Shown here: piece after piece, positions 1-64,000 of the stretch
Layout: the number at the start of each line of letters is the position of its first letter
Position numbering within the stretch: the first letter of the stretch is position 1
NCBI RefSeq assembly: GCF_001545155.1
Contig: NZ_CP014226.1
Span: 3,909,652-3,973,651, forward strand
Direction of reading: 5' to 3'
Length of the DNA stretch: 64,000 bases
Origin: Halomonas chromatireducens
Lineage (GTDB): Bacteria > Pseudomonadota > Gammaproteobacteria > Pseudomonadales > Halomonadaceae
Position numbers and translations under genes: made by a program
Notes under the pieces: model-generated
Seen by the model: the letters and a program-made list of their open reading frames with translations, nothing else
Database searches by the model: none
Told to the model about the DNA's origin: nothing

Positions 1-21
1 CCATGCGATTCTCCTGGAGAG

Positions 22-915
22 TCAGGTAAACCAGATACGGGGGGGATGGGCACATGTACTGCTCAGCAACGGCCTGAGACACGCCCAGGCCTGCTGGCAG
101 ATTTCCCATGCCTCATTGCGTTCGTTGCCCAGATAGCGCAGCAGCAGGACGCCATGGCGTACCGTCACCGCCCAGCGTGGGCTGGTGGATATGGCATCAC
201 GCAACGCTTCGATGGCCTCGCCCTCGTCGCCCAGCCCCACCGCCCATAACGTGGCCTGCACCGTGGCACCACCCTGCCCCCAGCGCCCGGCGAAACGCGG
301 GTGCAGCGGGTCCAACGGCTGACGCTCCAGCCACAGCGGCTTGCCGTCTAGTATCAGTCGAAAGCGCTGGTCGATGCGGCCGGAGACATAGGGCAGGTCG
401 CTCGCCGGACGCCCCAGTGCCAGCACCTCCCAGCCCAGGCAGCGCGCCGAGCCGGCCAGGTCGATATGCGTCGACTGCTCTCCCATCGAGCCGTCGAAGG
501 CGATGGTCTCCTGAGGCAGCCATTCGAGAAAGGCGCCGTCGGCCACTTCAAGGTGGGTATGCTGGCCCCAGGCCACGCCATGGCTGTCGGCCTTGTAGAG
601 CTTGTTGGCAGCCGGCGTGGTCAGCAGCGCACGGGTATCCGCGCCCACCCGGGCCGAGATCGCCAGCCTGTCGCCACTGACCAGCCCCCCCGGCGGATGC
701 AACAGGTAGACGTGACAGGGGCCCGTCCGACCTTCGGGATAGAACGGCCGCTGTACCCGTAGCGGCCCCTGGTGGCGCGCTTGCACCATTCTCGTAACCC
801 CGCCACGCGCCTCGAAGGCCAGCGCCAGCGAGGCCGCCCAGTGGCGCCCCGCATCGAAGCGGTGGCCGGAGTTCGTCGGTGGTTCGGTGGAAACGGCAGT
901 CTCGAAAGCGCTCAT
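22..915 (-). CDS. ureD: Urease accessory protein UreD
   Basis: UreD (UreH) is the scaffold of the UreDFG complex that delivers nickel to the urease apoprotein in the cytoplasm. The 297-residue protein has the family's usual length and landmarks: an N-terminal strand region with a GPLRVQRPFYPEG-type motif at about residues 50-62, an HPPGGLVSGD motif at about 73-82, a LLTTPAANKLYK segment at about 97-108, and the C-terminal PRIWFT that closes most UreD proteins. The stop lies inside the window, so the gene is complete. In many proteobacteria ureD is first in ureDABCEFG; the structural genes would lie beyond base 1. The urt urea transporter a few kilobases away supports a urea-use locus. A sigma-54-like element lies about 200 bases upstream of the start. 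Confidence 0.95.
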   Translation of the reverse strand: MSAFETAVSTEPPTNSGHRFDAGRHWAASLALAFEARGGVTRMVQARHQGPLRVQRPFYPEGRTGPCHVYLLHPPGGLVSGDRLAISARVGADTRALLTTPAANKLYKADSHGVAWGQHTHLEVADGAFLEWLPQETIAFDGSMGEQSTHIDLAGSARCLGWEVLALGRPASDLPYVSGRIDQRFRLILDGKPLWLERQPLDPLHPRFAGRWGQGGATVQATLWAVGLGDEGEAIEALRDAISTSPRWAVTVRHGVLLLRYLGNERNEAWEICQQAWACLRPLLSSTCAHPPRIWFT

Positions 916-1348
916 GGGCGGCCTTAAGCAGCATGGTCATGAACACATTAAGCAAAGGACGTACCATGGTGGTGAAAACAAAGATTACATATTTACATCC
1001 AACTACTTGGATCTTGAAAGATGCCACTATCGAGATCTGTATGCCTTATCGCGGAGCGTCCGACTACGCCCTGTCGCTTCATAAAGGTGCGGACCACTCT
1101 CAAGGTGAGCCAATTAGGTGCAATTAGTCTGCCGGCAGGACGAAATACGAATATCGGGCCAACAGCCGGGCCGGCGATTGACCCTGACATTACCGCCTAG
1201 CGCAGAACAGGCGACCGAAGTGCCTGACCCGATGGGCTCACCGTGACGAAGAGAGACATACGGGGAGTGGCATCACAGGCACTATGAGCTAGAGTGATAG
1301 CGCACCTTAGACTGCAGTGCGTTTCTCCAATGGGAAGGAAGATATTTC
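916..1348. other. Intergenic region between ureD and the secreted SnoaL-like gene
   Basis: This stretch of about 430 bases separates two divergent genes. Short open frames exist but have neither convincing ribosome sites nor recognisable products. It should hold the ureD promoter and the promoter of the rightward gene. The only element I can point to is a sigma-54-like box at 1119-1134. Confidence 0.5.
1119..1134 (-). promoter_or_regulatory. Possible sigma-54 promoter for ureD
   Basis: On the minus strand the sequence reads CGGCAGACTAATTGCA. It has the GG-N10-GC spacing of a -24/-12 promoter and a good TTGCA -12 element. It would give a leader of roughly 190 bases before ureD. Nitrogen control of urease is well known, but no clear NtrC site was found upstream, so this is tentative. 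Confidence 0.4.
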
Positions 1349-1915
1349 ATGATGTTCAAGACACTATTCGCCGGAACCGCCCTGAGCCTCAGCCTTGGCG
1401 TCACCGCTCTGGCAAACGCTGCTCCGGTCACCCATATGGGAGGGGACATCACAGAAGAACAGGTACTCGCCACTCAGCGGGCATGGGGAGAGGCCCTGGT
1501 CGACATTTCTGATACGTACAAAGCAGAAGGCATCGACGCCGCCACCGAGCTCGCCCGCAACGTCATCGACAGCGCCTACGGCCATGCGATGGGTCCGATA
1601 CTGTTCAAGCCCACGCTTACCAAGGCTCCCCAGACGTTCCGCACCACTCCGGAAGGCGCACTCGCCTACTTTGTGGGTCATGATGACGCCTATCCTGATG
1701 ACAGTGGCTTCGCCTTGAAAGGCTGGCAGGAAGTCAGCATCGACAATTCCGCTATCTTCATCAGCGGCGACGTCGCCATGACCATTGGCACCGTGTCCAT
1801 TCTCGATGCCGATGGACATACCACCACTGTGGACAAGACCTGGGGCTACCATCTGGACGACGAGGGTGAGCTCCGTATCGTTCTGCATCACTCCTCACTG
1901 CCATACACCGAATAG
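1349..1915 (+). CDS. Secreted SnoaL/NTF2-like protein of unknown function
   Basis: A 188-residue protein with a clear Sec signal peptide (residues 1 to about 25, ending ALANA-A), so it should be periplasmic. The mature part looks like a small alpha+beta NTF2/SnoaL fold: a helical N-terminus with an AWGEALVDIS segment, a central FRTTPEGALAYFVG stretch, and a C-terminal sheet with DKTWGYHLDD and LRIVLHHSSLPY. From memory, relatives are often labelled phosphoribosyl-AMP cyclohydrolase, but the HisI zinc and magnesium motifs are absent, so that label should not be trusted. A GGAAGGAAG ribosome site lies seven bases before the chosen ATG. The gene converges with urtE. Its function is unknown; the conserved LHHSS tail may line a pocket. 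Confidence 0.75.
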   Translation: MMFKTLFAGTALSLSLGVTALANAAPVTHMGGDITEEQVLATQRAWGEALVDISDTYKAEGIDAATELARNVIDSAYGHAMGPILFKPTLTKAPQTFRTTPEGALAYFVGHDDAYPDDSGFALKGWQEVSIDNSAIFISGDVAMTIGTVSILDADGHTTTVDKTWGYHLDDEGELRIVLHHSSLPYTE

Positions 1916-1965
1916 TCCCACACGGAATATGCCGGATGCACTGTATGAGTATCCAATCTGCGGCC

Positions 1966-2664
1966 CTATACCGTCAGGTGCTCCTTGATCAGTGCATCCG
2001 ATAGCTCCCCGATCCCCCCCTTGGCCACCGGTCGACCACGGTTCATGATCACGAAGCGATCCGCGTACTTGCGGGCGAAGGGCAGCTTCTGCTCCACCAG
2101 CAGCACCGTGAGCCCATCCTCGTCGATCAGCTTGCGGATCACCTCGCCAATCTGGGCGACGATATTGGGCTGGATCCCCTCCCCCGGCTCATCGAGGATC
2201 AACAGGCGGGGCTCGATTACCAGCGCCCGGCCGATGGCCAGCTGCTGCTGCTGCCCCCCGGAGAGATCACCGCCACGGCGGTGTTTCATCTCGGCGAGCA
2301 CCGGGAACAGCTCGAATACCCGTTCCGGGATGCTGCGCTTGCCATCGCGGCGTGCCGCCAGTCCGGTACGCAGGTTCTCCTCCACCGTCATCAGCGGAAA
2401 TATCTGGCGTCCTTGGGGCACATAGCCAATGCCCAGGCGCGAGCGCTCCTCAACCCGTTTCCTGGTCAGCTCAACGTCATCCGCGTAGCGGATGCTGCCG
2501 CTGGAGATGGCCACCTCACCCATGATCGCCTTCAGCAGCGTGGTCTTGCCGACGCCGTTGCGACCCATCACGCAGGTACACTGGCCGGCAGGCACGTCCA
2601 GATCGAGGTCCCACAGGGTATGGCTCTCGCCGTAGTACTGGTTGAGCTTGTCGACGGTCAGCAT
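1966..2664 (-). CDS. urtE: Urea ABC transporter ATP-binding subunit UrtE
   Basis: The second ATPase of the high-affinity urea importer UrtABCDE, on the cytoplasmic face. Visible motifs are Walker A GRNGVGKTT (residues 34-42), the Q-loop region YVPQGRQIFP, signature LSGGQQQQLAIGRAL and Walker B LLILDEP followed by the GEGIQPN D-loop. At 232 residues it matches LivF-type ATPases, and the GEGIQP sequence is typical of UrtE. Its ATG shares one base with the urtD stop (TGATG), indicating translational coupling. It is the last gene of the urt operon and ends about 50 bases from a convergent gene, with no strong terminator hairpin seen. Confidence 0.95.
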   Translation of the reverse strand: MLTVDKLNQYYGESHTLWDLDLDVPAGQCTCVMGRNGVGKTTLLKAIMGEVAISSGSIRYADDVELTRKRVEERSRLGIGYVPQGRQIFPLMTVEENLRTGLAARRDGKRSIPERVFELFPVLAEMKHRRGGDLSGGQQQQLAIGRALVIEPRLLILDEPGEGIQPNIVAQIGEVIRKLIDEDGLTVLLVEQKLPFARKYADRFVIMNRGRPVAKGGIGELSDALIKEHLTV

Positions 2665-3503
2665 CAGGCCACCTCCTCTTCGGCGTCGGCCCCCAGGTAG
2701 ACCTCGACCACTTTCGGGTCGTTGGACACCTGGTCCATGCTGCCCTCGGCCAGCACGCTACCCTGGTGGAGCACCGTCACCTTACGTGCGATGGAGCGCA
2801 CGAAGCCCATGTCGTGCTCCACGACGACCACCGACTGCTTGCCGGCAAGGCCGGTGAGCAGCTCGGCGGTGCGCTCCATCTCCTGCTCGGTCATGCCGGC
2901 CACCGGCTCGTCGACGAGCAGCAGACGCGGCCGCTGCATCAGCAGCATGCCGATCTCCAGCCACTGCTTCTGGCCGTGGGAGAGGATGCCCGCCGGACGT
3001 AGGCGAAGCTCGGCAAGGCCGATGGTTTCCAGCACCTCCTCGATGCGCTCGCGAATGGACGGCGTCATTCTGGCCGTGAGGGTCGGCAGGATGCGCTTGT
3101 CCGCCGCCATGGCCAGCTCCAGGTTCTCGAACACCGTCAATGCCTCGAACACGGTGGGCTTCTGGAACTTGCGGCCGATGCCGAGGCTGGCGATCTCCGG
3201 CTCGTTCATGGTCAGGAGATCATGGCGGCTGCCGAACCACACCTTGCCGGCATCGGGGCGGGTCTTGCCGGTGATGATGTCCATCATGGTGGTTTTGCCG
3301 GCCCCGTTGGGCCCGATGATGCAGCGCAGCTCGCCGTCGTCGATGGTCAGGTTCAGGTCGTTGATCGCCTTGAATCCATCGAAGCTGACCGTGACGTCCT
3401 CGAGGTAAAGGATGGGCCCATGGCGCACATCCACCGGCGATGCCGCCGGCACCAGGAAGTCGAACACACGATCCCGGTCGGCCAGTGATCTGAGAAAGCT
3501 CAT
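2664..3503 (-). CDS. urtD: Urea ABC transporter ATP-binding subunit UrtD
   Basis: The first ATPase of the urea importer. Walker A GPNGAGKTT is at residues 64-72, followed by FQKPTVFEALTVFENLELA and a LSHGQKQWLEIGMLL signature. That variant of LSGGQ is usual in UrtD/LivG-type subunits. Walker B is LLLVDEP with the VAGMTEQE D-loop, and the H-loop is VVVEHDMGF. The frame is open well upstream inside urtC, but the start at 3503 (MSFLRS) overlaps the urtC stop by four bases (ATGA) and gives 279 residues, right for the family. The N-terminal 30 residues before the nucleotide-binding domain are also typical of UrtD. Confidence 0.95.
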   Translation of the reverse strand: MSFLRSLADRDRVFDFLVPAASPVDVRHGPILYLEDVTVSFDGFKAINDLNLTIDDGELRCIIGPNGAGKTTMMDIITGKTRPDAGKVWFGSRHDLLTMNEPEIASLGIGRKFQKPTVFEALTVFENLELAMAADKRILPTLTARMTPSIRERIEEVLETIGLAELRLRPAGILSHGQKQWLEIGMLLMQRPRLLLVDEPVAGMTEQEMERTAELLTGLAGKQSVVVVEHDMGFVRSIARKVTVLHQGSVLAEGSMDQVSNDPKVVEVYLGADAEEEVA

Positions 3504-4645
3504 GCCGCTACCTCCTTGCCGCGTGGAGTGGGCGATTCGTCGTCCTTGCCACGGTGTTTCCGGCGCCGGACGCGATAGGCCAGCAGTCCAGCCACCCCCT
3601 TGGGCAGAAATACCGTCACCAGCACGAACATCGCGCCCAGGGCGAACAGCCAGGCATCCGGCATCACCCCAGTGAAGACCGTCTTGGCGTAGTTGACCAG
3701 GATGGCGCCGATCACCGCGCCGTAGAGCGTCGCGCGGCCGCCCAGCGCCACCCAGAGCACGATCTCGATGGAGAATACCGGCGAGAATTCGCTGGGATTG
3801 ATGATGCCCACCTGGGGTACGTAGAGCGCCCCAGCCAGGCCGGCCAGCATCGCCGAAACCACGAAGACGAAGAGCTGGAAGCGCTCGACCCGATAGCCGA
3901 TGAAGCGCGTTCGCGCCTCCGCATCGCGGGTCGCCACGCAGACCCGGCCCAGCTTGCTGCCGACGATGGCACGGCACAGGACGTAGCCCACGGCCAGGGC
4001 CACCCCGGTGGCGATGAACAGGCCCAGCCGGGTGGCATCGCTTCTCAGGTTGTAACCGAGGATGTCGCGGAAGTCGGTCAGGCCGTTGTTGCCGCCGAAG
4101 CCCATCTCGTTGCGGAAAAACGCCAACATCAGGGCGAAGGTCAACGCCTGGGTGATGATCGACAGATAGACCCCCGTCACCCGCGAGCGGAATGCCAGGA
4201 AGCCGAACACCAGGGCCAGCAGGCCAGGTGCCAGCAGCACCATGGCGAAGGCGAACCAGGCCATGTCGAAGCCAGTCCAGTACCAGGGCAGGCTGTCCCA
4301 GTTGAGGAACACCATGAAGTCCGGCAGTTCGGGATGACCGTAGACACCGCGGTCACCAATCTGGCGCATCAGGTACATGCCCATGGCATAGCCGCCCAGG
4401 GCGAAGAAGGCGCCGTGCCCCAGGCTCAGAATGCCCAGATAGCCCCACACCAGGTCCACCGCGACGGCGAGCAGCGCATAGCTCAGGTACTTGCCGAACA
4501 GGTTGACGGTATAGGCGTTGACGTAGAGCGGATGCCCCTGGGGTACGGCCACATGAAGGATCGTCACCAGGACCAGCGCGGCGAGCAGCACGCCGAGGAA
4601 CAGCTGGGTCGATCGCTCGGTAAAGGGTCTTCCTAGCCAATGCAT
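3500..4645 (-). CDS. urtC: Urea ABC transporter permease UrtC
   Basis: A LivM-like inner-membrane permease of the urea importer, 381 residues with about ten hydrophobic segments. The N-terminus is a single helix (LFLGVLLAALVLVTILHV), followed by the conserved LLAVAVDLVWGYLGILSLGHGAFFALGGYAMGMYL-type region (about residues 57-91), which marks branched-chain amino acid/urea permeases. A soluble insert with the PGYGHPELPDF-like segment lies around residues 95-115. The C-terminus is positively charged (RVRRRKHRGKDD). It sits three bases after urtB and overlaps urtD by four, so the operon is tightly coupled. Confidence 0.95.
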   Translation of the reverse strand: MHWLGRPFTERSTQLFLGVLLAALVLVTILHVAVPQGHPLYVNAYTVNLFGKYLSYALLAVAVDLVWGYLGILSLGHGAFFALGGYAMGMYLMRQIGDRGVYGHPELPDFMVFLNWDSLPWYWTGFDMAWFAFAMVLLAPGLLALVFGFLAFRSRVTGVYLSIITQALTFALMLAFFRNEMGFGGNNGLTDFRDILGYNLRSDATRLGLFIATGVALAVGYVLCRAIVGSKLGRVCVATRDAEARTRFIGYRVERFQLFVFVVSAMLAGLAGALYVPQVGIINPSEFSPVFSIEIVLWVALGGRATLYGAVIGAILVNYAKTVFTGVMPDAWLFALGAMFVLVTVFLPKGVAGLLAYRVRRRKHRGKDDESPTPRGKEVAA

Positions 4646-4648
4646 GCG

Positions 4649-6322
4649 TTAACCCTCCGCTGCCCGGCCCTTCTGCGGAAAGAGTCCGCGGGGGCGCTTC
4701 TGGATGAAAAGAATGATGAAGACGAGCACGATGATCTTGGCCAGCACGGCACCGGCCCAGGGCTCGAGAATCTGGTTGATCACGCCCAGCGACAGTCCCG
4801 CCACCAGGGTGCCCCAGAGGTTGCCCACCCCACCGAAGACCACCACCATGAACGAGTCGATGATGTAGTTCTGCCCCAGGTTGGGGCCAACGTTGGTGAG
4901 CTGGGAGAGCGCCACCCCGGCCAGGCCGGCGACGCCGGAGCCCAGGGCGAAGGTCATGATGTCGACCCGGGTGGCGCGAATGCCCATCGAGCGCGCCATG
5001 GCGCGATTCTGGGTCACGGCGCGCACCTCCAGGCCGAGCCGGGTGCGGCGCATGATCAGCATCAGGGCGGCGAATACCACCAGGGTGAAGCCCAGCACAT
5101 ACATGCGATTGAGGGTCAGCGACAGGGCATCGTTGACGACCAGCGAACCACTCATCCAATCCGGGGTGACCACGGTCCGGTTCTGCGGGGAGATGGCCGT
5201 GCGCACTAGCTGCTGCAGGATCAGACTGATGCCGAAGGTGGCCAGTAGGGTCTCCAGGGGGCGTCCCTTGAGAAACTGGATGACGCCGCGTTCGATGGCG
5301 ATGCCGGCCAATGCCGAGACCATGAACCCGGCGGGTATCGACAGGATCAGCGCCAGACCGGGCTGTCCCGGAATCAGCTGCTGCATGGCCCAGGTGGTAT
5401 AGGCGCCGAGCATGATCAGCTCGCCGTGGGCCATGTTGATGACGCCCATCACACCGAAAGTGATGGCCAGGCCAATGGCCGCCAGCACGAGTACCGAACC
5501 CAGGCTCAGACCGAAATAGAGGGTCTCGAGGCCGCGGTTGATCCGCAGGTTCTGCTCGATGCTGTTCAGCGCCGCCTGGGCGGCGTCGGCGACCACCGGG
5601 TCATCGCCCATCACCGCCCGATTCAATGCAACACGCACCCGGGGATGGAGACTGCCCTCAAGGTCGGCAACGGCATCGAGTTCCCCCTGCTCCAGACGAT
5701 GGATCGCCAGCGCCTGGGTCAGCCTGGCGCGCACCCGGCGATCCTCCTCCTGCTCGATGACACCGGCCAATGGCTCCGCCAGATCGGCATCGACCTCGCC
5801 GAGCAGGCGCTCCGCCGAGGCGCGGCGCAGCTCGAGATCCGGTGAGTAGAGATCAACCACGGCAATGGCGCTGCGCAGCTGATTGCGCAGGGCATTGTTG
5901 ATACCGATGCGATCAAGCTCGCGGCGCGACATCTCACCGAGCGCTTCCCCGGACAGCGCATCCGCCACCGGCCAATCGCGACCACGGTTGTCGAGCACCA
6001 CCACGAAGCGGCCATCGTCAGTACGCTGCAGGCGACCGTCGAGGAGCGCCGAGAGCCAGTCGCGGGCGCGCGTATCGTCGCTCTGGACGATGGCATCTAT
6101 GGCTTCGCCCTTGGCCGGATAGGAGTCGACATCGAGCGCTTCGAGCAGCTCAAGGGCCGCGGCGTCATCGCCGGCGTAGGAAGACTGTGCTTGCGCAGCC
6201 CCAGCCGTGATACACAGGGAAATCAGCAGGATCAACATCGCCAGGCAGCGAGAAGGTCGGCCAGCAGCGCTGCCGGCACTCGCCTTGACCGCCACTGGCC
6301 AGGGCAACGGGAAAATCCTCAT
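4649..6322 (-). CDS. urtB: Urea ABC transporter permease UrtB with long N-terminal periplasmic domain
   Basis: A LivH-like permease that pairs with UrtC. The start at 6322 (MRIFPLPW) is preceded by AGAGGAAAG at good spacing; an in-frame ATG 48 bases further out has no such site. The protein is then 557 residues. A signal-like hydrophobic stretch ending AGAAQA (about residues 27-45) is followed by about 210 residues of repeat-like helical sequence rich in Leu, Asp and Arg, then the permease itself from about residue 265. The permease carries the conserved ITFGVMGVINMAHGELIMLGAY motif in the first part of the channel domain. Long UrtB proteins with such an extracytoplasmic domain are common in proteobacteria; the domain's role is not established. 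Confidence 0.93.
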   Translation of the reverse strand: MRIFPLPWPVAVKASAGSAAGRPSRCLAMLILLISLCITAGAAQAQSSYAGDDAAALELLEALDVDSYPAKGEAIDAIVQSDDTRARDWLSALLDGRLQRTDDGRFVVVLDNRGRDWPVADALSGEALGEMSRRELDRIGINNALRNQLRSAIAVVDLYSPDLELRRASAERLLGEVDADLAEPLAGVIEQEEDRRVRARLTQALAIHRLEQGELDAVADLEGSLHPRVRVALNRAVMGDDPVVADAAQAALNSIEQNLRINRGLETLYFGLSLGSVLVLAAIGLAITFGVMGVINMAHGELIMLGAYTTWAMQQLIPGQPGLALILSIPAGFMVSALAGIAIERGVIQFLKGRPLETLLATFGISLILQQLVRTAISPQNRTVVTPDWMSGSLVVNDALSLTLNRMYVLGFTLVVFAALMLIMRRTRLGLEVRAVTQNRAMARSMGIRATRVDIMTFALGSGVAGLAGVALSQLTNVGPNLGQNYIIDSFMVVVFGGVGNLWGTLVAGLSLGVINQILEPWAGAVLAKIIVLVFIILFIQKRPRGLFPQKGRAAEG

Positions 6323-6424
6323 CGGAGCTTTCCTCTGGATAGAGACGAGAAGGCATCTGGATAGAGACAAGATGGCGTGCGTCCCGCCGCCCGGCCGGGC
6401 GGCGGGGAAATCGACTCACTCGAT

Positions 6425-7795
6425 TTATTCGGCCAAGGCAGCCTCGGCTTCTTCGGCCGCAGTGCTGCCGCCGCAGGAGCCGGTGGCGACATTGAAGTTG
6501 CCGCAGCGCATCGGTGCGCGCCAGTCGGCAATCAGGTCACGGGAGCCCGGCAGGTAGTCGGACCAGGCATCGCCGGCCACGGTGGAGGGTGTCCGCCAGA
6601 CCACGTCGAACTGGCCATTGTCCTGGATCTCACCGATCAGCACCGGCTTGGTGATGTGGTGGTTGGGCATCATCGCCGCATAGCCGCCGGTCAGGTTGGG
6701 TACGGTGACACCGATGATCGCCTCCTTGATCGCGTCGACGTCGGTGGTACCGGCCTTGCGCACCGCCTCGGCCCACATGTTGAAGCCGATGTAGTGAGCC
6801 TCCATGGGATCGTTGGTCACCGCCTCCTCGTCGCCGGTGTAATCGATCCAGGCGTCGATGAAGTCATAGTTTTCATCGGTGTCGACGCTCATGAAGTAGT
6901 TCCAGGCGGCCAGGTGGCCGACCAACGGGCCGGTGTTGATCCCGGTCAGCTCCTGCTCGCCCACCGAGAATGCGACCACCGGGATATCCGCAGCGTCAAC
7001 GCCCTGGTTGGCCAGTTCCGTATAGAAAGGCACGTTGGCATCCCCGTTGATGGTGGACACCACCGCGGTCTTCTTGCCCTCGCTGCCGAAGCGACGAATA
7101 TCCGAGACGATGTTCTGCCAGTCGGAGTGACCGAAGGGCGTGTAGTTGATCATGATGTCGTCGTCGGCCACCCCGTGTTCTTCCTTGAGGAAGGCCTCGA
7201 GGATACGGTTGGTGGTGCGCGGATAGACGTAGTCGGTGCCGGCCAGCACCCAGCGCTCCACGCCCACCTCGTTCAGCAGGTACTCGACGGCGGGAATGGC
7301 CTGCTGGTTGGGCGCCGCTCCGGTATAGAAGACGTTCTCGGAGGACTCCTCACCCTCATACTGCACCGGGTAGAACAGCAGGCCGTTGAGCTCCTCGAAG
7401 ACGGGCAGCACGGCCTTGCGCGAGACCGAGGTCCAGTTGCCGAAGACCACATCGACTTCATGTTGGGCCAGCAACTCGCGGGCACGCTCGGCGAACAGCG
7501 GCCAGTTGGAGGCCGGGTCGACCACCACCGCCTCGAGCTGGCGACCCAGCAGGCCACCCTGCTCGTTCTGCTGCTCGATCAGCATTTCCACGGTGTCCTT
7601 GAGCACCGTCTCGCTGATCGCCATGGTGCCGGACAGCGAGTGGAGAATGCCCACCTTGATCGGTTCTTCGGCCAGCGCCTGGGCGCTGAAGCCAAGGCTG
7701 GCAGTGGTAACCAGTGCGGCAGCCGCCAGCCGTGAAGGACGAAGATAGGGATGGAGATAGGGACGGGACAGGACCTTGCGTCGGGATTCGTTCAC
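6425..7795 (-). CDS. urtA: Urea ABC transporter substrate-binding protein UrtA
   Basis: The periplasmic binding protein for urea (and possibly short amides), 456 residues. It starts at a GTG preceded by AAGGAGTGACAA. The signal peptide spans about residues 1-42 with a hydrophobic AAAALVTTASLGFSAQALA core. The mature part starts EEPIKVGILHSLSGTMAISE, which is the UrtA/AmiC-like type I fold entry. Motifs typical of UrtA follow: NEQGGLLGRQLEAVVVDPASNWP, FGNWTSVSRKAVLPVFEE, and LFYPVQYEGEESSENVFYTGAAPNQQ. The C-terminal tail after about residue 430 is alanine and glutamate rich. It is the first gene of urtABCDE, with about 100 bases to urtB, as expected where the binding protein is made in excess. 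Confidence 0.96.
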   Translation of the reverse strand: MNESRRKVLSRPYLHPYLRPSRLAAAALVTTASLGFSAQALAEEPIKVGILHSLSGTMAISETVLKDTVEMLIEQQNEQGGLLGRQLEAVVVDPASNWPLFAERARELLAQHEVDVVFGNWTSVSRKAVLPVFEELNGLLFYPVQYEGEESSENVFYTGAAPNQQAIPAVEYLLNEVGVERWVLAGTDYVYPRTTNRILEAFLKEEHGVADDDIMINYTPFGHSDWQNIVSDIRRFGSEGKKTAVVSTINGDANVPFYTELANQGVDAADIPVVAFSVGEQELTGINTGPLVGHLAAWNYFMSVDTDENYDFIDAWIDYTGDEEAVTNDPMEAHYIGFNMWAEAVRKAGTTDVDAIKEAIIGVTVPNLTGGYAAMMPNHHITKPVLIGEIQDNGQFDVVWRTPSTVAGDAWSDYLPGSRDLIADWRAPMRCGNFNVATGSCGGSTAAEEAEAALAE

Positions 7796-7890
7796 TTGTC
7801 ACTCCTTGCACCTTCCTGCGGGAAGGTTTCATTGTGATGGCATCGCACTGGGTCAAAGGACCGTCCGTGCGGGTCTCAGCCATCAGTCTT

Positions 7891-7906
7891 TGCAAGGCCT
7901 GCGCCA
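7891..7906 (-). promoter_or_regulatory. Sigma-54 promoter of the urt operon
   Basis: The minus strand reads TGGCGCAGGCCTTGCA, a near-consensus -24/-12 element (TGGCAC-N5-TTGCA) with exact GG-N10-GC spacing. It lies about 95 bases before the urtA start codon. Sigma-54 control of urea transport under nitrogen limitation is an established theme, and the enhancer-like palindrome upstream supports it. Confidence 0.75.
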
Positions 7907-7982
7907 CCCTCACGCAAAAATCGTAAATCTTTTAAATTTCAATATATTGGAAACACCCGCCAGGACCATTCACATATCCCTC

Positions 7983-7999
7983 GGCACTACCATGGTGCA
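7983..7999 (-). promoter_or_regulatory. NtrC-type enhancer palindrome upstream of urtA
   Basis: The sequence GGCACTACCATGGTGCA matches the NtrC pattern TGCACCA-N3-TGGTGCA at all but two positions. It lies about 80-90 bases upstream of the sigma-54 promoter, the usual enhancer distance. NtrC binding is an inference from the pattern. Confidence 0.6.
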
Positions 8000-8051
8000 G
8001 ACAGAGTCCCCTTTCTCCGCACTTCCCGCACCGTTCGCGTGCAGGGCACAC

Positions 8052-8083
8052 AAAAAAGGGGCACCGGTCTGCACCGGCGCCCC
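8052..8083 (-). terminator. Rho-independent terminator after tctA
   Basis: On the minus strand, 22 bases after the tctA stop, a GC-rich hairpin (outer GGGGC/GCCCC, one A-C mismatch, inner CCGGT/ACCGG) is followed by six T residues. It insulates tctBA from the urt control region. Confidence 0.85.
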
Positions 8084-8104
8084 AACATCAAAACCCTGGC
8101 GTGA

Positions 8105-9604
8105 TCATGTCCGTGCGCGGCGCGCCTTTGCCAGGCCCTGCTTCACCACTGGAAGCAGCAGCGACAGCGCGGCGATGATCAGCAGCCACATGGAGATCGG
8201 CTTGTCGATGAAGATCATCCAGTCACCACCCGAGATCTGCAGCGCCCGGCGCATGGATTCTTCCATGATGGCACCGAGGATCAGCGCCAGGATCAGCGGC
8301 GCCGCCGGGAAGCCGAACAGGCGCATGCCGAGTCCCACCAGGCCGAATCCCAGCAGCAGGAGCAGATCGAAGACACTGAAGCTCATGCCGTAGACCCCCA
8401 CCATGCAGAAGATCAGGATCAGGGCGAGCAGCAGCGGACGCGGCATCTCGAGGATCTTGGCGATATAGGGAATCAGCGGCAGGTTGAGCACCAGCAGGAA
8501 GATGTTGCCGATGTACATACTGGCGATGACGCCCCAGAACACGTCGGGACGGTCGACCAGCATGGCCGGCCCCGGGCTGACGCCCATGACCAGCAGCGCG
8601 CCCAGCAGCACCGCCGTGGTGCCGGAACCGGGCACGCCAAGCGTCAGCAGCGGGACAAAGGAGCCGGTACAGGCGGCATTGTTGGCCGCCTCGGGGGCCG
8701 CGACGCCCTTGATATTGCCCTTGCCGAAGGTATCCCCATCCTTGGCCAGGCGCTTTTCCATGCTGTAGCCGAGGAATGAACCGATAGTGGCACCGGCCCC
8801 AGGCAATACGCCGGTGAAGAAACCGAGCACGGAGCTACGGGCGATGGGCGGCGCGATCTCGCGAACCTCGCTTCGGCTCAGCTTCAGCGAACCGATGGCA
8901 TTGCGCGGCTGCTCCTTGCCCCCGCCACCACGCAGCAGCATGTAGAACACTTCAGCCAGCGCGAAGATACCCAGCGCCACCACCAGGAAGTCGATACCGT
9001 CGAGGAGATGAGCAGTGCCGAAGGTGAATCGCTCCGTGCCGGTCTGAAGGTCGATGCCCATGATCGAGATCATCACCCCTATCACGGCAGCGATCAGTCC
9101 CTTGACCAGTGACTTGTCGGAGAGCGACACCACCGCGGTCAGGCCCAGCACCATCAGGGAAAAGTACTCGGCCGGCCCGAAGCTGACCGCGACCTTCGAC
9201 AGCATCGGTGCCACCAGCATCAGGAAGACGATGGAGATGGTGCCGCCGACGAAGGACGCATATGCGGCAATGGCCAGGGCCTTGCCCGCCAGCCCCTGCT
9301 TGGCCATTGGATAGCCGTCGAACGAGGTTGCCACGGTACCGGCGACGCCCGGCGCGTTGAGCAGGATCGATGAGCTCGAGCCACCGAAGATAGCACCGTA
9401 GTAGACCCCTGCCATCAGGATCAAGCCGGACGAGGGCTCCATGGCAAAGGTGATCGGGATCATCAGCGCCAGGGCACTGATCGGACCCAGGCCCGGCAGC
9501 ATGCCGATGATGGTGCCGGCAAACACACCGGCGAAGACGTAGGCGATGTTCATCGGCTCCAGCGCGATACCGAAGCCGTACATCAGGTTGTTCAGCGATT
9601 CCAT
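8105..9604 (-). CDS. tctA: Tripartite tricarboxylate transporter large permease TctA
   Basis: The large (about 12-helix) permease subunit of a TTT-family transporter, which imports carboxylates with a periplasmic TctC-type binding protein. The start at 9604 (MESLNNLMYGFGIAL) has a GGAG ribosome site and gives 499 residues, normal for TctA. Family motifs are clear: GVFAGTIIGMLPGLGPISALALMIP (about residues 26-50), GSSSSILLNAPGVAGTVATSFDGYPMAKQG (about 75-105), and the second GxLPGxGATIGSFLGY motif near residue 250 with VAAPEAANNA following. tctB lies 19 bases upstream. No tctC is adjacent on the upstream side, so the substrate cannot be read from context; the binding protein must be encoded elsewhere or has been lost. 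Confidence 0.95.
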   Translation of the reverse strand: MESLNNLMYGFGIALEPMNIAYVFAGVFAGTIIGMLPGLGPISALALMIPITFAMEPSSGLILMAGVYYGAIFGGSSSSILLNAPGVAGTVATSFDGYPMAKQGLAGKALAIAAYASFVGGTISIVFLMLVAPMLSKVAVSFGPAEYFSLMVLGLTAVVSLSDKSLVKGLIAAVIGVMISIMGIDLQTGTERFTFGTAHLLDGIDFLVVALGIFALAEVFYMLLRGGGGKEQPRNAIGSLKLSRSEVREIAPPIARSSVLGFFTGVLPGAGATIGSFLGYSMEKRLAKDGDTFGKGNIKGVAAPEAANNAACTGSFVPLLTLGVPGSGTTAVLLGALLVMGVSPGPAMLVDRPDVFWGVIASMYIGNIFLLVLNLPLIPYIAKILEMPRPLLLALILIFCMVGVYGMSFSVFDLLLLLGFGLVGLGMRLFGFPAAPLILALILGAIMEESMRRALQISGGDWMIFIDKPISMWLLIIAALSLLLPVVKQGLAKARRART

Positions 9605-12027
9605 GGGAGACTCCGGGCCGTGGTCAGAGCGGCAGCAAACCGGTGGGCAGATAGACACCCATGATCCGAGTCATGGTCAGGTAGAGAGTCAGCACGACGC
9701 CCAGCGAGGTGGCAAGGTTGACCCCATGGCGGCGATAGCCGTAGTACCAGGCCAGCCCGAAGACCAGCGATACGGAGGCCAGCACGAAGCCTACCGGCAC
9801 CAGCAGCAGCGCGTAGGCCACGATAGCCAGGGTGGTCACGATGACCCGCGACCATGGCTTCAGCAGCAGCGGGGCGGCCTGCTCTTCGGGGTCCAGCTCC
9901 TCGGGTACGTCCTGTGACTTGGGCTTCTCCAGGAACAACAGCAGGGACAGGCCCAGCAGCGTGAAGCCCAGCACCTTGGGGAAGAGATCGGAGTCGATCG
10001 GCCTTGGCAGCGGAAAGGGACGGATCTGCCAGGCCATGGCCAGGTAGCCTACCGCTAGCGCGGCCAGCACCAGAGCAATGATCTGGTTGGAATTGAGTCG
10101 AGTCATGGCGGACCTCGAGCCTGAGGGGCTCAAGCAGTGGCTGAAGGGGCTGTTGTGATGATTCGCATCGACGAAATCTGGCTGGCCACCGAGCCCCTGG
10201 ATATGCGCGCCGGACCCGATACGTCACTGGCCCGGGTGGTGGCACCGCTCGCTCCTTCGACGGGGGCGCCCAGGGCGACGAGCATGAAACCGCCCTGGCC
10301 AGGCTGCTGCCATCGCTGGCCAAGCACTGGCACAACAAGCGCGGACCCGGGTTCATGGCCGTGGCCACGTCGCCTTCCTGCACGCTGGGTTCGTGGGTGT
10401 CGTAGTCGCCGACCCGCTCGCCGATAGTGGCGAAGTCGAAGTCTTCCTGGCGGCTCATCAGGCTCATCACCACGCAGACCAGGGTGCTGGCGCCATAGGC
10501 GGTCAGCGAGGCCAGCAGTACGGTGTAGTCGCGCAGGAAGTCGGTGGCGAACACCAGCATCGCCACCAGCGCCAGGGCGGCGGCGATGAACCCGGCGATG
10601 CGGCCCAGGAAGCCGAACACCATCAGGCCGATGATCACGCCGCCACCGATGCTGGCCAGCACCTCGAAGAACAGGCCGCTGGCGCCGCTCATGGGCAGCA
10701 GCTCGAAGCGCGCCAGGCAGAACAGCACCATGGCCACCAGTACCGAGGTGGTGAAGGCCTGATTGGTGACCCGGTTCCAGAAGCAGCTGGCGATGACCGG
10801 GAAGACGATGGCGCCCCACAGCGCGCCGACGAACACCAGCATCACCAGGATATCCAGCGAGAAGCTGGCGAAGACGATGCCCACCGCGGTGGCGACGATC
10901 ATGGTCAGGCGGCCCACCAGCAGCATGCGCTTGGGGTCGGCCTTGCCGCGGGCGATGTTCTTGCCGTAGACATCGGCCATCATGATCGCCGACAGCGCGG
11001 AGAGATCGGAGTCGGCGGTAGAGGAGAGCGAGCCGATCACCAGGATGAAGAACAGCGCAATGAACAGCGGCGGCAGATAGCCGGACACCATCTGCGGGAT
11101 CAGGTTGTTCATGTCACCGCCCATTGGCTCGACGCCCAAGGTCAGCGCCATCAGGCCGATCATGCCCAGCCCGATGACGATGGCACCGTAGCCGATGGTC
11201 GCGGTGATGAAGGTTGGCTTGATATGACTCTCGTTCACCGCGAACAGGCGCTGGGAAATGGTCTGGTTACCGATCGCATAGGCCAGCACGGCGACGAAGA
11301 AGGGCGCGCCCTGGTAGAGAATGGCATCCATGGAGAACAGGTTGGCCTGCTCGACCGTCAGGTTATCCAGGCCAGCCACCAGCTCGCTGGGACCGCCCAT
11401 GGCGAAGAACACCGCGGGGATGATCACGATGGCAATCGCCATCAGCGCCACCAGCTGTGCGAAGTCGGTCATCACCGAGGCGCGGAACCCCGACCACAGC
11501 GTATACAGCAGTACGCCGAAGCCGGCAATGATCACCCCGGCCTGGAACGACAGCGGCGAGAGCACCGAGACCAGCGCGCCGGCGGCGGTGAAGTTGACCA
11601 TCAGGCTGATCACGCTGCCCAGCACGTTGGAGAGCGCCAGGATCAGCTGACTGGAGGAGCCGTGACGGGCGTGGATCAGTTCGCCCAGGGTGTGGGCATT
11701 GGGGGCGAGCTTGCGAAAGCGCCGGCCGAAGGGGTAGATGAACAGGATCATCAGTGCCCCCCACAGTCCGTAGTGAATGGGGCCAGAGACGCCGTAGGTA
11801 TAGCCGGAAGTGGCGGCGGCGTAGAAGGAGGCGGCCCAGATCCAGGTGGCGGTCATGCTGGCGGCGCCCATGCCGAAGCCCACGCGGTGGTTGGAGACCA
11901 TGAAGGCGTCGGCGTCTTCGTTCTTCTTGCGGATGCCCAGCGTCATCAGGTAGGTGCCGCCGTAGAAGGCGAGCAGCAGCAAGATGACGGTCAGGGTCGA
12001 AAATTGATAGAGCGATTCGCTGTTCAA
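9592..12027 (-). CDS. Sodium:solute symporter, 3' end disrupted and reading through tctB
   Basis: An SSSF-family (ActP/PutP-like) sodium-coupled transporter. A TTG start at 12027 (LNSESLYQ) has GAGGGA seven bases upstream; a GTG ten codons earlier is the alternative. About thirteen membrane helices run from residue 5 to about 535, with the family signature at FILVIGSLSSTADSDLSALSAIMMADVYGK (near 345-375) and helix 1 reading FYGGTYLMTLGIRKK. The acidic cytoplasmic tail (QEDFDFATIGERVGDYDTHEP) ends near base 10365. After that the frame has no stop and passes antisense through acyl-CoA dehydrogenase and IS66 scraps, then out of frame through all of tctB. The last 250 or so codons are not native coding sequence. 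The real stop has been lost; the protein may still work or may be degraded. The substrate is unknown, likely a carboxylate. Confidence 0.7.
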   Translation of the reverse strand: MNSESLYQFSTLTVILLLLAFYGGTYLMTLGIRKKNEDADAFMVSNHRVGFGMGAASMTATWIWAASFYAAATSGYTYGVSGPIHYGLWGALMILFIYPFGRRFRKLAPNAHTLGELIHARHGSSSQLILALSNVLGSVISLMVNFTAAGALVSVLSPLSFQAGVIIAGFGVLLYTLWSGFRASVMTDFAQLVALMAIAIVIIPAVFFAMGGPSELVAGLDNLTVEQANLFSMDAILYQGAPFFVAVLAYAIGNQTISQRLFAVNESHIKPTFITATIGYGAIVIGLGMIGLMALTLGVEPMGGDMNNLIPQMVSGYLPPLFIALFFILVIGSLSSTADSDLSALSAIMMADVYGKNIARGKADPKRMLLVGRLTMIVATAVGIVFASFSLDILVMLVFVGALWGAIVFPVIASCFWNRVTNQAFTTSVLVAMVLFCLARFELLPMSGASGLFFEVLASIGGGVIIGLMVFGFLGRIAGFIAAALALVAMLVFATDFLRDYTVLLASLTAYGASTLVCVVMSLMSRQEDFDFATIGERVGDYDTHEPSVQEGDVATAMNPGPRLLCQCLASDGSSLARAVSCSSPWAPPSKERAVPPPGPVTYRVRRAYPGARWPARFRRCESSQQPLQPLLEPLRLEVRHDSTQFQPDHCSGAGRASGRLPGHGLADPSLSAAKADRLRSLPQGAGLHAAGPVPAVVPGEAQVTGRTRGAGPRRAGRPAAAEAMVAGHRDHPGYRGLRAAAGAGRLRAGLRIAGLRAGLVLRLSPPWGQPCHLAGRRADSLPDHDSDHGCLSAHRFAAALTTARSLPWNR
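9624..10106 (-). CDS. tctB: Tripartite tricarboxylate transporter small permease TctB
   Basis: The small four-helix permease partner of TctA. The start at 10106 (MTRLNSNQ) has a GAGGT ribosome site; the frame opens nine codons earlier without one. The 160-residue product shows hydrophobic segments at about 11-29 (IIALVLAALAVGYLAMAW), 46-62, 90-112 and 120-150. A charged loop with KPKSQDVPEELDPEEQ lies between helices 2 and 3, as in TctB proteins. tctB follows directly on an IS66/acyl-CoA dehydrogenase scar, exactly where tctC would be expected. The reading frame of the upstream symporter also runs across this gene in another frame. Confidence 0.9.
   Translation of the reverse strand: MTRLNSNQIIALVLAALAVGYLAMAWQIRPFPLPRPIDSDLFPKVLGFTLLGLSLLLFLEKPKSQDVPEELDPEEQAAPLLLKPWSRVIVTTLAIVAYALLLVPVGFVLASVSLVFGLAWYYGYRRHGVNLATSLGVVLTLYLTMTRIMGVYLPTGLLPL
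10158..10241 (+). pseudogene. IS66-family TnpB (Orf2) N-terminal fragment
   Basis: A 28-codon stretch reads MIRIDEIWLATEPLDMRAGP followed by DTSLARVV, the characteristic N-terminus of the IS66 accessory protein TnpB. Similarity ends abruptly at about 10241 and no terminal inverted repeats or transposase are nearby. It is a relic of an IS66 element whose loss, or a deletion between copies, shaped this junction. Confidence 0.8.
10256..10360 (+). pseudogene. Fragment of an AidB-type acyl-CoA dehydrogenase
   Basis: This 35-codon stretch reads FDGGAQGDEHETALARLLPS followed by LAKHWHNKRGPGFMA. It resembles the region of AidB/isovaleryl-CoA dehydrogenase-like proteins just before the conserved EAMEVLGGxGY segment. 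Both ends are cut: upstream it abuts the IS66 relic, downstream it runs into the antisense 3' end of the symporter. It is assigned by remembered motif only, so moderate confidence. Confidence 0.5.
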
Positions 12028-12564
12028 GGGCAATCCCTCGGTGGATGGAACGAACACGCCCGGGCCGGTCGATCAGGTCGACATGCCGGACGCAGTGATG
12101 GTGCTGTGGGGGGGCCAGGCCCAAAGGCGGCTTGAGGCTGATCAGCGCTCAGGCATTAGCGCAGAGACAAGCAGGCTGACGCCAGGCGTGGCGCAGCCTC
12201 GGGTGCTATCGATCAGGCACGGCAAGACGATGCCGTCAGTCAGGCATTACCCCGCAGCGGCGAGGTCGGGGGGCGGGCGGCGCGGCATGCACCGTCCTTC
12301 ATCGGCGTAGTGGCGCGACATGGATTCCTTCTCTATCGATGGCGTCGACGACGTACAGTCGAGAGTACCGGTGATCCAGTCTGCATGTAGGCAAGACCAG
12401 GGTGTCCCATGGCGGGACCTGTCAGGGATCGGTTATCAGTATTATTGCCTGATCCAAGGGTCGTATACCCTACTGATCTATCCTGAAAAAGTCCAATCGG
12501 TGCCGAATCGGCGGAAAATTGCGTCTAGTTGCGCCGAAATGTCGGCTGCGATCCCGCTGCGGGC
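12028..12564. other. Intergenic region between dctM and the symporter
   Basis: About 540 bases without a convincing gene. Short frames lack ribosome sites and family features. It must contain the symporter promoter and the end of the dctPQM transcript. A short CCGATTCGG palindrome near 12505-12515, followed on the minus strand by CTTTTTCAGG, might be part of the dctM terminator, but the stem is weak. Confidence 0.4.
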
Positions 12565-13878
12565 TCAGTTGATCATTCCAGGAAGCCAGGTGGCGATGGC
12601 CGGGAAGGCGATCAGCAGGGCGACCAGCAGCATCGAGCAGAGGATATAGGGAATCGCCGCGGCGTAGATCTCGCGCATGGTGGTGCCCTTGGGGGCCACC
12701 CCCTTCATCACGAACAGCAGCAGCCCAAGCGGTGGCGTCGAGAAGCTGATCTCCAGGGCCAGCAGCACGATGATGCCGAACCAGATCGGATCGAAGCCCA
12801 GCACCTGCGCCAGCGGGAAGAAGAACGGCACCGTCAGCATCATGATGGAGATCTGCTCCATGAAGGTGCCGAGTACCAGCAGCACGGCGAACATCGCCAG
12901 CAGCATCAGGATGGGTGCCAGGTCGAAGCTGGTGGCCCACTGGATCAGTCCGCTGGAGGCGCCGGAGAAGGCCAGCAGCTGGCTGAAGGTGGCGGAGCCG
13001 AAAACGATCAGGTAGGCCATCAGCGTGACCTTCAGTGCCCCGGTGACCGATAGCTTGAACGCCTCCCAGGTCATGCAGCGGAAGACGAAGGCCAGCACCA
13101 TGGCGCCCAGGGCTCCGAACGCAGCCGCCTCGGAAGGGGTGGCGAAGCCCATCAGCATCAGCGCCACGATCAGCACCATCACGCTGATCATCGGCACGAT
13201 GTCGGTGAGAATCAGCATCAGCTTCTGCTTGAGGGGAACCGGCTCCAGTTCGTAGTTGGGGGCGGCAGAGGGGTCGATCCGGGTGTGGATCCAGATGGTG
13301 GCGATATAGAGACAGGCCAGCACCAGGCCCGGCAGAATGCCGGCGATAAGCAGGGCGCCGATGTCGATCTTGGCCAGGGTGGCCAGCAGTACCGCCAGCG
13401 CCGAGGGTGGAATGATGATGGCCAGGCCGCCGGTGCCCAGGATCGGGCCGATGGCCATGTGCTTCTTGTAGCCGCGGCGCTCCATCTCGGGCACCAGCAG
13501 CGAGCCCATCAGCGCCGTGGACCCCATGGAGGAGCCACTCAGGGTCGAGAACCCGGTACCCCCCACGACGGTGACATAGGATAGCCGGCCAGGCACCTTG
13601 CCCATCAGCTGGTCGATGGCATTGAACATCTTCATGCCCATGCCGGTGCGGAAGAACAGTTCGCCCATCAGCAGAAACAGCGGGATCGGCACCAGGTTGA
13701 AGCTTGACAGGGCGCCGAAGCCGTTGTTCAGCATTTGGATGATGCCGTTCTGTCCGCCCATGAAGTACCAGGCGCCGATGACGTTGGCGGCCAGGAACGC
13801 CAGCGCAATGGGCGTACCGATGGCCATGAAGCCGAGGATCAGGGCCAGGAGAAAGGCCAGGGCCAGATACCATTCCAT
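12565..13878 (-). CDS. dctM: TRAP transporter large permease DctM
   Basis: The large (12-helix) membrane subunit of a tripartite ATP-independent periplasmic transporter, catalysing sodium-driven carboxylate uptake. The start at 13878 (MEWYLALAFLLAL) overlaps the dctQ stop by one base (TAATG); 437 residues is normal. DctM signatures include GTPIALAFLAANVIGAWYF near the N-terminus, NLVPIPLFLLMGELFFRTGMG (about 58-78), and the VVGGTGFSTLSGSSMGSTALMGSLLVPEM motif (about 105-133) with the IIIPPSALAVLLA hairpin following. It is the last gene of gntR-leuCD-dctPQM. The cargo is probably the substrate of the adjacent catabolic genes. Confidence 0.95.
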   Translation of the reverse strand: MEWYLALAFLLALILGFMAIGTPIALAFLAANVIGAWYFMGGQNGIIQMLNNGFGALSSFNLVPIPLFLLMGELFFRTGMGMKMFNAIDQLMGKVPGRLSYVTVVGGTGFSTLSGSSMGSTALMGSLLVPEMERRGYKKHMAIGPILGTGGLAIIIPPSALAVLLATLAKIDIGALLIAGILPGLVLACLYIATIWIHTRIDPSAAPNYELEPVPLKQKLMLILTDIVPMISVMVLIVALMLMGFATPSEAAAFGALGAMVLAFVFRCMTWEAFKLSVTGALKVTLMAYLIVFGSATFSQLLAFSGASSGLIQWATSFDLAPILMLLAMFAVLLVLGTFMEQISIMMLTVPFFFPLAQVLGFDPIWFGIIVLLALEISFSTPPLGLLLFVMKGVAPKGTTMREIYAAAIPYILCSMLLVALLIAFPAIATWLPGMIN

Positions 13879-14384
13879 TATTCTTTTATCCCCGCTTCGC
13901 CGCTGTGAAGAATGTCTCGACCCACCACGAAGCGGGCGAATTCGATGGCCATGAGAGAGAAACAGACCGGGTAGGCGATGGTGAGGATCCACTTCGGTAC
14001 GAAGAAGGCGCGCACGTCATAGTCGCTGCGCTGGAGGTTCAGCATCACCAGGTCATAGCCCTTCCAGGCCAATACCACGCAGACCGTCACGCAGAGCAGG
14101 GCGACCAGCCGGCTCAATACCTGCAGGGCCAGCGGTGGCAGGATCGAGGTGAGCAGTTCGATATGCACGTGCCCCTTGTGCCTGACCAGCCAGGGCGCAC
14201 CCAGCAGGGTCAGATAGAACATGGCGTACTCGGTGGAGAGGAAGAACCAGGCAGAGGGCTGCAGGCCCAGGTTGCGGATCACCACGGAGAGCACGATGGC
14301 GACCATCAGCCACACCAGCATGATGGCGGCCAGCAGGGCCATGCCGTTGAGCAGCAGAAGATAGGCGCGGGTTGCGTATCGCAT
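13878..14384 (-). CDS. dctQ: TRAP transporter small permease DctQ
   Basis: The four-helix small subunit that supports DctM and docks the binding protein. The 168-residue protein has helices at about 8-38 (LLLLNGMALLAAIMLVWLMVAIVLSVVIRN), 48-66, 85-108 and 130-155. It carries the family's W/F-rich turn and RHKGHVHIELL motif (about residues 68-78), highly typical of DctQ. A strong hairpin separates it from dctP, a usual arrangement that lets the binding protein be made in excess. Confidence 0.93.
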   Translation of the reverse strand: MRYATRAYLLLLNGMALLAAIMLVWLMVAIVLSVVIRNLGLQPSAWFFLSTEYAMFYLTLLGAPWLVRHKGHVHIELLTSILPPLALQVLSRLVALLCVTVCVVLAWKGYDLVMLNLQRSDYDVRAFFVPKWILTIAYPVCFSLMAIEFARFVVGRDILHSGEAGIKE

Positions 14385-14430
14385 AGCGTCATCCAGGGCC
14401 CGGCAGCGAGCCAGGCGGGAACAGGAAGGA

Positions 14431-14455
14431 GAGCCGGCCGCCTGGCGGCCGGCTC
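14431..14455 (-). promoter_or_regulatory. Intercistronic hairpin between dctP and dctQ
   Basis: A perfect 12-base inverted repeat (GAGCCGGCCGCC / GGCGGCCGGCTC) around a single T lies just after the dctP stop. No T-run follows, so it is more likely a 3'-end-stabilising or partial-termination element that lowers dctQM relative to dctP. Confidence 0.6.
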
Positions 14456-14463
14456 GTCATGCT

Positions 14464-15465
14464 TCAGAGGTCGTTGAACTTCTCGATCAGCTCGTCATAG
14501 TGCTCGAGGCCCATGGGGTGACGTTCCATCTGGCGACGCATGCGCTCCCAGGTGGCTTCACGGGCTGCTTCTGAAAAGCGCTCGCCGGCTTCGCCTTCCA
14601 GGCGGAAGACCTGCATGCCGTCGGCTTCCAGCTCTTCGAGCTGCTCCGTTGCCAGCACCTCGAAACGCTCTGCGCTTGCGCGCTCATGTTCGATGGCCAC
14701 TTCCTGGAGGATCTCGCGAGCCTCTTCGCTCAGAGCGTTCCAGCTATCCAGGTTGAGGATGACGCCCATGTCGGTGGAGAAGAAATCGGGGTCGATCCGG
14801 TAGTTCAGGAAGCGATCCCAGTTGAGGTCCTTGAGGCCGATCTGGGTCCAGCCGGTGGCGTTGACCACGTTGCGCTCCAGCGCCGAGTAGACGTCGGTGG
14901 TGGGCAGGCTGATCGGCTGTGCGCCCAGGTAGTCCTGGAAGAAGGCGTCGTAGACCGGGTTGCTGCGCAGCGTCATTCCCGAGACGCTCAGGTTGCCGTC
15001 GTCGTCCAGGCGGGGCTCGTTGATCGTGTAGAGGTTGTAGCTGACACCGCTGTCGAACCAGCCCAGGTAATAGGTGCCCATCTTTTCCTGGTGTATCTCG
15101 TTGAGCAGGTCGATGCCGCCGTTCTCGCGGGCATGGATGGCGTTGGTGTTCGAGGCGACCATGGCATCGCGCTCCGGTACGGTGCCGGCGTAGAAGCTGG
15201 CCGCGGTATAGGCCATGTCGACCACACCGTTGCGGACCGCGTCGGGCTGCTCCGATAGGCCGATGACCTCGGGGCCGCCACGTACATCGATCTGTACCAC
15301 GCCTTCACCGCGCTCGTTCACCTTGTCCACGAACTCGAGGAAGCTCTGGGTATAGATCAGTGAGGGAGGGAAGGCATGGACTGCGCTGATGCGATCCACG
15401 GCCGCTGCGTGGGTGGAGGCGAGCAGGGTCGCTACGCCAAGGGTGGCCAGTAGTTGCTTGTTCAT
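14464..15465 (-). CDS. dctP: TRAP transporter substrate-binding protein DctP
   Basis: The periplasmic carboxylate-binding subunit, 333 residues. It starts at an ATG with CGAGGAG upstream and has a short signal peptide ending THAAA (about residue 22). The DctP fold shows as an N-terminal AVHAFPPSLIYTQSFLEFVDKVNE segment, VQIDVRGGPEVIGLSEQPDAVRNGVVDMAY (about 58-87), and the central MTLRSNPVYDAFFQDYLGAQPISLP segment near 165-190. That segment carries the conserved arginine (in MTLRSN) that usually binds the substrate's carboxylate. A VNATGWTQIGLKDLNW stretch follows. Placement behind a hydratase pair and a regulator suggests an organic acid or acid-amide cargo. Confidence 0.94.
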   Translation of the reverse strand: MNKQLLATLGVATLLASTHAAAVDRISAVHAFPPSLIYTQSFLEFVDKVNERGEGVVQIDVRGGPEVIGLSEQPDAVRNGVVDMAYTAASFYAGTVPERDAMVASNTNAIHARENGGIDLLNEIHQEKMGTYYLGWFDSGVSYNLYTINEPRLDDDGNLSVSGMTLRSNPVYDAFFQDYLGAQPISLPTTDVYSALERNVVNATGWTQIGLKDLNWDRFLNYRIDPDFFSTDMGVILNLDSWNALSEEAREILQEVAIEHERASAERFEVLATEQLEELEADGMQVFRLEGEAGERFSEAAREATWERMRRQMERHPMGLEHYDELIEKFNDL

Positions 15466-15560
15466 CGTTTTTCTCCTCGATGGGATGGTACGGATGTTGC
15501 CGATTGTTGTTGGAGGCTTGCATCACGCAGTGCATGCACAAGCCGGGCAAGGGCCTGGTA

Positions 15561-16199
15561 TCACCCTCTGGAAATGATCGTGGCGTCGCCTGGCGGTGTC
15601 TCGAGCCAGGGGTGTCGGCGCGCATAGTCGGCCGCGAATCGGGCGATCTTCGCCTGGTGCTGCCGGGTCATGTCGATGTCGTCCCAGCCGTTCAGCAGCT
15701 TGGTGCGCCAGCTGGGAGCGATCTCGAACTTCAGGTCGAGCGTACCGGCACGGACGCGGCACTCATCCAGGTCTACCCGCACCGGCCCGGGCTCACTGCC
15801 CAGGTGGGCAAGCAGGCGCTCGATATAGGTCTCTGGCAGCGTGGCCGGAAGCAGACCGTTGTTGACCGCATTGGACGAAAAGATGTCACCGAAGCTCGGG
15901 GCGATCACGCAGCGAAAGCCATGGTCCACCAAGGCGTAGACAGCGGCTTCACGGCTTGAACCGCCACCGAAGTTGCGTCGTGCCACGAGGATCTGGGCCT
16001 GCTCGGCCTTCGGATGATTGAGGATGAAGCCCGGACGGGGGCTGCCACGCTCATCGTAGCGCAGGTCATGCAGCAGGAACTGGCCGTAGCCGATGCTGCG
16101 CGGCTCCTTCATGAAGCGCGCCGGGATCAACTGGTCGGTATCCACGCTGGCCAGGGCCAGCGGACAGGCCAGGGTGTCCAGAATCTTGATGGGTGTCAT
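15561..16199 (-). CDS. leuD: Aconitase-family hydratase small subunit (LeuD-like)
   Basis: The swivel-domain subunit of an isopropylmalate isomerase-like hydratase. The 212-residue protein has the N-terminal ASVDTDQLIPARFMK motif (about residues 18-32), QILVARRNFGGGSSREAAVYAL (about 68-89, the substrate-recognition loop) and APSFGDIFSSNAVNNGLLP (about 99-117). It is translated 13 bases after the LeuC-like subunit. There is no leuB or leuA nearby, whereas a regulator, TRAP importer and lyase are. I therefore infer a catabolic role: hydration of a maleate-, citraconate- or dimethylmaleate-type diacid. True leucine synthesis cannot be excluded from sequence alone. Confidence 0.85.
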   Translation of the reverse strand: MTPIKILDTLACPLALASVDTDQLIPARFMKEPRSIGYGQFLLHDLRYDERGSPRPGFILNHPKAEQAQILVARRNFGGGSSREAAVYALVDHGFRCVIAPSFGDIFSSNAVNNGLLPATLPETYIERLLAHLGSEPGPVRVDLDECRVRAGTLDLKFEIAPSWRTKLLNGWDDIDMTRQHQAKIARFAADYARRHPWLETPPGDATIISRG

Positions 16200-16212
16200 C
16201 TCAGTCCTCCCG

Positions 16213-17610
16213 TTACAGCGCGCGGATGTCGGCCAGATGGCCGGCCACGGCAGCGGCAGCCACCATGGCCGGCGACATCAGGTGGGTTCTGGCCCCAGGC
16301 CCCTGGCGACCCTTGAAGTTGCGGTTGGTGGTCGAGGCACACCTTTCGCCGCTGGGCACCAGGTCACCGTTCATGGCCACGCACATGGAGCAGCCCGACT
16401 CCCTCCACTCCAGTCCCGCCTCCCGGAAGACGGTGTCCAGCCCCTCGGCTTCCGCCTGCTTCTTCACCTGGGTGGAGCCGGGAGAGACGATGCCGGGCAC
16501 GCGGCTACGCCGACCTTGCAGCACCTCGGCTGCGGCGCGCAGGTCCTCGATGCGGGCGTTGGTGCAGGAGCCGATGAAGATCCGGTCGATGGCGATATCG
16601 GTCAGCTTCTGGCCGGGGGTGAGACCCATGTAGTCGAGGCTGTCGCGCATCTGGCGTGCCTTGCCCTCGTCGTGCTGGGTTGCGGGATCCGGCACGCAGC
16701 TGTCGATGGGCAGGGCTTCTTCCGGGGATACGCCCCAGGTCACGGTGGGAACGATCTCGGCGGCGTCCAGGGTGATGTCGCGGTCGAAGCGGGCCCCGTC
16801 ATCGCTCTTCAAGGTCTGCCAATGGCGGATGGCCTGTTCCAGTCGTTCTCCTTCCGGCGCCCAGGGGCGGCCCTCGAGATAAGCGAAGCTGGTGTCGTCC
16901 GGGGCGATCATGCCGCAGCGGGCGCCGCCCTCGATGGAGAGGTTGCACAGGGTCAGCCGTGCCTCCATGGAGAGTCCGCGGATGGCGCTGCCGGCATATT
17001 CGATGGCGTGGCCACGGGCGCCGTCGGCGCCCAGGCGAGCGATCCAGGTCAGGGCGATGTCCTTGGCGGTAATGCCGGGGGCCAGGGTGCCCTCCACGGT
17101 CAGGCGCATCTGCCTGGGGCGGCTCTGCCACAGGGTCTGGGTGGCAAGTACATGGGCCACCTCCGAGGCACCGATGCCGAAGGCAACGCTGCCGAAGGCG
17201 CCGTGGGTGGACGTGTGACTGTCGCCGCAGACCATCAGCAGCCCGGGCTGAGTCAGGCCCTGCTCGGGCCCCAGCACATGGACGATGCCCTGGCGGGGGT
17301 CGTCCAGGCCGAACAGGGTGATGGCATGTTCACGGGTGTTGTCTGCCAACTGTTCGATCATGCCGCGGACCTTGGCATCGTCGATGTCGTCGAGGCGGCG
17401 GGTCAGGGTCGGCACGTAGTGATCGGCGATACCGAAAGTAAGGTCGGCCCGCGCCACGGGCAGGCCTCGCTCGCGCAGCTTGTTGAAGGCGTGGAAGGAG
17501 CCCTCATGCACGAAGTGACGGTCGATCCACAGCAGGCTCTCGCCGCTTTCGCTGCGATGGATCTCGTGGGCGTCCCACACCTTGTCGAACAGTGTCGTTG
17601 GCATTGTCAT
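16213..17610 (-). CDS. leuC: Aconitase-family hydratase large subunit (LeuC-like)
   Basis: The catalytic, 4Fe-4S-binding subunit of a LeuCD-type hydratase, 465 residues. Three cluster cysteines are visible: one in FIGSCTNARIEDL and two in WRESGCSMCVAMNGD. The VCGDSHTSTHGAFGSVAFGIGASE motif (near 145-168) is canonical. The N-terminus reads DRHFVHEGSFHAFNKLRERG and LTFGIADHYVPT. This differs from the usual LeuC HEVTSPQAF and DHN forms, hinting at a paralogue with another substrate. It lies between the GntR gene and the TRAP importer, on the same strand. The ribosome site before 17610 is weak; a second ATG two codons in is possible. Confidence 0.88.
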   Translation of the reverse strand: MTMPTTLFDKVWDAHEIHRSESGESLLWIDRHFVHEGSFHAFNKLRERGLPVARADLTFGIADHYVPTLTRRLDDIDDAKVRGMIEQLADNTREHAITLFGLDDPRQGIVHVLGPEQGLTQPGLLMVCGDSHTSTHGAFGSVAFGIGASEVAHVLATQTLWQSRPRQMRLTVEGTLAPGITAKDIALTWIARLGADGARGHAIEYAGSAIRGLSMEARLTLCNLSIEGGARCGMIAPDDTSFAYLEGRPWAPEGERLEQAIRHWQTLKSDDGARFDRDITLDAAEIVPTVTWGVSPEEALPIDSCVPDPATQHDEGKARQMRDSLDYMGLTPGQKLTDIAIDRIFIGSCTNARIEDLRAAAEVLQGRRSRVPGIVSPGSTQVKKQAEAEGLDTVFREAGLEWRESGCSMCVAMNGDLVPSGERCASTTNRNFKGRQGPGARTHLMSPAMVAAAAVAGHLADIRAL

Positions 17611-17757
17611 GACGGTTCGTTTTACCGAGGTTGTGTTATTTTCATCCCGCTATACTCATACAACTATCCCAGACCGCCGCACAGGTCAAATGTATTTTAT
17701 TTCCTTTTTTATATGTATTAAAAATAGAACAGCCTTGGTGCCGTGTCACTCTGCGTC
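17611..17757 (-). promoter_or_regulatory. AT-rich control region between gntR and leuC
   Basis: This 147-base gap is markedly AT-rich compared with its surroundings. It holds ATGTATT at 17690-17696 and ATGTATTA at 17713-17720. The same ATGTATTA occurs at 18643-18650 in front of the divergent operon. The shared octamer is a candidate GntR operator element; no single -10/-35 pair stands out. Confidence 0.4.
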
Positions 17758-18573
17758 TCACGCTTCCTGATGTTCGGGCTTCGCCCGCTGGGGCTCCGAC
17801 GACATCGGCTCCCAGTATCGAGCGGCTTCATCGCCGGTACGGTTCAGATCGATCTGGATGCGGTAACGGTCGGGGCGGTATAGCGCGTCGAGATGCTCCA
17901 CGCCGCGCCCCTCCTCGTCGTAAACCACCCGGGTCAGAGCGATCAGCGGTGAGCCCACCGATACATCGAGCGCCTCAGCCACCTCATGGGTGGCCAGTGT
18001 TGCCGAGATGGTCTGCGCGGCGTGATCGACCTTCACACCGCTGCGCTCGAGCAGAGCGAAAAGCGGTGTCTGCGAAAGGTCAGCCTCGTTGTAGTGCAGG
18101 GCGATGTATTCCGGGACGTGGGTCACCAGGTAGGAGAATGGCTTGTCATCGGCCATGCGCACGCGAATCGAACGCTGCACGCGCTCCCCCTCGCGGAGGC
18201 CCAGGCCCTCCCGCACCGGCTCCGGCGGCTTGACGTAGCAGAACTCCAGCAGGCGCACCCGCGAGGCCTTGCTCATCTTGACCATGTTGGGCATCAGGTT
18301 GGCGACGCTGGCAGTCATGACGGTGGCGTCCAGAGGCTGCTCCAGCACAACGGTGCCGAGCCCCGGCTTGCGTGCCACCAGCCCCGCCTCGTTGAGTGCC
18401 TGCATGGCGCGCCTGACAGTGACCCGCGATACGCCGTACTGATCGGCCAGCTTCAGCTCGCCGGGGAGCTTTCGCCCCGGGGCCAGTCGACCGCTGAGAA
18501 TCGCATCCTTGAGCAGCAGATAGATGCGATGGGACTTGGTGCCCCCGACGGAATTCGCATGCGTATCGTTCAT
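17758..18573 (-). CDS. GntR-family transcriptional regulator (HutC/UTRA type)
   Basis: A DNA-binding regulator with an N-terminal winged helix and C-terminal UTRA effector domain. The start at 18573 (MNDTHANSVGG) has AAGGA upstream; the frame extends further without support. The product is 271 residues. The GntR helix-turn-helix covers about residues 15-80, with SGRLAPGRKLPGELKLADQYGVSRVTVRRAMQALNEAGLV; UTRA occupies about 100-255. It sits at the pivot between the leuCD-dctPQM genes and the divergent amidase/lyase operon, so it most likely controls both in response to the pathway substrate or an intermediate. HutC-type members often bind small carboxylates or imidazole acids. Confidence 0.9.
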   Translation of the reverse strand: MNDTHANSVGGTKSHRIYLLLKDAILSGRLAPGRKLPGELKLADQYGVSRVTVRRAMQALNEAGLVARKPGLGTVVLEQPLDATVMTASVANLMPNMVKMSKASRVRLLEFCYVKPPEPVREGLGLREGERVQRSIRVRMADDKPFSYLVTHVPEYIALHYNEADLSQTPLFALLERSGVKVDHAAQTISATLATHEVAEALDVSVGSPLIALTRVVYDEEGRGVEHLDALYRPDRYRIQIDLNRTGDEAARYWEPMSSEPQRAKPEHQEA

Positions 18574-18728
18574 GGTTGGGTCCTTGTCGTTGTTGCCGGT
18601 CTGTATGAAGAGCTTGACGCGAGGCATTGGGTAGACATAGAAATGTATTATGCATAGGACAGGTTGCTGTGCCATGCAATATGAAGAATAGCGCCAAACA
18701 ACGATAAAGGCTTCCTTGGAGAACACCC

Positions 18729-19304
18729 ATGCCCGTCATTCAGGTCAGTCTGATCCGAGGCTACTCCGGCGAATTGAAACAGCGCCTGTGCGCTCGGCTT
18801 ACCGATGCCGTGCGCCACAGCATTGCCGCTGACCCTGAAGGCATCACCGTGCTGGTGCATGAAGTGGAGCCCGATGCCTACATGCGAGGCGGTCGCCAGC
18901 GCATGCCGGGAGCGGAAGGTAAGGACGGCAAGCCCGGCATGAGCCCCGAGCAAGTGGTGCGCGCCTTTCTCTCGGCCATGGAGGCTCGTGATCTCGGTGC
19001 TGCCAAGACCCTGCTCGACGATGAGTTCGTCATGACGTTCCCCGGCAGCGGCGAGATGCATCGTCTCGAAGAACTGGTGGCCTGGGCCGGCGGCCGCTAC
19101 CGCTTCGTGCGCAAGTGCATTGCAGCAGTGGAAACCTGTGGCGATGGCGATGAGACGACGGTGTTCTGTCACGGCGAACTCAGCGGTGAGTGGCCCGACG
19201 GTACCCCCTTCTCCGGCGTGCGCTTCATCGACCGCTTCGAACTGCGCCGCGGCAGGATCGTTCGCCAGCAGGTCTGGAACGACCTGGCGCTGGCACGGCC
19301 CTGA
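18729..19304 (+). CDS. Tautomerase-SnoaL fusion protein
   Basis: A 191-residue two-domain protein, first gene of the rightward catabolic operon. Residues 2 to about 68 resemble 4-oxalocrotonate tautomerase: Pro2 becomes the N-terminal catalytic base after Met removal (MPVIQVSLIRGYS), then LCARLTDAVRHSIAADPEGITVLVHEVEPD. From about residue 78 onward a SnoaL/NTF2-like domain follows (VVRAFLSAMEARDLGAAKTLLDDEFVMTFPG, then FIDRFELRRGRIVRQQVWND). SnoaL folds often isomerise or hydrate small rings. The fusion suggests one protein handling an enol/keto intermediate. A good ribosome site is not obvious. The family assignment is from motif; the substrate is unknown. Confidence 0.8.
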   Translation: MPVIQVSLIRGYSGELKQRLCARLTDAVRHSIAADPEGITVLVHEVEPDAYMRGGRQRMPGAEGKDGKPGMSPEQVVRAFLSAMEARDLGAAKTLLDDEFVMTFPGSGEMHRLEELVAWAGGRYRFVRKCIAAVETCGDGDETTVFCHGELSGEWPDGTPFSGVRFIDRFELRRGRIVRQQVWNDLALARP

Positions 19305-19360
19305 AGTGGCCCTTTCGTTTCCCTTTTCGATTTCATGAACATTCGAGGAATTCTCTTGCC

Positions 19361-20245
19361 ATGACTCTTCACGCCAGTGACCTCAAGGCCAGGCTGAGCG
19401 ATCCGGGGATCGTCGTCGCCCCGGGTGTCTACGACGCCTTGAGCGCTTCGCTTGCCGCCGATGCCGGATTCGACACTGTCTATCTTTCCGGGGCCAGCAT
19501 TGCCTATACCCAGCTCGGCCGTCCCGACATCGGCCTGGTCAGCGTGAGCGAGGTCAACGACGTGATGTCTCACATCCGTGAGCGCACCGAGCTGTCGGTG
19601 GTGGTCGATTGCGACACCGGCTTCGGCAATGCCATGAACGTGATGCGCAGCGTGCGCATGCTGGAGCGATCCGGTGCCAATGCGATACAGCTGGAAGACC
19701 AGACCTATCCCAAGCGTTGCGGCCATCTGCGTGGCAAGACCCTGGTGTCCGAGGGCGAGATGGTGGGTAAGCTCAAGGCGGCAATGGATGCCCGTGAAAG
19801 TGACTCGACCCTGATCATCGGCCGCACCGATGCGGTGGCGGTGGAGGGTACGGCGCGGGCCATTGAGCGAGCCCATGCCTACCGCGAGGCCGGGATCGAC
19901 GTGCTGTTCATCGAGGGTATCCGCAGCGACGAAGACATCGCCAGCATCATGGCCGAGTTTCGCGGCAAGATTCCGATCATGGCCAACATGGTGGAGGGGG
20001 GCGACACGCCGTTGCAGAACGCCCAGGCGCTCCAGCAGCTAGGCTTTTCGCTGGTGATCTTCCCCGGTGCCCTGGTACGCGCCTTCACCCACATGGCGAG
20101 CCAGTTTTTCACCACCCTGCGCCGTGACGGTACCACCGACGCCTTTCGCGAGCGCATGCTCGACTTCGGACAGCTCAACGAGGTGCTCGGCACCCGAAAG
20201 ATGCTCGAGCTGGGCGAGAAGTACGACGGCCGAAGAGAACAATGA
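19361..20245 (+). CDS. Isocitrate lyase/PEP mutase-family C-C lyase
   Basis: An alpha/beta-barrel lyase of 294 residues that likely splits a 2-hydroxy- or 2-oxo-diacid. The start at 19361 (MTLHASDL) has GAGGAA upstream; an earlier in-frame start overlaps the previous gene and lacks support. The magnesium-site aspartates lie in VVDCDTGFG (Asp83, Asp85). The lyase signature KRCGH (residues 118-122, Cys120) is kept, as in methylisocitrate and 2,3-dimethylmalate lyases and unlike PEP mutase. YLSGAS at 41-46 is also typical. Beside a LeuCD-type hydratase, the closest known pairing is dimethylmaleate hydratase with dimethylmalate lyase in anaerobic nicotinate breakdown; here, (methyl)malate cleavage to pyruvate plus a short acid is inferred. 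Oxaloacetate decarboxylase-like activity is the alternative. Confidence 0.88.
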   Translation: MTLHASDLKARLSDPGIVVAPGVYDALSASLAADAGFDTVYLSGASIAYTQLGRPDIGLVSVSEVNDVMSHIRERTELSVVVDCDTGFGNAMNVMRSVRMLERSGANAIQLEDQTYPKRCGHLRGKTLVSEGEMVGKLKAAMDARESDSTLIIGRTDAVAVEGTARAIERAHAYREAGIDVLFIEGIRSDEDIASIMAEFRGKIPIMANMVEGGDTPLQNAQALQQLGFSLVIFPGALVRAFTHMASQFFTTLRRDGTTDAFRERMLDFGQLNEVLGTRKMLELGEKYDGRREQ

Positions 20246-20267
20246 CCGATCCTTCAGGAGAGAGCGC

Positions 20268-20942
20268 ATGATTACCACCGACAAGACCGCCAAGGAGATC
20301 TTCTTCGAGGTGATGGCCAACCCCCAGCGCGTGCCGTTCGGTTTCGGTAACAAGGCGGTGCTGGTCAACGTCGACCCGCAGAAGGCCTATACCCGAACCG
20401 ACCTGTTCAAGACCGCCTACGAGACCGACCCCAACCAGCTCGACTACGTCAACCAGCTGGCCCGCTCGTTCCGACAGCTCGGCTGGCCGGTAGTCTGGAC
20501 CCACGTGGCGTTCCTCGACTCCGCAGAAGACGCCGGCGTATGGGGCACACGGACCGATACCCCCGACTCGTTGCAGAACATCAAGTACGGCTCTGAGCGT
20601 GCCGAATTCGATGAGCGGGTGGAGATCGACCCACACGATGTCGTCTACACCAAGCGCATGCCCTCGGCCTTCTTCGAGACCCCGCTGCAGTCGCTGCTGG
20701 TATGGCATCAGGTCGATACCGTGATCGTTACCGGCGGCTCCACCTCCGGCTGTATCCGTGCCACCGCGGTGGATAGCCTCTCCCGTGGCTACCGTACCGT
20801 CGTGCCCATGGAGTGCGTTGCCGACAAGCACGAGAGCTACCACTACGCCAACCTGACCGACCTGCATCTCAAGTACGCCGATGTCATGCCGGTGGCCGAG
20901 GTGCTGAGCTGGCTCGAAGCTCGTGCTGCCGAGCAGGGCTGA
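20268..20942 (+). CDS. Isochorismatase/N-carbamoylsarcosine amidase-like hydrolase
   Basis: A cysteine amidase of the isochorismatase superfamily, 224 residues. The start at 20268 (MITTDKTAKE) has CAGGAG upstream. The Asp-Lys-Cys triad is intact: Asp36 in VLVNVDPQKAY, Lys129 in VVYTKRMPSAF and Cys162 in GGSTSGCIRATAVDS. The CIRATA and DPQKAY sequences resemble N-carbamoylsarcosine amidohydrolase and maleamate amidase (NicF) more than true isochorismatases. In this operon it most plausibly hydrolyses a half-amide (maleamate type) or an N-carbamoyl compound, releasing ammonia. The cis-peptide GGS(T) loop before the cysteine helix is visible. Confidence 0.88.
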   Translation: MITTDKTAKEIFFEVMANPQRVPFGFGNKAVLVNVDPQKAYTRTDLFKTAYETDPNQLDYVNQLARSFRQLGWPVVWTHVAFLDSAEDAGVWGTRTDTPDSLQNIKYGSERAEFDERVEIDPHDVVYTKRMPSAFFETPLQSLLVWHQVDTVIVTGGSTSGCIRATAVDSLSRGYRTVVPMECVADKHESYHYANLTDLHLKYADVMPVAEVLSWLEARAAEQG

Positions 20943-20976
20943 GCGTCTCGGCGAGAGTGGAAGAGGAGTGTGCAAC

Positions 20977-21927
20977 ATGAAGGAAACGCTTGGTGCCTAT
21001 GACTACTGGCCCTACGAGAATCGCCCGAAGATCACCTGGCCGGGCGGGGCGCGGGTCGCCTTCTGGGTGGCACCCAATATCGAGTACTACGAGCTCGACC
21101 CGCCCCAGAATCCGCAGCGCAAGCCATGGCCGACGCCCCACCCCTCGGTGCCTGGCTACAGCATTCGCGATTATGGCAACCGAGTGGGCCACCAGCGCCA
21201 GATGGCCCTGCTCGACAAGTACGGCATTCGCGGCTCGGTGTCGCTGTCGGTGGCGCTCTGCGAACACCATCCCGAGATCATCGAGATGTGCCGTGAGCGC
21301 GACTGGGAGTTCTTCAGCCACGGCATCTACAACACCCGCTACACCTATGGCATGGGTGAGGCCCAGGAGCGGGAGATGATTCGCGACAGCCTCGAGGCGA
21401 TCCACCGCCACACCGGGCAGAAGTGTGCGGGCTACCTGGCCCCGGCGCTCTCCCATTCGGAGCGGACCCTGGACCTGTTCGCCGAGGAGGGCCAGGCGCT
21501 GTTCGGCGACGAGGCGGGCTTCTATACCTGTGACCTGTTCCACGATGACCAGCCCACGCCGATCCGGCTGCGCTCGGGCCGCCGCTTCGTCTCCATGCCC
21601 TATTCGCTGGAGATGAACGACACCATCGTCTACGCCGTGAACAAGGTGGAGCCACGCCATTACCTGACCATGCTCAAGCGCCACTTCGACCGGCTCTATG
21701 CCGAAGGCGCCGAATCGGGCACGGTGATGTGCATTCCCACCCACAACTACCAGGTCAGCTGCCCGCATCGAATCAAGGCCTTCGAGGAGGCGCTGGAGTA
21801 CATCACCGGCCACAGCGACGTCTGGCTCGCCCCCGGCCGCGTGATCGCCAGCCACTATCTTGCCCACCACTACGACGATGCCCTGCGCGACATCGACGCC
21901 AGGGCCATCCCCGCCAGGAGGCGCTGA
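20977..21927 (+). CDS. Polysaccharide deacetylase-fold hydrolase, PuuE-like (copy 1)
   Basis: A 316-residue cytoplasmic protein (no signal peptide) of the NodB-fold branch that includes PuuE allantoinase and cyclic-imide/amide hydrolases. The start at 20977 follows AGAGGAG. Landmarks: ITWPGGARVAFWVAPNIEYYELDPP (about 18-42), SIRDYGNRVGHQRQMALLDKYGIRGS (about 60-85), FFSHGIYNTRYTYGM (about 111-125) and CIPTHNYQVSCPHRIKAFEEAL near the C-terminus. The acidic residues in NIEYYELD and the histidine in SHG are in the positions expected for metal ligands. The absence of export signals and the operon partners argue against cell-wall chitin or peptidoglycan as substrate; ring opening of a cyclic imide or ureide is the better guess. 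Confidence 0.85.
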   Translation: MKETLGAYDYWPYENRPKITWPGGARVAFWVAPNIEYYELDPPQNPQRKPWPTPHPSVPGYSIRDYGNRVGHQRQMALLDKYGIRGSVSLSVALCEHHPEIIEMCRERDWEFFSHGIYNTRYTYGMGEAQEREMIRDSLEAIHRHTGQKCAGYLAPALSHSERTLDLFAEEGQALFGDEAGFYTCDLFHDDQPTPIRLRSGRRFVSMPYSLEMNDTIVYAVNKVEPRHYLTMLKRHFDRLYAEGAESGTVMCIPTHNYQVSCPHRIKAFEEALEYITGHSDVWLAPGRVIASHYLAHHYDDALRDIDARAIPARRR

Positions 21928-21930
21928 GCC

Positions 21931-22884
21931 ATGTCCTCGAAAAGTTCGTCTCTCGACAAGGATTACCTGACCTATCCCTGGCGCCGACACGGCTACGATC
22001 ATGACCGCTACGACTGGTCGATGCTGGCACAGCGGCCCCCGGTCCAATGGCCTGGCGGCAAGACCCTGGCGGTCTGGATCAACGTGTCGCTGCAGTTCTA
22101 CCCGCTCAACCAGCGTGGGGTACCCTTCAAGGTGCCCAACGGCATGACCATGCCCTATCCCGACCTGCGCCACTACTCGCTGCGCGACTACGGCAACCGG
22201 GTGGGTATCTACCGCATGCTGGCGGCCTTCGAGAAGCATGGCATCCGTCCCACCTGGGCGATCAATGCCCAGCTTGCCGAGCAGACACCCTACCTGGTGG
22301 AGCGTCTCAAGGCATACGGCGGCGAGTTCCTCTGCCACGGCTGGAACATGGACCATCTGCACTATGGCGGGCAGGATCGCGACGAGGAGGCCGAGATCGT
22401 ACGCCGCTCGGTAGAGACGCTGCGCGAGCAGATCGGACAGCCCATTCGCGGCTGGCTCAGCCCGGCTCGCTCGCAGAGCTGGCACACGCCGGAGCTGCTG
22501 GCAGAGAACGGCATCGCCTACTGCGCCGACTGGGTCAACGACGATATGCCCTACGCCTTCGCCACGGACAACGGGCCGCTGGCCATGATGCCCCTGTCGA
22601 CCGAGATCGAGGATCAGTTCGTGATGTGCCAGAACCTCCATTCGGAAGACGCCTGGGTCGAGCAGGTCAAGGATGCCTTCGACTTTCTCCTGCAGGAGTC
22701 GAGGGAGCAAGGGGGACGGATGCTGGCGCTCAGCCTGCATCCCTGGCTGGTGGGTCAACCCCACCGTATCGCCTGCCTGGAGGAGGTGCTGGCCCATATC
22801 GCCGGCCATGACGAAGTCTGGCAGGCACCGGCCGGCGAGATACTCGACGCCTTCCAGGGCGCTGGCCAAGAGGAGGCGCGCTGA
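21931..22884 (+). CDS. Polysaccharide deacetylase-fold hydrolase, PuuE-like (copy 2)
   Basis: A 317-residue paralogue of the preceding gene, starting three bases after its stop. Shared landmarks are VQWPGGKTLAVWINVSLQFYPL (about 36-57), YSLRDYGNRVGIYRMLAAFEKHGIRPT (about 80-106), FLCHGWNMDHLHYGG (about 131-145) and LSLHPWLVGQPHRIACLEEVL near the end. The segment aligned with copy 1's NIEYYELD reads NVSLQFYPL and lacks acidic residues. The metal site may therefore be altered, while CHGWNMDH adds a histidine. Two tandem, unequal copies suggest a heteromeric enzyme or two successive ring or amide hydrolyses. The stop overlaps the next ATG (TGATG). Confidence 0.85.
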   Translation: MSSKSSSLDKDYLTYPWRRHGYDHDRYDWSMLAQRPPVQWPGGKTLAVWINVSLQFYPLNQRGVPFKVPNGMTMPYPDLRHYSLRDYGNRVGIYRMLAAFEKHGIRPTWAINAQLAEQTPYLVERLKAYGGEFLCHGWNMDHLHYGGQDRDEEAEIVRRSVETLREQIGQPIRGWLSPARSQSWHTPELLAENGIAYCADWVNDDMPYAFATDNGPLAMMPLSTEIEDQFVMCQNLHSEDAWVEQVKDAFDFLLQESREQGGRMLALSLHPWLVGQPHRIACLEEVLAHIAGHDEVWQAPAGEILDAFQGAGQEEAR

Positions 22885-24296
22885 TGGGCATCGTGGCCTT
22901 CCATGACGCTGATACCTTCGAGGTGTCCCTGCCGCTGCTGATCGTCGGCGCGGGAGCCTGCGGCCTGGTGGCGGCACTGGCGGCCCGGGAGTGTGGCATC
23001 GAGCTGGCGGTGCTCGAGCGCGATGCATTGCCGCGGGGCAGCACCTTCATGTCTTCCGGCTTCATACCCGCCGCCGGCACCCGCTTTCAGGCCGACAAGG
23101 GGGTAGACGACAGCCCCGAGCTGATGGCGAAAGATATCCAGGCGAAGAACGGTGATGAGGCTGACCCGGCCATCGTCCAGACGCTGGCCGGATACTCCGG
23201 TCGAGTGGTGGAGTGGCTGGCCGATACCCATGGCGTGCCGTTCGACCTGGTCGACGGCTTTCTTTATCCCGGACATAGCCGCATGCGGATGCATGCCACG
23301 CCGCGGCGAACCGGTGAGGAACTGATGGGGAGCTTGCTGACCGCTGCCGAGACGGCGGGTATCGATATCCTGACCCAGGCCCGGGTGGTCGATCTGCATG
23401 TCGACGAGGCTCGACGGGTGCGCGGTGTCACCCTCGAGCGCCCCGATGGGAGTCAGGAGCGCATTGGCTGCGAGGCTATGATCCTGGCCTGCAACGGCTA
23501 CGGCGGCAACCCGGAACTGGTGGCGCGCTACCTGCCCACCTTGAAAAATGCTCTCTACTACGGCCACGAAGGGAACCAGGGTGATGCCCTTCTCTGGGGC
23601 GAGGCCATGGGAGCCAGCCTGAAGGATCTGGGAGCCTGCCAGGGGCATGGCTCCCTGGCCACGCCACATCAGACATTGATCAGTTGGGCGTTGATGATGC
23701 GCGGAGGCATCCAGGTCAACCTTGAAGGACGGCGCTTCTCCAGCGAGCACGGTGGCTATTCGGAGCAGGCGGCCAAGGTGCTGGCTCAGCCGGGCCGTGT
23801 GGCCTGGAACCTGTTCGATGCGCGTATCCATCATGCAGCGCTCGAGTTCGAGGACTACCGCAACGCGCATATTGCCGGGGCAGTGCGCACCTTCGCGACG
23901 CTGGAGTCGATGGCGAAGGGGCTGGATCTGCCACTGGATGCCCTTGAACAGACCTTCGACGAAATGCGGACCCTGGCCGGGAACGGCGAGGCAGATGCCT
24001 TCGGTCGCAGCTTCTCGCCGGAGACCCTGCTAGTGCCTCCCTATTACGCCATTCGTGTAACCGGTGCGCTGTTCCATACCCAGGGAGGGCTGGAAGTCGA
24101 CACCCAGGCGCGGGTAGTGGGGCAGGAGGGCAGTATCTTTCCCAACCTGTTTGCCGCCGGCGGCGCGGCGCGGGGCGTTTCGGGCTCGAATGACAGCGGC
24201 TACCTGTCGGGCAACGGCCTGCTCAGCGCCGTGGTGATGGGGGCCATTGCCGGGCGTGAGGCGTCACGCCAGCTACGGCGGGGCGGGACGGCCTGA
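22884..24296 (+). CDS. FAD-dependent oxidoreductase, fumarate reductase flavoprotein family
   Basis: A 470-residue flavoprotein of the succinate dehydrogenase/fumarate reductase/3-ketosteroid dehydrogenase superfamily. It has an N-terminal dinucleotide fold LIVGAGACGLVAALAA (GxGxxG at residues 22-27), GSTFMSSGFIPAAGTR as the FAD-contact loop, HATPRRTGEELMGSL with a likely substrate-site region, GGNPELVARYLP, and the C-terminal GxVSGSNDSGYLSGNGLLSAVVMGAIAG FAD motif. No covalent-flavin histidine or haem domain is evident. Coupled by overlap to the previous gene, it closes the operon; likely chemistry is insertion or removal of a double bond next to a carboxylate or carbonyl. Tricarballylate dehydrogenase-type activity is another option. 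Confidence 0.87.
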   Translation: MGIVAFHDADTFEVSLPLLIVGAGACGLVAALAARECGIELAVLERDALPRGSTFMSSGFIPAAGTRFQADKGVDDSPELMAKDIQAKNGDEADPAIVQTLAGYSGRVVEWLADTHGVPFDLVDGFLYPGHSRMRMHATPRRTGEELMGSLLTAAETAGIDILTQARVVDLHVDEARRVRGVTLERPDGSQERIGCEAMILACNGYGGNPELVARYLPTLKNALYYGHEGNQGDALLWGEAMGASLKDLGACQGHGSLATPHQTLISWALMMRGGIQVNLEGRRFSSEHGGYSEQAAKVLAQPGRVAWNLFDARIHHAALEFEDYRNAHIAGAVRTFATLESMAKGLDLPLDALEQTFDEMRTLAGNGEADAFGRSFSPETLLVPPYYAIRVTGALFHTQGGLEVDTQARVVGQEGSIFPNLFAAGGAARGVSGSNDSGYLSGNGLLSAVVMGAIAGREASRQLRRGGTA

Positions 24297-24308
24297 CAGA
24301 CAGAGTGC

Positions 24309-25250
24309 TCAGGGCGCGGGCATCACCAGTTCACGCGCCTCACCCATCAGGAAGGCGTGGTTCACCTCCAGCGCTTCGCGCAGGAAGTCCCACAGCAGCC
24401 TTACCCGGGCCAGGCGGCGCTGTTCCTGGCGTGCGGTGATCCAGAAATGGCGCACGATCTCTACCTCGTCGTCCAGCACGCTGTCGAGCGTATCGCTGGT
24501 CTCGGCCATGAAGCAGGGCAGCACGGCAAGCCCGGCCCCGCTCAGCGTGGCGGCATGCTGGGTGGTCACGCTGGTGCTGCGTATCGAGAAGTGCGGCCCC
24601 GGCTGGCCCACCACGGCGGGGTCGAGCAGTGGCTCCAGGTAGCTGAGCTGCTCGCTGAAGATCAGGTCATCCACATAGCCGATCAGCCGGTGGCGGCCGA
24701 GTTCCGTGAGCCCTGCGGGTTTGCCGTGGCGGGCGAGGTAGTCACGGCTGCCGTACAGGCGCAACCGGTAATCGCAGAGCCGTGAGATCACCATGCCGGG
24801 GCTGACCGGGCGCTCGACGGTGATGGCCAGGTCCGCTTCATGGCGGCTCAGGTTGACCACCCGTGGCAGTGCCAGCAGGTCCAGGGTGATGCCGGGGTGG
24901 CGTTCGCAGAAGAGGGAGAGCAGCGGGGCGATCACCCAGGTGCCAAAGCCCTCGGTGACCCCCAGGCGAATCTGGCCGCTGAGCTGGTGGTTCTTGTCGG
25001 TAAGGTTTTCGCCGGCTTCGAAGGCGTGCCGGGCCATCTCCTCGGCGTGGGCCAGCAGCTGCTGGCCCGCTTCGGTCAGATGGTAGCCATGCGTGCTACG
25101 CTCGAAGAGCTGGGTATTGAGTTTCTGCTCGAAGCGGCGGGTGCGCCGCGACAGGGTGGAGTGGTCAAGCCCCAGGCGCCGGGCGGCGTCGGTCAGCCGT
25201 TGGCTGCGGGCCACTTCCAGAAAGATCTGTATGTCCTGCCAGTCGAGCAT
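24309..25250 (-). CDS. LysR-family transcriptional regulator
   Basis: A 313-residue LysR-type activator/repressor. The start at 25250 (MLDWQDIQIFLEV) is preceded by GGAGG; the frame continues eleven codons upstream without need. The winged helix covers about residues 1-60 (AARRLGLDHSTLSRRTRRFEQKLNTQLFERSTHGYHLTEAGQQLL), with the effector domain from about 90 (IRLGVTEGFGTWVIAPLL). It is divergent from mmsA, the classic LysR arrangement, and ends 12 bases from the convergent flavoprotein gene. It probably regulates mmsA; a role in the whole island is possible. The HSTLSRR recognition helix places it with regulators near mmsA in other gammaproteobacteria, from memory. Confidence 0.88.
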   Translation of the reverse strand: MLDWQDIQIFLEVARSQRLTDAARRLGLDHSTLSRRTRRFEQKLNTQLFERSTHGYHLTEAGQQLLAHAEEMARHAFEAGENLTDKNHQLSGQIRLGVTEGFGTWVIAPLLSLFCERHPGITLDLLALPRVVNLSRHEADLAITVERPVSPGMVISRLCDYRLRLYGSRDYLARHGKPAGLTELGRHRLIGYVDDLIFSEQLSYLEPLLDPAVVGQPGPHFSIRSTSVTTQHAATLSGAGLAVLPCFMAETSDTLDSVLDDEVEIVRHFWITARQEQRRLARVRLLWDFLREALEVNHAFLMGEARELVMPAP

Positions 25251-25474
25251 GAGGGCCTCCGGGTGCGCGGTGCGGTTGTGCATTGGCGCACAAGCAATGT
25301 GCCCGAGTGCCCGTTGTCAGGCAATCCGACCTCTGGCTAGACTCATGGCATTCCATTCCGTGTGCTAATACACACAAAGTCTAATATCTGCCTTGCCGCG
25401 ACAAGCCCATCACAACGATAAGCAGACAGTGCAGGCAGACTAGAGCCAGCAGACACAAGAGAGGAGCACGCACC

Positions 25475-26974
25475 ATGTCAGTCCGCGAGATTCCGATGTA
25501 CATCGACGGCAAGCCCGTCCCGTCCAATAGCCAGGAGTGGCGCGACGTGGTCAACCCGGCGACCCAGGAAGTGGTCGCCAGGGTACCGTTCTGCTCCGCC
25601 GAGGAGGTCGACCGCGCTGTCGCCAGCGCCAAGGAAGCCTTCAAGACCTGGCGCAAGGTGCCGCTGGGCAAGCGCATGCGCATCATGCTCAAGCTGCAGG
25701 CGCTGGTGCGTGAGCACACCCCGGAGCTCGCCGCCCTGATCACGGAAGAGCACGGCAAGACGCTGCCCGACGCCGAGGGCGAGGTGGGTCGTGGCCTGGA
25801 AGTGATCGAACACGCCTGCTCGATCACCTCGCTGCAGCTTGGTGAGCTGGCCGAGAACGCCGGCACCGAGATCGACGTCTACACCCTCAACCAGCCGCTG
25901 GGCGTGGGTGCCGGCATCACCGCCTTCAACTTCCCGATCATGCTGCCCTGCTTCATGTTCCCGCTGGCCATCGCCACCGGCAACACCTTCGTGCTCAAGC
26001 CCTCCGAGCAGGACCCGAGCTCCACCATGCGTCTGGTCGAGCTGGCCCACGAAGCGGGTGTACCGGCCGGCGTGCTCAACGTGGTTCACGGTGGACCGGA
26101 CGTGGCCAACCAGATCGCCGACCATGCCGACATCAAGGCGCTCTCCTTCATCGGCTCGAGCCACGTGGGCTCGCTGCTCTATGATCGTGCCGCCAAGGCC
26201 GGCAAGCGCATGCAGGCGATGATGGGCGCCAAGAACCACTGTGTCGTCATGCCCGACGCCAACCGCAGCCAGGCCATCAACAACCTGCTGGGTTCCGCCT
26301 TCGGTGCCGCTGGCCAGCGCTGCATGGCCAACTCCGTGGTGGTGCTGGTAGGCGAGGCCAAGGCGTGGCTCGATGATATCGTCGACGGCGCCCGCAACAT
26401 GAAGGTCGGCCCCGGCACCCAGCGCGATGCCGATCTCGGCCCACTGGTCTCTCCGGCCGCCCGTGACCGTGTGATTCGACTGATCGACGCCGGCGAGCAG
26501 GAGGGCGCCAAGCTGCTGGTCGACGGCCGCGGCTATGAGGTATCGGGCTACGAGCATGGCAACTTCGTCGGGCCCACCGTGTTCGCCGACGTGACGCCTG
26601 AGATGACCATCTACCGGGAGGAGATCTTCGGGCCGGTGCTCTGCGTGGTCAGCGTCGATACCCTGGATGAGGCGATCGAATTCGTCAACGCCAATCCCAA
26701 CGGCAATGGCACCTCGATCTTCACCAACTCCGGCTGGGTGGCGCGTCGCTTCGAGAGCGACATCGACGTGGGCCAGGTCGGCATCAACGTGCCGATTCCG
26801 GTGCCCGTGGCCTACTTCAGTTTCACCGGTTCCCGCGGTTCCAAGCTGGGCGACCTGGGCCCCAACGGCAAGCAGGCCATCGCCTTCTGGACCCAGACCA
26901 AGACCGTCACTGCGCGCTGGTTCGAGCCCGAGAACGTCTCAAGCGGTATCAACAGCACCATCTCGTTGAGCTGA
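25475..26974 (+). CDS. mmsA: CoA-acylating methylmalonate-semialdehyde dehydrogenase
   Basis: Oxidises methylmalonate or malonate semialdehyde to propionyl-CoA or acetyl-CoA with NAD+ and CoA, releasing CO2; used in valine, thymine, beta-alanine and inositol breakdown. The 499-residue protein carries the aldehyde dehydrogenase motifs ITAFNFPIMLPCFMFPLA, the NAD-site FIGSSHVGSLLYDRA and catalytic Cys283 in FGAAGQRCMAN. The MmsA-specific MGAKNHCVVMPDAN replaces the usual glutamate motif of hydrolytic ALDHs, consistent with CoA-dependent chemistry. A ribosome site AGAGGAG precedes the ATG. A strong hairpin follows. It stands alone on its strand; with the island upstream, it could process a C3/C4 semialdehyde. 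Confidence 0.95.
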   Translation: MSVREIPMYIDGKPVPSNSQEWRDVVNPATQEVVARVPFCSAEEVDRAVASAKEAFKTWRKVPLGKRMRIMLKLQALVREHTPELAALITEEHGKTLPDAEGEVGRGLEVIEHACSITSLQLGELAENAGTEIDVYTLNQPLGVGAGITAFNFPIMLPCFMFPLAIATGNTFVLKPSEQDPSSTMRLVELAHEAGVPAGVLNVVHGGPDVANQIADHADIKALSFIGSSHVGSLLYDRAAKAGKRMQAMMGAKNHCVVMPDANRSQAINNLLGSAFGAAGQRCMANSVVVLVGEAKAWLDDIVDGARNMKVGPGTQRDADLGPLVSPAARDRVIRLIDAGEQEGAKLLVDGRGYEVSGYEHGNFVGPTVFADVTPEMTIYREEIFGPVLCVVSVDTLDEAIEFVNANPNGNGTSIFTNSGWVARRFESDIDVGQVGINVPIPVPVAYFSFTGSRGSKLGDLGPNGKQAIAFWTQTKTVTARWFEPENVSSGINSTISLS

Positions 26975-27001
26975 GCTGGAATCGGCTGACCGCCTGACGC
27001 C

Positions 27002-27030
27002 CGGCCCCGCTTCATCGAGAAGCGGGGCCG
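27002..27030 (+). terminator. Terminator hairpin after mmsA
   Basis: A perfect 12-base stem (CGGCCCCGCTTC / GAAGCGGGGCCG) with a five-base loop begins 27 bases after the mmsA stop and is followed by TTT. The T-run is short but the stem is very stable. Confidence 0.75.
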
Positions 27031-27231
27031 TTTCAGCTTCTGGGCGGGAGCGTTTCAGTTGTTGGAGAAAGGGTGGCCACAAGGGGCGGCCCACCACGGA
27101 GCTTGGCCGCCGGACACTCTGACTGTTGTCAAGGCTTGCCTGGCTGGTTTTGGGGATATCCCTTTTTTCAACGGCGCCAAAGTCTCATTAGCTGATATGG
27201 TAGATTCAACACCTGCCAGCGAGGAGCTCAC

Positions 27232-29091
27232 GTGACCAGGCGCCTCTTGTATTTCTTGCCAACCTTCGTGGCGTTTCGCTGGCTGGCACTGCTGCTGTTC
27301 TTGCTGCCAGGGCATGCGCTGGCCGCTATCGATGTCGGTACCCTGAGAGGGGAGCTTAACCTCAGTCCGCACGTTCTGTTGCTGGAAGACAGGGCGCGTG
27401 AGTTTGATATCGAGCGGCTGCTGCGTCACGGTGAGGCACTGGAGTGGGAGCGCTCCCGCCAGCAAACCCTCAATTTCAGCTTTTCCGATTCCGCCTGGTG
27501 GCTAACGCTGCGGGTCGAGAACGATACCGCTCTCCCTGTGCGCCGGCTGCTGGAACTGGCCATGCCGTTGCACGACTATCTCGATGGTTACGTGGTGGAC
27601 CAGCAGGGCGAAATCGTCAGGGAGTGGCAGACTGGCAACCGTCGCAGCTTCGACACCCGGCCTATCTCCCATCGCACCTTCGTGCTGCCCATCCATGTGC
27701 CGGCTGGCGAGTCGCGGCAGGTCTTCCTGCGGCTGGATACCCACGACGGGCTCTATGATGCGACGCCACTCTACCTCATGGATGATGCCAGCTTTCTGGC
27801 CAAGGCCCAGCGGGAGCTGATGGCATTCAGCCTCTACTTCGGTGCCCTGTTGGCGTTGTTGATCTACAACCTGCTGCTTTACCTTGCCACCCGTGAACGG
27901 CCCTTGCTGCACTACGTCGCCTATCTCGGCACCTTCTTCATCCTGATGTTCTCGTCGCGAGGCTTCGCCTTTCAGTACTGGTGGCCGGACATGCCGATGT
28001 TCAACAACCAGATGGTGCCGCTCAATATCGGCCTGTTCGCCGTCACCCTCGCAATCTTCAGTGAAAGCTACATGAACCTTCGCCAGCACGCACCCCGCTT
28101 GACCCGAGTGCTGTATGGTCTTGCCGGCCTGTGCATGATCAGCGCGCTACCGGCACTTTTCGGTCACTATGCGGCGGTATTCCACCTGATGATTCCCGGT
28201 GCCATCCTGCTTTCCTGCCTGTTGCTCGGTGTGGCAGTCTGGCGCAGCTATAGCGGCGACACCCTGGCTCGCATTTACCTGGTGGCGTGGAGCGTGCTAC
28301 TCATCGGGATAACGCTCTACTTCCTGCGGGTGGCGGGGGTGTTGCCCTACAATGTCGTCACGGAATACGCCGTCCAGGTCGGGTCGGGGATCGAGTTTCT
28401 ACTGCTATCCCTCGGGCTGGCCTGGAAGATCAACAAGTTCAAGAACGAAAAGCTCGCCGCCGAGCGCGCCACCCTTGATCTGCAGCGTTCGCTCAACGAG
28501 CGCCTGGAACGGGAGGTGGCTCAGCGTACACAGGAGCTGGAAAAAGCCAACCAACAGCTTACCACCCTGGCTCGCACCGACCCTCTGACGGGGCTGTTGA
28601 ATCGGCGACAGTTTCAGGAGTTGATGGAAGAGGAGCTGCAGCGACGGCGTCGCAGCGGCCAGCCGCTGCTGTTTTCAATAATGGATATCGACGACTTCAA
28701 GCTCTACAACGACACTTATGGCCACCATGCCGGCGATGAAGTGCTGGTGAGGGTATCCACTCTCTTGCTGGAGCATTTTCGTCGGGCCGGCGACCGCCTG
28801 TTCCGCCTGGGCGGGGAGGAGTTTGGCCTGCTGCTGGACGTAGAGTCGCTGGAGGAGGGCCAGCGGGCGCTGGAAAAATTTCGCGGAGCCCTTCAGGAGC
28901 TGAGCATTCGCCATGAGACGTCCAGCTATGGGGTTATCACGTCCTCGTTTGGTCTGGTCGCCTGTCGTGGGTGCGATGCCGTGCGTGATGTTGGAACCCT
29001 CTACCGCCTTGCCGATCACGCCATGTACGAGGCCAAGGCGCATCATCGGAACCGGGTGGTGACGTGCTCGCATTTGAATGCGTCCGACTGA
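27232..29091 (+). CDS. Membrane diguanylate cyclase with 7TMR-DISM sensor
   Basis: A predicted cyclic-di-GMP synthase in the inner membrane, 619 residues, starting at GTG after GAGGAG. A signal peptide (to about residue 32) precedes a periplasmic 7TMR-DISMED2-like beta domain (about 45-180, with SDSAWWLTLRVEN and HRTFVLPIHVPAGES). Seven helices follow (about 190-395), then a short coiled coil (LERE VAQRTQELEKANQQL). The GGDEF domain from about 445 begins DPLTGLLNRRQF and carries the active GGEEF motif. No EF-hand, PAS or EAL domain is seen, and no clear RxxD inhibitory site was found in front of GGEEF. The sensor is thought to bind carbohydrate or similar ligands. It is monocistronic as far as visible. 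Confidence 0.93.
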   Translation: MTRRLLYFLPTFVAFRWLALLLFLLPGHALAAIDVGTLRGELNLSPHVLLLEDRAREFDIERLLRHGEALEWERSRQQTLNFSFSDSAWWLTLRVENDTALPVRRLLELAMPLHDYLDGYVVDQQGEIVREWQTGNRRSFDTRPISHRTFVLPIHVPAGESRQVFLRLDTHDGLYDATPLYLMDDASFLAKAQRELMAFSLYFGALLALLIYNLLLYLATRERPLLHYVAYLGTFFILMFSSRGFAFQYWWPDMPMFNNQMVPLNIGLFAVTLAIFSESYMNLRQHAPRLTRVLYGLAGLCMISALPALFGHYAAVFHLMIPGAILLSCLLLGVAVWRSYSGDTLARIYLVAWSVLLIGITLYFLRVAGVLPYNVVTEYAVQVGSGIEFLLLSLGLAWKINKFKNEKLAAERATLDLQRSLNERLEREVAQRTQELEKANQQLTTLARTDPLTGLLNRRQFQELMEEELQRRRRSGQPLLFSIMDIDDFKLYNDTYGHHAGDEVLVRVSTLLLEHFRRAGDRLFRLGGEEFGLLLDVESLEEGQRALEKFRGALQELSIRHETSSYGVITSSFGLVACRGCDAVRDVGTLYRLADHAMYEAKAHHRNRVVTCSHLNASD

Positions 29092-29164
29092 GTACGAGCA
29101 TGGACAATGTGTTTACGTTGACGTTAACTGTGTCCAGTCCATAGAGTCCCAGCAGGAGTCCGCC

Positions 29165-29755
29165 ATGTCGACGCCCATCAGCCGCTTTCCCATACCCGAA
29201 TCGATCCAGGATCTGCCTGCGGATATTCGTGACGCCATGCTGGCGGTACAGGAGAAGGCCGGCTTTGTGCCCAACGTCTTCCTGATGCTGGCCCATCGCC
29301 CGGCAGAGTTTCGCGCCTTCTTCGCCTATCACGATGCGCTGATGGAGCGGGAGTCGGACACGCTGACCAAGGCTGAGAAGGAGATGATCGTGGTGGCCAC
29401 CAGCGCCCGCAATCACTGCCTCTACTGCGTGGTGGCCCACGGCGCCCTGGTACGCATCTACAGCAAGGACCCGCTGCTGGCCGATCAGGTCGCCATCAAC
29501 CACCGCACGGCACCGCTGAGCGAGCGCCATCGGCTCATGCTCGACTTCGCCTTTCACTGCGGCCTGGACGTGGGCGAACTCACCGACGAATGGCAGACGC
29601 GTTTGCTGAACGCCGGCTTCACCCTGGATGACATCTGGGACATTGGCGCCATCACCGCTTTCTTCGGGCTCTCCAATCGCCTGGTTACCCTCACCGGCAC
29701 GCCGCCCAACGACGAGTTTTACCTGATGGGCCGGGTGCCGCGTGAGAAGGTCTAA
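29165..29755 (+). CDS. Peroxidase-related AhpD/CMD-family protein
   Basis: A 196-residue all-helical protein of the alkylhydroperoxidase D-like (carboxymuconolactone decarboxylase) superfamily. The start at 29165 (MSTPISRFPIP) follows AGCAGGAG. The redox CxxC-x3-H motif is present as HCLYCVVAHG (near residues 83-92), preceded by the AEKEMIVVATSARN helix typical of uncharacterised peroxidase-related enzymes. A C-terminal AFFGLSNRLVTLTG segment completes the second helical repeat. Such proteins are thought to reduce peroxides or disulfides with an external thiol donor. It lies downstream of the cyclase but with its own ribosome site and a gap, and converges with the next gene. Its specific substrate is unknown. 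Confidence 0.85.
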   Translation: MSTPISRFPIPESIQDLPADIRDAMLAVQEKAGFVPNVFLMLAHRPAEFRAFFAYHDALMERESDTLTKAEKEMIVVATSARNHCLYCVVAHGALVRIYSKDPLLADQVAINHRTAPLSERHRLMLDFAFHCGLDVGELTDEWQTRLLNAGFTLDDIWDIGAITAFFGLSNRLVTLTGTPPNDEFYLMGRVPREKV

Positions 29756-29799
29756 CAGGTAGGAAGCAATCGAGGCGTCCGACGTGTATTGAAGCTCAC

Positions 29800-30480
29800 T
29801 CAGGCGCTTTCCCGGCATCCTTCCAACAACTGCAGCACCGGAACCAGCTGGCTTTCATGCAGCACCAGCACGGTGTCTACCGTGGCGTCCCTCTCGGTGG
29901 GGGAAATCACGGCGAATTCACCTTCCTCCAGATGGAATTCGTGAATCTCGCGAGGTCCGTGCGGGGTCGTGCAGCGTGCCGTGCGGTAGGAGTCATCTTC
30001 GCCGTAGGTGAGGCGGTGGTAGACCTTGAAGAACGTATAAAGATAGAGCCCCTGGTCGAAGGCGGGCCAGCGGGCGGGAATGGTGCGGGTCTCCTCGTCG
30101 AGGGCCTGGCCGTTGGCTTCGGCCTGGTTGATGGCATGCTCGAGCGGGCGGGCCAGCAGCGAGGCATTATCCTTGGGAAAAGGCTGCGAAGCCTCGAAGG
30201 CCTGGTGGTAACGATCAACCGCCTTGCGCAGGTCTTCGAGTGAGCCGATGCGATGGTCGCTGTGGTCCAGGTCGGCGGGCTCGAAGCTGCCGTTTTCCCA
30301 GCCATGGATCACCCTCAGCATTAGCTGGCCTTTGGCCATGGGCTGCAGCAGCAGGTCATCGATGGCGACCCGCAAGTGCAGCTGCCGCTCGATCACTTGG
30401 TTGTCGAAAGCGCTGTAGGGGTCGGCGAAGATGGCATGCAACCGTCCGGGGGCGTGTTCCTTGGCTTCGGTAAACGGCAT
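29800..30480 (-). CDS. Conserved hypothetical protein
   Basis: A 226-residue acidic, soluble protein that I do not recognise. The start at 30480 (MPFTEAKEHAPGR) is chosen because the preceding 23 codons (to 30549) look low in conservation, but neither start has a good ribosome site. There is no signal peptide or membrane segment. Notable stretches are DNQVIERQLHLRVAIDDLLLQP, a central helix-rich part with LARPLEHAINQAEANGQAL, and a C-terminal strand-rich part (REIHEFHLEEGEFAVIS, VDTVLVLHESQLVPVLQLLEG). Codon use matches its neighbours. It converges with the AhpD-like gene and is divergent from the thiamine locus; neither neighbour indicates a function. Confidence 0.65.
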   Translation of the reverse strand: MPFTEAKEHAPGRLHAIFADPYSAFDNQVIERQLHLRVAIDDLLLQPMAKGQLMLRVIHGWENGSFEPADLDHSDHRIGSLEDLRKAVDRYHQAFEASQPFPKDNASLLARPLEHAINQAEANGQALDEETRTIPARWPAFDQGLYLYTFFKVYHRLTYGEDDSYRTARCTTPHGPREIHEFHLEEGEFAVISPTERDATVDTVLVLHESQLVPVLQLLEGCRESA

Positions 30481-30620
30481 CGGTAGTCTCGGCGAGAGTG
30501 GTCGTTCGCTGGTAGCGACTGTTGTATCATCACTCGTCCCATCAATCATGGACGCTAGACGGTTATATCGGCCATCCTGACAATAACTTGAGTTAAATTA
30601 CTCGACAATCCATTCACTGT

Positions 30621-30713
30621 CGCCAGGGGAGTCCCGCCGTGCAACCGGCAGGGGCTGAGAGAGCCAAGCGCTGACCCTGGAACCTGATCCGGTTCATACC
30701 GGCGGAGGAAGTG
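30621..30713 (+). ncRNA. TPP riboswitch (THI element)
   Basis: The conserved thi-box parts appear in order: CAGGGGAGTCC, GGGGCTGAGAGAGC, GACCCTGGAACCTGATCCGG and TTCATACCGGCGGAGGAAGTG. Together they form the pyrimidine- and pyrophosphate-sensing arms. The GGAGGAAG ribosome site of the next gene lies at the 3' edge, so ligand binding probably blocks translation initiation. It controls the transporter-tenA pair. Confidence 0.95.
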
Positions 30714-30717
30714 CGAC

Positions 30718-32121
30718 ATGCCCTACCTGACGTCTGCCGTGCTCGGCGCGGCGCTGCTCTGCTTTGCCTATCTGGGCCTGCGCGCCCGGCGGGCCGACGG
30801 CCTGCTCGATGACTACGTGACTGCCCGCAACTCCCAGGGAGCCCAGGCCATCGGCCTGTCGTTCCTGGCCTCCAGCATGGGGGCCTGGATCCTCTTTGCG
30901 CCGCCGGAGATCGGCGCCTTCGTCGGGCCTGTGGCGCTGGCTGGCTACGCCATCGGCTCGTCGCTGCCGTTCCTGATACTGGGACTCTACGGCCCCGCCA
31001 TCCGACGCCACCTGCCGCAGGGACGCAGCATCGGTGAATTCGCCGAGGCCTGCTATGGCGCCGGGGTGCGGCGCTGGGTCTCCTTCGTTTCCGTTGCCTA
31101 CATGGCCATCTTCCTGGCCGCCGAGCTAACTGCCATCGGCGCCATTGCCGCGCTGCTCTCCGATGTGCCGCCTTCACTGGTGATCCTCGGCGTGGCGGTG
31201 GTCACCCTGGTCTACACCACCCTTGGCGGCCTGCGGGCGAGCCTGGCCACCGATCGCTGGCAGGCCTGGCTGCTGCTGGCCCTGCTGGTACTGGTCGGCG
31301 GCGTGGCCTGGTGGTGGCTGCCGCCCATGCCCGCCGGGGCGATCATGCCCTCGATTCCCACCGGCAGCGCACTCTCCGTGGCGCTGACCCTGGTGATCGC
31401 GGTCACCGCGGCCAACCTCTTCCACCAGGGCTACTGGCAGCGTATCTGGGCGGCCGAGGATGACCGCGCCCTGGGCCGCGGGGCGCTGCTGGGTGGGGCC
31501 AGCAGCCTGCTGGTGGTGATGGCCATCGGCGGGTTGGGCATGCTGGCGGCCATGCATGCGCTGCCGCTGGGCGAGCCGCCGATCCCCTTCTTCGCACTGC
31601 TCTCCGCCGCGCCGGCCTGGCTGGGCCTTCCGGCTCTGGTGCTGGCGGTAACGCTGGGTGCCTCCAGCGTGGATACCCCGCAGAACGCCATCGCCTCCAT
31701 GGCTGTGGCCAGCTCCGGGGGGCGCGGGCTCTCGGTTCGCGGGGCACGGCTCGTCACGGTGGCGCTGATGGCACCGGTGGCATGGGTGGCCCTTCAGGGC
31801 TTCTCGGTGCTGCGGCTGTTCCTGATCGCCGACCTGCTCTGCGCGGCCATCGTGGTGCCGGTGCTGCTGGGCCTGTGGCGGCGCATGTCACCGCTGGCGG
31901 CGGTGGCCGGCGGCGTGGCGGGCCTGCTTGGCGCGGTGGTGCCGGGATGGGTTGCCCAGGGCAGCCTGGCCGCCGGTGTGCTGGCGGCGAGCTTCCCCGA
32001 CAGCATTCCCACCCTGGCGCCGTTCCTCGGTGCGCTGCTCGCTTCCACCCTGGCCAGCCTGCTGATCGCCTGGCTGCGCCCCGGGACGAAATTTCACCTG
32101 GCAAGCAAGGGAGACGCCTGA
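30718..32121 (+). CDS. Sodium-coupled thiamine-precursor (HMP) transporter, ThiV-like
   Basis: A 467-residue SSSF-family symporter with about thirteen helices, directly under a TPP riboswitch. The family's core is visible: DDYVTARNSQGAQAIGLSFLASSMGAWILFAPPE (about 32-65), GRSIGEFAEACYG (about 102-114), LVYTTLGGLRASLATDRWQA (about 162-181) and AANLFHQGYWQRIWAAEDDR (about 230-249). TPP control and coupling with a TenA protein make a thiamine precursor (hydroxymethylpyrimidine or a degradation product) the best substrate; comparative genomics named such SSSF proteins ThiV. The stop overlaps the tenA start by one base. Thiamine itself is the alternative substrate. Confidence 0.88.
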   Translation: MPYLTSAVLGAALLCFAYLGLRARRADGLLDDYVTARNSQGAQAIGLSFLASSMGAWILFAPPEIGAFVGPVALAGYAIGSSLPFLILGLYGPAIRRHLPQGRSIGEFAEACYGAGVRRWVSFVSVAYMAIFLAAELTAIGAIAALLSDVPPSLVILGVAVVTLVYTTLGGLRASLATDRWQAWLLLALLVLVGGVAWWWLPPMPAGAIMPSIPTGSALSVALTLVIAVTAANLFHQGYWQRIWAAEDDRALGRGALLGGASSLLVVMAIGGLGMLAAMHALPLGEPPIPFFALLSAAPAWLGLPALVLAVTLGASSVDTPQNAIASMAVASSGGRGLSVRGARLVTVALMAPVAWVALQGFSVLRLFLIADLLCAAIVVPVLLGLWRRMSPLAAVAGGVAGLLGAVVPGWVAQGSLAAGVLAASFPDSIPTLAPFLGALLASTLASLLIAWLRPGTKFHLASKGDA

Positions 32122-32816
32122 TGACGACACGCTCTGACTGGAACGCCTGGGCCGCCAGCCGTGAATCGGCGCGCATCACCGACTGGCTTCGCGAGATCAG
32201 CGAGCCGGACTGGTCGGCCACGGTGAACCACCCGCTGTTCGACGCCCTGGCCGAGGGGCGGCTTGTGGGGGGCGACTTTGCCGCCTACATGGTGCAGGAC
32301 TACGGCTTCGTCGATCCCTTTACCGCCCTGATCGGCCACGCTATCGGCCACGCGCCGAGCATGGCGGACCGGGTAGTGCTGGGCCAGTTCATGGGCATGC
32401 TGACCAGCGACGAGAACAGCACCTTCCAGCGCACCTTCGACGCCTTCGAGGTGCCTGCGTCCCTGCGCGAGGCGCCGGATTACCTGCCGCAGACCCTGGC
32501 GTTTCGCGAGCTGCTGCACGACACCGGCCAGGGCGGCGACTACGCCGAGATCCTGACGGTGCTGGTGGTCACCGAGTGGGTCTACCTCGAGTGGGCGCTG
32601 CGGGTGACCCGCGTAGACGGGCTGCACCCGTTGATGGGGGAGTGGATCGATCTGCACGACAACCCCGCCTTTCAGGAGTTCGTGGCCTGGCTGCGCCAGC
32701 GCCTGGACGAGGAGGCGGCGGCGCTCGATGACACCGCCTTCGCTCGGATGGCCGAGCGCTTCCGCGACACCGTGGCGAAGGAGCGTGCCTTCCACGACGC
32801 CGTGCAGCCGCGCTGA
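32121..32816 (+). CDS. tenA: TenA-family thiamine salvage hydrolase (TenA_E-like)
   Basis: A 231-residue helical TenA/thiaminase II-fold protein, translated by overlap (TGATG) with the transporter. Recognisable parts are FDALAEGRLVGGDFAAYMVQDYGFVDPFTALIG (about 40-72), MLTSDENSTFQRTF (about 93-106) and EILTVLVVTEWVYLEWA (about 143-159). The active-site cysteine of classical TenA, expected in the last segment, is absent. That points to the TenA_E subgroup, known to hydrolyse amino- or formylamino-HMP rather than thiamine. With the TPP riboswitch and importer this makes a salvage operon that scavenges degraded thiamine pyrimidines for new synthesis. Confidence 0.88.
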   Translation: MTTRSDWNAWAASRESARITDWLREISEPDWSATVNHPLFDALAEGRLVGGDFAAYMVQDYGFVDPFTALIGHAIGHAPSMADRVVLGQFMGMLTSDENSTFQRTFDAFEVPASLREAPDYLPQTLAFRELLHDTGQGGDYAEILTVLVVTEWVYLEWALRVTRVDGLHPLMGEWIDLHDNPAFQEFVAWLRQRLDEEAAALDDTAFARMAERFRDTVAKERAFHDAVQPR

Positions 32817-32945
32817 GGCAGAGCGCGCAGGTGCAGTCGCCGCCTCGTCTTGTGGCAAGACATGACGGTTTGGCATGGACAGCCGTCCCGTCTGCGGTCC
32901 ACCCTCTCTCTATTACCTCCCCTGAACAACGATAGAGGAAGCATC

Positions 32946-34634
32946 ATGAGCGATACGCCCGAGGATCCGCGCCGCCGTCATTCCGCCCCGGTAGTGGATG
33001 GGGTCGGCAAGTCCGCCAGCCGTGCCATGCTGCGTGCGGTGGGCTTCACCGATGAGGATTTCAAGAAGCCCCAGGTGGGCATCGCCTCCACCTGGAGCAA
33101 TCTCACGCCCTGCAACAGCCATATCCATGCCCTCGCCGAGCGGGCCAGTGACGGCGCCGACGCGGCCGGCGGCAAGGGGGTGATCTTCAACACCATCACC
33201 ATCTCCGACGGTATCGCCAACGGCACCGAGGGCATGAAGTATTCGCTGGTATCGCGGGAGGTGATCGCCGACTCCATCGAGACCGTGGCCGGCTGTGAGG
33301 GCTTCGACGGCCTGGTGGCCATCGGCGGCTGCGACAAGAACATGCCCGGCTGCCTGATGGGGCTGGCGCGGCTCGACCGGCCCAGCGTGTTCGTCTACGG
33401 CGGTACCATCCTGCCCGGCGAGGGCCACACCGATATCGTCTCGGTGTTCGAGGCGGTGGGTGCCTACACCCGCGGAGACCTGGACCTGATCGAGGTGAAG
33501 CAGATCGAGGAGAAGGCGATTCCCGGCCCCGGCTCCTGCGGCGGCATGTACACCGCCAACACCATGGCGTCGGCCATCGAGGCGCTGGGCATGAGCCTGC
33601 CGGGTAGCTCGGCGCAGAATGCGGTGTCCCAGGAGAAGCGCGACGACTGCGAGGCGGCGGGTGCCGCGGTACTGGAGCTGCTGGCGCGGGACATCAAGCC
33701 CTCGGACATCATGACCGGTGACGCCTTCGAGAACGCCATCACCGTGGTCATCGCCTTAGGAGGCTCCACCAATGCGGTGCTGCACCTGATCGCCATGGCC
33801 AACACCGTGGGGGTGCCGCTCTCGCTCGAGGACTTCACCGAAATCGGCAAGCGGGTGCCGGTGCTCGCCGACCTGCGCCCCAGCGGCCACTACATGATGA
33901 GCGAGCTGGTGGCGATCGGCGGCATCCAGCCGCTGATGAAGATGCTGCTCGATGCCGGGCTGCTGCATGGCGACTGCCTGACGGTCACCGGCCGGACGCT
34001 GGCCGAGAACCTGGCCGACGTGGCGCCCTATGCCGAGGGGCAGTCGATCATCGCGCCGCTGTCGGCACCGCTGAAGGCCGAGAGCCACCTGCGGATCCTC
34101 TACGGCAACCTGGCGCCCGAAGGGGCCGTGGCCAAGATCACCGGCAAGGAAGGCACGCGCTTTACCGGCAGTGCGCGGGTGTTCGGCTCGGAGGAGGAGG
34201 CCCAGGCACGCATCAACGACGGCACGGTGGTGGCCGGTGACGTGGTGGTGATCCGCTACGAGGGACCCAAGGGCGGACCCGGCATGCGCGAGATGCTCAC
34301 CCCGACCTCGGCGATCATGGGCCGGGGGCTCGGCAACGACGTGGCCTTGATCACCGACGGGCGCTTCTCCGGCGGCAGCCATGGCTTCGTGGTCGGCCAC
34401 GTGTCGCCCGAGGCCTTCGATGGCGGGCCGCTGGCGCTGGTCGAGAACGGCGACACCATCACCATCGACGCCGAGGCCAATACCATCGAGGTGGCGATCG
34501 ATGACGGCGAGATGCAGCGGCGTCGGGCCGCCTGGCGGCAGCCGGCACCACGCTATACCCGCGGTGTGTTGGCCAAGTACGCCAGGACGGTCAGCTCCGC
34601 CTCTACCGGTGCGGTGACCGACCGGCTGGATTGA
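32946..34634 (+). CDS. ilvD: Dihydroxy-acid dehydratase
   Basis: Dehydrates 2,3-dihydroxy-3-methyl(iso)valerate to the 2-oxo acid in valine/isoleucine synthesis. The start at 32946 ([12 protein letters not shown]) has AGAGGAA upstream and gives 562 residues. Iron-sulfur ligands lie in [21 protein letters not shown] and [14 protein letters not shown]. Magnesium-site and catalytic motifs include [10 protein letters not shown] and [19 protein letters not shown] near the C-terminus. The three-cysteine pattern and length fit the 2Fe-2S, shorter type. It is not in an ilv operon; its neighbours are thiamine salvage and a two-component system. A sugar-acid dehydratase of the same family is possible but the motifs favour IlvD. 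Confidence 0.92.
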
Positions 34635-34826
34635 TTCGCCTCGCCATCCACTAAGCATCACTTTCTAGCCCCCTATCGGTTTCCCGGTGGGGGCGGTCCG
34701 ATTTTGCAGGATATCCATCCTTTCCTGGAGTGTGGCTACCGAACTGGACTTGTCTGCAGAGAACAAGGCTGGTAGCTATGTTCGCTTCTCGCCACCCGGC
34801 GAGAGAGTCGGAACAGGGAGGCACCC

Positions 34827-35498
34827 ATGTATCTGCTGCTGGTGGACGATGATGAACGCCTGACACGGTTGCTGGACCATATGCTGCGTCAGGCGGGCCA
34901 TACGGTGGATGTGGCACATGACGGACGCATGGCGGTGGCACTGATGCAGCAGGGCGACTATGACCTGCTGGTGCTTGACTGGATGCTGCCCTACGAAGAC
35001 GGGGTGGCGCTGTGCGAGCGGGCCCGGGCCAGCGGTTTCGAGGGCGGCATCCTGATGCTGACTGCGCGTGACGCCCTGGAGGACCGCCTGGAGGGATTCG
35101 CCGTCGGTGCCGACGACTACTTGCTCAAGCCCTTCGAGCCTGAGGAGTTGATGGCACGCCTCGAGGCGCTGGGGCGACGGGCTCGTCGGCCTCTGGATGG
35201 CCGCCGATTGCAGGTCGGCGACTGGGTGCTGGATTGCGACGAGAGGCGCGTCGAACATCGGGGCCGTGCTGTCGAGCTGACCCAGCGGGAGTTCCAGTTG
35301 CTCGAGCTGTTGATGCGCCGGGCGAGTCATAGCGTGCCACGCGAGCTGATCTACGAGCGGCTCTGGGGACGCGACCAGGTGGTCACCGACAACGCTCTGG
35401 ATGCGACCCTGCGCCTGCTGCGACGCAAGCTTTCCCGTTGCGCTACCCGGCAGCCCATCGAGACTCTACGAGGGTTGGGCTACCGCTTTACGCCCTGA
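34827..35498 (+). CDS. OmpR-family response regulator
   Basis: A 223-residue two-component response regulator. The receiver domain (about 1-115) shows the acidic pocket VDDDE (7-9), phosphoacceptor Asp51 in LLVLDWMLPYEDG and the conserved lysine in LLKPFEPEEL. The winged-helix effector domain (about 125-223) ends ETLRGLGYRFTP with ALDATLRLLRRKL as recognition helix. The start follows ACAGGGAGGCACCC. The kinase gene begins about 70 bases downstream. It belongs to the QseB/PmrA/TctD-like branch by general look, which often responds to metals or carboxylates; the signal cannot be told from sequence. Confidence 0.93.
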   Translation: MYLLLVDDDERLTRLLDHMLRQAGHTVDVAHDGRMAVALMQQGDYDLLVLDWMLPYEDGVALCERARASGFEGGILMLTARDALEDRLEGFAVGADDYLLKPFEPEELMARLEALGRRARRPLDGRRLQVGDWVLDCDERRVEHRGRAVELTQREFQLLELLMRRASHSVPRELIYERLWGRDQVVTDNALDATLRLLRRKLSRCATRQPIETLRGLGYRFTP

Positions 35499-35569
35499 GT
35501 CGCACTTTCAGGCGACTTTCAGCTTCCCCGGGTATGCTGAGGGGCCAATTCAATTTTTCGGAAACCTGC

Positions 35570-36901
35570 ATGTCTCGCCCGGATCCACCCCATCACGATC
35601 TCCGCCAGTTGGAGGCTAGCCGCCGCCGCCTGGCCTGGCGCTATGCCCTGGGCATGGCGATGGGGCTTTGCACCGTGCTGCTGGTCGGCTATCTGATGCA
35701 CTCGGCACTGGTCAAGCAGTCGCTGAAGAGCGAACTTGTGCAGCTTGCCCAGCGCGAGGCAGAGGTCCATAAGCCGGACCTGGAAGCCTGGATGGAGGGG
35801 CGGCGCGGTCCCGATGACGTCAGCATCGGCTTTCGCCCCCATCGCACCGCCTTCTATTATATTCTTGGGCCAGATGCGCGGCTGGTACACGGCAACGAGA
35901 CTCGCCCGGCTCTGCGTGAAGAGGTGCTGGCACTGCTCAAGGGCAACGCCCTGCCCCGGGGGCGGGTGGTCTTCGAGGAGATCCTTGCCGACGAGGAGGG
36001 TGCCCTGCAGTTGGCCCTGCTGCGCCACCCGGTAAAGGACAGCGAGGGGCGCTACCTGGGCAGTGTCTACGCCGCCACTGATGTGGGGGGTAGCCTGGTT
36101 CATCTGGAGCAATTGCTGGTCCTGTTGCTGGGGCTGGCGCTGGGCTTCGTGGTGCTGGCAGGGCTAGGCGGCTGGTGGATGGCGGATCGCAGCCTGCTGC
36201 CCCTGCAGCAGGCGCTGCGCCAGCAGCGCGAGTTCATCGCCAGCGCCTCCCATGAGCTGCGCGCACCGCTGACTGTGATGAACACCGCCCTGGCCCTGGT
36301 GGAGCGGGAGGGTCGTGAGCGTCTGGACAACTTCCATCACCAGACCCTGGTAGATGCCCGGGATGAGGTGCGCCGCCTGGGGCGACTGGCGGAGGAACTG
36401 CTGCTGCTGGCCAGGATAGATGCCGGAGGGGTATCGCAGCGCCACGAGCACCTGCCACTGGATGAGGTGGTGCAGCGCCAGGTGCGCCTGCGCCAGCCCC
36501 AGGCCGAGTCTCGGCAGCAGTCGCTCAGCATGACTCTGGAGCCGGGACTTTGCGTGGTTGGGGACGCCGATCTGCTGGCACGTCTGATAGGGGCCGGGCT
36601 GGACAACGCCGTGGCTTACACCCCGAAGTATGGGCGCATCGAGGTACGCTTGCAGGCTCGGGCGGGGCGGGCGCGCCTGGAGATCGTCGACACAGGCCCC
36701 GGCATGAGCGAAGCCCAGCTGGCGCGGGCCTTCGAGCGCTTCTACCGCGGCGACCCCTCCCGACAGCGCCATCAGGCGGGAGCAGGGCTGGGGCTGGCCA
36801 TCATTGATGAGGTGGCACGTCAGCATGGCGGTGAGGCGCAGTTGTTCTCCCGGGAGGGCGAGGGCACCCGCCTGGTGGTGACCCTGCCGCTGGCTATCTG
36901 A
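35570..36901 (+). CDS. Sensor histidine kinase
   Basis: The cognate kinase of the preceding regulator, 443 residues from the ATG at 35570 (MSRPDPPHHD); a start twelve codons earlier is possible and neither has a strong ribosome site. TM1 is at about 25-43, a periplasmic sensor of about 130 residues follows, and TM2 is at about 181-202. The HisKA domain has His228 in SASHELRAPLTVM, and the HATPase has the N-box (GAGLDNAVAYTP), G1 (DTGPGMSEAQL), F-box (FERFYRGD) and G2 (GAGLGLAIIDEVA). There is no HAMP domain of full length. The sensor is rich in charged residues and has no recognised family. The next gene encodes an exported protein that could be its target or ligand partner. Confidence 0.9.
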   Translation: MSRPDPPHHDLRQLEASRRRLAWRYALGMAMGLCTVLLVGYLMHSALVKQSLKSELVQLAQREAEVHKPDLEAWMEGRRGPDDVSIGFRPHRTAFYYILGPDARLVHGNETRPALREEVLALLKGNALPRGRVVFEEILADEEGALQLALLRHPVKDSEGRYLGSVYAATDVGGSLVHLEQLLVLLLGLALGFVVLAGLGGWWMADRSLLPLQQALRQQREFIASASHELRAPLTVMNTALALVEREGRERLDNFHHQTLVDARDEVRRLGRLAEELLLLARIDAGGVSQRHEHLPLDEVVQRQVRLRQPQAESRQQSLSMTLEPGLCVVGDADLLARLIGAGLDNAVAYTPKYGRIEVRLQARAGRARLEIVDTGPGMSEAQLARAFERFYRGDPSRQRHQAGAGLGLAIIDEVARQHGGEAQLFSREGEGTRLVVTLPLAI

Positions 36902-36984
36902 ACGGCTTTCAGTTGGATTTCAGGAAGGCGAGTTAGGGTGAGGACTCGGCATCGTGTGATGTCATGGCCAACAAGGAGACTTCT

Positions 36985-38466
36985 ATGACCCTTACACCGC
37001 CTGTTTCCCGTTCCCTAATGCGTACCGCCGTGGCCGCCGGCATGGGCAGCCTGGCCCTGACCAGCCTGTCGGCACTAGCCAACTACGACACCCTGCCGGA
37101 GGCGACCGGCGTCGACCTGCCGATCCCGGCCCAGGTCGATGCCGACGGCGAGGCGCTGTTCTATCAGGAGGCGCTCTACCATCGCGACATCTCCGCCGTG
37201 CAACATGCCATGGCCAGTGTCGGGCGCATCATGCGTGACAGCGAGATGGGCCACGAAGGCTATGACGCCAGCCTGGCCGACGAGCCCATGGCGGCTCAGG
37301 GCCAGGCATGGCTAGATCTGCAGCATCAGGCTTCGGCCTTCTTCACTGACGAGGGCGCCGTGGGAACCATGGTCCAGGAGGAAGGCGAGTGGGTCCCCGG
37401 GCGCGAGATGAGCCTGGCCGACCTTGCCCAGGCTGCCTTCAGTTACCACATGCACCACAGCGGCGGTCGCTGGGCCGAACACGGCCTCGAGAACGCCATC
37501 ACCCACGGCCCGGCCGGCTACCTCGGGGCCATCACCCAGCGTCTCTACCAGGATCACTATGGCCAGCGCGGCTTCCAGGACGTTGGCCGCGAGCGCGACG
37601 CCGCCAGCATGGCCCATGGCCTGGATGTGCTCCACAGCCTGGCCTACTCCTGGGTGCGCTGGCACAAGCCGGGCGGTGCCGATGACATGGGTCAGCTCAG
37701 CGAAGAGGTCATGGAGGCCGCCCATGGCATTACCCTCGAGCGCCTGGTGGCGATCAGCCGCAACCTGGCCGGCACACTGGATGAGGCCTGGGACTACGAG
37801 AGGAAGATCTACGACCTGGACAACGACGGCGCCTATCACCTGGACACCCTGGGCAGCCTGGTGCGCGGCCACAAGGCGCTCTACGAGATCCTTTACGTCT
37901 TCGGTGACGACGATGACAGGGAACTGGCCGAGCGGCTATTCGAGCGCAAGGCGGAGATGACCCTGGCACTGCTGGACAGTGACGAGGCAGTTCGCGACTG
38001 GGGCCTGGCTGAACGCGTCGTCTTCACTTCTGAGGGCGTCAGGGTCGACAGTGATCGGATTGACACCGAGAGTCAGTGGCGCTTTCTGAACCACTTCACC
38101 GGCGGCTTCGGCACTCTGCGCGAGCGAGACGGCACCTCCAGTTTCCTGGAGACCCGGCCTGAGCTTGGTGAGCGCATCGGCGAACTGAGTGACCGACTGC
38201 TTCAAGCTGCCCTGGACCATCAACTGGGCGAGGATGGTCTGATGCATCGCCGCTTGTCTGTGGAAGACGGCGAGGTGATCGATGATCGCCATCAGGTGGC
38301 TGCCATCGCCTGGTTCGCCACCACGGCGAGTAACGCCTACCGTAGCGGTGAACTCTTCGAGCGCCCCGGCGACTGGGCTGATGACACCGAGCTTGAGATG
38401 CGAAGCCGTGAGCTCTATGACGCCATCCGTGCCAACAACGACTGGCTGCTGACCCTGCTTGACTGA
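36985..38466 (+). CDS. Exported protein of unknown function
   Basis: A 493-residue acidic secreted protein that I cannot assign. The start at 36985 (MTLTPPVSRS) has AAGGAG upstream. A Sec signal peptide runs to about residue 32 (SLALTSLSALA, cut before NYDTLPE). The mature protein is helix-rich with no membrane segment and includes a histidine cluster (SYHMHHSGGRWAEHGLENAITHGPAGY, about 153-178), DAWSYE-like aromatic/acidic helices, and a C-terminal HQVAAIAWFATTASNAYRSG segment. High Asp/Glu content fits a periplasmic protein of a halophile. It lies about 80 bases after a two-component system, so regulation by that pair is plausible. A hairpin follows the stop. Metal binding via the histidines is only a guess. 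Confidence 0.75.
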   Translation: MTLTPPVSRSLMRTAVAAGMGSLALTSLSALANYDTLPEATGVDLPIPAQVDADGEALFYQEALYHRDISAVQHAMASVGRIMRDSEMGHEGYDASLADEPMAAQGQAWLDLQHQASAFFTDEGAVGTMVQEEGEWVPGREMSLADLAQAAFSYHMHHSGGRWAEHGLENAITHGPAGYLGAITQRLYQDHYGQRGFQDVGRERDAASMAHGLDVLHSLAYSWVRWHKPGGADDMGQLSEEVMEAAHGITLERLVAISRNLAGTLDEAWDYERKIYDLDNDGAYHLDTLGSLVRGHKALYEILYVFGDDDDRELAERLFERKAEMTLALLDSDEAVRDWGLAERVVFTSEGVRVDSDRIDTESQWRFLNHFTGGFGTLRERDGTSSFLETRPELGERIGELSDRLLQAALDHQLGEDGLMHRRLSVEDGEVIDDRHQVAAIAWFATTASNAYRSGELFERPGDWADDTELEMRSRELYDAIRANNDWLLTLLD

Positions 38467-38491
38467 GGGTTTCCACTAGCAGAATACCGAA

Positions 38492-38510
38492 GAGCGCCCT
38501 GTGGGCGCTC
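38492..38510 (+). terminator. Hairpin after the exported-protein gene
   Basis: An eight-base stem GAGCGCCC/GGGCGCTC with a TGT loop starts 25 bases after the stop codon. No T-run follows, so termination efficiency is uncertain. Confidence 0.5.
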
Positions 38511-38515
38511 ATTAA

Positions 38516-38548
38516 GCCGGCACCCAGCTTGCGAGGCTGGGTGCCGGC
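38516..38548. terminator. Bidirectional hairpin between convergent genes
   Basis: A perfect 13-base inverted repeat (GCCGGCACCCAGC / GCTGGGTGCCGGC) with a seven-base loop lies between two converging genes. It probably ends transcription from both sides although it lacks T-runs. Confidence 0.5.
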
Positions 38549-38582
38549 CAGCTCGTTGCGACCGGAGGGTCGCTATCGGCGA

Positions 38583-38960
38583 CTACATGCCCATGCCACC
38601 CATGCCACCCATCATGCCGCTCATGCCGGCCATTCCGATGACCATGCCGCCCACGGCGAGAATCAGGTAGATCAGGAGCAGGACGCCGAAGATGGTGAAG
38701 TAGGTCTTCAGCTTGCCCATGGCGACCTTCATCTCGCCAGGATCACCGCTGGTGTAGACACGGCCTGCCGAGCCTGCTGCCTGCATCAGCACCACGCCGG
38801 CCCAGATGGGAATCCACGCCACGACCAGGCCGACGATGGAAAGGGCCGTCACGATCCCCGACAGGATCAGCTTCCCGCCGGTGAGCTGCATCCAGACCTT
38901 GCCCCGGTGAGGTGGCTCGATAAGGTCGCGCAGGCCCGCCTGCGTATTGCCCTGTTCCAT
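38583..38960 (-). CDS. DUF5362-like small membrane protein
   Basis: A 125-residue membrane protein. The start at 38960 (MEQGNTQAGLRDLIEPP) has GGGGGAAC upstream; the longer frame is unsupported. It has a soluble N-terminus with HRGKVWMQLTGGKLILSG, two long hydrophobic hairpins (about 40-70 and 96-115), and an unusual C-terminus of Gly-Met repeats (GMAGMSGMMGGMGGMGM). The layout resembles the DUF5362 family. The methionine-rich tail could bind copper or silver, or may only be low-complexity sequence. It lies alone between two hairpins and the PhnE-like gene; no function can be assigned. Confidence 0.7.
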   Translation of the reverse strand: MEQGNTQAGLRDLIEPPHRGKVWMQLTGGKLILSGIVTALSIVGLVVAWIPIWAGVVLMQAAGSAGRVYTSGDPGEMKVAMGKLKTYFTIFGVLLLIYLILAVGGMVIGMAGMSGMMGGMGGMGM

Positions 38961-39058
38961 GATGTTCCCCCTAGTGCAATGGTGGTTGCGATGCCTTGCC
39001 ACTATTAGGCCGTGCCGACCGATTGTCACCCTCCGTTCGAACAGGTGGATCGCCCCAG

Positions 39059-40540
39059 TCATGCAGCGGCGGGCTCGCTCCGGGCAGTGTGGCTCAGGCG
39101 CAGGTGGGCGCGCAGTCGGCGGGCCAGTACATCCACCGCTATGTTGAGCAGCGCGGTGATCAGGATAAGCACCATGGCGCGGTCGAAGCGCAGCTCCTGG
39201 ATGGCGCTGTCGACGTAGAAGCCCAGGGTGGCGATGCCGAGAATCCCGAGTATCGCCGTCTCACGCATGATGATCTCCCAGCGGTAGAAGAGCAGCGCCA
39301 GGAAGGGGCCATAGACCCGCGGCGCTACCTCGTAGGCGTAGCGGTTGATGCCGCCCGGGGCGTCCTGGCGCAGCGGGATCTCGTTGCTGCGGCGCCCCAC
39401 CAGGTGGCCGATGATGCCGCCGTTGTGCAGCGCCAGGGCCACCACCGCCGGCAGCATTGAGGGCCCCCACAGCTGCAGCAGGATAAAGGCCAGCAGGTAC
39501 TCCGGCGTCGAACGCATTACCACCAGCAGCACATGTCCGGCGGTGCCGCCCAGGCGCCCGGTGAAGTGTCGCGAGATCACGGGGAATAGCGTCATCGCCA
39601 GCACCCCTGTGAGCACCAGGGCGATCTGGGTCAGCAGCAGGGTGTTCCAGATGCCGGGCAGGGCCTGGCCGAGGAGGAGGTCGCCGAACCAGGGCCACAG
39701 GCCCTCCAGGCCCTCGCCGTTGCGCAGCGGGGCGGGCACGATGTCCTCGGTGAAGAAGCGCGAGACGTTGCTCCATACGATCGGCAGCCCGGTACCCAGC
39801 AGGAAGGGGGAGGCCACCAGGTAGAGGGGCAGCAGCCGTGGCCGCGCCCATAGCCGCAGGCTGGCGATCAGGGCGTAGAAGAGCAGCAGCAGTGCGCCCA
39901 CCGTGCCGTAGTGGCCCTGGGCGAAGGCGCCTGCCAGGTGGAACCCCAGGGTCGGCATACCGACGAAGCCGATCACCGCGCTGGAGCGCAGGCCGCACTC
40001 GAGGCGGTAGGCGGTATAGCTGACCAGGTGAGGCCAGGCCTGGCTGATGCGGGTATAGACCAGCGCCGATAGCCGCCCGGCGCGCTGTGGCAGGCTGCGT
40101 TCCGGCTGCGGGTCGCACTCGTCGAGGATCTCGGCATAGACCTTGGCGAAGGTGCCGGCGTAGGGAATGGCGATGGCCAGCACCCCGGTGATTGGGTGCA
40201 GGCCGAAGCTCTGCAGGAAGATCAGCGCCCAGAACAGTTCGTGGATGGCGCGGATGAAGGCGCAGAAGGTGCGCACCCAGACATGCCGGAAGAGCAGGGC
40301 CAGCAGCATGCCCGCCGCCGAGCCTAGCCCCACGCCGACGAAGGCGAAGGCCACGGTTCGCAGCAGGGCCTCGCCGAGGAAGTCGACGCGGGAGAAGTCG
40401 GGCTGGATCAGCCCCATGAACAGGCGGCCCAGCGCATGCCAGGGGTCGTGGGTGCTGATCTCGAAGTCGCCGAACAGCAGGCACACCGCCGCCAGCAGGG
40501 TCAGCCCCAGGGTGACGCGGCGGGTGGCGGTCAACGGCAT
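39059..40540 (-). CDS. PhnE-type ABC permease with two fused permease domains
   Basis: The inner-membrane part of a phosphonate/phosphite-family ABC importer. At 493 residues it is about twice normal PhnE length and contains two binding-protein-dependent permease domains in tandem (about 60-250 and 290-485). Each has an EAA-like loop: RSLPQRAGRLSALVYTRISQAWPHL in the first and INRYAYEVAPRVYGPFLALLFYRWEI in the second. Each is followed by a GF/LGIxTLGF-type helix (GFVGMPTLGFHLAG; GILGIATLGFYVDS). It ends the senA-side gene run and its start overlaps the ATPase stop. Fused PhnE proteins are known; the substrate is open, and its position beside selenoneine genes suggests a selenium oxyanion as well as phosphonate or phosphite. 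Confidence 0.88.
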   Translation of the reverse strand: MPLTATRRVTLGLTLLAAVCLLFGDFEISTHDPWHALGRLFMGLIQPDFSRVDFLGEALLRTVAFAFVGVGLGSAAGMLLALLFRHVWVRTFCAFIRAIHELFWALIFLQSFGLHPITGVLAIAIPYAGTFAKVYAEILDECDPQPERSLPQRAGRLSALVYTRISQAWPHLVSYTAYRLECGLRSSAVIGFVGMPTLGFHLAGAFAQGHYGTVGALLLLFYALIASLRLWARPRLLPLYLVASPFLLGTGLPIVWSNVSRFFTEDIVPAPLRNGEGLEGLWPWFGDLLLGQALPGIWNTLLLTQIALVLTGVLAMTLFPVISRHFTGRLGGTAGHVLLVVMRSTPEYLLAFILLQLWGPSMLPAVVALALHNGGIIGHLVGRRSNEIPLRQDAPGGINRYAYEVAPRVYGPFLALLFYRWEIIMRETAILGILGIATLGFYVDSAIQELRFDRAMVLILITALLNIAVDVLARRLRAHLRLSHTARSEPAAA

Positions 40541-41193
40541 CAGTAGAGCGGCAGCAGGTCGGTGGCGGAGAGGCGCTGGCTGGGCTGGTCGATGGCGATG
40601 GCGCCATCCTGGATGCCGATCACCCGGGTGCAGTAGCGCAGCGCCAGGTCCACGTCATGCATGGCCAGCACCGCGGTGGGGTAGGCGTCGGTCAGCGCGG
40701 TCAGGGTCACCTCGGAGAGCGGGCCGTCGAGTGCCGAGACCGGCTCATCGGCGAGCAGCATGCCGCCGCCCTGATGGATCACCCGCGCCGCTGCAACTCG
40801 CTGGCGTTGCCCGCCGGAGAGTTCGCCGCAGGGCGTCCAGCGCTTGTCGGCCAGGCCGAGCCGGCCGAGCAGGGTGTCGATCTCCGCCACGTCGGCTGGC
40901 CGCGGGCGCACCAGGGTCAGCAGGTTGCGCCACCAGGGGTGGCGGTCGAGCCGGCCCATGTAGACGTTATGGAAAACCGAGAGTGTCGTCACGAGCCCCA
41001 GGTCCTGGGGCATCAGTGCCGCCCCCTGGTCGCGCCAACGGTCATACATCACCGACAGCAGCGTCGACTTGCCGGCACCGCTGCGACCCACCAGCGCTAC
41101 GCGTTCGCCGGGGGCCAGCGTCAGGCTCAGCGGGCCGAGCACGCGCACCTCGCCATAGGTGGCGACGGCATCCCGCAGCGCCAGCACGGTCAT
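40540..41193 (-). CDS. PhnC-type ABC ATP-binding subunit
   Basis: The 217-residue ATPase of the same importer. Walker A is GRSGAGKST (near residues 36-44), the Q-loop segment is ALMPQDLGLVTTLSVFHNVYMGRL, the signature is ELSGGQRQRVAAARVI, and Walker B is GMLLADEPVSALDGPL. The H-loop is AMHDVDLAL. The HNVYMGRLD segment after the Q-loop is typical of PhnC. Start and stop overlap both neighbours (ATGA-type), so the three genes form a tight unit. Confidence 0.92.
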   Translation of the reverse strand: MTVLALRDAVATYGEVRVLGPLSLTLAPGERVALVGRSGAGKSTLLSVMYDRWRDQGAALMPQDLGLVTTLSVFHNVYMGRLDRHPWWRNLLTLVRPRPADVAEIDTLLGRLGLADKRWTPCGELSGGQRQRVAAARVIHQGGGMLLADEPVSALDGPLSEVTLTALTDAYPTAVLAMHDVDLALRYCTRVIGIQDGAIAIDQPSQRLSATDLLPLY

Positions 41194-42059
41194 CAGTCGA
41201 GCAGCCCCAGGGACTGCGCGACCTCGAGGATTTCCTGGTAGTCCTCGTTCACGGCGGGAATGAAGCCCGCGCGGGGGAAGCTGGCCAGTAGGTCTGGGTC
41301 ATCCATGTCGAGCAGCGCCTGCTGCAGGCGCTCGGTGAAGCCCTCGCCGAAGCGCTCGTCGATGTCGCCACGCACCGTCCACTGGTAGTCGGGGTAGGGC
41401 GGCGTCTCCCAGATCACCTGAACCCGGTCGAGGTCGATGTTGCCCGCTTCGAGCTCGTTCTCCCACGCCTTGTAGCTGACCACGCCGGCCTGGTAGGCGC
41501 CGGACTGCACCACCGAGATGGTGCGACTGTGGTTGCCGCTGAAGCCGACCCGGGTAAACAGCTCGTCGGGCGAAGCGCCGAGGTGCTCGCGCAGGAAGTA
41601 CTCCGGCATCAGCCGCCCGGAGGTCGAGCTCTGGGAGCCGAAGCTGAAGGTCAGGTCGCGCAGCCCCTCGGGGGCGGTTTCGCCGCTGTGTGGTTCGAGT
41701 CCGGTCCGCTGGTTCGCGATGAAGTAGCTCTTGTACTCGGGGTCCTCCACGCCCTGGGCGATGGCGCGGGAGCCCGGTACCAGCTGGCGTGCCTGCACGC
41801 CGGTGAAGCCGCCGAACCAGGCCAGCTGCACCTGGTTGTTGCGAAAGGCGGTGACCGAGGCGGCGTAGGAGGTGACCGGAATGAAGCGAACCTCCACCTC
41901 CAGCGTCTCGGCGAGGTAGTCGGCCACGGCCTGGAAGCGCTGCTGCAGGCGTGTCTCATCCTCGTCGGGGATGGCGGTGAACCCCAGGGGCTGGGCGGCG
42001 GCCAGGGAGGGCGTGATGAGCGTGACAAGCGCAATAGCAGGCAACAGGCGTCGTAACAT
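41193..42059 (-). CDS. PhnD-type periplasmic binding protein
   Basis: A 288-residue phosphate/phosphite/phosphonate-family binding protein with a signal peptide ending LAAAQP. The mature start LGFTAIPDEDETRLQQRFQAVADYL and the VRFIPVTSYAASVTAFRNNQVQLAWFGGFTGVQAR segment (about 55-90) are PhnD hallmarks. A SFGSQSSTSGRLMPEYFL segment (about 138-155) carries the Ser/Thr-rich oxyanion site. It starts 113 bases after the senA stop on the same strand with no terminator seen between, so co-transcription with selenoneine synthase is plausible. Candidate ligands are selenite or another selenium oxyanion, phosphite or a phosphonate; sequence alone cannot choose. Confidence 0.88.
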   Translation of the reverse strand: MLRRLLPAIALVTLITPSLAAAQPLGFTAIPDEDETRLQQRFQAVADYLAETLEVEVRFIPVTSYAASVTAFRNNQVQLAWFGGFTGVQARQLVPGSRAIAQGVEDPEYKSYFIANQRTGLEPHSGETAPEGLRDLTFSFGSQSSTSGRLMPEYFLREHLGASPDELFTRVGFSGNHSRTISVVQSGAYQAGVVSYKAWENELEAGNIDLDRVQVIWETPPYPDYQWTVRGDIDERFGEGFTERLQQALLDMDDPDLLASFPRAGFIPAVNEDYQEILEVAQSLGLLD

Positions 42060-42172
42060 GTCAGGGCGTCCTTGTGGGGGAGTGGCCAGTCGAGAATATC
42101 TTGGCTTCTAAAGCATAGAGCCTGGGTAAGCGGAACGGGGCATGATACCGAAAAACGCAGATCTATCCCCTC

Positions 42173-43522
42173 TTAGAGCGCACAGGTACGAAACCCCGCC
42201 AGGATGTCCTGGCGCTCCGGGGTGAAGAAATTACGGTAGCCGTTGTGGATCAGCCGCCCCCGGGTGGCCCAGGCCCCGCCGCGCAGCACGTAGCGGCCCT
42301 CCTTGAACCAGGGCGCCGAGTAGTCGCGGTACAGCTCGGGCTCGAAGCCCGGGAAGGGGCCGAAGGGCGAGGCCGTCCACTCCCAGACGTTGCCGAGCAT
42401 CTGCCGGCAGCCGAAGGCGCTGTCGCCGTCGGGCAGTGCCGCCACGTCCAGCGCTGCCAGGCGCCAGCCGTCCAGGTTGGCCAGGCGGGCAACCGGCGGC
42501 GTGTCGCCCCAGGGGAAGCGACGCTTGCCGGGGGCGAGTGACGCCCCGTCGGGTGTTGGCTCGCGGCTAGCGGCGACCTCCCATTCGGCTTCGCTGGGCA
42601 GGCGACGACCGGCCCAGCGACACCAGGCCTCGGCCTCGAACCAGCTCACATGCACCACCGGCTGATGGGGGGCCAGCGGCAACCAGCGGTCGAAGCGTCG
42701 CTCCTCCCAGCGGCCGTTGGCGCCCTTGCGCCAGTAGACGGGTGCCCGCAGGCCCTGCTGCTCACACCAGTGCCTGCCGGCCTCGCTCCACAGTTCGCGT
42801 CGTGTATAGCCGCCGTCGTCGACGAAGGCGACGAACTCGGCGTTGGTCACCGGCGCCTTGGCGATCGAGAAGGGCGCCACATGGACTTCCATGGGCGCCT
42901 TCTCATTGTCGAACCGGAAGGGAACGCTTTCGTCTGAGCCCAGCAGGTGGCGACCGCCGGGGATGGCGACGTCGCCGGGCGGCGCACCGGCAGCGGGCTC
43001 GCCAGGGGCGAACCCCGGCGGTGGCGTGCCCAGGTCGGGGGCCGGGTCGCCAAGGGTCTGGCGGGTATAGAGGAAGGCCTCGCCGTGCATGTCCTCGTGC
43101 AGGGTGGTGAGCTGGTAGACATAGCTCTGGGCGGAGCTGGCCTCGCCGTCGGGCAGGCGCTCGAGCATGGCCTGCTGGACCCGCGACAGGTACGCCAGGG
43201 TCTGCTCCCGTGAAGGAAGCGGTAGCGACCAACGGTCGTCATGGGCGATGCTGCTGGAATCGAACAGCCGCTCGGCCTCGGCGATCTGGTAGTCGGGCAG
43301 GCCAAAGAGGCCGCGCAGGGCGAAATGGTCGTGGAAGTAGCCCAGGTGGCCCAGCTCCCACAGCGGTGGATTGACGATCGCCAGCCGTGGGCCGAGTTCG
43401 CGGGCCTCCAGGGTGTCCTGCATCAGCGCCAGGCTGCGCGTCCGCGCATCGGTGAGCATTGCCGCCAGCTCGACGGCGGGCCGGGGTGGCGTAGGCGGTG
43501 TGCTGAGTGGTGTGGAGAGCAT
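42173..43522 (-). CDS. senA: Selenoneine synthase SenA
   Basis: A 449-residue EgtB-like iron enzyme that joins a selenosugar to trimethylhistidine in selenoneine synthesis. The N-terminal DinB-like domain (about 15-175) has the three iron histidines: His59 in WELGHLGYFHDH, and His142 and His146 in TLHEDMHGEAF. The C-terminal FGE-sulfatase domain (about 185-449) contains HVSWFEAEAWCRWAGRRLPSEAEWEVAA, LGNVWEWTASPFGPFPGF and the ending RNFFTPERQDILAGFRTCAL. Sequence alone resembles EgtB of ergothioneine synthesis; adjacency to senB and selD settles SenA. No egtD methyltransferase is in the window, so trimethylhistidine must come from elsewhere. It is divergent from senB. Confidence 0.93.
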   Translation of the reverse strand: MLSTPLSTPPTPPRPAVELAAMLTDARTRSLALMQDTLEARELGPRLAIVNPPLWELGHLGYFHDHFALRGLFGLPDYQIAEAERLFDSSSIAHDDRWSLPLPSREQTLAYLSRVQQAMLERLPDGEASSAQSYVYQLTTLHEDMHGEAFLYTRQTLGDPAPDLGTPPPGFAPGEPAAGAPPGDVAIPGGRHLLGSDESVPFRFDNEKAPMEVHVAPFSIAKAPVTNAEFVAFVDDGGYTRRELWSEAGRHWCEQQGLRAPVYWRKGANGRWEERRFDRWLPLAPHQPVVHVSWFEAEAWCRWAGRRLPSEAEWEVAASREPTPDGASLAPGKRRFPWGDTPPVARLANLDGWRLAALDVAALPDGDSAFGCRQMLGNVWEWTASPFGPFPGFEPELYRDYSAPWFKEGRYVLRGGAWATRGRLIHNGYRNFFTPERQDILAGFRTCAL

Positions 43523-43563
43523 GCCGACCTCGTCGCAGTGGAGTGCTCAGGGAGCAAGGATAG

Positions 43564-43602
43564 GGAGTCGAGCTAAGGAGTCGAGCTAAGGAGTCGAGAT
43601 AG
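43564..43602 (+). repeat. Three tandem 13-base repeats carrying the senB ribosome site
   Basis: GGAGTCGAGCTAA occurs at 43564-43576 and 43577-43589, and a third copy with a changed end (GGAGTCGAGATAG) at 43590-43602 runs into the GTG start of senB. Each copy offers a GGAG Shine-Dalgarno-like sequence, and two contain TAAGGAG across the junction. Copy number could alter translation of senB or spacing in the divergent control region. Confidence 0.85.
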
Positions 43603-44606
43603 TGTTGAAGGTAGCGCTGATCACGCCGGCGCGTCGAGGTTCTCATGCCGGCAACCGGACCACGGCCACCCGCTGGGCGGGGCTGCTGCACGACCTGGGC
43701 TGTCGCGTGCGCATTGCACAATCCGACGTGGACGCCGATGGCTGCCGCCTGGACGGCCAGCCTCCCGACCTGGTGCTGGCGCTGCATGCGGTGCGCAGCC
43801 ACGCCGCCATTCGCGCCTGTCGCGCCGCCTTTCCGGCATGCCCGCTGGTGGTGGTGCTGACGGGAACCGACGTCTACCGCTTCCAGCACAGCGACCCGGA
43901 GGCGTTTCTCGACAGCCTCGCCGCCAGCGATGCCTTGATCGGCCTGCATGACTGCCTGGCCGAGGATCTGCCGCCGCGCTTCCTGTCGCGCCTGCATGTC
44001 GTCCACCAGTCGGCCCTGCCCCTGCCCCTGCCCCTGCCGCCCCGTGCCCCGGGACCCATCCGTCGCCGTTTCGAGGTGCTGGTCGCCGGCCACCTGCGCG
44101 AGGAGAAGGATTCGCTGCGTGCGGCCCTGGCCGTGCGCGATCTGCCATCGACGTCGCGGTTGTGCGTGGTGCAACTCGGTGGCGCCCACAGCCCGGAGTG
44201 GGCCGAGGCCGCCCGCGAGGAGATGGCCTGCAACGCGCGTTACCGCTGGCTCGGCGACCTGCCCCGTTGGCGGGTGCGTCAGTGGATGGCCCGGGCACGG
44301 CTGATGGGGATCAGCTCGCGCATGGAAGGGGGCGCCAATGTGGTCAGCGAGGCCTGCGTGGCCGGCCTGCCGGTGGTGGCCTCCGATATCCCCGGAAACC
44401 GCGGGCTGCTGGGCGACGACTACGCCGGCTACTTCCCGGTGGCCGACACCGCGGCCCTGAGGGCCCTGTTGTGCCGAGCAGAGGCCGAACCGGCCTTCGT
44501 CGACCGTCTCCGCCGGCAGGTGCTGGCGCGGGCGCCGCTGTTCAGCCCCGCAGCGGAGCGGGAGGCGCTGGCGCGGGTTATTACCGCCTGTGGGCTGACT
44601 CCTTGA
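43602..44606 (+). CDS. senB: Selenosugar synthase SenB
   Basis: A 334-residue GT-B glycosyltransferase that makes a seleno-sugar from selenophosphate and a UDP-sugar, the first dedicated step toward selenoneine. It starts at GTG 43602. The N-terminal domain has LITPARRGSHAGNRTTATRWAGLLHDLG (about 6-33), resembling the TIGR04348 family. The C-terminal domain has FEVLVAGHLREEKDSLRAALAVRDLP and the donor-site SSRMEGGANVVSEACVAGLPVVASDIPGNRGLLG (about 237-270), with the conserved glutamate in SEA. The PLPLPLPLPP run links the two domains. The 3' end overlaps the convergent selD by 26 bases. Confidence 0.93.
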   Translation: MLKVALITPARRGSHAGNRTTATRWAGLLHDLGCRVRIAQSDVDADGCRLDGQPPDLVLALHAVRSHAAIRACRAAFPACPLVVVLTGTDVYRFQHSDPEAFLDSLAASDALIGLHDCLAEDLPPRFLSRLHVVHQSALPLPLPLPPRAPGPIRRRFEVLVAGHLREEKDSLRAALAVRDLPSTSRLCVVQLGGAHSPEWAEAAREEMACNARYRWLGDLPRWRVRQWMARARLMGISSRMEGGANVVSEACVAGLPVVASDIPGNRGLLGDDYAGYFPVADTAALRALLCRAEAEPAFVDRLRRQVLARAPLFSPAAEREALARVITACGLTP

Positions 44607-46947
44607 TGCCATCCGTCAGGTGGATGGGCTCCAGTGCGTCGCCGGGCTCGAGGACGCGGCCGATGATGGCGGCCCGGGCATAGCCCAGGGCGTGCAGGGC
44701 CGCGAGGCAGGCCTCGGCGCGCTCGGCGGGCACGCTGGCCAGCAGGCCGCCGGCGGTCTGGGGGTCGAACAGCAGCGGATAGCGGGGGTGGTCGACCCAG
44801 GCGGCCTGGTCGTGGATGGCCCGGCGCAGGCGCACGTTGGCGGGCTGCAGCGAGCTCAGGATACCGGCGGCAACGGTCTCCTCGGCGCCCTCGAGCAGCG
44901 GCAGCGCCGTCAGGTCGAGTTCGGCATCCACCCCGGAAGGGCGCGTCATCTCCACCAGGTGCCCCAGCAGGCCGAAACCGGTGAGGTCGGTACAGGCGGT
45001 GGCGCCGTGTTCGCGTAGGCAGCTCGCCCCCTGCCGGTTGGACTGGCACATGCTCTCCAGGGCGGCGTCGATCCAGCGCCCCCGGGCGCCGAGCCGGGCA
45101 TGGGCGGCGAACAGGGTGCCGGTGCCGATGGGCTTGGTCAGGATCAGCACCTGGCCCGGGCGCAGGCCGCCTTTCGTCAGGATCGCTTTTCCCGTGGGGC
45201 TGTCGCTCGCTCCACCGGCGTCGATCAGGCCGTTGACGGCAAACCCCAGCGCCAGCTCGCTGCCCTCGCCGGTGTGCCCGCCGACCAGGGCGCAGCCGGC
45301 CTCGTTGAGCACCTCAACGGCCCCCCGCATCATCTGGTAGACGGTGTCCTCGACCTTGGCCTCGAGGCCCTGGGGCACCGTGGCCACGGCGGTGGCGGTC
45401 TGGGCCTCGGCGCCCATGGCGAAGATGTCGCCCAGGGCGTGGTTGGCGGCGACCTTGCCGAACACATAGGGGTCGTCGATGAAGGCGCGGAAGAAGTCGA
45501 CGGTATGCACCACGTCCTTGCCCGGCGGTACCCGTACCACGGCGGCATCGTCCGGGGCGTGCAGGCCCACCAGCACCTCGTCCCGCTCCACCGGCTGCAG
45601 GGTCGAGAGGGCCCGGGAGAGCACCGAGGCGCCGACCTTGGCACCACAGCCGCCGCAGCGCATGGCGATGGCTGAGATCGCCTGGGCGCTCTCCTCCTCG
45701 TTCAGCGCCACGCGGCTGGCCCGGGGCGCCCGCATGGCGCCTTCTTCCATCGGCGGCAAGTCGTTGAACTTGGACATGAAACGCCGATCGATGCCGTCCT
45801 TCCAGCGCCACACCCAGTCGCCGGCGAGAAAGAGGCCGCCGCGGGAGGCCACGGCGTGACGGTCGCCGGTGCTGATCAGCGCCAGCCATTTCGCCTGGGG
45901 GCGGTAGGGCGACAGGGCGCGGCCGGTCACGGCGGCGCGCAGGTTGTCGGCCAGCGGGCGCCCTTGCCGCACGGCGAAGACCCCGGCCTTCTCGCGGGGA
46001 TGGTCGACCTGGCTGGCGATATCGCCGGCGGCGAAGATGCGCGGGTCGGAGAGCGACTGCAGGGTGTCGCCGACCTGGATAAAGCCGTCGTCGTCGAGTG
46101 CCAGGCGGGTGTCGCGCAGCCAGGCGGCCCCACCGGCATTGGTGACCCAGACGATCTCGTCGGCGGCGTGCCAGCTGCCGTTGGCGGCCTGCAGCCGGCC
46201 CGCCTCGACACCGACCACGTCGGTGGCGGTGTACACCTCGACGCCGCGCTGCTTGAGGGTTGCCTGGAAATGGGCGCGCACCCGGGAGTTGTGGGTTGGC
46301 AGGATCTGCGCGCCACGGGTGAAGAGGGAGAAGCGCAGCTCACTCGGGTCGCGGGCCAGGGCGCTGAGTTCGTTGCTCAGCCGGTACTGCATGGCCAGCA
46401 GCAGCTCGACGCCGCCGGCCCCGCCGCCGACCACCGCGATGCGGGTCTGGCCCGGGTGCTGCCCGGTGTGTGGGTGCGTGAGGCGTTCGAGCAGACTCTG
46501 CCAGCGGTCGTTGAACTGATGGATCGGCTTGACCGGCACCGCATGCTCGCCAGCACCGCTGACCGAATTCACGCTGGGGGTCGAGCCGATATTGATCGAC
46601 ATCCAGTCATAGGGCACCGGCGGGCGCGAGCGGCAGAGGACGGTCTGCGCCTCGTGGTCGATGCCGATGGCCTCGTCGCGGAAGAAGCGTGCCCCGGCGT
46701 ACTCCGCCAGGCGGCGCAGGTCGATATGCACGTCGTCATAGCTGTAGTGCCCGGCCACATAGCCCGGCAGCATGCCCGAGTAGGGGGTATGGGTGTCTCG
46801 GCAGATCACTGTGAGCCTGACGCCGGGTTCAGGTTTCATGGCGAAGCGCTTCAACACCCCCACGTGGGTGTGGCCGCCGCCAACGAGGACGATGTCCCGT
46901 AGCGCTCTCAAGACAGTCTGCTGCGGTTGCTGCATCGTGGGACTCAC
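44581..46947 (-). CDS. selD: SelD selenophosphate synthetase fused to an NADH-dehydrogenase-like domain
   Basis: A 788-residue two-domain enzyme. Residues 1 to about 395 form a pyridine nucleotide-disulfide oxidoreductase (type II NADH dehydrogenase-like): DIVLVGGGHTHVGVLKRF as FAD fold, VVGGGAGGVELLLAMQYRL as second dinucleotide fold, and IFAAGDIA near 305. From about 425 it is SelD, which makes selenophosphate from selenide and ATP. The catalytic motif is CGGCGAKVG, with Cys434 matching E. coli Cys17 and Lys437 matching Lys20. ALGDIFAMGAEAQTATAVATVP and LVGGHTGEGSELALGFAVNG follow. The fusion is known in marine bacteria and protists; the first domain may supply selenide by reduction. With senAB it provides SenC function. 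The GTG start at 46947 is tentative; an ATG four codons later is possible. Confidence 0.94.
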   Translation of the reverse strand: MSPTMQQPQQTVLRALRDIVLVGGGHTHVGVLKRFAMKPEPGVRLTVICRDTHTPYSGMLPGYVAGHYSYDDVHIDLRRLAEYAGARFFRDEAIGIDHEAQTVLCRSRPPVPYDWMSINIGSTPSVNSVSGAGEHAVPVKPIHQFNDRWQSLLERLTHPHTGQHPGQTRIAVVGGGAGGVELLLAMQYRLSNELSALARDPSELRFSLFTRGAQILPTHNSRVRAHFQATLKQRGVEVYTATDVVGVEAGRLQAANGSWHAADEIVWVTNAGGAAWLRDTRLALDDDGFIQVGDTLQSLSDPRIFAAGDIASQVDHPREKAGVFAVRQGRPLADNLRAAVTGRALSPYRPQAKWLALISTGDRHAVASRGGLFLAGDWVWRWKDGIDRRFMSKFNDLPPMEEGAMRAPRASRVALNEEESAQAISAIAMRCGGCGAKVGASVLSRALSTLQPVERDEVLVGLHAPDDAAVVRVPPGKDVVHTVDFFRAFIDDPYVFGKVAANHALGDIFAMGAEAQTATAVATVPQGLEAKVEDTVYQMMRGAVEVLNEAGCALVGGHTGEGSELALGFAVNGLIDAGGASDSPTGKAILTKGGLRPGQVLILTKPIGTGTLFAAHARLGARGRWIDAALESMCQSNRQGASCLREHGATACTDLTGFGLLGHLVEMTRPSGVDAELDLTALPLLEGAEETVAAGILSSLQPANVRLRRAIHDQAAWVDHPRYPLLFDPQTAGGLLASVPAERAEACLAALHALGYARAAIIGRVLEPGDALEPIHLTDGIKESAHRR

Positions 46948-47051
46948 TCTGAATTTGGGTGATGTTCGCCTGGCGGGTCCCGTCTAGCCGTCATGGCCTG
47001 TACAAACATCTCGCCCTACCGTCAGTGATCCGTGCCATAGCCATAGACGGC

Positions 47052-47078
47052 AACGCCCGGTCATGGTGACCGGGCGTT
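47052..47078. terminator. Hairpin downstream of the small HTH gene
   Basis: A perfect 12-base stem (AACGCCCGGTCA / TGACCGGGCGTT) with a TGG loop lies between selD and the small regulator gene. No T-run follows on either strand, so its role as a terminator is probable but not proven. Confidence 0.5.
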
Positions 47079-47103
47079 GGGGGGTGCGTTCGGGTAGTGC
47101 AAG

Positions 47104-47382
47104 CTAGTGCGGAGCGCCTTCCGGATTGATGGTGCGATAGAGAAGTCGTAGCTCATCCAGTGAAAGGTGCTCCAGGCGCCCGGCCAGCAGATCACTGATC
47201 TTCTGTGCCGGCAACCCGGCTCGGCGAGCGATCTCGCGGCAACCCAGGTCGGATACGGCGATCAGCCGAGTCACGATGCGCATGAGGCGTGTACGTTTTT
47301 CCAAATCCCTGACATCGAGGTCAGGGCAACTTCGCGGAGGGTCGAGAAGGTCCGCGCCTGTCGTGCGATATGCCGTACTCAT
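47104..47382 (-). CDS. Small helix-turn-helix protein (XRE/HigA-like)
   Basis: A 92-residue protein whose second half is a lambda-repressor-like helix-turn-helix: LGCREIARRAGLPAQKISDLLAGRLEHLSLDELRLLYRTI (about 47-86). The QKISDLLAGRLEHLSLDEL sequence is typical of the HTH_37/HigA-like antitoxin group, but no toxin gene lies beside it. The N-terminal 35 residues are polar and of unknown role. It may be an orphan antitoxin or a stand-alone regulator. No strong ribosome site was found; another start at an internal ATG (MRIVTR) is possible. Confidence 0.75.
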   Translation of the reverse strand: MSTAYRTTGADLLDPPRSCPDLDVRDLEKRTRLMRIVTRLIAVSDLGCREIARRAGLPAQKISDLLAGRLEHLSLDELRLLYRTINPEGAPH

Positions 47383-47708
47383 GATGCTCCAAAGGGCGAT
47401 TGCGACAGGTACATCATGGGGGCTTTTTCTCGATTTTGCCAGTGTCGTTTAGATGCGTATTTCTCATGCCATGGAAGGCCACATCAGGTCCCATTCATGG
47501 TAGAAAACCGGGAAGGGAGCCTCCCGAGGAAGCTACCATGGTGTTATTGCAGAAACTTTGCTGAAACGTAGAAAGTAGAGAGTGGCTACCCTGAGGGTGG
47601 CGTGCTAGCTTTCTGATGGGCCTGATTTCGTCAGGCAGCGCTTTTGCGCAGGTACAGCAATCAGCTTCAACAATCACAAGCAGTTCGGTTTCAGGACGGA
47701 GGAATTCC
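47383..47708. other. Non-coding region upstream of the TAXI fragment
   Basis: About 325 bases with no credible gene. It has several short inverted repeats, including GGTAG...CTACC around 47499-47537 with an inner CGGGAAGGGAGCCTCCCG, and CCTGATTTCGTCAGG near 47626. These could structure the leader of the following gene, whose ribosome site GGAGGAATTCC sits at 47698-47708. Confidence 0.4.
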
Positions 47709-48482
47709 ATGCGAGCTCTCAAGTATGCAGTGGCAGCTTCGCTGCTGGTCACAGCACCCATGGCAGCAGCCCAGCAGCTCTCTATCGCCACCGGCGGTAC
47801 CGGGGGCGTCTACTACCCGATCGGTGGTGGCTTTGCGGAGATGATCAACGACAACATCGAGGGAGCCAGTGCGACCGCTGAAGTGACCGGGGCCTCGGTG
47901 GAGAACATGGGGCTGATCATGCGCGGCGATGCTGATCTGGCGCTGGCGCTGGCGGATACCGTTTACCAGGCCTGGTCCGGCACCGGTGACTTCGAAGGCC
48001 GCCAGATCGAAAACACCCGCGCCCTGGCTTCGGTCTACCCGAACGCCGTGCAGCTGGTTACCCTGGCCGATTCCGACGTGCAGTCGCTGTCCGACCTCGT
48101 GGGCAAGCGGGTCTCTGTCGGCGCCCCGGGTAGCGGTACCGAGCTCAACGCCCGAGCCCTGCTGGAAGCCAATGGCATCTCCTACGATGACTTCCGTCCG
48201 CAGCGGTTGAACTTCAACGAAACCGCCGACGCCATTCGCGATGGTGACATCGACGCCGGCTTCTGGAGCGTGGGGCCGCCCACCAGCTCGATCCTCAACC
48301 TGGCGGCTACCCGCGACATTCGCCTGATCGGTTTCTCGGACGAAGAGATCGAGAACGCCCGTGAAGCAGAACCGGTGTTTGCCGCCTATGAGCTGCGTGC
48401 CGGCATGTACGACGGCATGGACGAGGCAGTAGCTGAAAGTGCTCAAAGTCCTGTCAGGATCGCCGTGGCAATGGTGAAATAG
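47709..48482 (+). pseudogene. Truncated TAXI-family TRAP binding protein
   Basis: The frame begins with an excellent ribosome site (GGAGGAATTCC) and signal peptide (MRALKYAVAASLLVTAPMAAA). It continues as a TAXI-type solute receptor: LSIATGGTGGVYYPIGGGFAEMIND, TGASVENMGLIMRGDADLALAL and VSVGAPGSGTELNARALLEANG. Family similarity stops near codon 242 (about base 48435), roughly 70-80 residues short of the usual length. The last codons are simply antisense mgtE sequence. The matching TRAP permease is absent. A deletion or rearrangement has joined it tail-to-tail with mgtE. A folded product with the missing C-terminal lobe is unlikely to bind ligand. Confidence 0.8.
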
Positions 48483-49816
48483 ATCACCACGCCGCAGGCA
48501 TCGATCAGGGTGGTCACCAGTGGCGCCGATGCAGTGGCAGGGTCCACCTTGAAACGCTCCAGCACGAAGGGCAGACACATGCCCAGCAGGCTGCCGAACA
48601 GAACGATGGTCACCATGCTCATGGCCACCACCATTGCCACCGCCTCACCGCCGCGCATCACCCCGATGGGGGCAACCGCCACCGCCATGGTCAGGCCCAG
48701 CGCACCGGCAACCAATAGCTCACGACCGAGAAGCTTGCTCCAGTCCTTGACACCGACATCGCCGGTGGCCATACCACGCACCATCAGGGTAGCGGCCTGA
48801 GCACCAGCGTTACCGCCACTGCCGATCAATAACGGCAGGAAGAAGACCAGCGCCACCTGAGCGGCGATAGTGTCCTCGAAGTAGGCGATGCCGGCGCCGG
48901 AGAATAGGTTGGCAAAGACCAGCAGTACCAGCCAGGTCACCCGCTTGCGATAGAGGCTCCATATCGGCACCCGGCTGACACCATCCTCGAGCTGGCCGAT
49001 GGACATCCCCTTGTGGAAATCCTCGGTGGCCTCGGATTCCGCCACGTCCATGGCGTCATCGTGGGTGACGATGCCCACCAGCCGCTCATCATGGTCGGTG
49101 ACCGGCATGGCCAGCAGGTCATAACGGGATATCAGTCGGGCGACCTCTTCCTGCTCCTCGTCCACCGAGATGCTGATCACATCCTTGATCATGAGGTCGT
49201 CGACCTGGGCTCCAGGCCTGGCAACCATCAGCTGACGCAGCGACATGGTGCCAGCCAGTCGGCCATCCCCGTCAATGATATAGAGCTGATAAACGGTCTC
49301 GGCATCCGGTGCGGTCTGCCGCACACGCATCATCGCCTGGGAAACGGTCATGCCACTGGGGATCGCCACGTAATCCGAGGTCATGATCGCCCCGGCAGTA
49401 CCCTCCTCGTAGCTCGCTAGTCGCTTGAGATCCTCGCGTTCCTGACGCGCCATCCGGCGCAGCAGCGTCTCGCGACGGTCTTCACCCAGCAGGTTGAACA
49501 GGTCGACCCGCTCATCGGACCCCATCTCTTCGAGAATCAACAGCAGCATGTCGTCGGAAATCGCCTCGGCAATCTCCAACTGTTCATCACCCGGCAGGTA
49601 GCCGAGTACGTTGGCCCGGCGCTCGATCGGGAGACAGTCCAGCAATCCCAGCACGAGGGGAAGGTCATCCTCCTCCTCGATGATATCCTCAAGGATCTCC
49701 GCCAGGTCGGCGGCACGCAGTTCGGGGAGCAGCTCATCGAGGTGCTCTCTCTGCTCATCCTGCAGCGCCTCCAAAAGGGTATCTTTCTGTTCCTGAAGCG
49801 TTTCGTTCAGTGACAT
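48443..49816 (-). CDS. mgtE: Magnesium transporter MgtE
   Basis: A 457-residue magnesium channel. The start at 49816 (MSLNETLQEQK) has CAGGAG upstream. The cytoplasmic N domain of acidic helical repeats spans about 1-130, a CBS pair about 135-255 (ITHDDAMDVAESEATEDFHKG at its end) and the five-helix pore about 280-457. The pore carries FFLPLLIGSGGNAGAQAATLMVRG, with Asn, Gly and Ala lining the selectivity region, and the closing PLVTTLIDACGVVIYFTIA, whose Asp is the pore magnesium ligand. The gene is complete and its last 40 bases overlap the open frame of the truncated TAXI gene on the other strand. Confidence 0.95.
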   Translation of the reverse strand: MSLNETLQEQKDTLLEALQDEQREHLDELLPELRAADLAEILEDIIEEEDDLPLVLGLLDCLPIERRANVLGYLPGDEQLEIAEAISDDMLLLILEEMGSDERVDLFNLLGEDRRETLLRRMARQEREDLKRLASYEEGTAGAIMTSDYVAIPSGMTVSQAMMRVRQTAPDAETVYQLYIIDGDGRLAGTMSLRQLMVARPGAQVDDLMIKDVISISVDEEQEEVARLISRYDLLAMPVTDHDERLVGIVTHDDAMDVAESEATEDFHKGMSIGQLEDGVSRVPIWSLYRKRVTWLVLLVFANLFSGAGIAYFEDTIAAQVALVFFLPLLIGSGGNAGAQAATLMVRGMATGDVGVKDWSKLLGRELLVAGALGLTMAVAVAPIGVMRGGEAVAMVVAMSMVTIVLFGSLLGMCLPFVLERFKVDPATASAPLVTTLIDACGVVIYFTIATAILTGL

Positions 49817-49922
49817 GGGCATCTCCTGGCGCAACCATGAAAGTCGATGACTTTCACCTGCTCGGGGCGGATGAGGACGTTTCGGGAGCGACCCGAGGCA
49901 TGGGCGACATCATAGCAGAGAC

Positions 49923-49958
49923 AAAAACGCCCCTCGAACAGTGTTCGAGGGGCGTTTT
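49923..49958 (-). terminator. Rho-independent terminator of the atp operon
   Basis: A long, nearly loop-free palindrome (AAAACGCCCCTCGAACA / TGTTCGAGGGGCGTTTT) ends in a T-run on the minus strand, about 20 bases after atpC. Confidence 0.9.
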
Positions 49959-49976
49959 ACACGGTAAGGGCCCGGT

Positions 49977-50405
49977 TCAGCCCTTGCCGGCCTTCTTGCG
50001 CAGCTGCTGGATGGTGCGCAGCTGGGCCACGGCTTCAGCGAGTTCAGCCGCAGCGCGGGTGTAATCCAGCTCCGACGACTTGTCGTTGAACGCCTTCAGC
50101 GCATGCTGACGGGCTTCCTCGGCGGCGGCCTCATCGAGGTCACCGGCCCGTGAAGCCGCATCGGCGAGGATGGTGACCACGTCCGGCTGCACTTCCAGGA
50201 AGCCGCCGGAGACGTAGAAGTTCTCTTCTGCGCCACCGTCGTGGATCACTCGAATCGGACCTGGCTGAAGCTCGGTCAGCAGCGGGGCGTGCCCGGGCAG
50301 TATGCCCAGGTCGCCCATCATGCCGGAAGCGACGAGCTGCTCGATCTCACCCGAGAAGATCGCCTCTTCGGCGCTGACGATGTTGCACTTGAAGCTGTTC
50401 GCCAT
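49977..50405 (-). CDS. atpC: ATP synthase epsilon subunit
   Basis: The 142-residue epsilon subunit of the F1 central stalk, which also inhibits ATP hydrolysis. The N-terminal beta-sandwich starts [42 protein letters not shown]. The C-terminal helical hairpin (about 88-142) ends [20 protein letters not shown]. It is the last gene of the operon, 25 bases after atpD, with AGGGGGAC as ribosome site. Confidence 0.96.
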
Positions 50406-50430
50406 AGCGAAGTCCCCCTGGTGGACGGCC

Positions 50431-51855
<1,425 letters not shown>

Positions 51856-51872
51856 CTATCCCTCCCCTGGCG

Positions 51873-52754
51873 CTATACGGCGGCGGCGCCACCGACGATC
51901 TCGGAGATTTCCTGGGTGATGGCGGCCTGTCGGGCCTTGTTGTACACCATCTCCAGGTCGTCGATCAGACCGCCGGCGTTGTCAGTGGCGCTCTTCATCG
52001 CGATCATCCGCGCTGCCTGTTCGCAGGCGCCATTCTCGACCACCGACTGATATACCTGCGATTCGATGAAACGAACCAGCAGACTATCGAGCAGCGCCTT
52101 GGCATCCGGCTCATACAGGTAGTCCCAGCTACCGGGACGCTTGTTGTCTTCATCATGCGTTTCCGCTCCCATATCGGGAGACAAGGGCAGTATCTGCCTG
52201 ACCACCGGCTTCTGCGTCATGGTGTTGACGAATTCGTTGTACACCACGAAAAGCCGGTCCAGGCGCCCCTCGTCATACGCATCCAGCATGACCTTGACGC
52301 TACCGATCAGATCCTCGACCTCGGGCGACTCGCCCAGCCCGCTCTTCGCCGCCACCAGGTTGCCCCCATAGCTCTTGAAGAAGCCGCTGGCCTTGCTGCC
52401 CAGGGCGCAGAAATCGAGCTCTGCGCCCTTGTCGCGCCATGCCTTGGCATCCCTGAGCACGGCCTTGAACAGGTTGACGTTCAGGCCGCCGCACAGGCCG
52501 CGGTCGGTGGAGACCACGATATAGCCGACCCGCTTCGCGTCACGCTCGATCATGTACTCGTGGCGGTACTCGGGGTTGGCGTCGGCAATATGGCTCACGA
52601 CGTTGCGGATCTGACGGGCATAGGGCTGGCTGGCCCTCATCAGATCCTGTGCCTTACGCATCTTGGATGCAGCCACCATTTCCATGGCGCTGGTAATCTT
52701 CTGCGTATTCTTGATGCTCCCGATCTGGGTGCGTATCTCTTTTGCAGCTGCCAT
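51873..52754 (-). CDS. atpG: ATP synthase gamma subunit
   Basis: The rotor shaft of F1, 293 residues. The N-terminal helix [34 protein letters not shown] and the C-terminal [45 protein letters not shown] form the coiled coil. The central Rossmann-like domain has [18 protein letters not shown]. It lies 65 bases upstream of atpD. Length and motifs are normal. Confidence 0.96.
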
Positions 52755-52822
52755 AGCGATCTACCTCGTTCTTGACCCTCAGAAGATGTCCAGGGCCCAC
52801 CCACGCGGGTGGGCCGGCGGAA

Positions 52823-54367
52823 TTACCAGCTCTGAGTGGCCTTGAACTTCTCGAGACCCGACTTCAAGCCTTCCTGGATCTCGCTGCTGTAGTCGCCGGT
52901 CTGGTTGATCTTATCGAGCAGCTCGGCATGTTCGGACTTCATGTAGTCGTGCAGGGCACGCTCGAAGTCCAGCACCTTGCTGACATCGACGTCATCCAGG
53001 AAGCCTTCGTTGGCGGCGTACAGCGTCACCCCCATCTCGGCCACGGACAGCGGCGAATACTGCTTCTGCTTCATCAGCTCGGTGACGCGCTGGCCGTGCT
53101 CCAGCTGCTTGCGGGTCGCTTCGTCAAGATCGGAGGCGAACTGCGAGAAGGCCGCCAGCTCACGATACTGAGCCAGTGCCAGACGCACGCCGCCACCCAG
53201 CTTCTTGATGATCTTGGTCTGGGCCGCGCCACCCACCCGCGATACCGACAGGCCGGCGTTGATGGCCGGGCGGACACCCGCGTTGAACAGGTCGGTCTCG
53301 AGGAAGATCTGACCGTCGGTGATCGAGATCACGTTGGTCGGAACGAACGCGGAGACGTCGCCGCCCTGGGTCTCGATGATCGGCAGTGCGGTCAGCGAAC
53401 CGGTCTTGCCCTTCACTTCACCGTTGGTGAACTTCTCGACGTACTCGACGTTGACGCGAGCGGCACGCTCGAGCAGGCGCGAGTGGAGATAGAAGACGTC
53501 ACCCGGGTAGGCTTCACGGCCCGGCGGACGACGCAGCAGCAGGGATACCTGACGGTAGGCCCAGGCCTGCTTGGTCAGATCATCATAGACAATCAGGGCG
53601 TCCTGGCCGCGGTCACGGAAGTACTCGCCCATGGTGCAGCCCGCATAGGGGGCCAGGAACTGCATCGGAGCCGGGTCGGCGGCGCCGGCGGCGACCACGA
53701 TGGTGTGCTCCATGGCGCCGTGCTCTTCGAGCTTGCGCACCACGTTGGCAATGGTCGACTGCTTCTGACCAATGGCGACGTAGATACAGGTGACGCCCTT
53801 GCCCTTCTGGTTGATGATGGCGTCGACGGCGATGGCCGACTTGCCGATCTGGCGGTCGCCGATGATCAGCTCACGCTGACCGCGGCCGATCGGTACCATG
53901 GCGTCAATCGACTTGAGACCGGTCTGGATCGGCTCGTCAACGGACTGACGGGTGATGACGCCCGGGGCGACCTTTTCCACCGCGTCGGTCATCTTGGCGT
54001 CGATATCGCCCTTGCCGTCGATGGGCGTGCCCAGCGGGTCGACCACGCGGCCGATCAGTTCGGGGCCCACCGGCACCTCGAGGATACGACCGGTACAGCT
54101 GGCGGTCATGCCCTCTTCCAGCTGCAGGTAGTCACCCAGTACCACGGCGCCCACGGAGTCACGCTCCAGGTTGAGCACCATGCCGAAGATGTTGCCGGGG
54201 AATTCGATCATTTCACCGAACATCGCATCTTCGAGGCCGTGAATCTTCACGATGCCGTCGGAGACGCTGACGATGGTGCCCTGGTTACGGGCTTCGGATG
54301 CGACATCCAGCTTTTCGATACGCTGCTTGATGATGTCGCTGATCTCGGAAGGATTCAGTTGCTGCAT
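52823..54367 (-). CDS. atpA: ATP synthase alpha subunit
   Basis: The non-catalytic F1 subunit, 514 residues. The P-loop reads GDRQIGKSA (near 169-177), with Ile and Ser where E. coli has Thr at both positions, a conservative change. [35 protein letters not shown] carries Walker B and the conserved arginine region. The N-terminus [21 protein letters not shown] binds delta. It is preceded by atpH with 16 bases between. Confidence 0.97.
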
Positions 54368-54383
54368 GCCATGTCCCTCAGAC

Positions 54384-54920
54384 TCAGGCGGTAAGGGCTT
54401 CGGAGAGGCGATTCAGTCGACCGCGCACCGACCCGTCGATGACGGTATCGCCGGCGCGCAGGACGACGCCTCCGAGAAGCTTCGGATCCACCTGAGTGGT
54501 AATGGAGATTTCGCGATTCAGCCGCTTCTTGAGCGCGCCGGCGAGCTTGTTCTGCTGCTTGTCGTCGAGCGCATAGGCCGTGACCACAGTAACGTCGATG
54601 CGCTTCTCGTGGTCGGCGCGCAGGCGCTCGAATTGCTCGGCGATGGCACCCAAGGCCGATAGCCGCCCCTTGTCACCCAGGGCTTCGAGGAAGCGACGAC
54701 CAGCATCATCCACGCTGATGTCGGCAACCTCGATCACCATGTCGACCTTGCGGTCGGTGGCAATCTTGGGGCTCGCGATCAATTTCTGAGCATCACGCTC
54801 CGCGACGACCTGGCCCAGCTTGACCAGCATGTCGGACCAGGCTTCAAGCGCCTTGTGGTCCCGCGCATACTCGAACGCGGCCTTGGCGTAGGGTCGTGCG
54901 ACAGTAGACGTTTCCGCCAT
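54384..54920 (-). CDS. atpH: ATP synthase delta subunit
   Basis: The 178-residue peripheral-stalk cap. The N-terminal six-helix domain reads [27 protein letters not shown]. The C-terminal part has [63 protein letters not shown], the conserved OSCP-like end. GGAGGTGACCC precedes the ATG. Confidence 0.96.
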
Positions 54921-54932
54921 GGGTCACCTCCT

Positions 54933-55403
54933 TCACAGTTCGGCAGCAAGCTTGTCTAGCAGCTTGCGGTGTGCCTTCTCGTCGATGGAGGCTTCCAGAA
55001 CACGCTCGGCACCGACGATGGCCAACGAGGCCACCTGGGCGCGAAGCTCTTCCTTGGCGCGATTGATTTCCTGATCGATCTCGGCACGTGCACCGGCCAC
55101 CAGGCGCTCGCCTTCGGCGCGGGCCTGCTCGCGGGCCTCCTCGATCATCTGGCTGGAACGCTTGTTCGCCTGATCGAGAATCTGTGAGGCCTGCTCCTTG
55201 CTCTCGCGCAGGGTCTGAGCTGCCTGCTCCTGAGCAAGCTCAAGGTCGCGAGACGCCCGGCTGGCTGCGTCGAGGCCATCGGCAATCTTCTTCTGGCGCT
55301 CGTGAAGCGCGGAGCTGATCGGCGGCCATACGTACTTGATGCAGAACCAGACAAAGATCGCAAAGGCGATCGTTTGCCCGATAAGCGTCATGTTGATATT
55401 CAC
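54933..55403 (-). CDS. atpF: ATP synthase b subunit
   Basis: A 156-residue stator protein with a single N-terminal membrane helix ([25 protein letters not shown]) followed by a long charged coiled coil (about 30-156). It starts at GTG 55403 with AGAGGT upstream, matching the MNxN start of enterobacterial AtpF; an ATG four codons later lacks a ribosome site. Confidence 0.95.
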
Positions 55404-55476
55404 GGGTATGTACCTCTGACGGGTTCGTGGCGACCGGATAGAAGCGAACCGAGCGCCTCAGCGCTCGGTGCTGTCA

Positions 55477-55704
55477 TTAACCGGCAACGACGAAGATCAG
55501 GTACATCGCGATACCAACACCGATCATCGGCACGGCGTCGAGCAGACCGGCCATGATGAAGGTACGAGTCTGAAGCTGGTCGCCAAGCTCAGGCTGACGC
55601 GCGGTGGACTCGAGCAGTTTGCCGCCCAGCATGGCGAAGCCAATGCCGGTTGCCAGTGCGCTGACGCTGATGATGATGGCGGCGGCAAGGTAGACGATTT
55701 CCAT
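55477..55704 (-). CDS. atpE: ATP synthase c subunit
   Basis: The 75-residue hairpin that forms the proton-driven ring. Helix 1 has [26 protein letters not shown] and helix 2 has the ion-binding Asp56 in [21 protein letters not shown]. The set of residues needed for sodium binding in sodium-type rings is not evident, so a proton ring is inferred despite the halophilic setting. CTAGGAGC is the ribosome site. Confidence 0.96.
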
Positions 55705-55769
55705 GATGTTGCTCCTAGTTTTACGTTGAGGTCAGGTTTCAAGTTACCGCGTTTGCAAAATTGCTTGGC

Positions 55770-56609
<840 letters not shown>

Positions 56610-57014
56610 TCAGGTTTGGTGGGTCGGCCGGTCACGCAAGAGCCAGGGTGTGAGCCAGTGCATGAGTTGAGCCGCCACATATGCGACAAAGAAAAAAGCC
56701 GGGTTTGAGGGGGGCACTGTGACGAAGACGATCACGAACAGTGCTACCGTCAAACCGAACTTGCCCATCGCTGCCTGATACAGATTCATCACGCTGATCC
56801 GCGGCCGGCGGCCATCCCGTACGCGAAGGCCACGCCAGACGAAATAGAACGTGGGCACCAGGCTGACCGCGCCACCGAGCAGGGCAGACAGCACCCCCTC
56901 GTGGCCGTGCCGAAGGCCAGCCAGCAATGCGACCATCAGGGAGGCCAGACCCTGAGCCAGGAACAGGCGTGTGAAATCCGGGCGCCGGCGCCTTGTGGCA
57001 ACGTGTCTGTGCAT
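56610..57014 (-). CDS. atpI: ATP synthase protein I
   Basis: A 134-residue membrane protein that helps assemble the c-ring. The start at 57014 (MHRHVATRRRRPDF) follows AGGAAATG; the frame opens 21 codons earlier within the promoter leader. Four helices are visible: LFLAQGLASLMVALLAGL, ALLGGAVSLVPTFYFVWRGL, KFGLTVALFVIVFVTV and AFFFVAYVAAQLMHWLTPWLL. It is first in the atp operon. Confidence 0.9.
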   Translation of the reverse strand: MHRHVATRRRRPDFTRLFLAQGLASLMVALLAGLRHGHEGVLSALLGGAVSLVPTFYFVWRGLRVRDGRRPRISVMNLYQAAMGKFGLTVALFVIVFVTVPPSNPAFFFVAYVAAQLMHWLTPWLLRDRPTHQT

Positions 57015-57095
57015 CCTGTCGACATTTCCTGCCCCGCCTTGGCAGGGTTCGGGTGCCGGCTGTACCGAGCATGACACTCAGGCAAACAACGGCGG

Positions 57096-57124
57096 ATTAT
57101 AGGGAAGCGCCTCTGGGCCTTCAA
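57096..57124 (-). promoter_or_regulatory. Sigma-70 promoter of the atp operon
   Basis: On the minus strand TTGAAG (-35, bases 57124-57119) is followed after exactly 17 bases by TATAAT (-10, bases 57101-57096). Transcription would start about 75 bases before atpI. Confidence 0.8.
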
Positions 57125-57220
57125 CCGAACAACGCTCATTTGCTGTCGAATGGTGCGACTTTGCGACCAAAGGTGCAAGGATTGTCGACACTCGTACCCC
57201 AGCTAACTACATGACAGCGC

Positions 57221-58135
57221 CTAGCGTATGTGCTCGAGGATACCGTCGAGTTCATCCAGGCTCGAATAGCGAATCGTCACCCGTCCCTTGCCGCCACGGC
57301 CATGCTGAATCTTGACCGGCGCACCGAGTACTTCACCAAGCCGGGTCTCGAGGCGGGCTACGTCGGGGCTGGTTGCGGCCGCCTCTGCCTTCCTCGGCTC
57401 ACCGTTCACCAGGCGCTTGACCAGGGCCTCCGTGTCGCGAACCGTCAGGTCCTTGTTGACCACCTCATGGGCGGCCTTGCGCTGCCTGGCACCGGAGAGT
57501 GCCAGCAGGGCCCGGGCATGCCCCATGTCCAGGTCGCCGCGTTCGAGCAGGGTCTGCACTTCCGGATCCAGCGTCAACAGACGCAGCAGGTTGGCCACCT
57601 GGGCACGGGAACGACCAACGGCATCCGCGACCTGCTGCTGGGTCAGCTCGAACTCCTCGAGCAGCCGCTTGAGCGCCATCGCCTCCTCGACGGGGTTGAG
57701 ATCCTCGCGCTGGATGTTCTCGATCAGGGCCAGAGCCAGGGCCACTTCGTCGGTAACTTCGCGGATTACCGCTGGAATGGTGTCGAGTTCAGCCAGCTGG
57801 GCGGCCCGCCAGCGCCGCTCCCCGGCGATGATCTCGTAGCGCGCCTCGCCGATAGGCCGCACCACGATGGGCTGCATCACCCCCTGGGCACGGATCGAGT
57901 CAGCCAGCTCTTCCAGCGCTTCGGGCTGGATATCCCGGCGTGGCTGGTACTTGCCGCGAGACAGCTGGCCCACCGGCAAGCGCTCGAGCCGATCCTCGGC
58001 TACCACCGTGGGCGGCGGCTCGCCTTCCTTGAGTGCATCGATCTCGACCTCAGGCAGTTCGAGGCTCTCGCGGCGGCGGGCACCGGCACCGATCAGGGCA
58101 TCCAGGCCGCGGCCCAGGGCGCGTTTTCGCGTCAT
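57221..58135 (-). CDS. parB: Chromosome partitioning protein ParB
   Basis: A 304-residue CTPase and centromere-binding protein. The N-terminus RKRALGRGLDALIGAGARRRE is the ParA-activating tail. The CTP-binding ParB/Srx region has QLSRGKYQPRRDIQPEALEELADSIRAQGVMQPIVVRPIGEARYEIIAGERRWRAAQLA (about 57-115). The HTH region has LTQQQVADAVGRSRAQVANLLRLL (about 165-188), followed by a C-terminal dimer domain. GAGGGAAG precedes the ATG. It partners the ParA gene upstream, close to oriC as usual. No clear parS was searched exhaustively. Confidence 0.96.
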   Translation of the reverse strand: MTRKRALGRGLDALIGAGARRRESLELPEVEIDALKEGEPPPTVVAEDRLERLPVGQLSRGKYQPRRDIQPEALEELADSIRAQGVMQPIVVRPIGEARYEIIAGERRWRAAQLAELDTIPAVIREVTDEVALALALIENIQREDLNPVEEAMALKRLLEEFELTQQQVADAVGRSRAQVANLLRLLTLDPEVQTLLERGDLDMGHARALLALSGARQRKAAHEVVNKDLTVRDTEALVKRLVNGEPRKAEAAATSPDVARLETRLGEVLGAPVKIQHGRGGKGRVTIRYSSLDELDGILEHIR

Positions 58136-58189
58136 TTATCTTCCCTCATCATCACAACGAGCAAGTATCGGCAAAGCGACGAACCGACG

Positions 58190-58960
58190 TTACAGCGACA
58201 GCCGACGTATCAACTCCTTGGCCAGTACCCGGTGGGCCTGGCTGCCTCGCGAGAAGCGCGCATACTTGGTCACCGGCAGCCCATGGCTCGGCGCCTCGGC
58301 CACGCGCACGTTACGCGGGATGGTGGTCTTGAGCAGGGCTTCGCCGAAATAGTCCCGCAGCTGCTTGCTGACGTCGCGGGTGAGGCTGTTGCGCGAGTCG
58401 AACATGGTGCGCAGGATACCGTAGATGGCCAGTCCCGGGTTCACCCGATCCTTGATCTGCTCGACGGTATCGAGCAGTGCCGAGAGCCCCTCGAGGGCAT
58501 AGAATTCGCACTGCAGGGGGATCAGCACGCCATCGGCTGCGGTCAGGGCGTTGACCGTCAGCATGTTGAGCGACGGCGGGCAGTCGATCAGCACCACGTC
58601 GTATTCACCGGCGACCGGCTTCAGGGACTCGATCAGACAGCGCTCGCGACCTTCGTGGCGATCGAGCAGCTCCACCTCGGCAGCGGTGAGATCACCGTTG
58701 CCCGGCAGCAGGGCGTAGCCGGCCGCGGGGCAATCCAACATCACCTCCAAAGCGCTCTTGTCGCCCAGCAGCATGTCGAGCACGCTGCCATCCAGGCTGT
58801 GCTTGTCGATACCGCTGCCCATGGTGGCATGACCCTGAGGATCGAGATCGACCAGCAGCACGCGACGGTCCAGCGCCGCCAGGCTGGCGGCCAGGTTGAC
58901 GGCGGTGGTGGTCTTGCCCACGCCGCCCTTCTGGTTGGTCAAGGCGATTATCTGGGTCAC
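58190..58960 (-). CDS. parA: Chromosome partitioning ATPase ParA (Soj)
   Basis: A 256-residue deviant-Walker ATPase. GTG at 58960 (VTQIIALTNQ) is favoured because AAGGATG lies at proper distance; an ATG three codons earlier overlaps that site. Walker A is NQKGGVGKTTTAVNLAASLA, Walker A' VLLVDLDPQGHATMG, and Walker B DVVLIDCPPSLNMLTVNAL. Together with ParB it segregates the origin region. Confidence 0.95.
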   Translation of the reverse strand: MTQIIALTNQKGGVGKTTTAVNLAASLAALDRRVLLVDLDPQGHATMGSGIDKHSLDGSVLDMLLGDKSALEVMLDCPAAGYALLPGNGDLTAAEVELLDRHEGRERCLIESLKPVAGEYDVVLIDCPPSLNMLTVNALTAADGVLIPLQCEFYALEGLSALLDTVEQIKDRVNPGLAIYGILRTMFDSRNSLTRDVSKQLRDYFGEALLKTTIPRNVRVAEAPSHGLPVTKYARFSRGSQAHRVLAKELIRRLSL

Positions 58961-58988
58961 GGGCGACATCCTTGCGTCGATGGCACGC

Positions 58989-59654
58989 TCACCGGCGGCC
59001 AGGGTTGGAATCGGATCGCTCGACGATCAACAGCTGACGAACTCCCGTCGTGAAGGGAACCGTCAGGCCATGACGCTCACGGATCACCACCGCGTCGGGC
59101 AGCCCGGCCAGCTCGTCATCCACGGCGGGACCCTTCATCGCCAGCCAGCGCCCTGTGGGCGAAGGCAGGTGCCGGGTCAGCGACACGAAGTCGCCGAGGC
59201 TGGCAAAAGCCCGGGAGACGACTTGGCCGTAACCTCCTGCGGGTGGCTCGAAGGACTCCACCCTAGCCTGCACCGGCGTGACGTTGCCGAGTCCGAGTTC
59301 CATCACCGCCTGACGTTGAAAACGCACCTTCTTGCCGTTGCTGTCGAGCAGCGTGACCGCAAGCCGGGGCTTGAGGATCGCCAGAACGAGCCCCGGGAGC
59401 CCCGGCCCCGACCCCACGTCGAGCAGTGGTTCGTCGGTGACGAAAGGCAGCACGGCGGCACTGTCGAGCAGGTGCTTGGCCACCAATTCCTCGGGTGAGC
59501 GTATCGCGGTGAGGTTATAGGCGCGATTCCACTTGTGCAACAACCCCACCAGGTCCAGCAGCTGCTTGCGCTGGGCCGACGTTGCGACTACGCCCAAAGC
59601 CTCAAGGCCCTGGTCGAGCTGTGTTTCTACCGCTGTGGTCGAGTCCGTCGTCAT
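58989..59654 (-). CDS. rsmG: 16S rRNA (guanine527-N7)-methyltransferase
   Basis: A 221-residue SAM-dependent methyltransferase acting on 16S rRNA G527. The SAM motif [20 protein letters not shown] and N-terminal [37 protein letters not shown] are the family hallmarks. [31 protein letters not shown] follows. Its start overlaps the mnmG stop by four bases (ATGA), the classic gidA-gidB pair. Confidence 0.96.
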
Positions 59655-61546
59655 CCGTTGGCCACTCGGCTGTCGTCAAGCAGTCGACGCTTCTTCAAGT
59701 GAATCAGCAGGATGGAGACCGCCGCCGGGGTGACACCGGCAATACGTGACGCCTGGGCCAGCGTGGCCGGTCGCGCTTCTCCGAGCTTCTGGCGGATCTC
59801 GTGGGAGAGCCCCTCGACTCGGTCATAATCGAGTTGGGCCGGCAGCGGCGTGGCTTCGTGCCGCTTGAGACGATCGATCTCATCCTGCTGGCGGTCGATG
59901 TAGCCCTTGTACTTGGCCTGGATCTGCACCTGTTCGGCGACTGCCTCGTCGCTCACCGGTTCGCCGCCCACCTGGGCAAGATCGCCGTAGCTCAGCTCCG
60001 GACGCTTGAGCAGGTCCATCAAGCTGTACTCCCGAGAAAGCGCCTTGCCGGTCTTCTCCGCGATGGCATCGGCAGCCGCGGTACCGGGCTGCACCCAGGT
60101 TGCCGCAAGACGGGCGCTCTCGCGTTCGATGGCCTCCCGCTTGGTGGCGAAAGCCGCCCAGCGGCCCTCGTCGACCAGGCCTAGCTCGCGGCCGGCCTCG
60201 GTAAGGCGCAGGTCGGCATTGTCCTCGCGCAGCAGCAGGCGATACTCGGCCCGCGAAGTGAACATGCGGTAGGGCTCCTTGGTGCCCATGGTGATCAGGT
60301 CATCCACCAGCACCCCAAGATACGCCTCGTCCCGCCGCGGCCACCAGGCTTCCAGCTCCCTGGCGCGGCGGGCCGCATTGAGCCCGGCGAGCAGGCCCTG
60401 GGCGCCGGCCTCTTCGTAACCGGTGGTGCCGTTGATCTGCCCGGCAAAGAACAGGTTGTGGATAAATTTCGTTTCCAGCGAGTGTTTCAGATCCCGGGGA
60501 TCGAAGAAATCGTACTCGATGGCGTAGCCGGGCCGGGTGACATGGGCGTTTTCCAGTCCGGGGATCGAGCGTACCACCTGCAGCTGCACGTCGAAGGGCA
60601 GCGAGGTGGAGATGCCGTTGGGATAGAGCTCGTTGGTGTCGAGCCCTTCCGGCTCGATGAATATCTGGTGGCTCGCCTTGTCGGCAAAGCGGTGCACCTT
60701 GTCCTCGATCGAGGGGCAGTAGCGCGGACCGACCCCCTCGATGACGCCGGAATACATCGGTGAACGATCCAGGTTGGCCAGGATGATCTCGTGGGTGCGC
60801 TCGTTGGTATGCGCGATATGGCAGCTCACCTGCCGCGGATGCATCTCGCGACTCCCCAGGTAGGACATCACCGGAGTGGGGGTATCACCGGGCTGCTCTT
60901 CGAGCACCGAGAAATCGACGTTCTTGGCATCGAGTCGCGGCGGCGTGCCGGTCTTGAGCCGATCGACCCGGAACGGCAGTGCTCGCAGACGCCTGGCCAG
61001 GTCATTGGAGGGCGGATCCCCGGCACGACCGCCACGACTCTGGTCGAGGCCGATATGGATCACGCCGCCGAGGAAGGTTCCGGTGCAGAGCACCACCGTT
61101 TCGCCGAGGAAACGGATACCGGTCTCGGTCACCACGCCACGCACGGTGTCGCTGTCGACGATCAGGTCACCGGCGGCCTGCTGGAACAGCGTCAGATTGG
61201 GCTGATTTTCCAGCATGCCGCGAATGGCTGCCTTGTAGCGGACCCGGTCGGCCTGGGCTCGTGTCGCCCTCACTGCCGGTCCCTTGCGTGCGTTTAGTAC
61301 ACGGAACTGGATACCGCCCAGGTCAGTTGCCAGGCCCATGGCACCACCCAGGGCATCGATTTCCTTGACCAAATGACTCTTGCCGATCCCGCCGATGGCG
61401 GGATTGCAGGACATCTGTCCCAGGGTCTCGATGTTGTGGGTCAGCAACAGGGTCTGACAGCCCATGCGAGCGGAGGCCAGGGCGGCTTCGGTTCCCGCAT
61501 GGCCGCCGCCGATGACGATGACGTCAAAGCGGTCGGGGTAATCCAA
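59651..61546 (-). CDS. mnmG: tRNA uridine-5-carboxymethylaminomethyl modification enzyme MnmG (GidA)
   Basis: The FAD enzyme that, with MnmE, modifies U34 of certain tRNAs. TTG at 61546 ([15 protein letters not shown]) is preferred because GAGGT lies six bases upstream; an ATG four codons earlier would sit in that site. FAD motif [43 protein letters not shown] and [20 protein letters not shown] are typical. So are the C-terminal tail motifs [10 protein letters not shown] and [38 protein letters not shown]. At 631 residues it is full length. The putative oriC lies directly upstream. Confidence 0.96.
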
Positions 61547-61609
61547 GGTGCACCTCATTGCGCTTCTGCGCGGATATTGCGTAGGGGATGAAAATCAGCC
61601 TGGCAGTAT

Positions 61610-61940
61610 AAACCTCCTGTGGGTAAGCGTCAGGGGTTTTCCACACCACGTCATCCGGGAGACCTTGATCTTCCAGGTTTCTATAAAATAAATAGAATGA
61701 TTTAAAGGTAGTTCTGTTGATGTTGTTACTACTAGTGTGGACAAAATCTGTGGGTAACTGACTAACCCCTTTATTTTTCAGTACTCTGGATTGTTGACTA
61801 GTGGCGTGGAAAGGGGCGTGCCTCCTGAGGGCTACCGGTGACGAGCCTGTGGATGAAATGCAAAGTTACGCACAGGTGGAATCCTGCACCGCTTGTCCAC
61901 CGCCGGCTACCTGCCTTGTCACCATGGCTGTGAACAAGCT
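61610..61940. other. Putative chromosomal replication origin (oriC)
   Basis: The non-coding region upstream of mnmG has a cluster of DnaA-box-like 9-mers, each one mismatch from TTATNCACA. They lie at 61618-61626 (minus), 61637-61645 (plus), 61736-61744 (minus), 61749-61757 (minus), 61848-61856 (minus), 61866-61874 (plus) and 61929-61937 (minus). A weaker one lies at 61893. An AT-rich stretch at 61678-61706 between the second and third boxes is a candidate unwinding element. The neighbours mnmG-rsmG-parAB-atp are classic origin neighbours in gammaproteobacteria. No dnaA gene is in the window. Confidence 0.75.
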
Positions 61941-62088
61941 GCTTGATGATTAGACAATGCCCCTGCGGCGGGGCTTGCAGAGCGAAAAAGCAGCCTGCGG
62001 GAAAAATTTTTTCCCCAGCCCGCAAAAAGCCCCCTCGATAACCCCACAGGGCCTTTTCAACGCTTTCATCAAGCAAAGCTGTGCTGTT
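61941..62088. other. Region between oriC and the amino acid ABC operon
   Basis: About 150 bases with no gene. A palindrome GGGAAAAATTTTTTCCC at 61999-62016 and a GC stem followed by a T-run on the minus strand (AGGCCC...GGGGGCTTTTT, about 62029-62060) probably end transcription of the amino acid transporter genes before the origin. Confidence 0.5.
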
Positions 62089-62850
62089 TCAGTGCTTGAG
62101 CACCCGCGACAGGAAGCTCTGAGTGCGCTGATTTGCCGGAGAGTCGAACACCTGCTTCGGCGGGCCTTCCTCGACGATTTCGCCTCGATGAATGAAGATC
62201 ACCCGGTCGGCGACCTCCCTGGCGAAGCCCATCTCGTGGGTCACGATAATCATGGTCATGCCCTCGCGGGCCAGCTCGCGCATGGCATCGAGAACCTCGC
62301 CGATCATCTCGGGATCGAGTGCTGAAGTAGGCTCGTCGAACAGCATCAGTCGCGGCTCCATGGCCAGTGCCCGGGCCAGGGCAACGCGCTGCTGCTGTCC
62401 CCCAGACAGCTGGCTGGGGTACTTGGAGGCCTGGTCGCTGATACCGACCCTGTTGAGCAGCCGCTCGGCCGTCTCGGTGGCATCCGCCCGGTTCCAGCCG
62501 CGCACCTTCATGGGTGCCAGGGTCACGTTGTCCAGCACGCTGAGATGCGGGAAGAGATTGAACTGCTGGAAGACCATACCCACCTCGGTACGAATTCGCT
62601 GCAGTGCCTTGCTGCTCTTTCCATCGGGTACCAGTTCATTGCCGTCGACCTCGATGTGGCCCTGCTGGAACTCTTCCAGGCCGTTGATACAGCGGATCAG
62701 TGTAGACTTGCCGGAACCGCTGGCGCCGATGACGACGACGACTTCCCCGGGCTTCACCGCCAGTTCGATGTCCTTCAGCACGTGCAGGTCGCCAAAGTGC
62801 TTGTTGACTCGCTCGATGCGTACGATGGGATCGGATGTGGACGCTGTCAT
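62089..62850 (-). CDS. Polar amino acid ABC transporter ATP-binding subunit
   Basis: A 253-residue ATPase of the GlnQ/HisP group. Walker [21 protein letters not shown] (near 37-56), Q-loop [18 protein letters not shown], signature [17 protein letters not shown] and Walker [21 protein letters not shown] are clear. The ending [25 protein letters not shown] is the family's C-terminal motif. AAGGGAG precedes the ATG. Substrate is not determinable; polar or acidic amino acids are likely. Confidence 0.94.
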
Positions 62851-62871
62851 GCAAAGCTCCCTTGCTTCTCT

Positions 62872-63543
62872 TTATTGACCGACCAGGCCCCTGCGCTCAA
62901 GCATGCGCAGCGCGATGGACAGGCTCCAGGTAATGGCCAGATACATCAGCGCCACCATGAAATAGACCTCCAGGGCGGTAAAGGTCGTGGCAATGTAGAT
63001 CTGGCCCTGGCGCACTAGCTCACCGACGCCGATCACCGAGAACAGTGAAGTATCCTTGATGCTGATGATGCCCTGGTTGCCCAGCGGTGGAATCATGCGT
63101 CGAAATGCCTGGGGCCAGATGATGTAGCGAAACGCCTGGCTGCGAGACAGGCCGAGTGAAAGGCCCGCCTCCCGCTGTCCCCGTTCGATGGATTGCACGC
63201 CCCCGCGCACCACTTCCGAGATGTAGGCACCGGAATTCACCGCAATGGCGGCGATACCGGCGGTAAGGGCATTGATGGGGCCGCCCAGCAGTTGGGGCAG
63301 GCCGTAGAAGATGAACAGCACCTGAACCAGGATGGGGGTCCCACGAAACACCTCGATATAGAGAATGGCGGGCCAGCGCAGCCAGCGTATCGGGCTGATG
63401 CGCAACAGGCCGAAGAAGATGCCGATGAAGAAGCCGATGGCAAGGCCACCGAAGGAGATCAGCAGTGTCCAGGGAATGCCTGGCAGAAGATGGGGGATTG
63501 AGCGGAACGCTGCCGCCCAGTCGAATTGAAAGGTCACTTCCAC
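62872..63543 (-). CDS. Polar amino acid ABC transporter permease
   Basis: A 223-residue HisMQ-type permease with five helices. The start is taken at GTG 63543, eight bases after TGGAG; a GTG three codons earlier (63552) is possible. LLPGIPWTLLISFGGLAIGFFIGIFFGLLR, the FRGTPILVQVLFIFYGLP motif (about 68-85) and the EAA loop EAGLSLGLSRSQAFRYIIWPQAFRRMIPPLGNQGI (about 127-161) are typical. It lies 21 bases upstream of the ATPase gene. Only one permease gene is seen, so it may act as a homodimer. Confidence 0.93.
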   Translation of the reverse strand: MEVTFQFDWAAAFRSIPHLLPGIPWTLLISFGGLAIGFFIGIFFGLLRISPIRWLRWPAILYIEVFRGTPILVQVLFIFYGLPQLLGGPINALTAGIAAIAVNSGAYISEVVRGGVQSIERGQREAGLSLGLSRSQAFRYIIWPQAFRRMIPPLGNQGIISIKDTSLFSVIGVGELVRQGQIYIATTFTALEVYFMVALMYLAITWSLSIALRMLERRGLVGQ

Positions 63544-63585
63544 GGGTGTCACTCCAGAAACTCAGAGGCTGAAACGTAGACGCAG

Positions 63586-63617
63586 GCGGGGCCGGGGGTC
63601 TTGCCACCCGGCCCCGC
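63586..63617 (-). promoter_or_regulatory. Intercistronic hairpin between the binding-protein and permease genes
   Basis: A perfect 11-base inverted repeat (GCGGGGCCGGG / CCCGGCCCCGC) with a 10-base loop lies about 30 bases after the binding-protein stop. It probably stabilises that transcript and lowers downstream expression. Confidence 0.6.
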
Positions 63618-63643
63618 TGAATGGGCCGATCAGCCCTGGGAGA

Positions 63644-64000
63644 TCATTCGTCGTCGGGGGTTTCGCCGAACCACTTCTCGTAGATCTCGTCGTAGGTGCC
63701 GTCATCCTGCATCTCGGCGAGGGCCTCGTTCACGGGTTCTACCCACTGGCTGCCCTTGTGGAAGACGATGCCGTACTGCTGGCCTTCGTAGAGGGGGCCG
63801 ACGACCTTGGTACGGCCCTCGCCACGGGTCTGGGAAAAATAGGAGACGTTGGGGGCGTCATAGAAGGCGGCGTCCACGTTACGTCCCAGCAGCGCCATGT
63901 ACATGTCGCTGTTGCCCGGGTAGGGGGTGATGTCGGCACTGTCGCCAAGGGTGTCCTGCAGGAAGTCGTAGCTGGTGGAACCAATGCGGGTGGCGACAGA
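63644..64000 (-). CDS. Amino acid ABC transporter substrate-binding protein (C-terminal part, cut by window end)
   Basis: The last 118 codons of a type II periplasmic binding protein. The visible part begins at the second half of the fold: SVATRIGSTSYDFLQDTLGD, then NSDMYMALLGRNVDAAFYDAPNVSYF (the conserved Asp of the binding-site hinge), and the closing PVNEALAEMQDDGTYDEIYEKWFGETPDDE, which is the family's C-terminal helix. The start lies beyond base 64000. It heads the operon with the permease and ATPase downstream. Confidence 0.9.
   Translation of the reverse strand, partial: SVATRIGSTSYDFLQDTLGDSADITPYPGNSDMYMALLGRNVDAAFYDAPNVSYFSQTRGEGRTKVVGPLYEGQQYGIVFHKGSQWVEPVNEALAEMQDDGTYDEIYEKWFGETPDDE

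Follow-up and report, generated by a model that had tools for sequence, protein, structure and literature searches.

What might a bacterium do with an importer, a hydratase, a C-C lyase, an amidase and two putative ring-opening hydrolases that are arranged around a single GntR regulator? Such a set lies at positions 12565 to 24296 of the window that we analysed, a stretch of 64,000 nucleotides from the genome of Halomonas chromatireducens. A sequence-only reading of this DNA had proposed that the set takes an imide, by way of a half-amide, a cis-diacid and a hydroxydiacid, to pyruvate plus acetate or propionate; all the genes that it named around GntR were found with open frames, and the ends and frames of six of them were inspected again. 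The view that we favour, with a probability of roughly 0.47, is that these genes form a GntR regulon for the uptake and use of a carboxylate-bearing cyclic imide, most likely hematinic acid; that hematinic acid itself is the substrate is a slightly more tentative proposal. Hematinic acid is 3-(2-carboxyethyl)-4-methylmaleimide, formed when rings that carry propionate are oxidised in chlorophyll, heme and bilins. Below, the run amidase-PuuE1-PuuE2 is called the cassette; our survey covered 105 cassette loci, which were also counted as 46 groups.

The regulator, a GntR/UTRA protein of the HutC type (17758..18573, minus strand; PF07702 and PF00392; start at MNDTHAN by inspection), separates two divergent operons. 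On the minus strand follow the hydratase genes and those for a TRAP transporter, which consists of the solute-binding protein DctP (14464..15465), the small permease subunit DctQ (13878..14384) and the large permease subunit DctM (12565..13878), the latter two recognised as open reading frames in an order that is kept in type A loci. DctP matches NF037995 with 67.6 bits (cut-off 50) and has 4mnc/4mni as its nearest PDB chain (168 bits), and a DctM homologue of at least 50% identity is present at 45 of the 105 cassette loci. A palindrome scan revealed one copy of TGTATTA-N4-TAATACA in each intergenic region flanking the GntR gene, at 17714..17731 before the leuCD-dctPQM operon and at 18644..18661 before the catabolic operon, and these two putative operators are the only such sites in the whole 3.97-Mb genome when up to 2 mismatches are allowed. 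Because both regions hold the same palindrome, the transporter, hydratase, lyase, cassette and FAD genes look like one GntR-controlled regulon. A similar palindrome, differing by 2 or 3 mismatches, is also located about 150-165 bases upstream of a porin gene in all three Marinobacter clusters, the porin being of the DcaP family in the one cluster scanned.

The enzymes proposed to open and deamidate the ring are encoded on the plus strand. PuuE1 (20977..21927) and PuuE2 (21931..22884) both carry PF01522 and thus have the polysaccharide-deacetylase fold related to PuuE; PuuE1 matches the PuuE allantoinase 3cl6 with an E value of 2e-23, and PuuE2 matches PuuE in the PDB with 1e-25. Neither qualifies as an allantoinase, their scores against TIGR03212 (110.5 and 123.8 bits, respectively) being well under the cut-off of 424.6, and they are putative hydrolases of cyclic amides or imides. 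Another part of the genome encodes a third PuuE homologue (G000:C1:1946196, 29%), which is more distant and could be the allantoinase of this strain. The isochorismatase-family cysteine amidase (20268..20942; PF00857) has exactly the D36-K129-C162 triad described in the sequence-only reading, and among 102 homologues Asp is kept in 101 (with one gap) and Lys and Cys in all 102. Its closest characterised relative is not NicF, which we take to be the protein of 3ot4 and 3uao (one common sequence; 76.3 bits, 2e-20), since carbamoylsarcosine amidase 26st scores higher (101.7 bits). The first gene of this operon encodes a tautomerase-SnoaL fusion (18729..19304; PF01361 and PF12680), for which several type A loci gave no tblastn match.

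The hydratase consists of a LeuC-like large subunit with the aconitase fold (16213..17610, minus strand; PF00330, 523 bits) and a LeuD-like small subunit (15561..16199, minus strand; PF00694). By NCBIfam both would be named isopropylmalate dehydratase (LeuC, TIGR00170, 657 bits over a cut-off of 560; LeuD, TIGR00171, 176.6 over 116), and LeuC has three cysteines, C349, C407 and C410, where ligands of the Fe-S cluster would be expected. Whereas the leucine-operon LeuD has the motif NFGCGSSREHA, that of the cassette locus reads NFGGGSSREAA, and NFG(A/G)GSSREAA is present in all 43 type A LeuD proteins that are at least 50% identical. The genome holds two further LeuC-type genes. At 1.34 Mb, a leuC and a leuD precede a leuB-like gene; the two dozen codons with which a leuC normally begins appear to be missing in frame here, so another LeuCD may serve leucine synthesis in this strain. 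The same genome also contains a second LeuCD-lyase-amidase unit without PuuE.

The C-C lyase (19361..20245, plus strand; PF13714) belongs to the isocitrate lyase/PEP mutase superfamily and matches methylisocitrate lyase and petal death protein in the PDB. The KRCGH motif attributed to it was confirmed, and the motif with its Cys (Cys120, or 121 where the alignment query begins one codon early) recurs in all 49 lyases of at least 50% identity. It is PrpB-like rather than PrpB proper, its TIGR02317 score of 279 bits being below the cut-off of 354.4. Arg240 could bind a third carboxylate, but PrpB has an aligned Arg too, and the eight lyases that neighbour cassettes in Microbulbifer, Halieaceae and Glaciecola lack it, which counts against the favoured reading. 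The FAD protein (22884..24296, plus strand; PF00890) falls within the flavocytochrome c/TcuA/ketosteroid-dehydrogenase superfamily. The label "fumarate-reductase-like" given to it earlier holds for the fold family but not for the chemistry: its TIGR01813 score (255 bits) is below the cut-off of 285, and Tyr292 replaces the catalytic Arg, which we take to correspond to Arg402 of Fcc3 fumarate reductase, in 51 of 51 sequences, so that neither fumarate reductase nor flavocytochrome c is a suitable name. Tricarballylate dehydrogenase TcuA was rejected too (155.6 bits against a cut-off of 369), and we predict a dehydrogenase.

Does this gene set recur elsewhere? The cassette was found repeatedly in Pseudomonadota and Bacteroidota, with the amidase at 102 and PuuE2 at 102 of the 105 loci. 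The clustering is not due to chance, because the PuuE2 cluster is present at all 80 loci of named genomes and the amidase adjoins PuuE1 at 79 of them, the remaining locus (L049) beginning within PuuE1. A diacid hydratase lies near the cassette at 72/105 loci, as does a C-C lyase (72/105), and both do at 62; the co-occurrence that had been predicted thus withstood the survey, with hydratase and lyase absent together at 23/105 loci. Several of these 23 are on short contigs, and in 13 of the 46 groups, with at least 6 kb on each side of the cassette, neither gene was found. Some cassettes are flanked by acyl-CoA dehydrogenase or hydantoinase-type genes in place of hydratase and lyase. The lyase slot is occupied by a PrpB-like enzyme, by a CoA transferase with an HMG-CoA-lyase-like protein, or by a RipC/CitE-like lyase, and the hydratase slot by LeuC of several subfamilies, including the DmdA/HacA type in Flavobacteriaceae and on a Burkholderia plasmid; such variety within the same slots is expected under a chain from imide to pyruvate. 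Two LeuCD pairs and two lyases surround a single amidase and two PuuEs on plasmids from Sphingomonas JE1 and Sphingobium TomTYG65, whose nearly identical regions were counted as one origin; a pathway with two parallel branches would require such an arrangement.

The nature of the second cleavage product is suggested by the neighbours. A glutaryl-CoA dehydrogenase gene is near the cassette at 8/105 loci (7/46 groups, with none near it in 39/46). It is accompanied, in or beside the cluster, by a glutarate-CoA-transferase-like CaiB in three Marinobacter genomes, Psychrosphaera, Thalassotalea and a conjugative plasmid of Burkholderia plantarii that also holds LeuCD, the lyase, the FAD protein and the cassette, and it stands alone in Alkalimonas and Aestuariibacter. 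The closest solved relatives of the neighbouring dehydrogenase are of this type (4w9u, named acyl-CoA dehydrogenase, 637 bits; glutaryl-CoA dehydrogenase 3eom, 618.9 bits; 1siq, 572). For the CaiB proteins of Marinobacter, Thalassotalea and B. plantarii, succinate-glutarate CoA transferase is by far the best family, at 494-542 bits against a cut-off of 750 that they miss. Counting against a link to glutarate, the dehydrogenase gene is widespread (138 of 195 relatives), and in this Halomonas genome it lies at 1.50 Mb, far from the cassette at 3.93 Mb. Because both genes adjoin clusters in several genera, the second product is probably glutarate, not acetate or propionate, and pyruvate plus glutarate would trace back to the imide hematinic acid.

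Judged from sequence, the TRAP transporter would bring in hematinic acid, a PuuE-type imidase would open the ring to the half-amide, and the cysteine amidase would release ammonia and 2-(2-carboxyethyl)-3-methylmaleate. LeuCD would hydrate the latter to a 2-hydroxy-2-methyl acid, which the PrpB-like lyase would split into pyruvate and glutarate, and glutarate would reach crotonyl-CoA via CoA transferase and glutaryl-CoA dehydrogenase. For the second PuuE, the likely substrate is another imide (methyl-ethyl- or methyl-vinyl-maleimide); the FAD protein would probably act as a dehydrogenase on a saturated relative of the succinimide or succinate type, such as the dihydro form from a chlorin ring. 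The order of steps originally proposed is well supported by gene context, but its acetate or propionate end probably gives way to glutarate.

A narrower version, in which maleimide, citraconimide or dimethylmaleimide becomes maleate, citraconate or dimethylmaleate, and hydration by LeuCD followed by cleavage gives acetate or propionate together with pyruvate (or glyoxylate), predicts the identical gene set and order; the hydratase, lyase and amidase families suit it, as does the DmdA/HacA-type LeuC. We consider it unlikely, as it leaves the glutarate genes in several genera unexplained and malate derived from maleimide would need no lyase; the simple or (di)methylated maleimides named in the sequence-only reading fit less well than hematinic acid. 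The substrate might instead be a saturated imide, either glutarimide or a succinimide with substituents, of which dicarboximide fungicides are examples. Glutarimide would explain the glutarate genes by yielding glutarate directly; in Aestuariibacter and Thalassotalea, cassettes that lack LeuCD have glutaryl-CoA dehydrogenase beside them, and acyl-CoA dehydrogenase and a ligase adjoin the Comamonas cassette. Such a substrate is nevertheless quite improbable, for it would leave hydratase and lyase without a task at the 62 loci that have both.

A ureide or hydantoin might instead be opened by PuuE1 and PuuE2 and relieved of its carbamoyl group by the cysteine hydrolase, LeuCD and the lyase taking the derived skeleton. 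PuuE allantoinase and N-carbamoylsarcosine amidohydrolase are indeed among the best solved relatives, and hydantoinase/oxoprolinase genes adjoin some cassettes, but a ureide would yield an amino acid in place of the unsaturated diacid that LeuCD would need, the scores of both PuuEs fall far short of the allantoinase cut-off, and the distant third homologue could fill that role, all of which renders this reading rather improbable. The loci without hydratase and lyase, and the second LeuCD-lyase-amidase unit without PuuE, would also suit two unrelated neighbours, an imidase cassette for nitrogen salvage and a LeuCD-lyase unit for the degradation of diacids. This is very unlikely given that the same palindrome precedes both divergent operons, that the linkage recurs although the hydratase subfamily and the lyase family vary, and that runs of these genes occur on plasmids.

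The hematinic acid route would resemble several known systems in part. The end of nicotinate fermentation in Eubacterium barkeri, where LeuCD-type DmdAB and then 2,3-dimethylmalate lyase (isocitrate-lyase superfamily) give pyruvate and a second acid, is not known to include imide or half-amide steps; here, a TRAP importer, imidases and an amidase are added, and glutarate, not propionate, is suggested. NicF and its relatives are isochorismatase-fold cysteine amidases that act on the half-amide of a cis-diacid, after which maleate is isomerised to fumarate, whereas the diacid here would be hydrated and cleaved. The lyase shares its superfamily and K(R/K)CGH with PrpB, whose cleavage forms pyruvate, and with petal death protein; it has the EGG motif of the latter, yet an Arg matching PrpB. 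In glutarate utilisation, a CaiB-type CoA transferase works with glutaryl-CoA dehydrogenase, and a CaiB of this kind was found at 7 of 10 loci retrieved around genes for the dehydrogenase (L146-L155); in some genera, the pair here belongs to the imide cluster or adjoins it. PuuE-fold enzymes that hydrolyse cyclic imides have been reported, namely fungal HxnM and the Pseudomonas putida YZ-26 imidase that it resembles (PMC9304392); PuuE1 and PuuE2 share with them the fold family and the proposed ring opening. HxnM, too, is followed by an amide hydrolase, but its proposed substrate is 3-hydroxypiperidine-2,6-dione in nicotinate breakdown, its amidase HxnN is unrelated to the one here, and the route, in the parts of that paper available to us, has neither a LeuCD nor a lyase step (PMC9304392). 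The cassette has tandem PuuE paralogues.

If hematinic acid is the substrate, where would it come from? Hematinic acid and maleimides are among the oxidation products of chlorophyll. To our knowledge, no bacterial route consuming them has been described, and none appeared in open-access literature listings, outside which most subscription journals lie. Chlorophyll is made and degraded at 10^12 kg a year, and hematinic acid is present in leaves and, according to literature cited in the same source, in lake sediments (PMC7318184). In the portion of that study available to us, no other maleimide was detected in leaves, which counts against the hematinic acid/maleimide explanation (PMC7318184). 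No recognisable tetrapyrrole-cleaving gene was found near any cassette examined, a further point against it. Tentatively, the clusters may represent a terminal stage of tetrapyrrole breakdown, a patchy, phylum-crossing and partly plasmid-borne mineralisation of hematinic acid, its dihydro form and methyl-alkyl-maleimides, and the gene set supplies a candidate for each needed step, with likely alternative enzymes. If this is true, two imidases and two hydratase-lyase branches would yield pyruvate with glutarate or a short fatty acid, and heterotrophic bacteria would free the imide nitrogen as ammonia.

The window (G000:C1:3909652-3973651, own genome) is the terminal part of one 3.97-Mb contig, with Billgrantia/Halomonas among the named relatives that are close, and at 12565-24296 it has a GntR/UTRA gene flanked by two divergent operons. 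The minus-strand operon reads gntR-leuC-leuD-dctP-dctQ-dctM and the plus-strand operon tautomerase/SnoaL-lyase-amidase-puuE1-puuE2-FAD, and the frames are open, with the named catalytic residues in place. The palindrome TGTATTA-N4-TAATACA is found, with mismatches, at 17714-17731 and 18644-18661; these are the only sites with up to three mismatches in the 64 kb (0.02 expected), and the only ones with up to two in the whole genome. An intergenic site is present in 38 of the 44 loci whose GntR gene is more than 55% identical. Perfect palindromes occur in G099, G934, G1338 and G1339, two per genome and no others, and they lie inside the cluster by position in the former two genomes and within range of loci L058 and L051 in the latter two. 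The three Marinobacter clusters have an extra site (2 or 3 mismatches), and the porin gene that it precedes by about 150-165 bases is of the DcaP family in the one scanned. In the intergenic regions of type A loci, whose order is like that of our cluster, there are 71 matches in 20,141 bases versus 7 in 852,900 outside, an enrichment that is partly circular because the motif was derived from those regions; four of the seven outside matches belong to L177 and L182, where the cluster is reversed. It should be noted that a reversed control pattern gave as many matches in the whole-genome scan (3 vs 2, own genome), so that the location of the sites, not their number, is the telling point, and that Marinobacter G563 has two more sites distant from the cluster, one of them with fewer mismatches. 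The GntR protein would bind these palindromes, and the cluster looks like one regulon. The gene set picked out by the sequence-only reading is real and conserved.

Around the amidase-PuuE1-PuuE2 cassette, 105 loci were compared, with the amidase in 102 and PuuE2 in 102. A LeuC of any subfamily is present in 70, a PrpD-like gene in 9 and any hydratase in 72; among the lyases, the PrpB family accounts for 65 loci, HMG-CoA-lyase-like genes (at least 40% identity) for 12 and RipC/CitE-like genes for 6, with any lyase in 72. Hydratase and lyase occur together in 62 loci and both are absent from 23, and the FAD protein is found in 52, TRAP genes in 45 and glutaryl-CoA dehydrogenase in 8. Since these loci partly overlap (L183 repeats L115, L171 is almost the same as L165, and L182 comes from G099), the 88 loci flanked by 6 kb on either side were collapsed at 90% PuuE1 identity into 46 groups, which hold the amidase in 45, PuuE2 in 44, a hydratase in 27, a lyase in 28, both in 22, neither in 13 and glutaryl-CoA dehydrogenase in 7. 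Collapsing at 85% identity leaves 23 groups, of which 14 have a hydratase, 14 a lyase, 12 both and 4 the dehydrogenase. Presence in these counts means passing identity thresholds, which differ between the 105-locus and the grouped counts, and L083 and L112, scored as having neither enzyme, do hold an HMG-CoA-lyase-like (cluster-13) gene. Our own 4-Mb genome has about three genes of the LeuC type and three of the lyase type, from which we estimate that either type would occur by chance in less than 2% of such stretches.

Predicted enzymes of different families share the same slot. In Flavobacteriaceae, an HMG-CoA-lyase-like gene, a DmdA/HacA-type LeuC, LeuD and CaiB lie upstream of the cassette on the same strand. 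Near the Microbulbifer cassette there are, besides a third PuuE, genes for a MaoC-type hydratase, an acyl-CoA dehydrogenase and a RipC/CitE-like lyase, the last accompanied by CaiB. Thalassotalea and one further genome have two PrpD-like genes and a ligase-like gene beside the cassette, under weak names (MmgE/PrpD is a 23-bit match, and ligase cluster 236 was named from sequence reading). In the near-identical regions of the Sphingomonas JE1 and Sphingobium TomTYG65 plasmids, two LeuCD pairs and two lyases surround one amidase and two PuuEs; the first lyase is HMG-CoA-lyase-like and comes with CaiB, and the other is PrpB-like. Our genome has a second unit at 2.65-2.67 Mb (G000:C1:2654000-2670000, L156) with an AS-family amidase, an isochorismatase-family amidase 47% identical to a cassette amidase, TRAP, LeuCD, a KKCGH lyase, a TauD-family dioxygenase, an Fe-alcohol dehydrogenase, a GntR-like gene and TctA, and in two Billgrantia loci an extra lyase, an amidase-like protein and a transporter adjoin the main cluster. 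Such duplicated branches fit a mixture of related imides.

Several other genes recur near the cassettes. HyuA-type hydantoinase/oxoprolinase genes at L083 and L112 (Emcibacteraceae/Kordiimonadaceae) and at L166 and L167 (Acidiphilium, Salipiger) may act on a lactam related to the imide. Proteins resembling FAD oxidases and bearing a TAT-like signal, as read from the sequence, are found at L091, L101, L102 and L086 (Alteromonadaceae, Kordiimonadaceae), in three of these loci with a Crp/Fnr regulator and a small cytochrome-c-like protein (cluster 53, also named by reading); such an oxidase was considered as a tetrapyrrole-cleaving enzyme and set aside, and an extracytoplasmic first step is a possible role. 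A Rieske oxygenase beside some cassettes was likewise considered as a tetrapyrrole cleaver and set aside, being of the VanA_C type with 4-beta-methylsterol monooxygenase as its best NCBIfam match, below cut-off. A protein of about 242 aa (DUF3108 in one annotated record) recurs in unrelated genera (L165 5691-6416, L098, L113, L116, L094, L105), often with a glyoxalase-like protein of about 300 aa; the two copies of the 242-aa protein that were scanned gave no Pfam match. In the window itself, the TRAP genes are directly preceded (8105-12057) by a sodium:solute symporter gene and by genes of a tripartite transporter, TctA and TctB-like, and no operator site was seen in this stretch. Downstream of the cluster lie a LysR gene and a methylmalonate-semialdehyde-type (mmsA-like) dehydrogenase gene (24309-26974), which we do not count as part of the system, both being found at high identity in only 11 of 80 loci, from Billgrantia and near Halomonas. 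A GGDEF-type sensor gene (27232-29091) and a carboxymuconolactone-decarboxylase-like gene (29078-29755) lie next to each other, both named from sequence reading.

The identity of the second product is suggested by the neighbors of the cassette in other genera. An acyl-CoA dehydrogenase adjoins it at three Marinobacter loci, in Alkalimonas, Thalassotalea, Psychrosphaera and Aestuariibacter, and on a Burkholderia plasmid. A score of 619 bits to the Burkholderia enzyme clearly identifies the Thalassotalea protein as a glutaryl-CoA dehydrogenase, and the remaining ones share 66-87% identity with it. The three Marinobacter clusters have the dehydrogenase and a CaiB flanked by the TRAP genes on one side and, on the other, by the porin that has the operator-like site, and the two CaiBs tested match succinate-glutarate CoA transferase at 524-529 bits. 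The Burkholderia plasmid combines within about 14 kb CaiB, the dehydrogenase, ETF beta, an FAD-binding protein (probably ETF alpha), a porin, lyase, FAD protein, LeuD, LeuC, GntR and the cassette. Glutaryl-CoA dehydrogenase is present in 19 of the 20 cassette genomes tested and also in 138 of 195 relatives, so that its location alone is informative. In our Halomonas the gene lies elsewhere in the genome, which counts against the glutarate reading. A lyase of this superfamily yielding pyruvate and glutarate would have to split 2-hydroxy-2-methyl-3-carboxyadipate, and tracing this compound back by chemistry, loss of water would give 2-(2-carboxyethyl)-3-methylmaleate, the imide form of which is hematinic acid. 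We know of no described pathway under which the cluster is filed. Hematinic acid is a known natural compound: one study reports it in leaves and cites it, together with maleimides, from senescent leaves and lake sediments, with maleimides not detected in the study itself (PMC7318184).

Glutarate and hematinic acid are our best guess among several readings. With glyoxylate as the keto product, the substrate would instead be the imide of homoaconitate. Riboflavin breakdown uses enzymes other than this set (PMC12746152). Besides KRCGH, the lyase shares an EGG motif with petal death protein, and its Arg240 aligns with an Arg of PrpB. Arg240 is found in all 49 lyases at least 50% identical, and the lyases of Alkalimonas, Psychrosphaera and the Burkholderia plasmid keep it too; it is missing from the six KKCGH lyases that best match the second Sphingomonas lyase, from our own second lyase and from eight KRCGH lyases beside cassettes (Microbulbifer, Halieaceae, Glaciecola), but PrpB has it, as do the KKCGH lyases at L038 and L041, while at L169 and L170 the lyase motif was not found. 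Being mixed across both types, Arg240 is only a hint of a third carboxylate, not proof. PuuE1 and PuuE2 were set aside as allantoinases, scoring far below the cut-off, and the solved chain closest to the TRAP binding protein (4mnc) gives no firm clue to the ligand. A fumarate reductase role was rejected for the flavoprotein: the two His aligned with flavocytochrome c are kept, but all 51 proteins compared (51 of 51) have Tyr where the catalytic Arg would be, so that a dehydrogenase is expected, which in a chlorophyll scheme could use the dihydro products of the reduced ring.

The LeuCD pair was set aside as a plain leucine enzyme, since the genome has further LeuC-type genes, one of them in a leuC-leuD-leuB-like group. 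The LeuD motif is NFG(A/G)GSSREAA in 43 of 43 proteins, compared with NFGCGSSREHA in the leucine-operon LeuD of our genome. That a LeuCD other than the leucine-type pair, this one included, serves leucine synthesis in this strain is nevertheless a rival to be weighed, because the leucine-type leuC (G000:C1:1339414; L157 about 7400-8794) seems 5'-truncated by real damage or assembly error: the two dozen codons that normally begin the gene appear to be missing in frame, and a stop codon lies just upstream. By our reading, 12 of 13 other cassette genomes searched have at least two LeuC-type matches besides long aconitases.

Of 90 genomes in the genus, 17 (own included) carry a PuuE1 at 90% identity or more. 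Wider sampling at E 1e-90 shows it to be rare, with 9 of 398 phylum genomes (again counting our own) and 1 of 395 from the class of Maribacter, namely Maribacter itself. The best 120 of 4115 protein matches include, at 75-86% identity, Halomonas, Marinobacter, Alteromonas, Microbulbifer, Granulosicoccus, Paracoccus and Bacteroidota. Farther relatives occur in 37 plasmid records (49-61% identity among 20 listed), for example, of Comamonas, Burkholderia, Sphingomonas, Acidiphilium, Salipiger and Novosphingobium; in Agrobacterium, the amidase is absent from the gene group. The cassette looks like a mobile accessory trait.

The chain from a cyclic imide to pyruvate proposed from the sequence stands at the level of chemistry type, whereas its product (pyruvate with acetate or propionate) and substrate have been revised in view of the glutarate genes in or beside the clusters of other genera. 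We put at slightly below one half (about 0.47) the probability that the cluster is a GntR-controlled regulon for cyclic imide use, most likely converting hematinic acid to pyruvate and glutarate. This estimate and that for the wider role were both lowered slightly because the lyase Arg proved less telling and the leucine-operon leuC looks truncated. More tentatively still, the pathway may represent the end of biological tetrapyrrole breakdown, crossing phyla and carried in part on plasmids.
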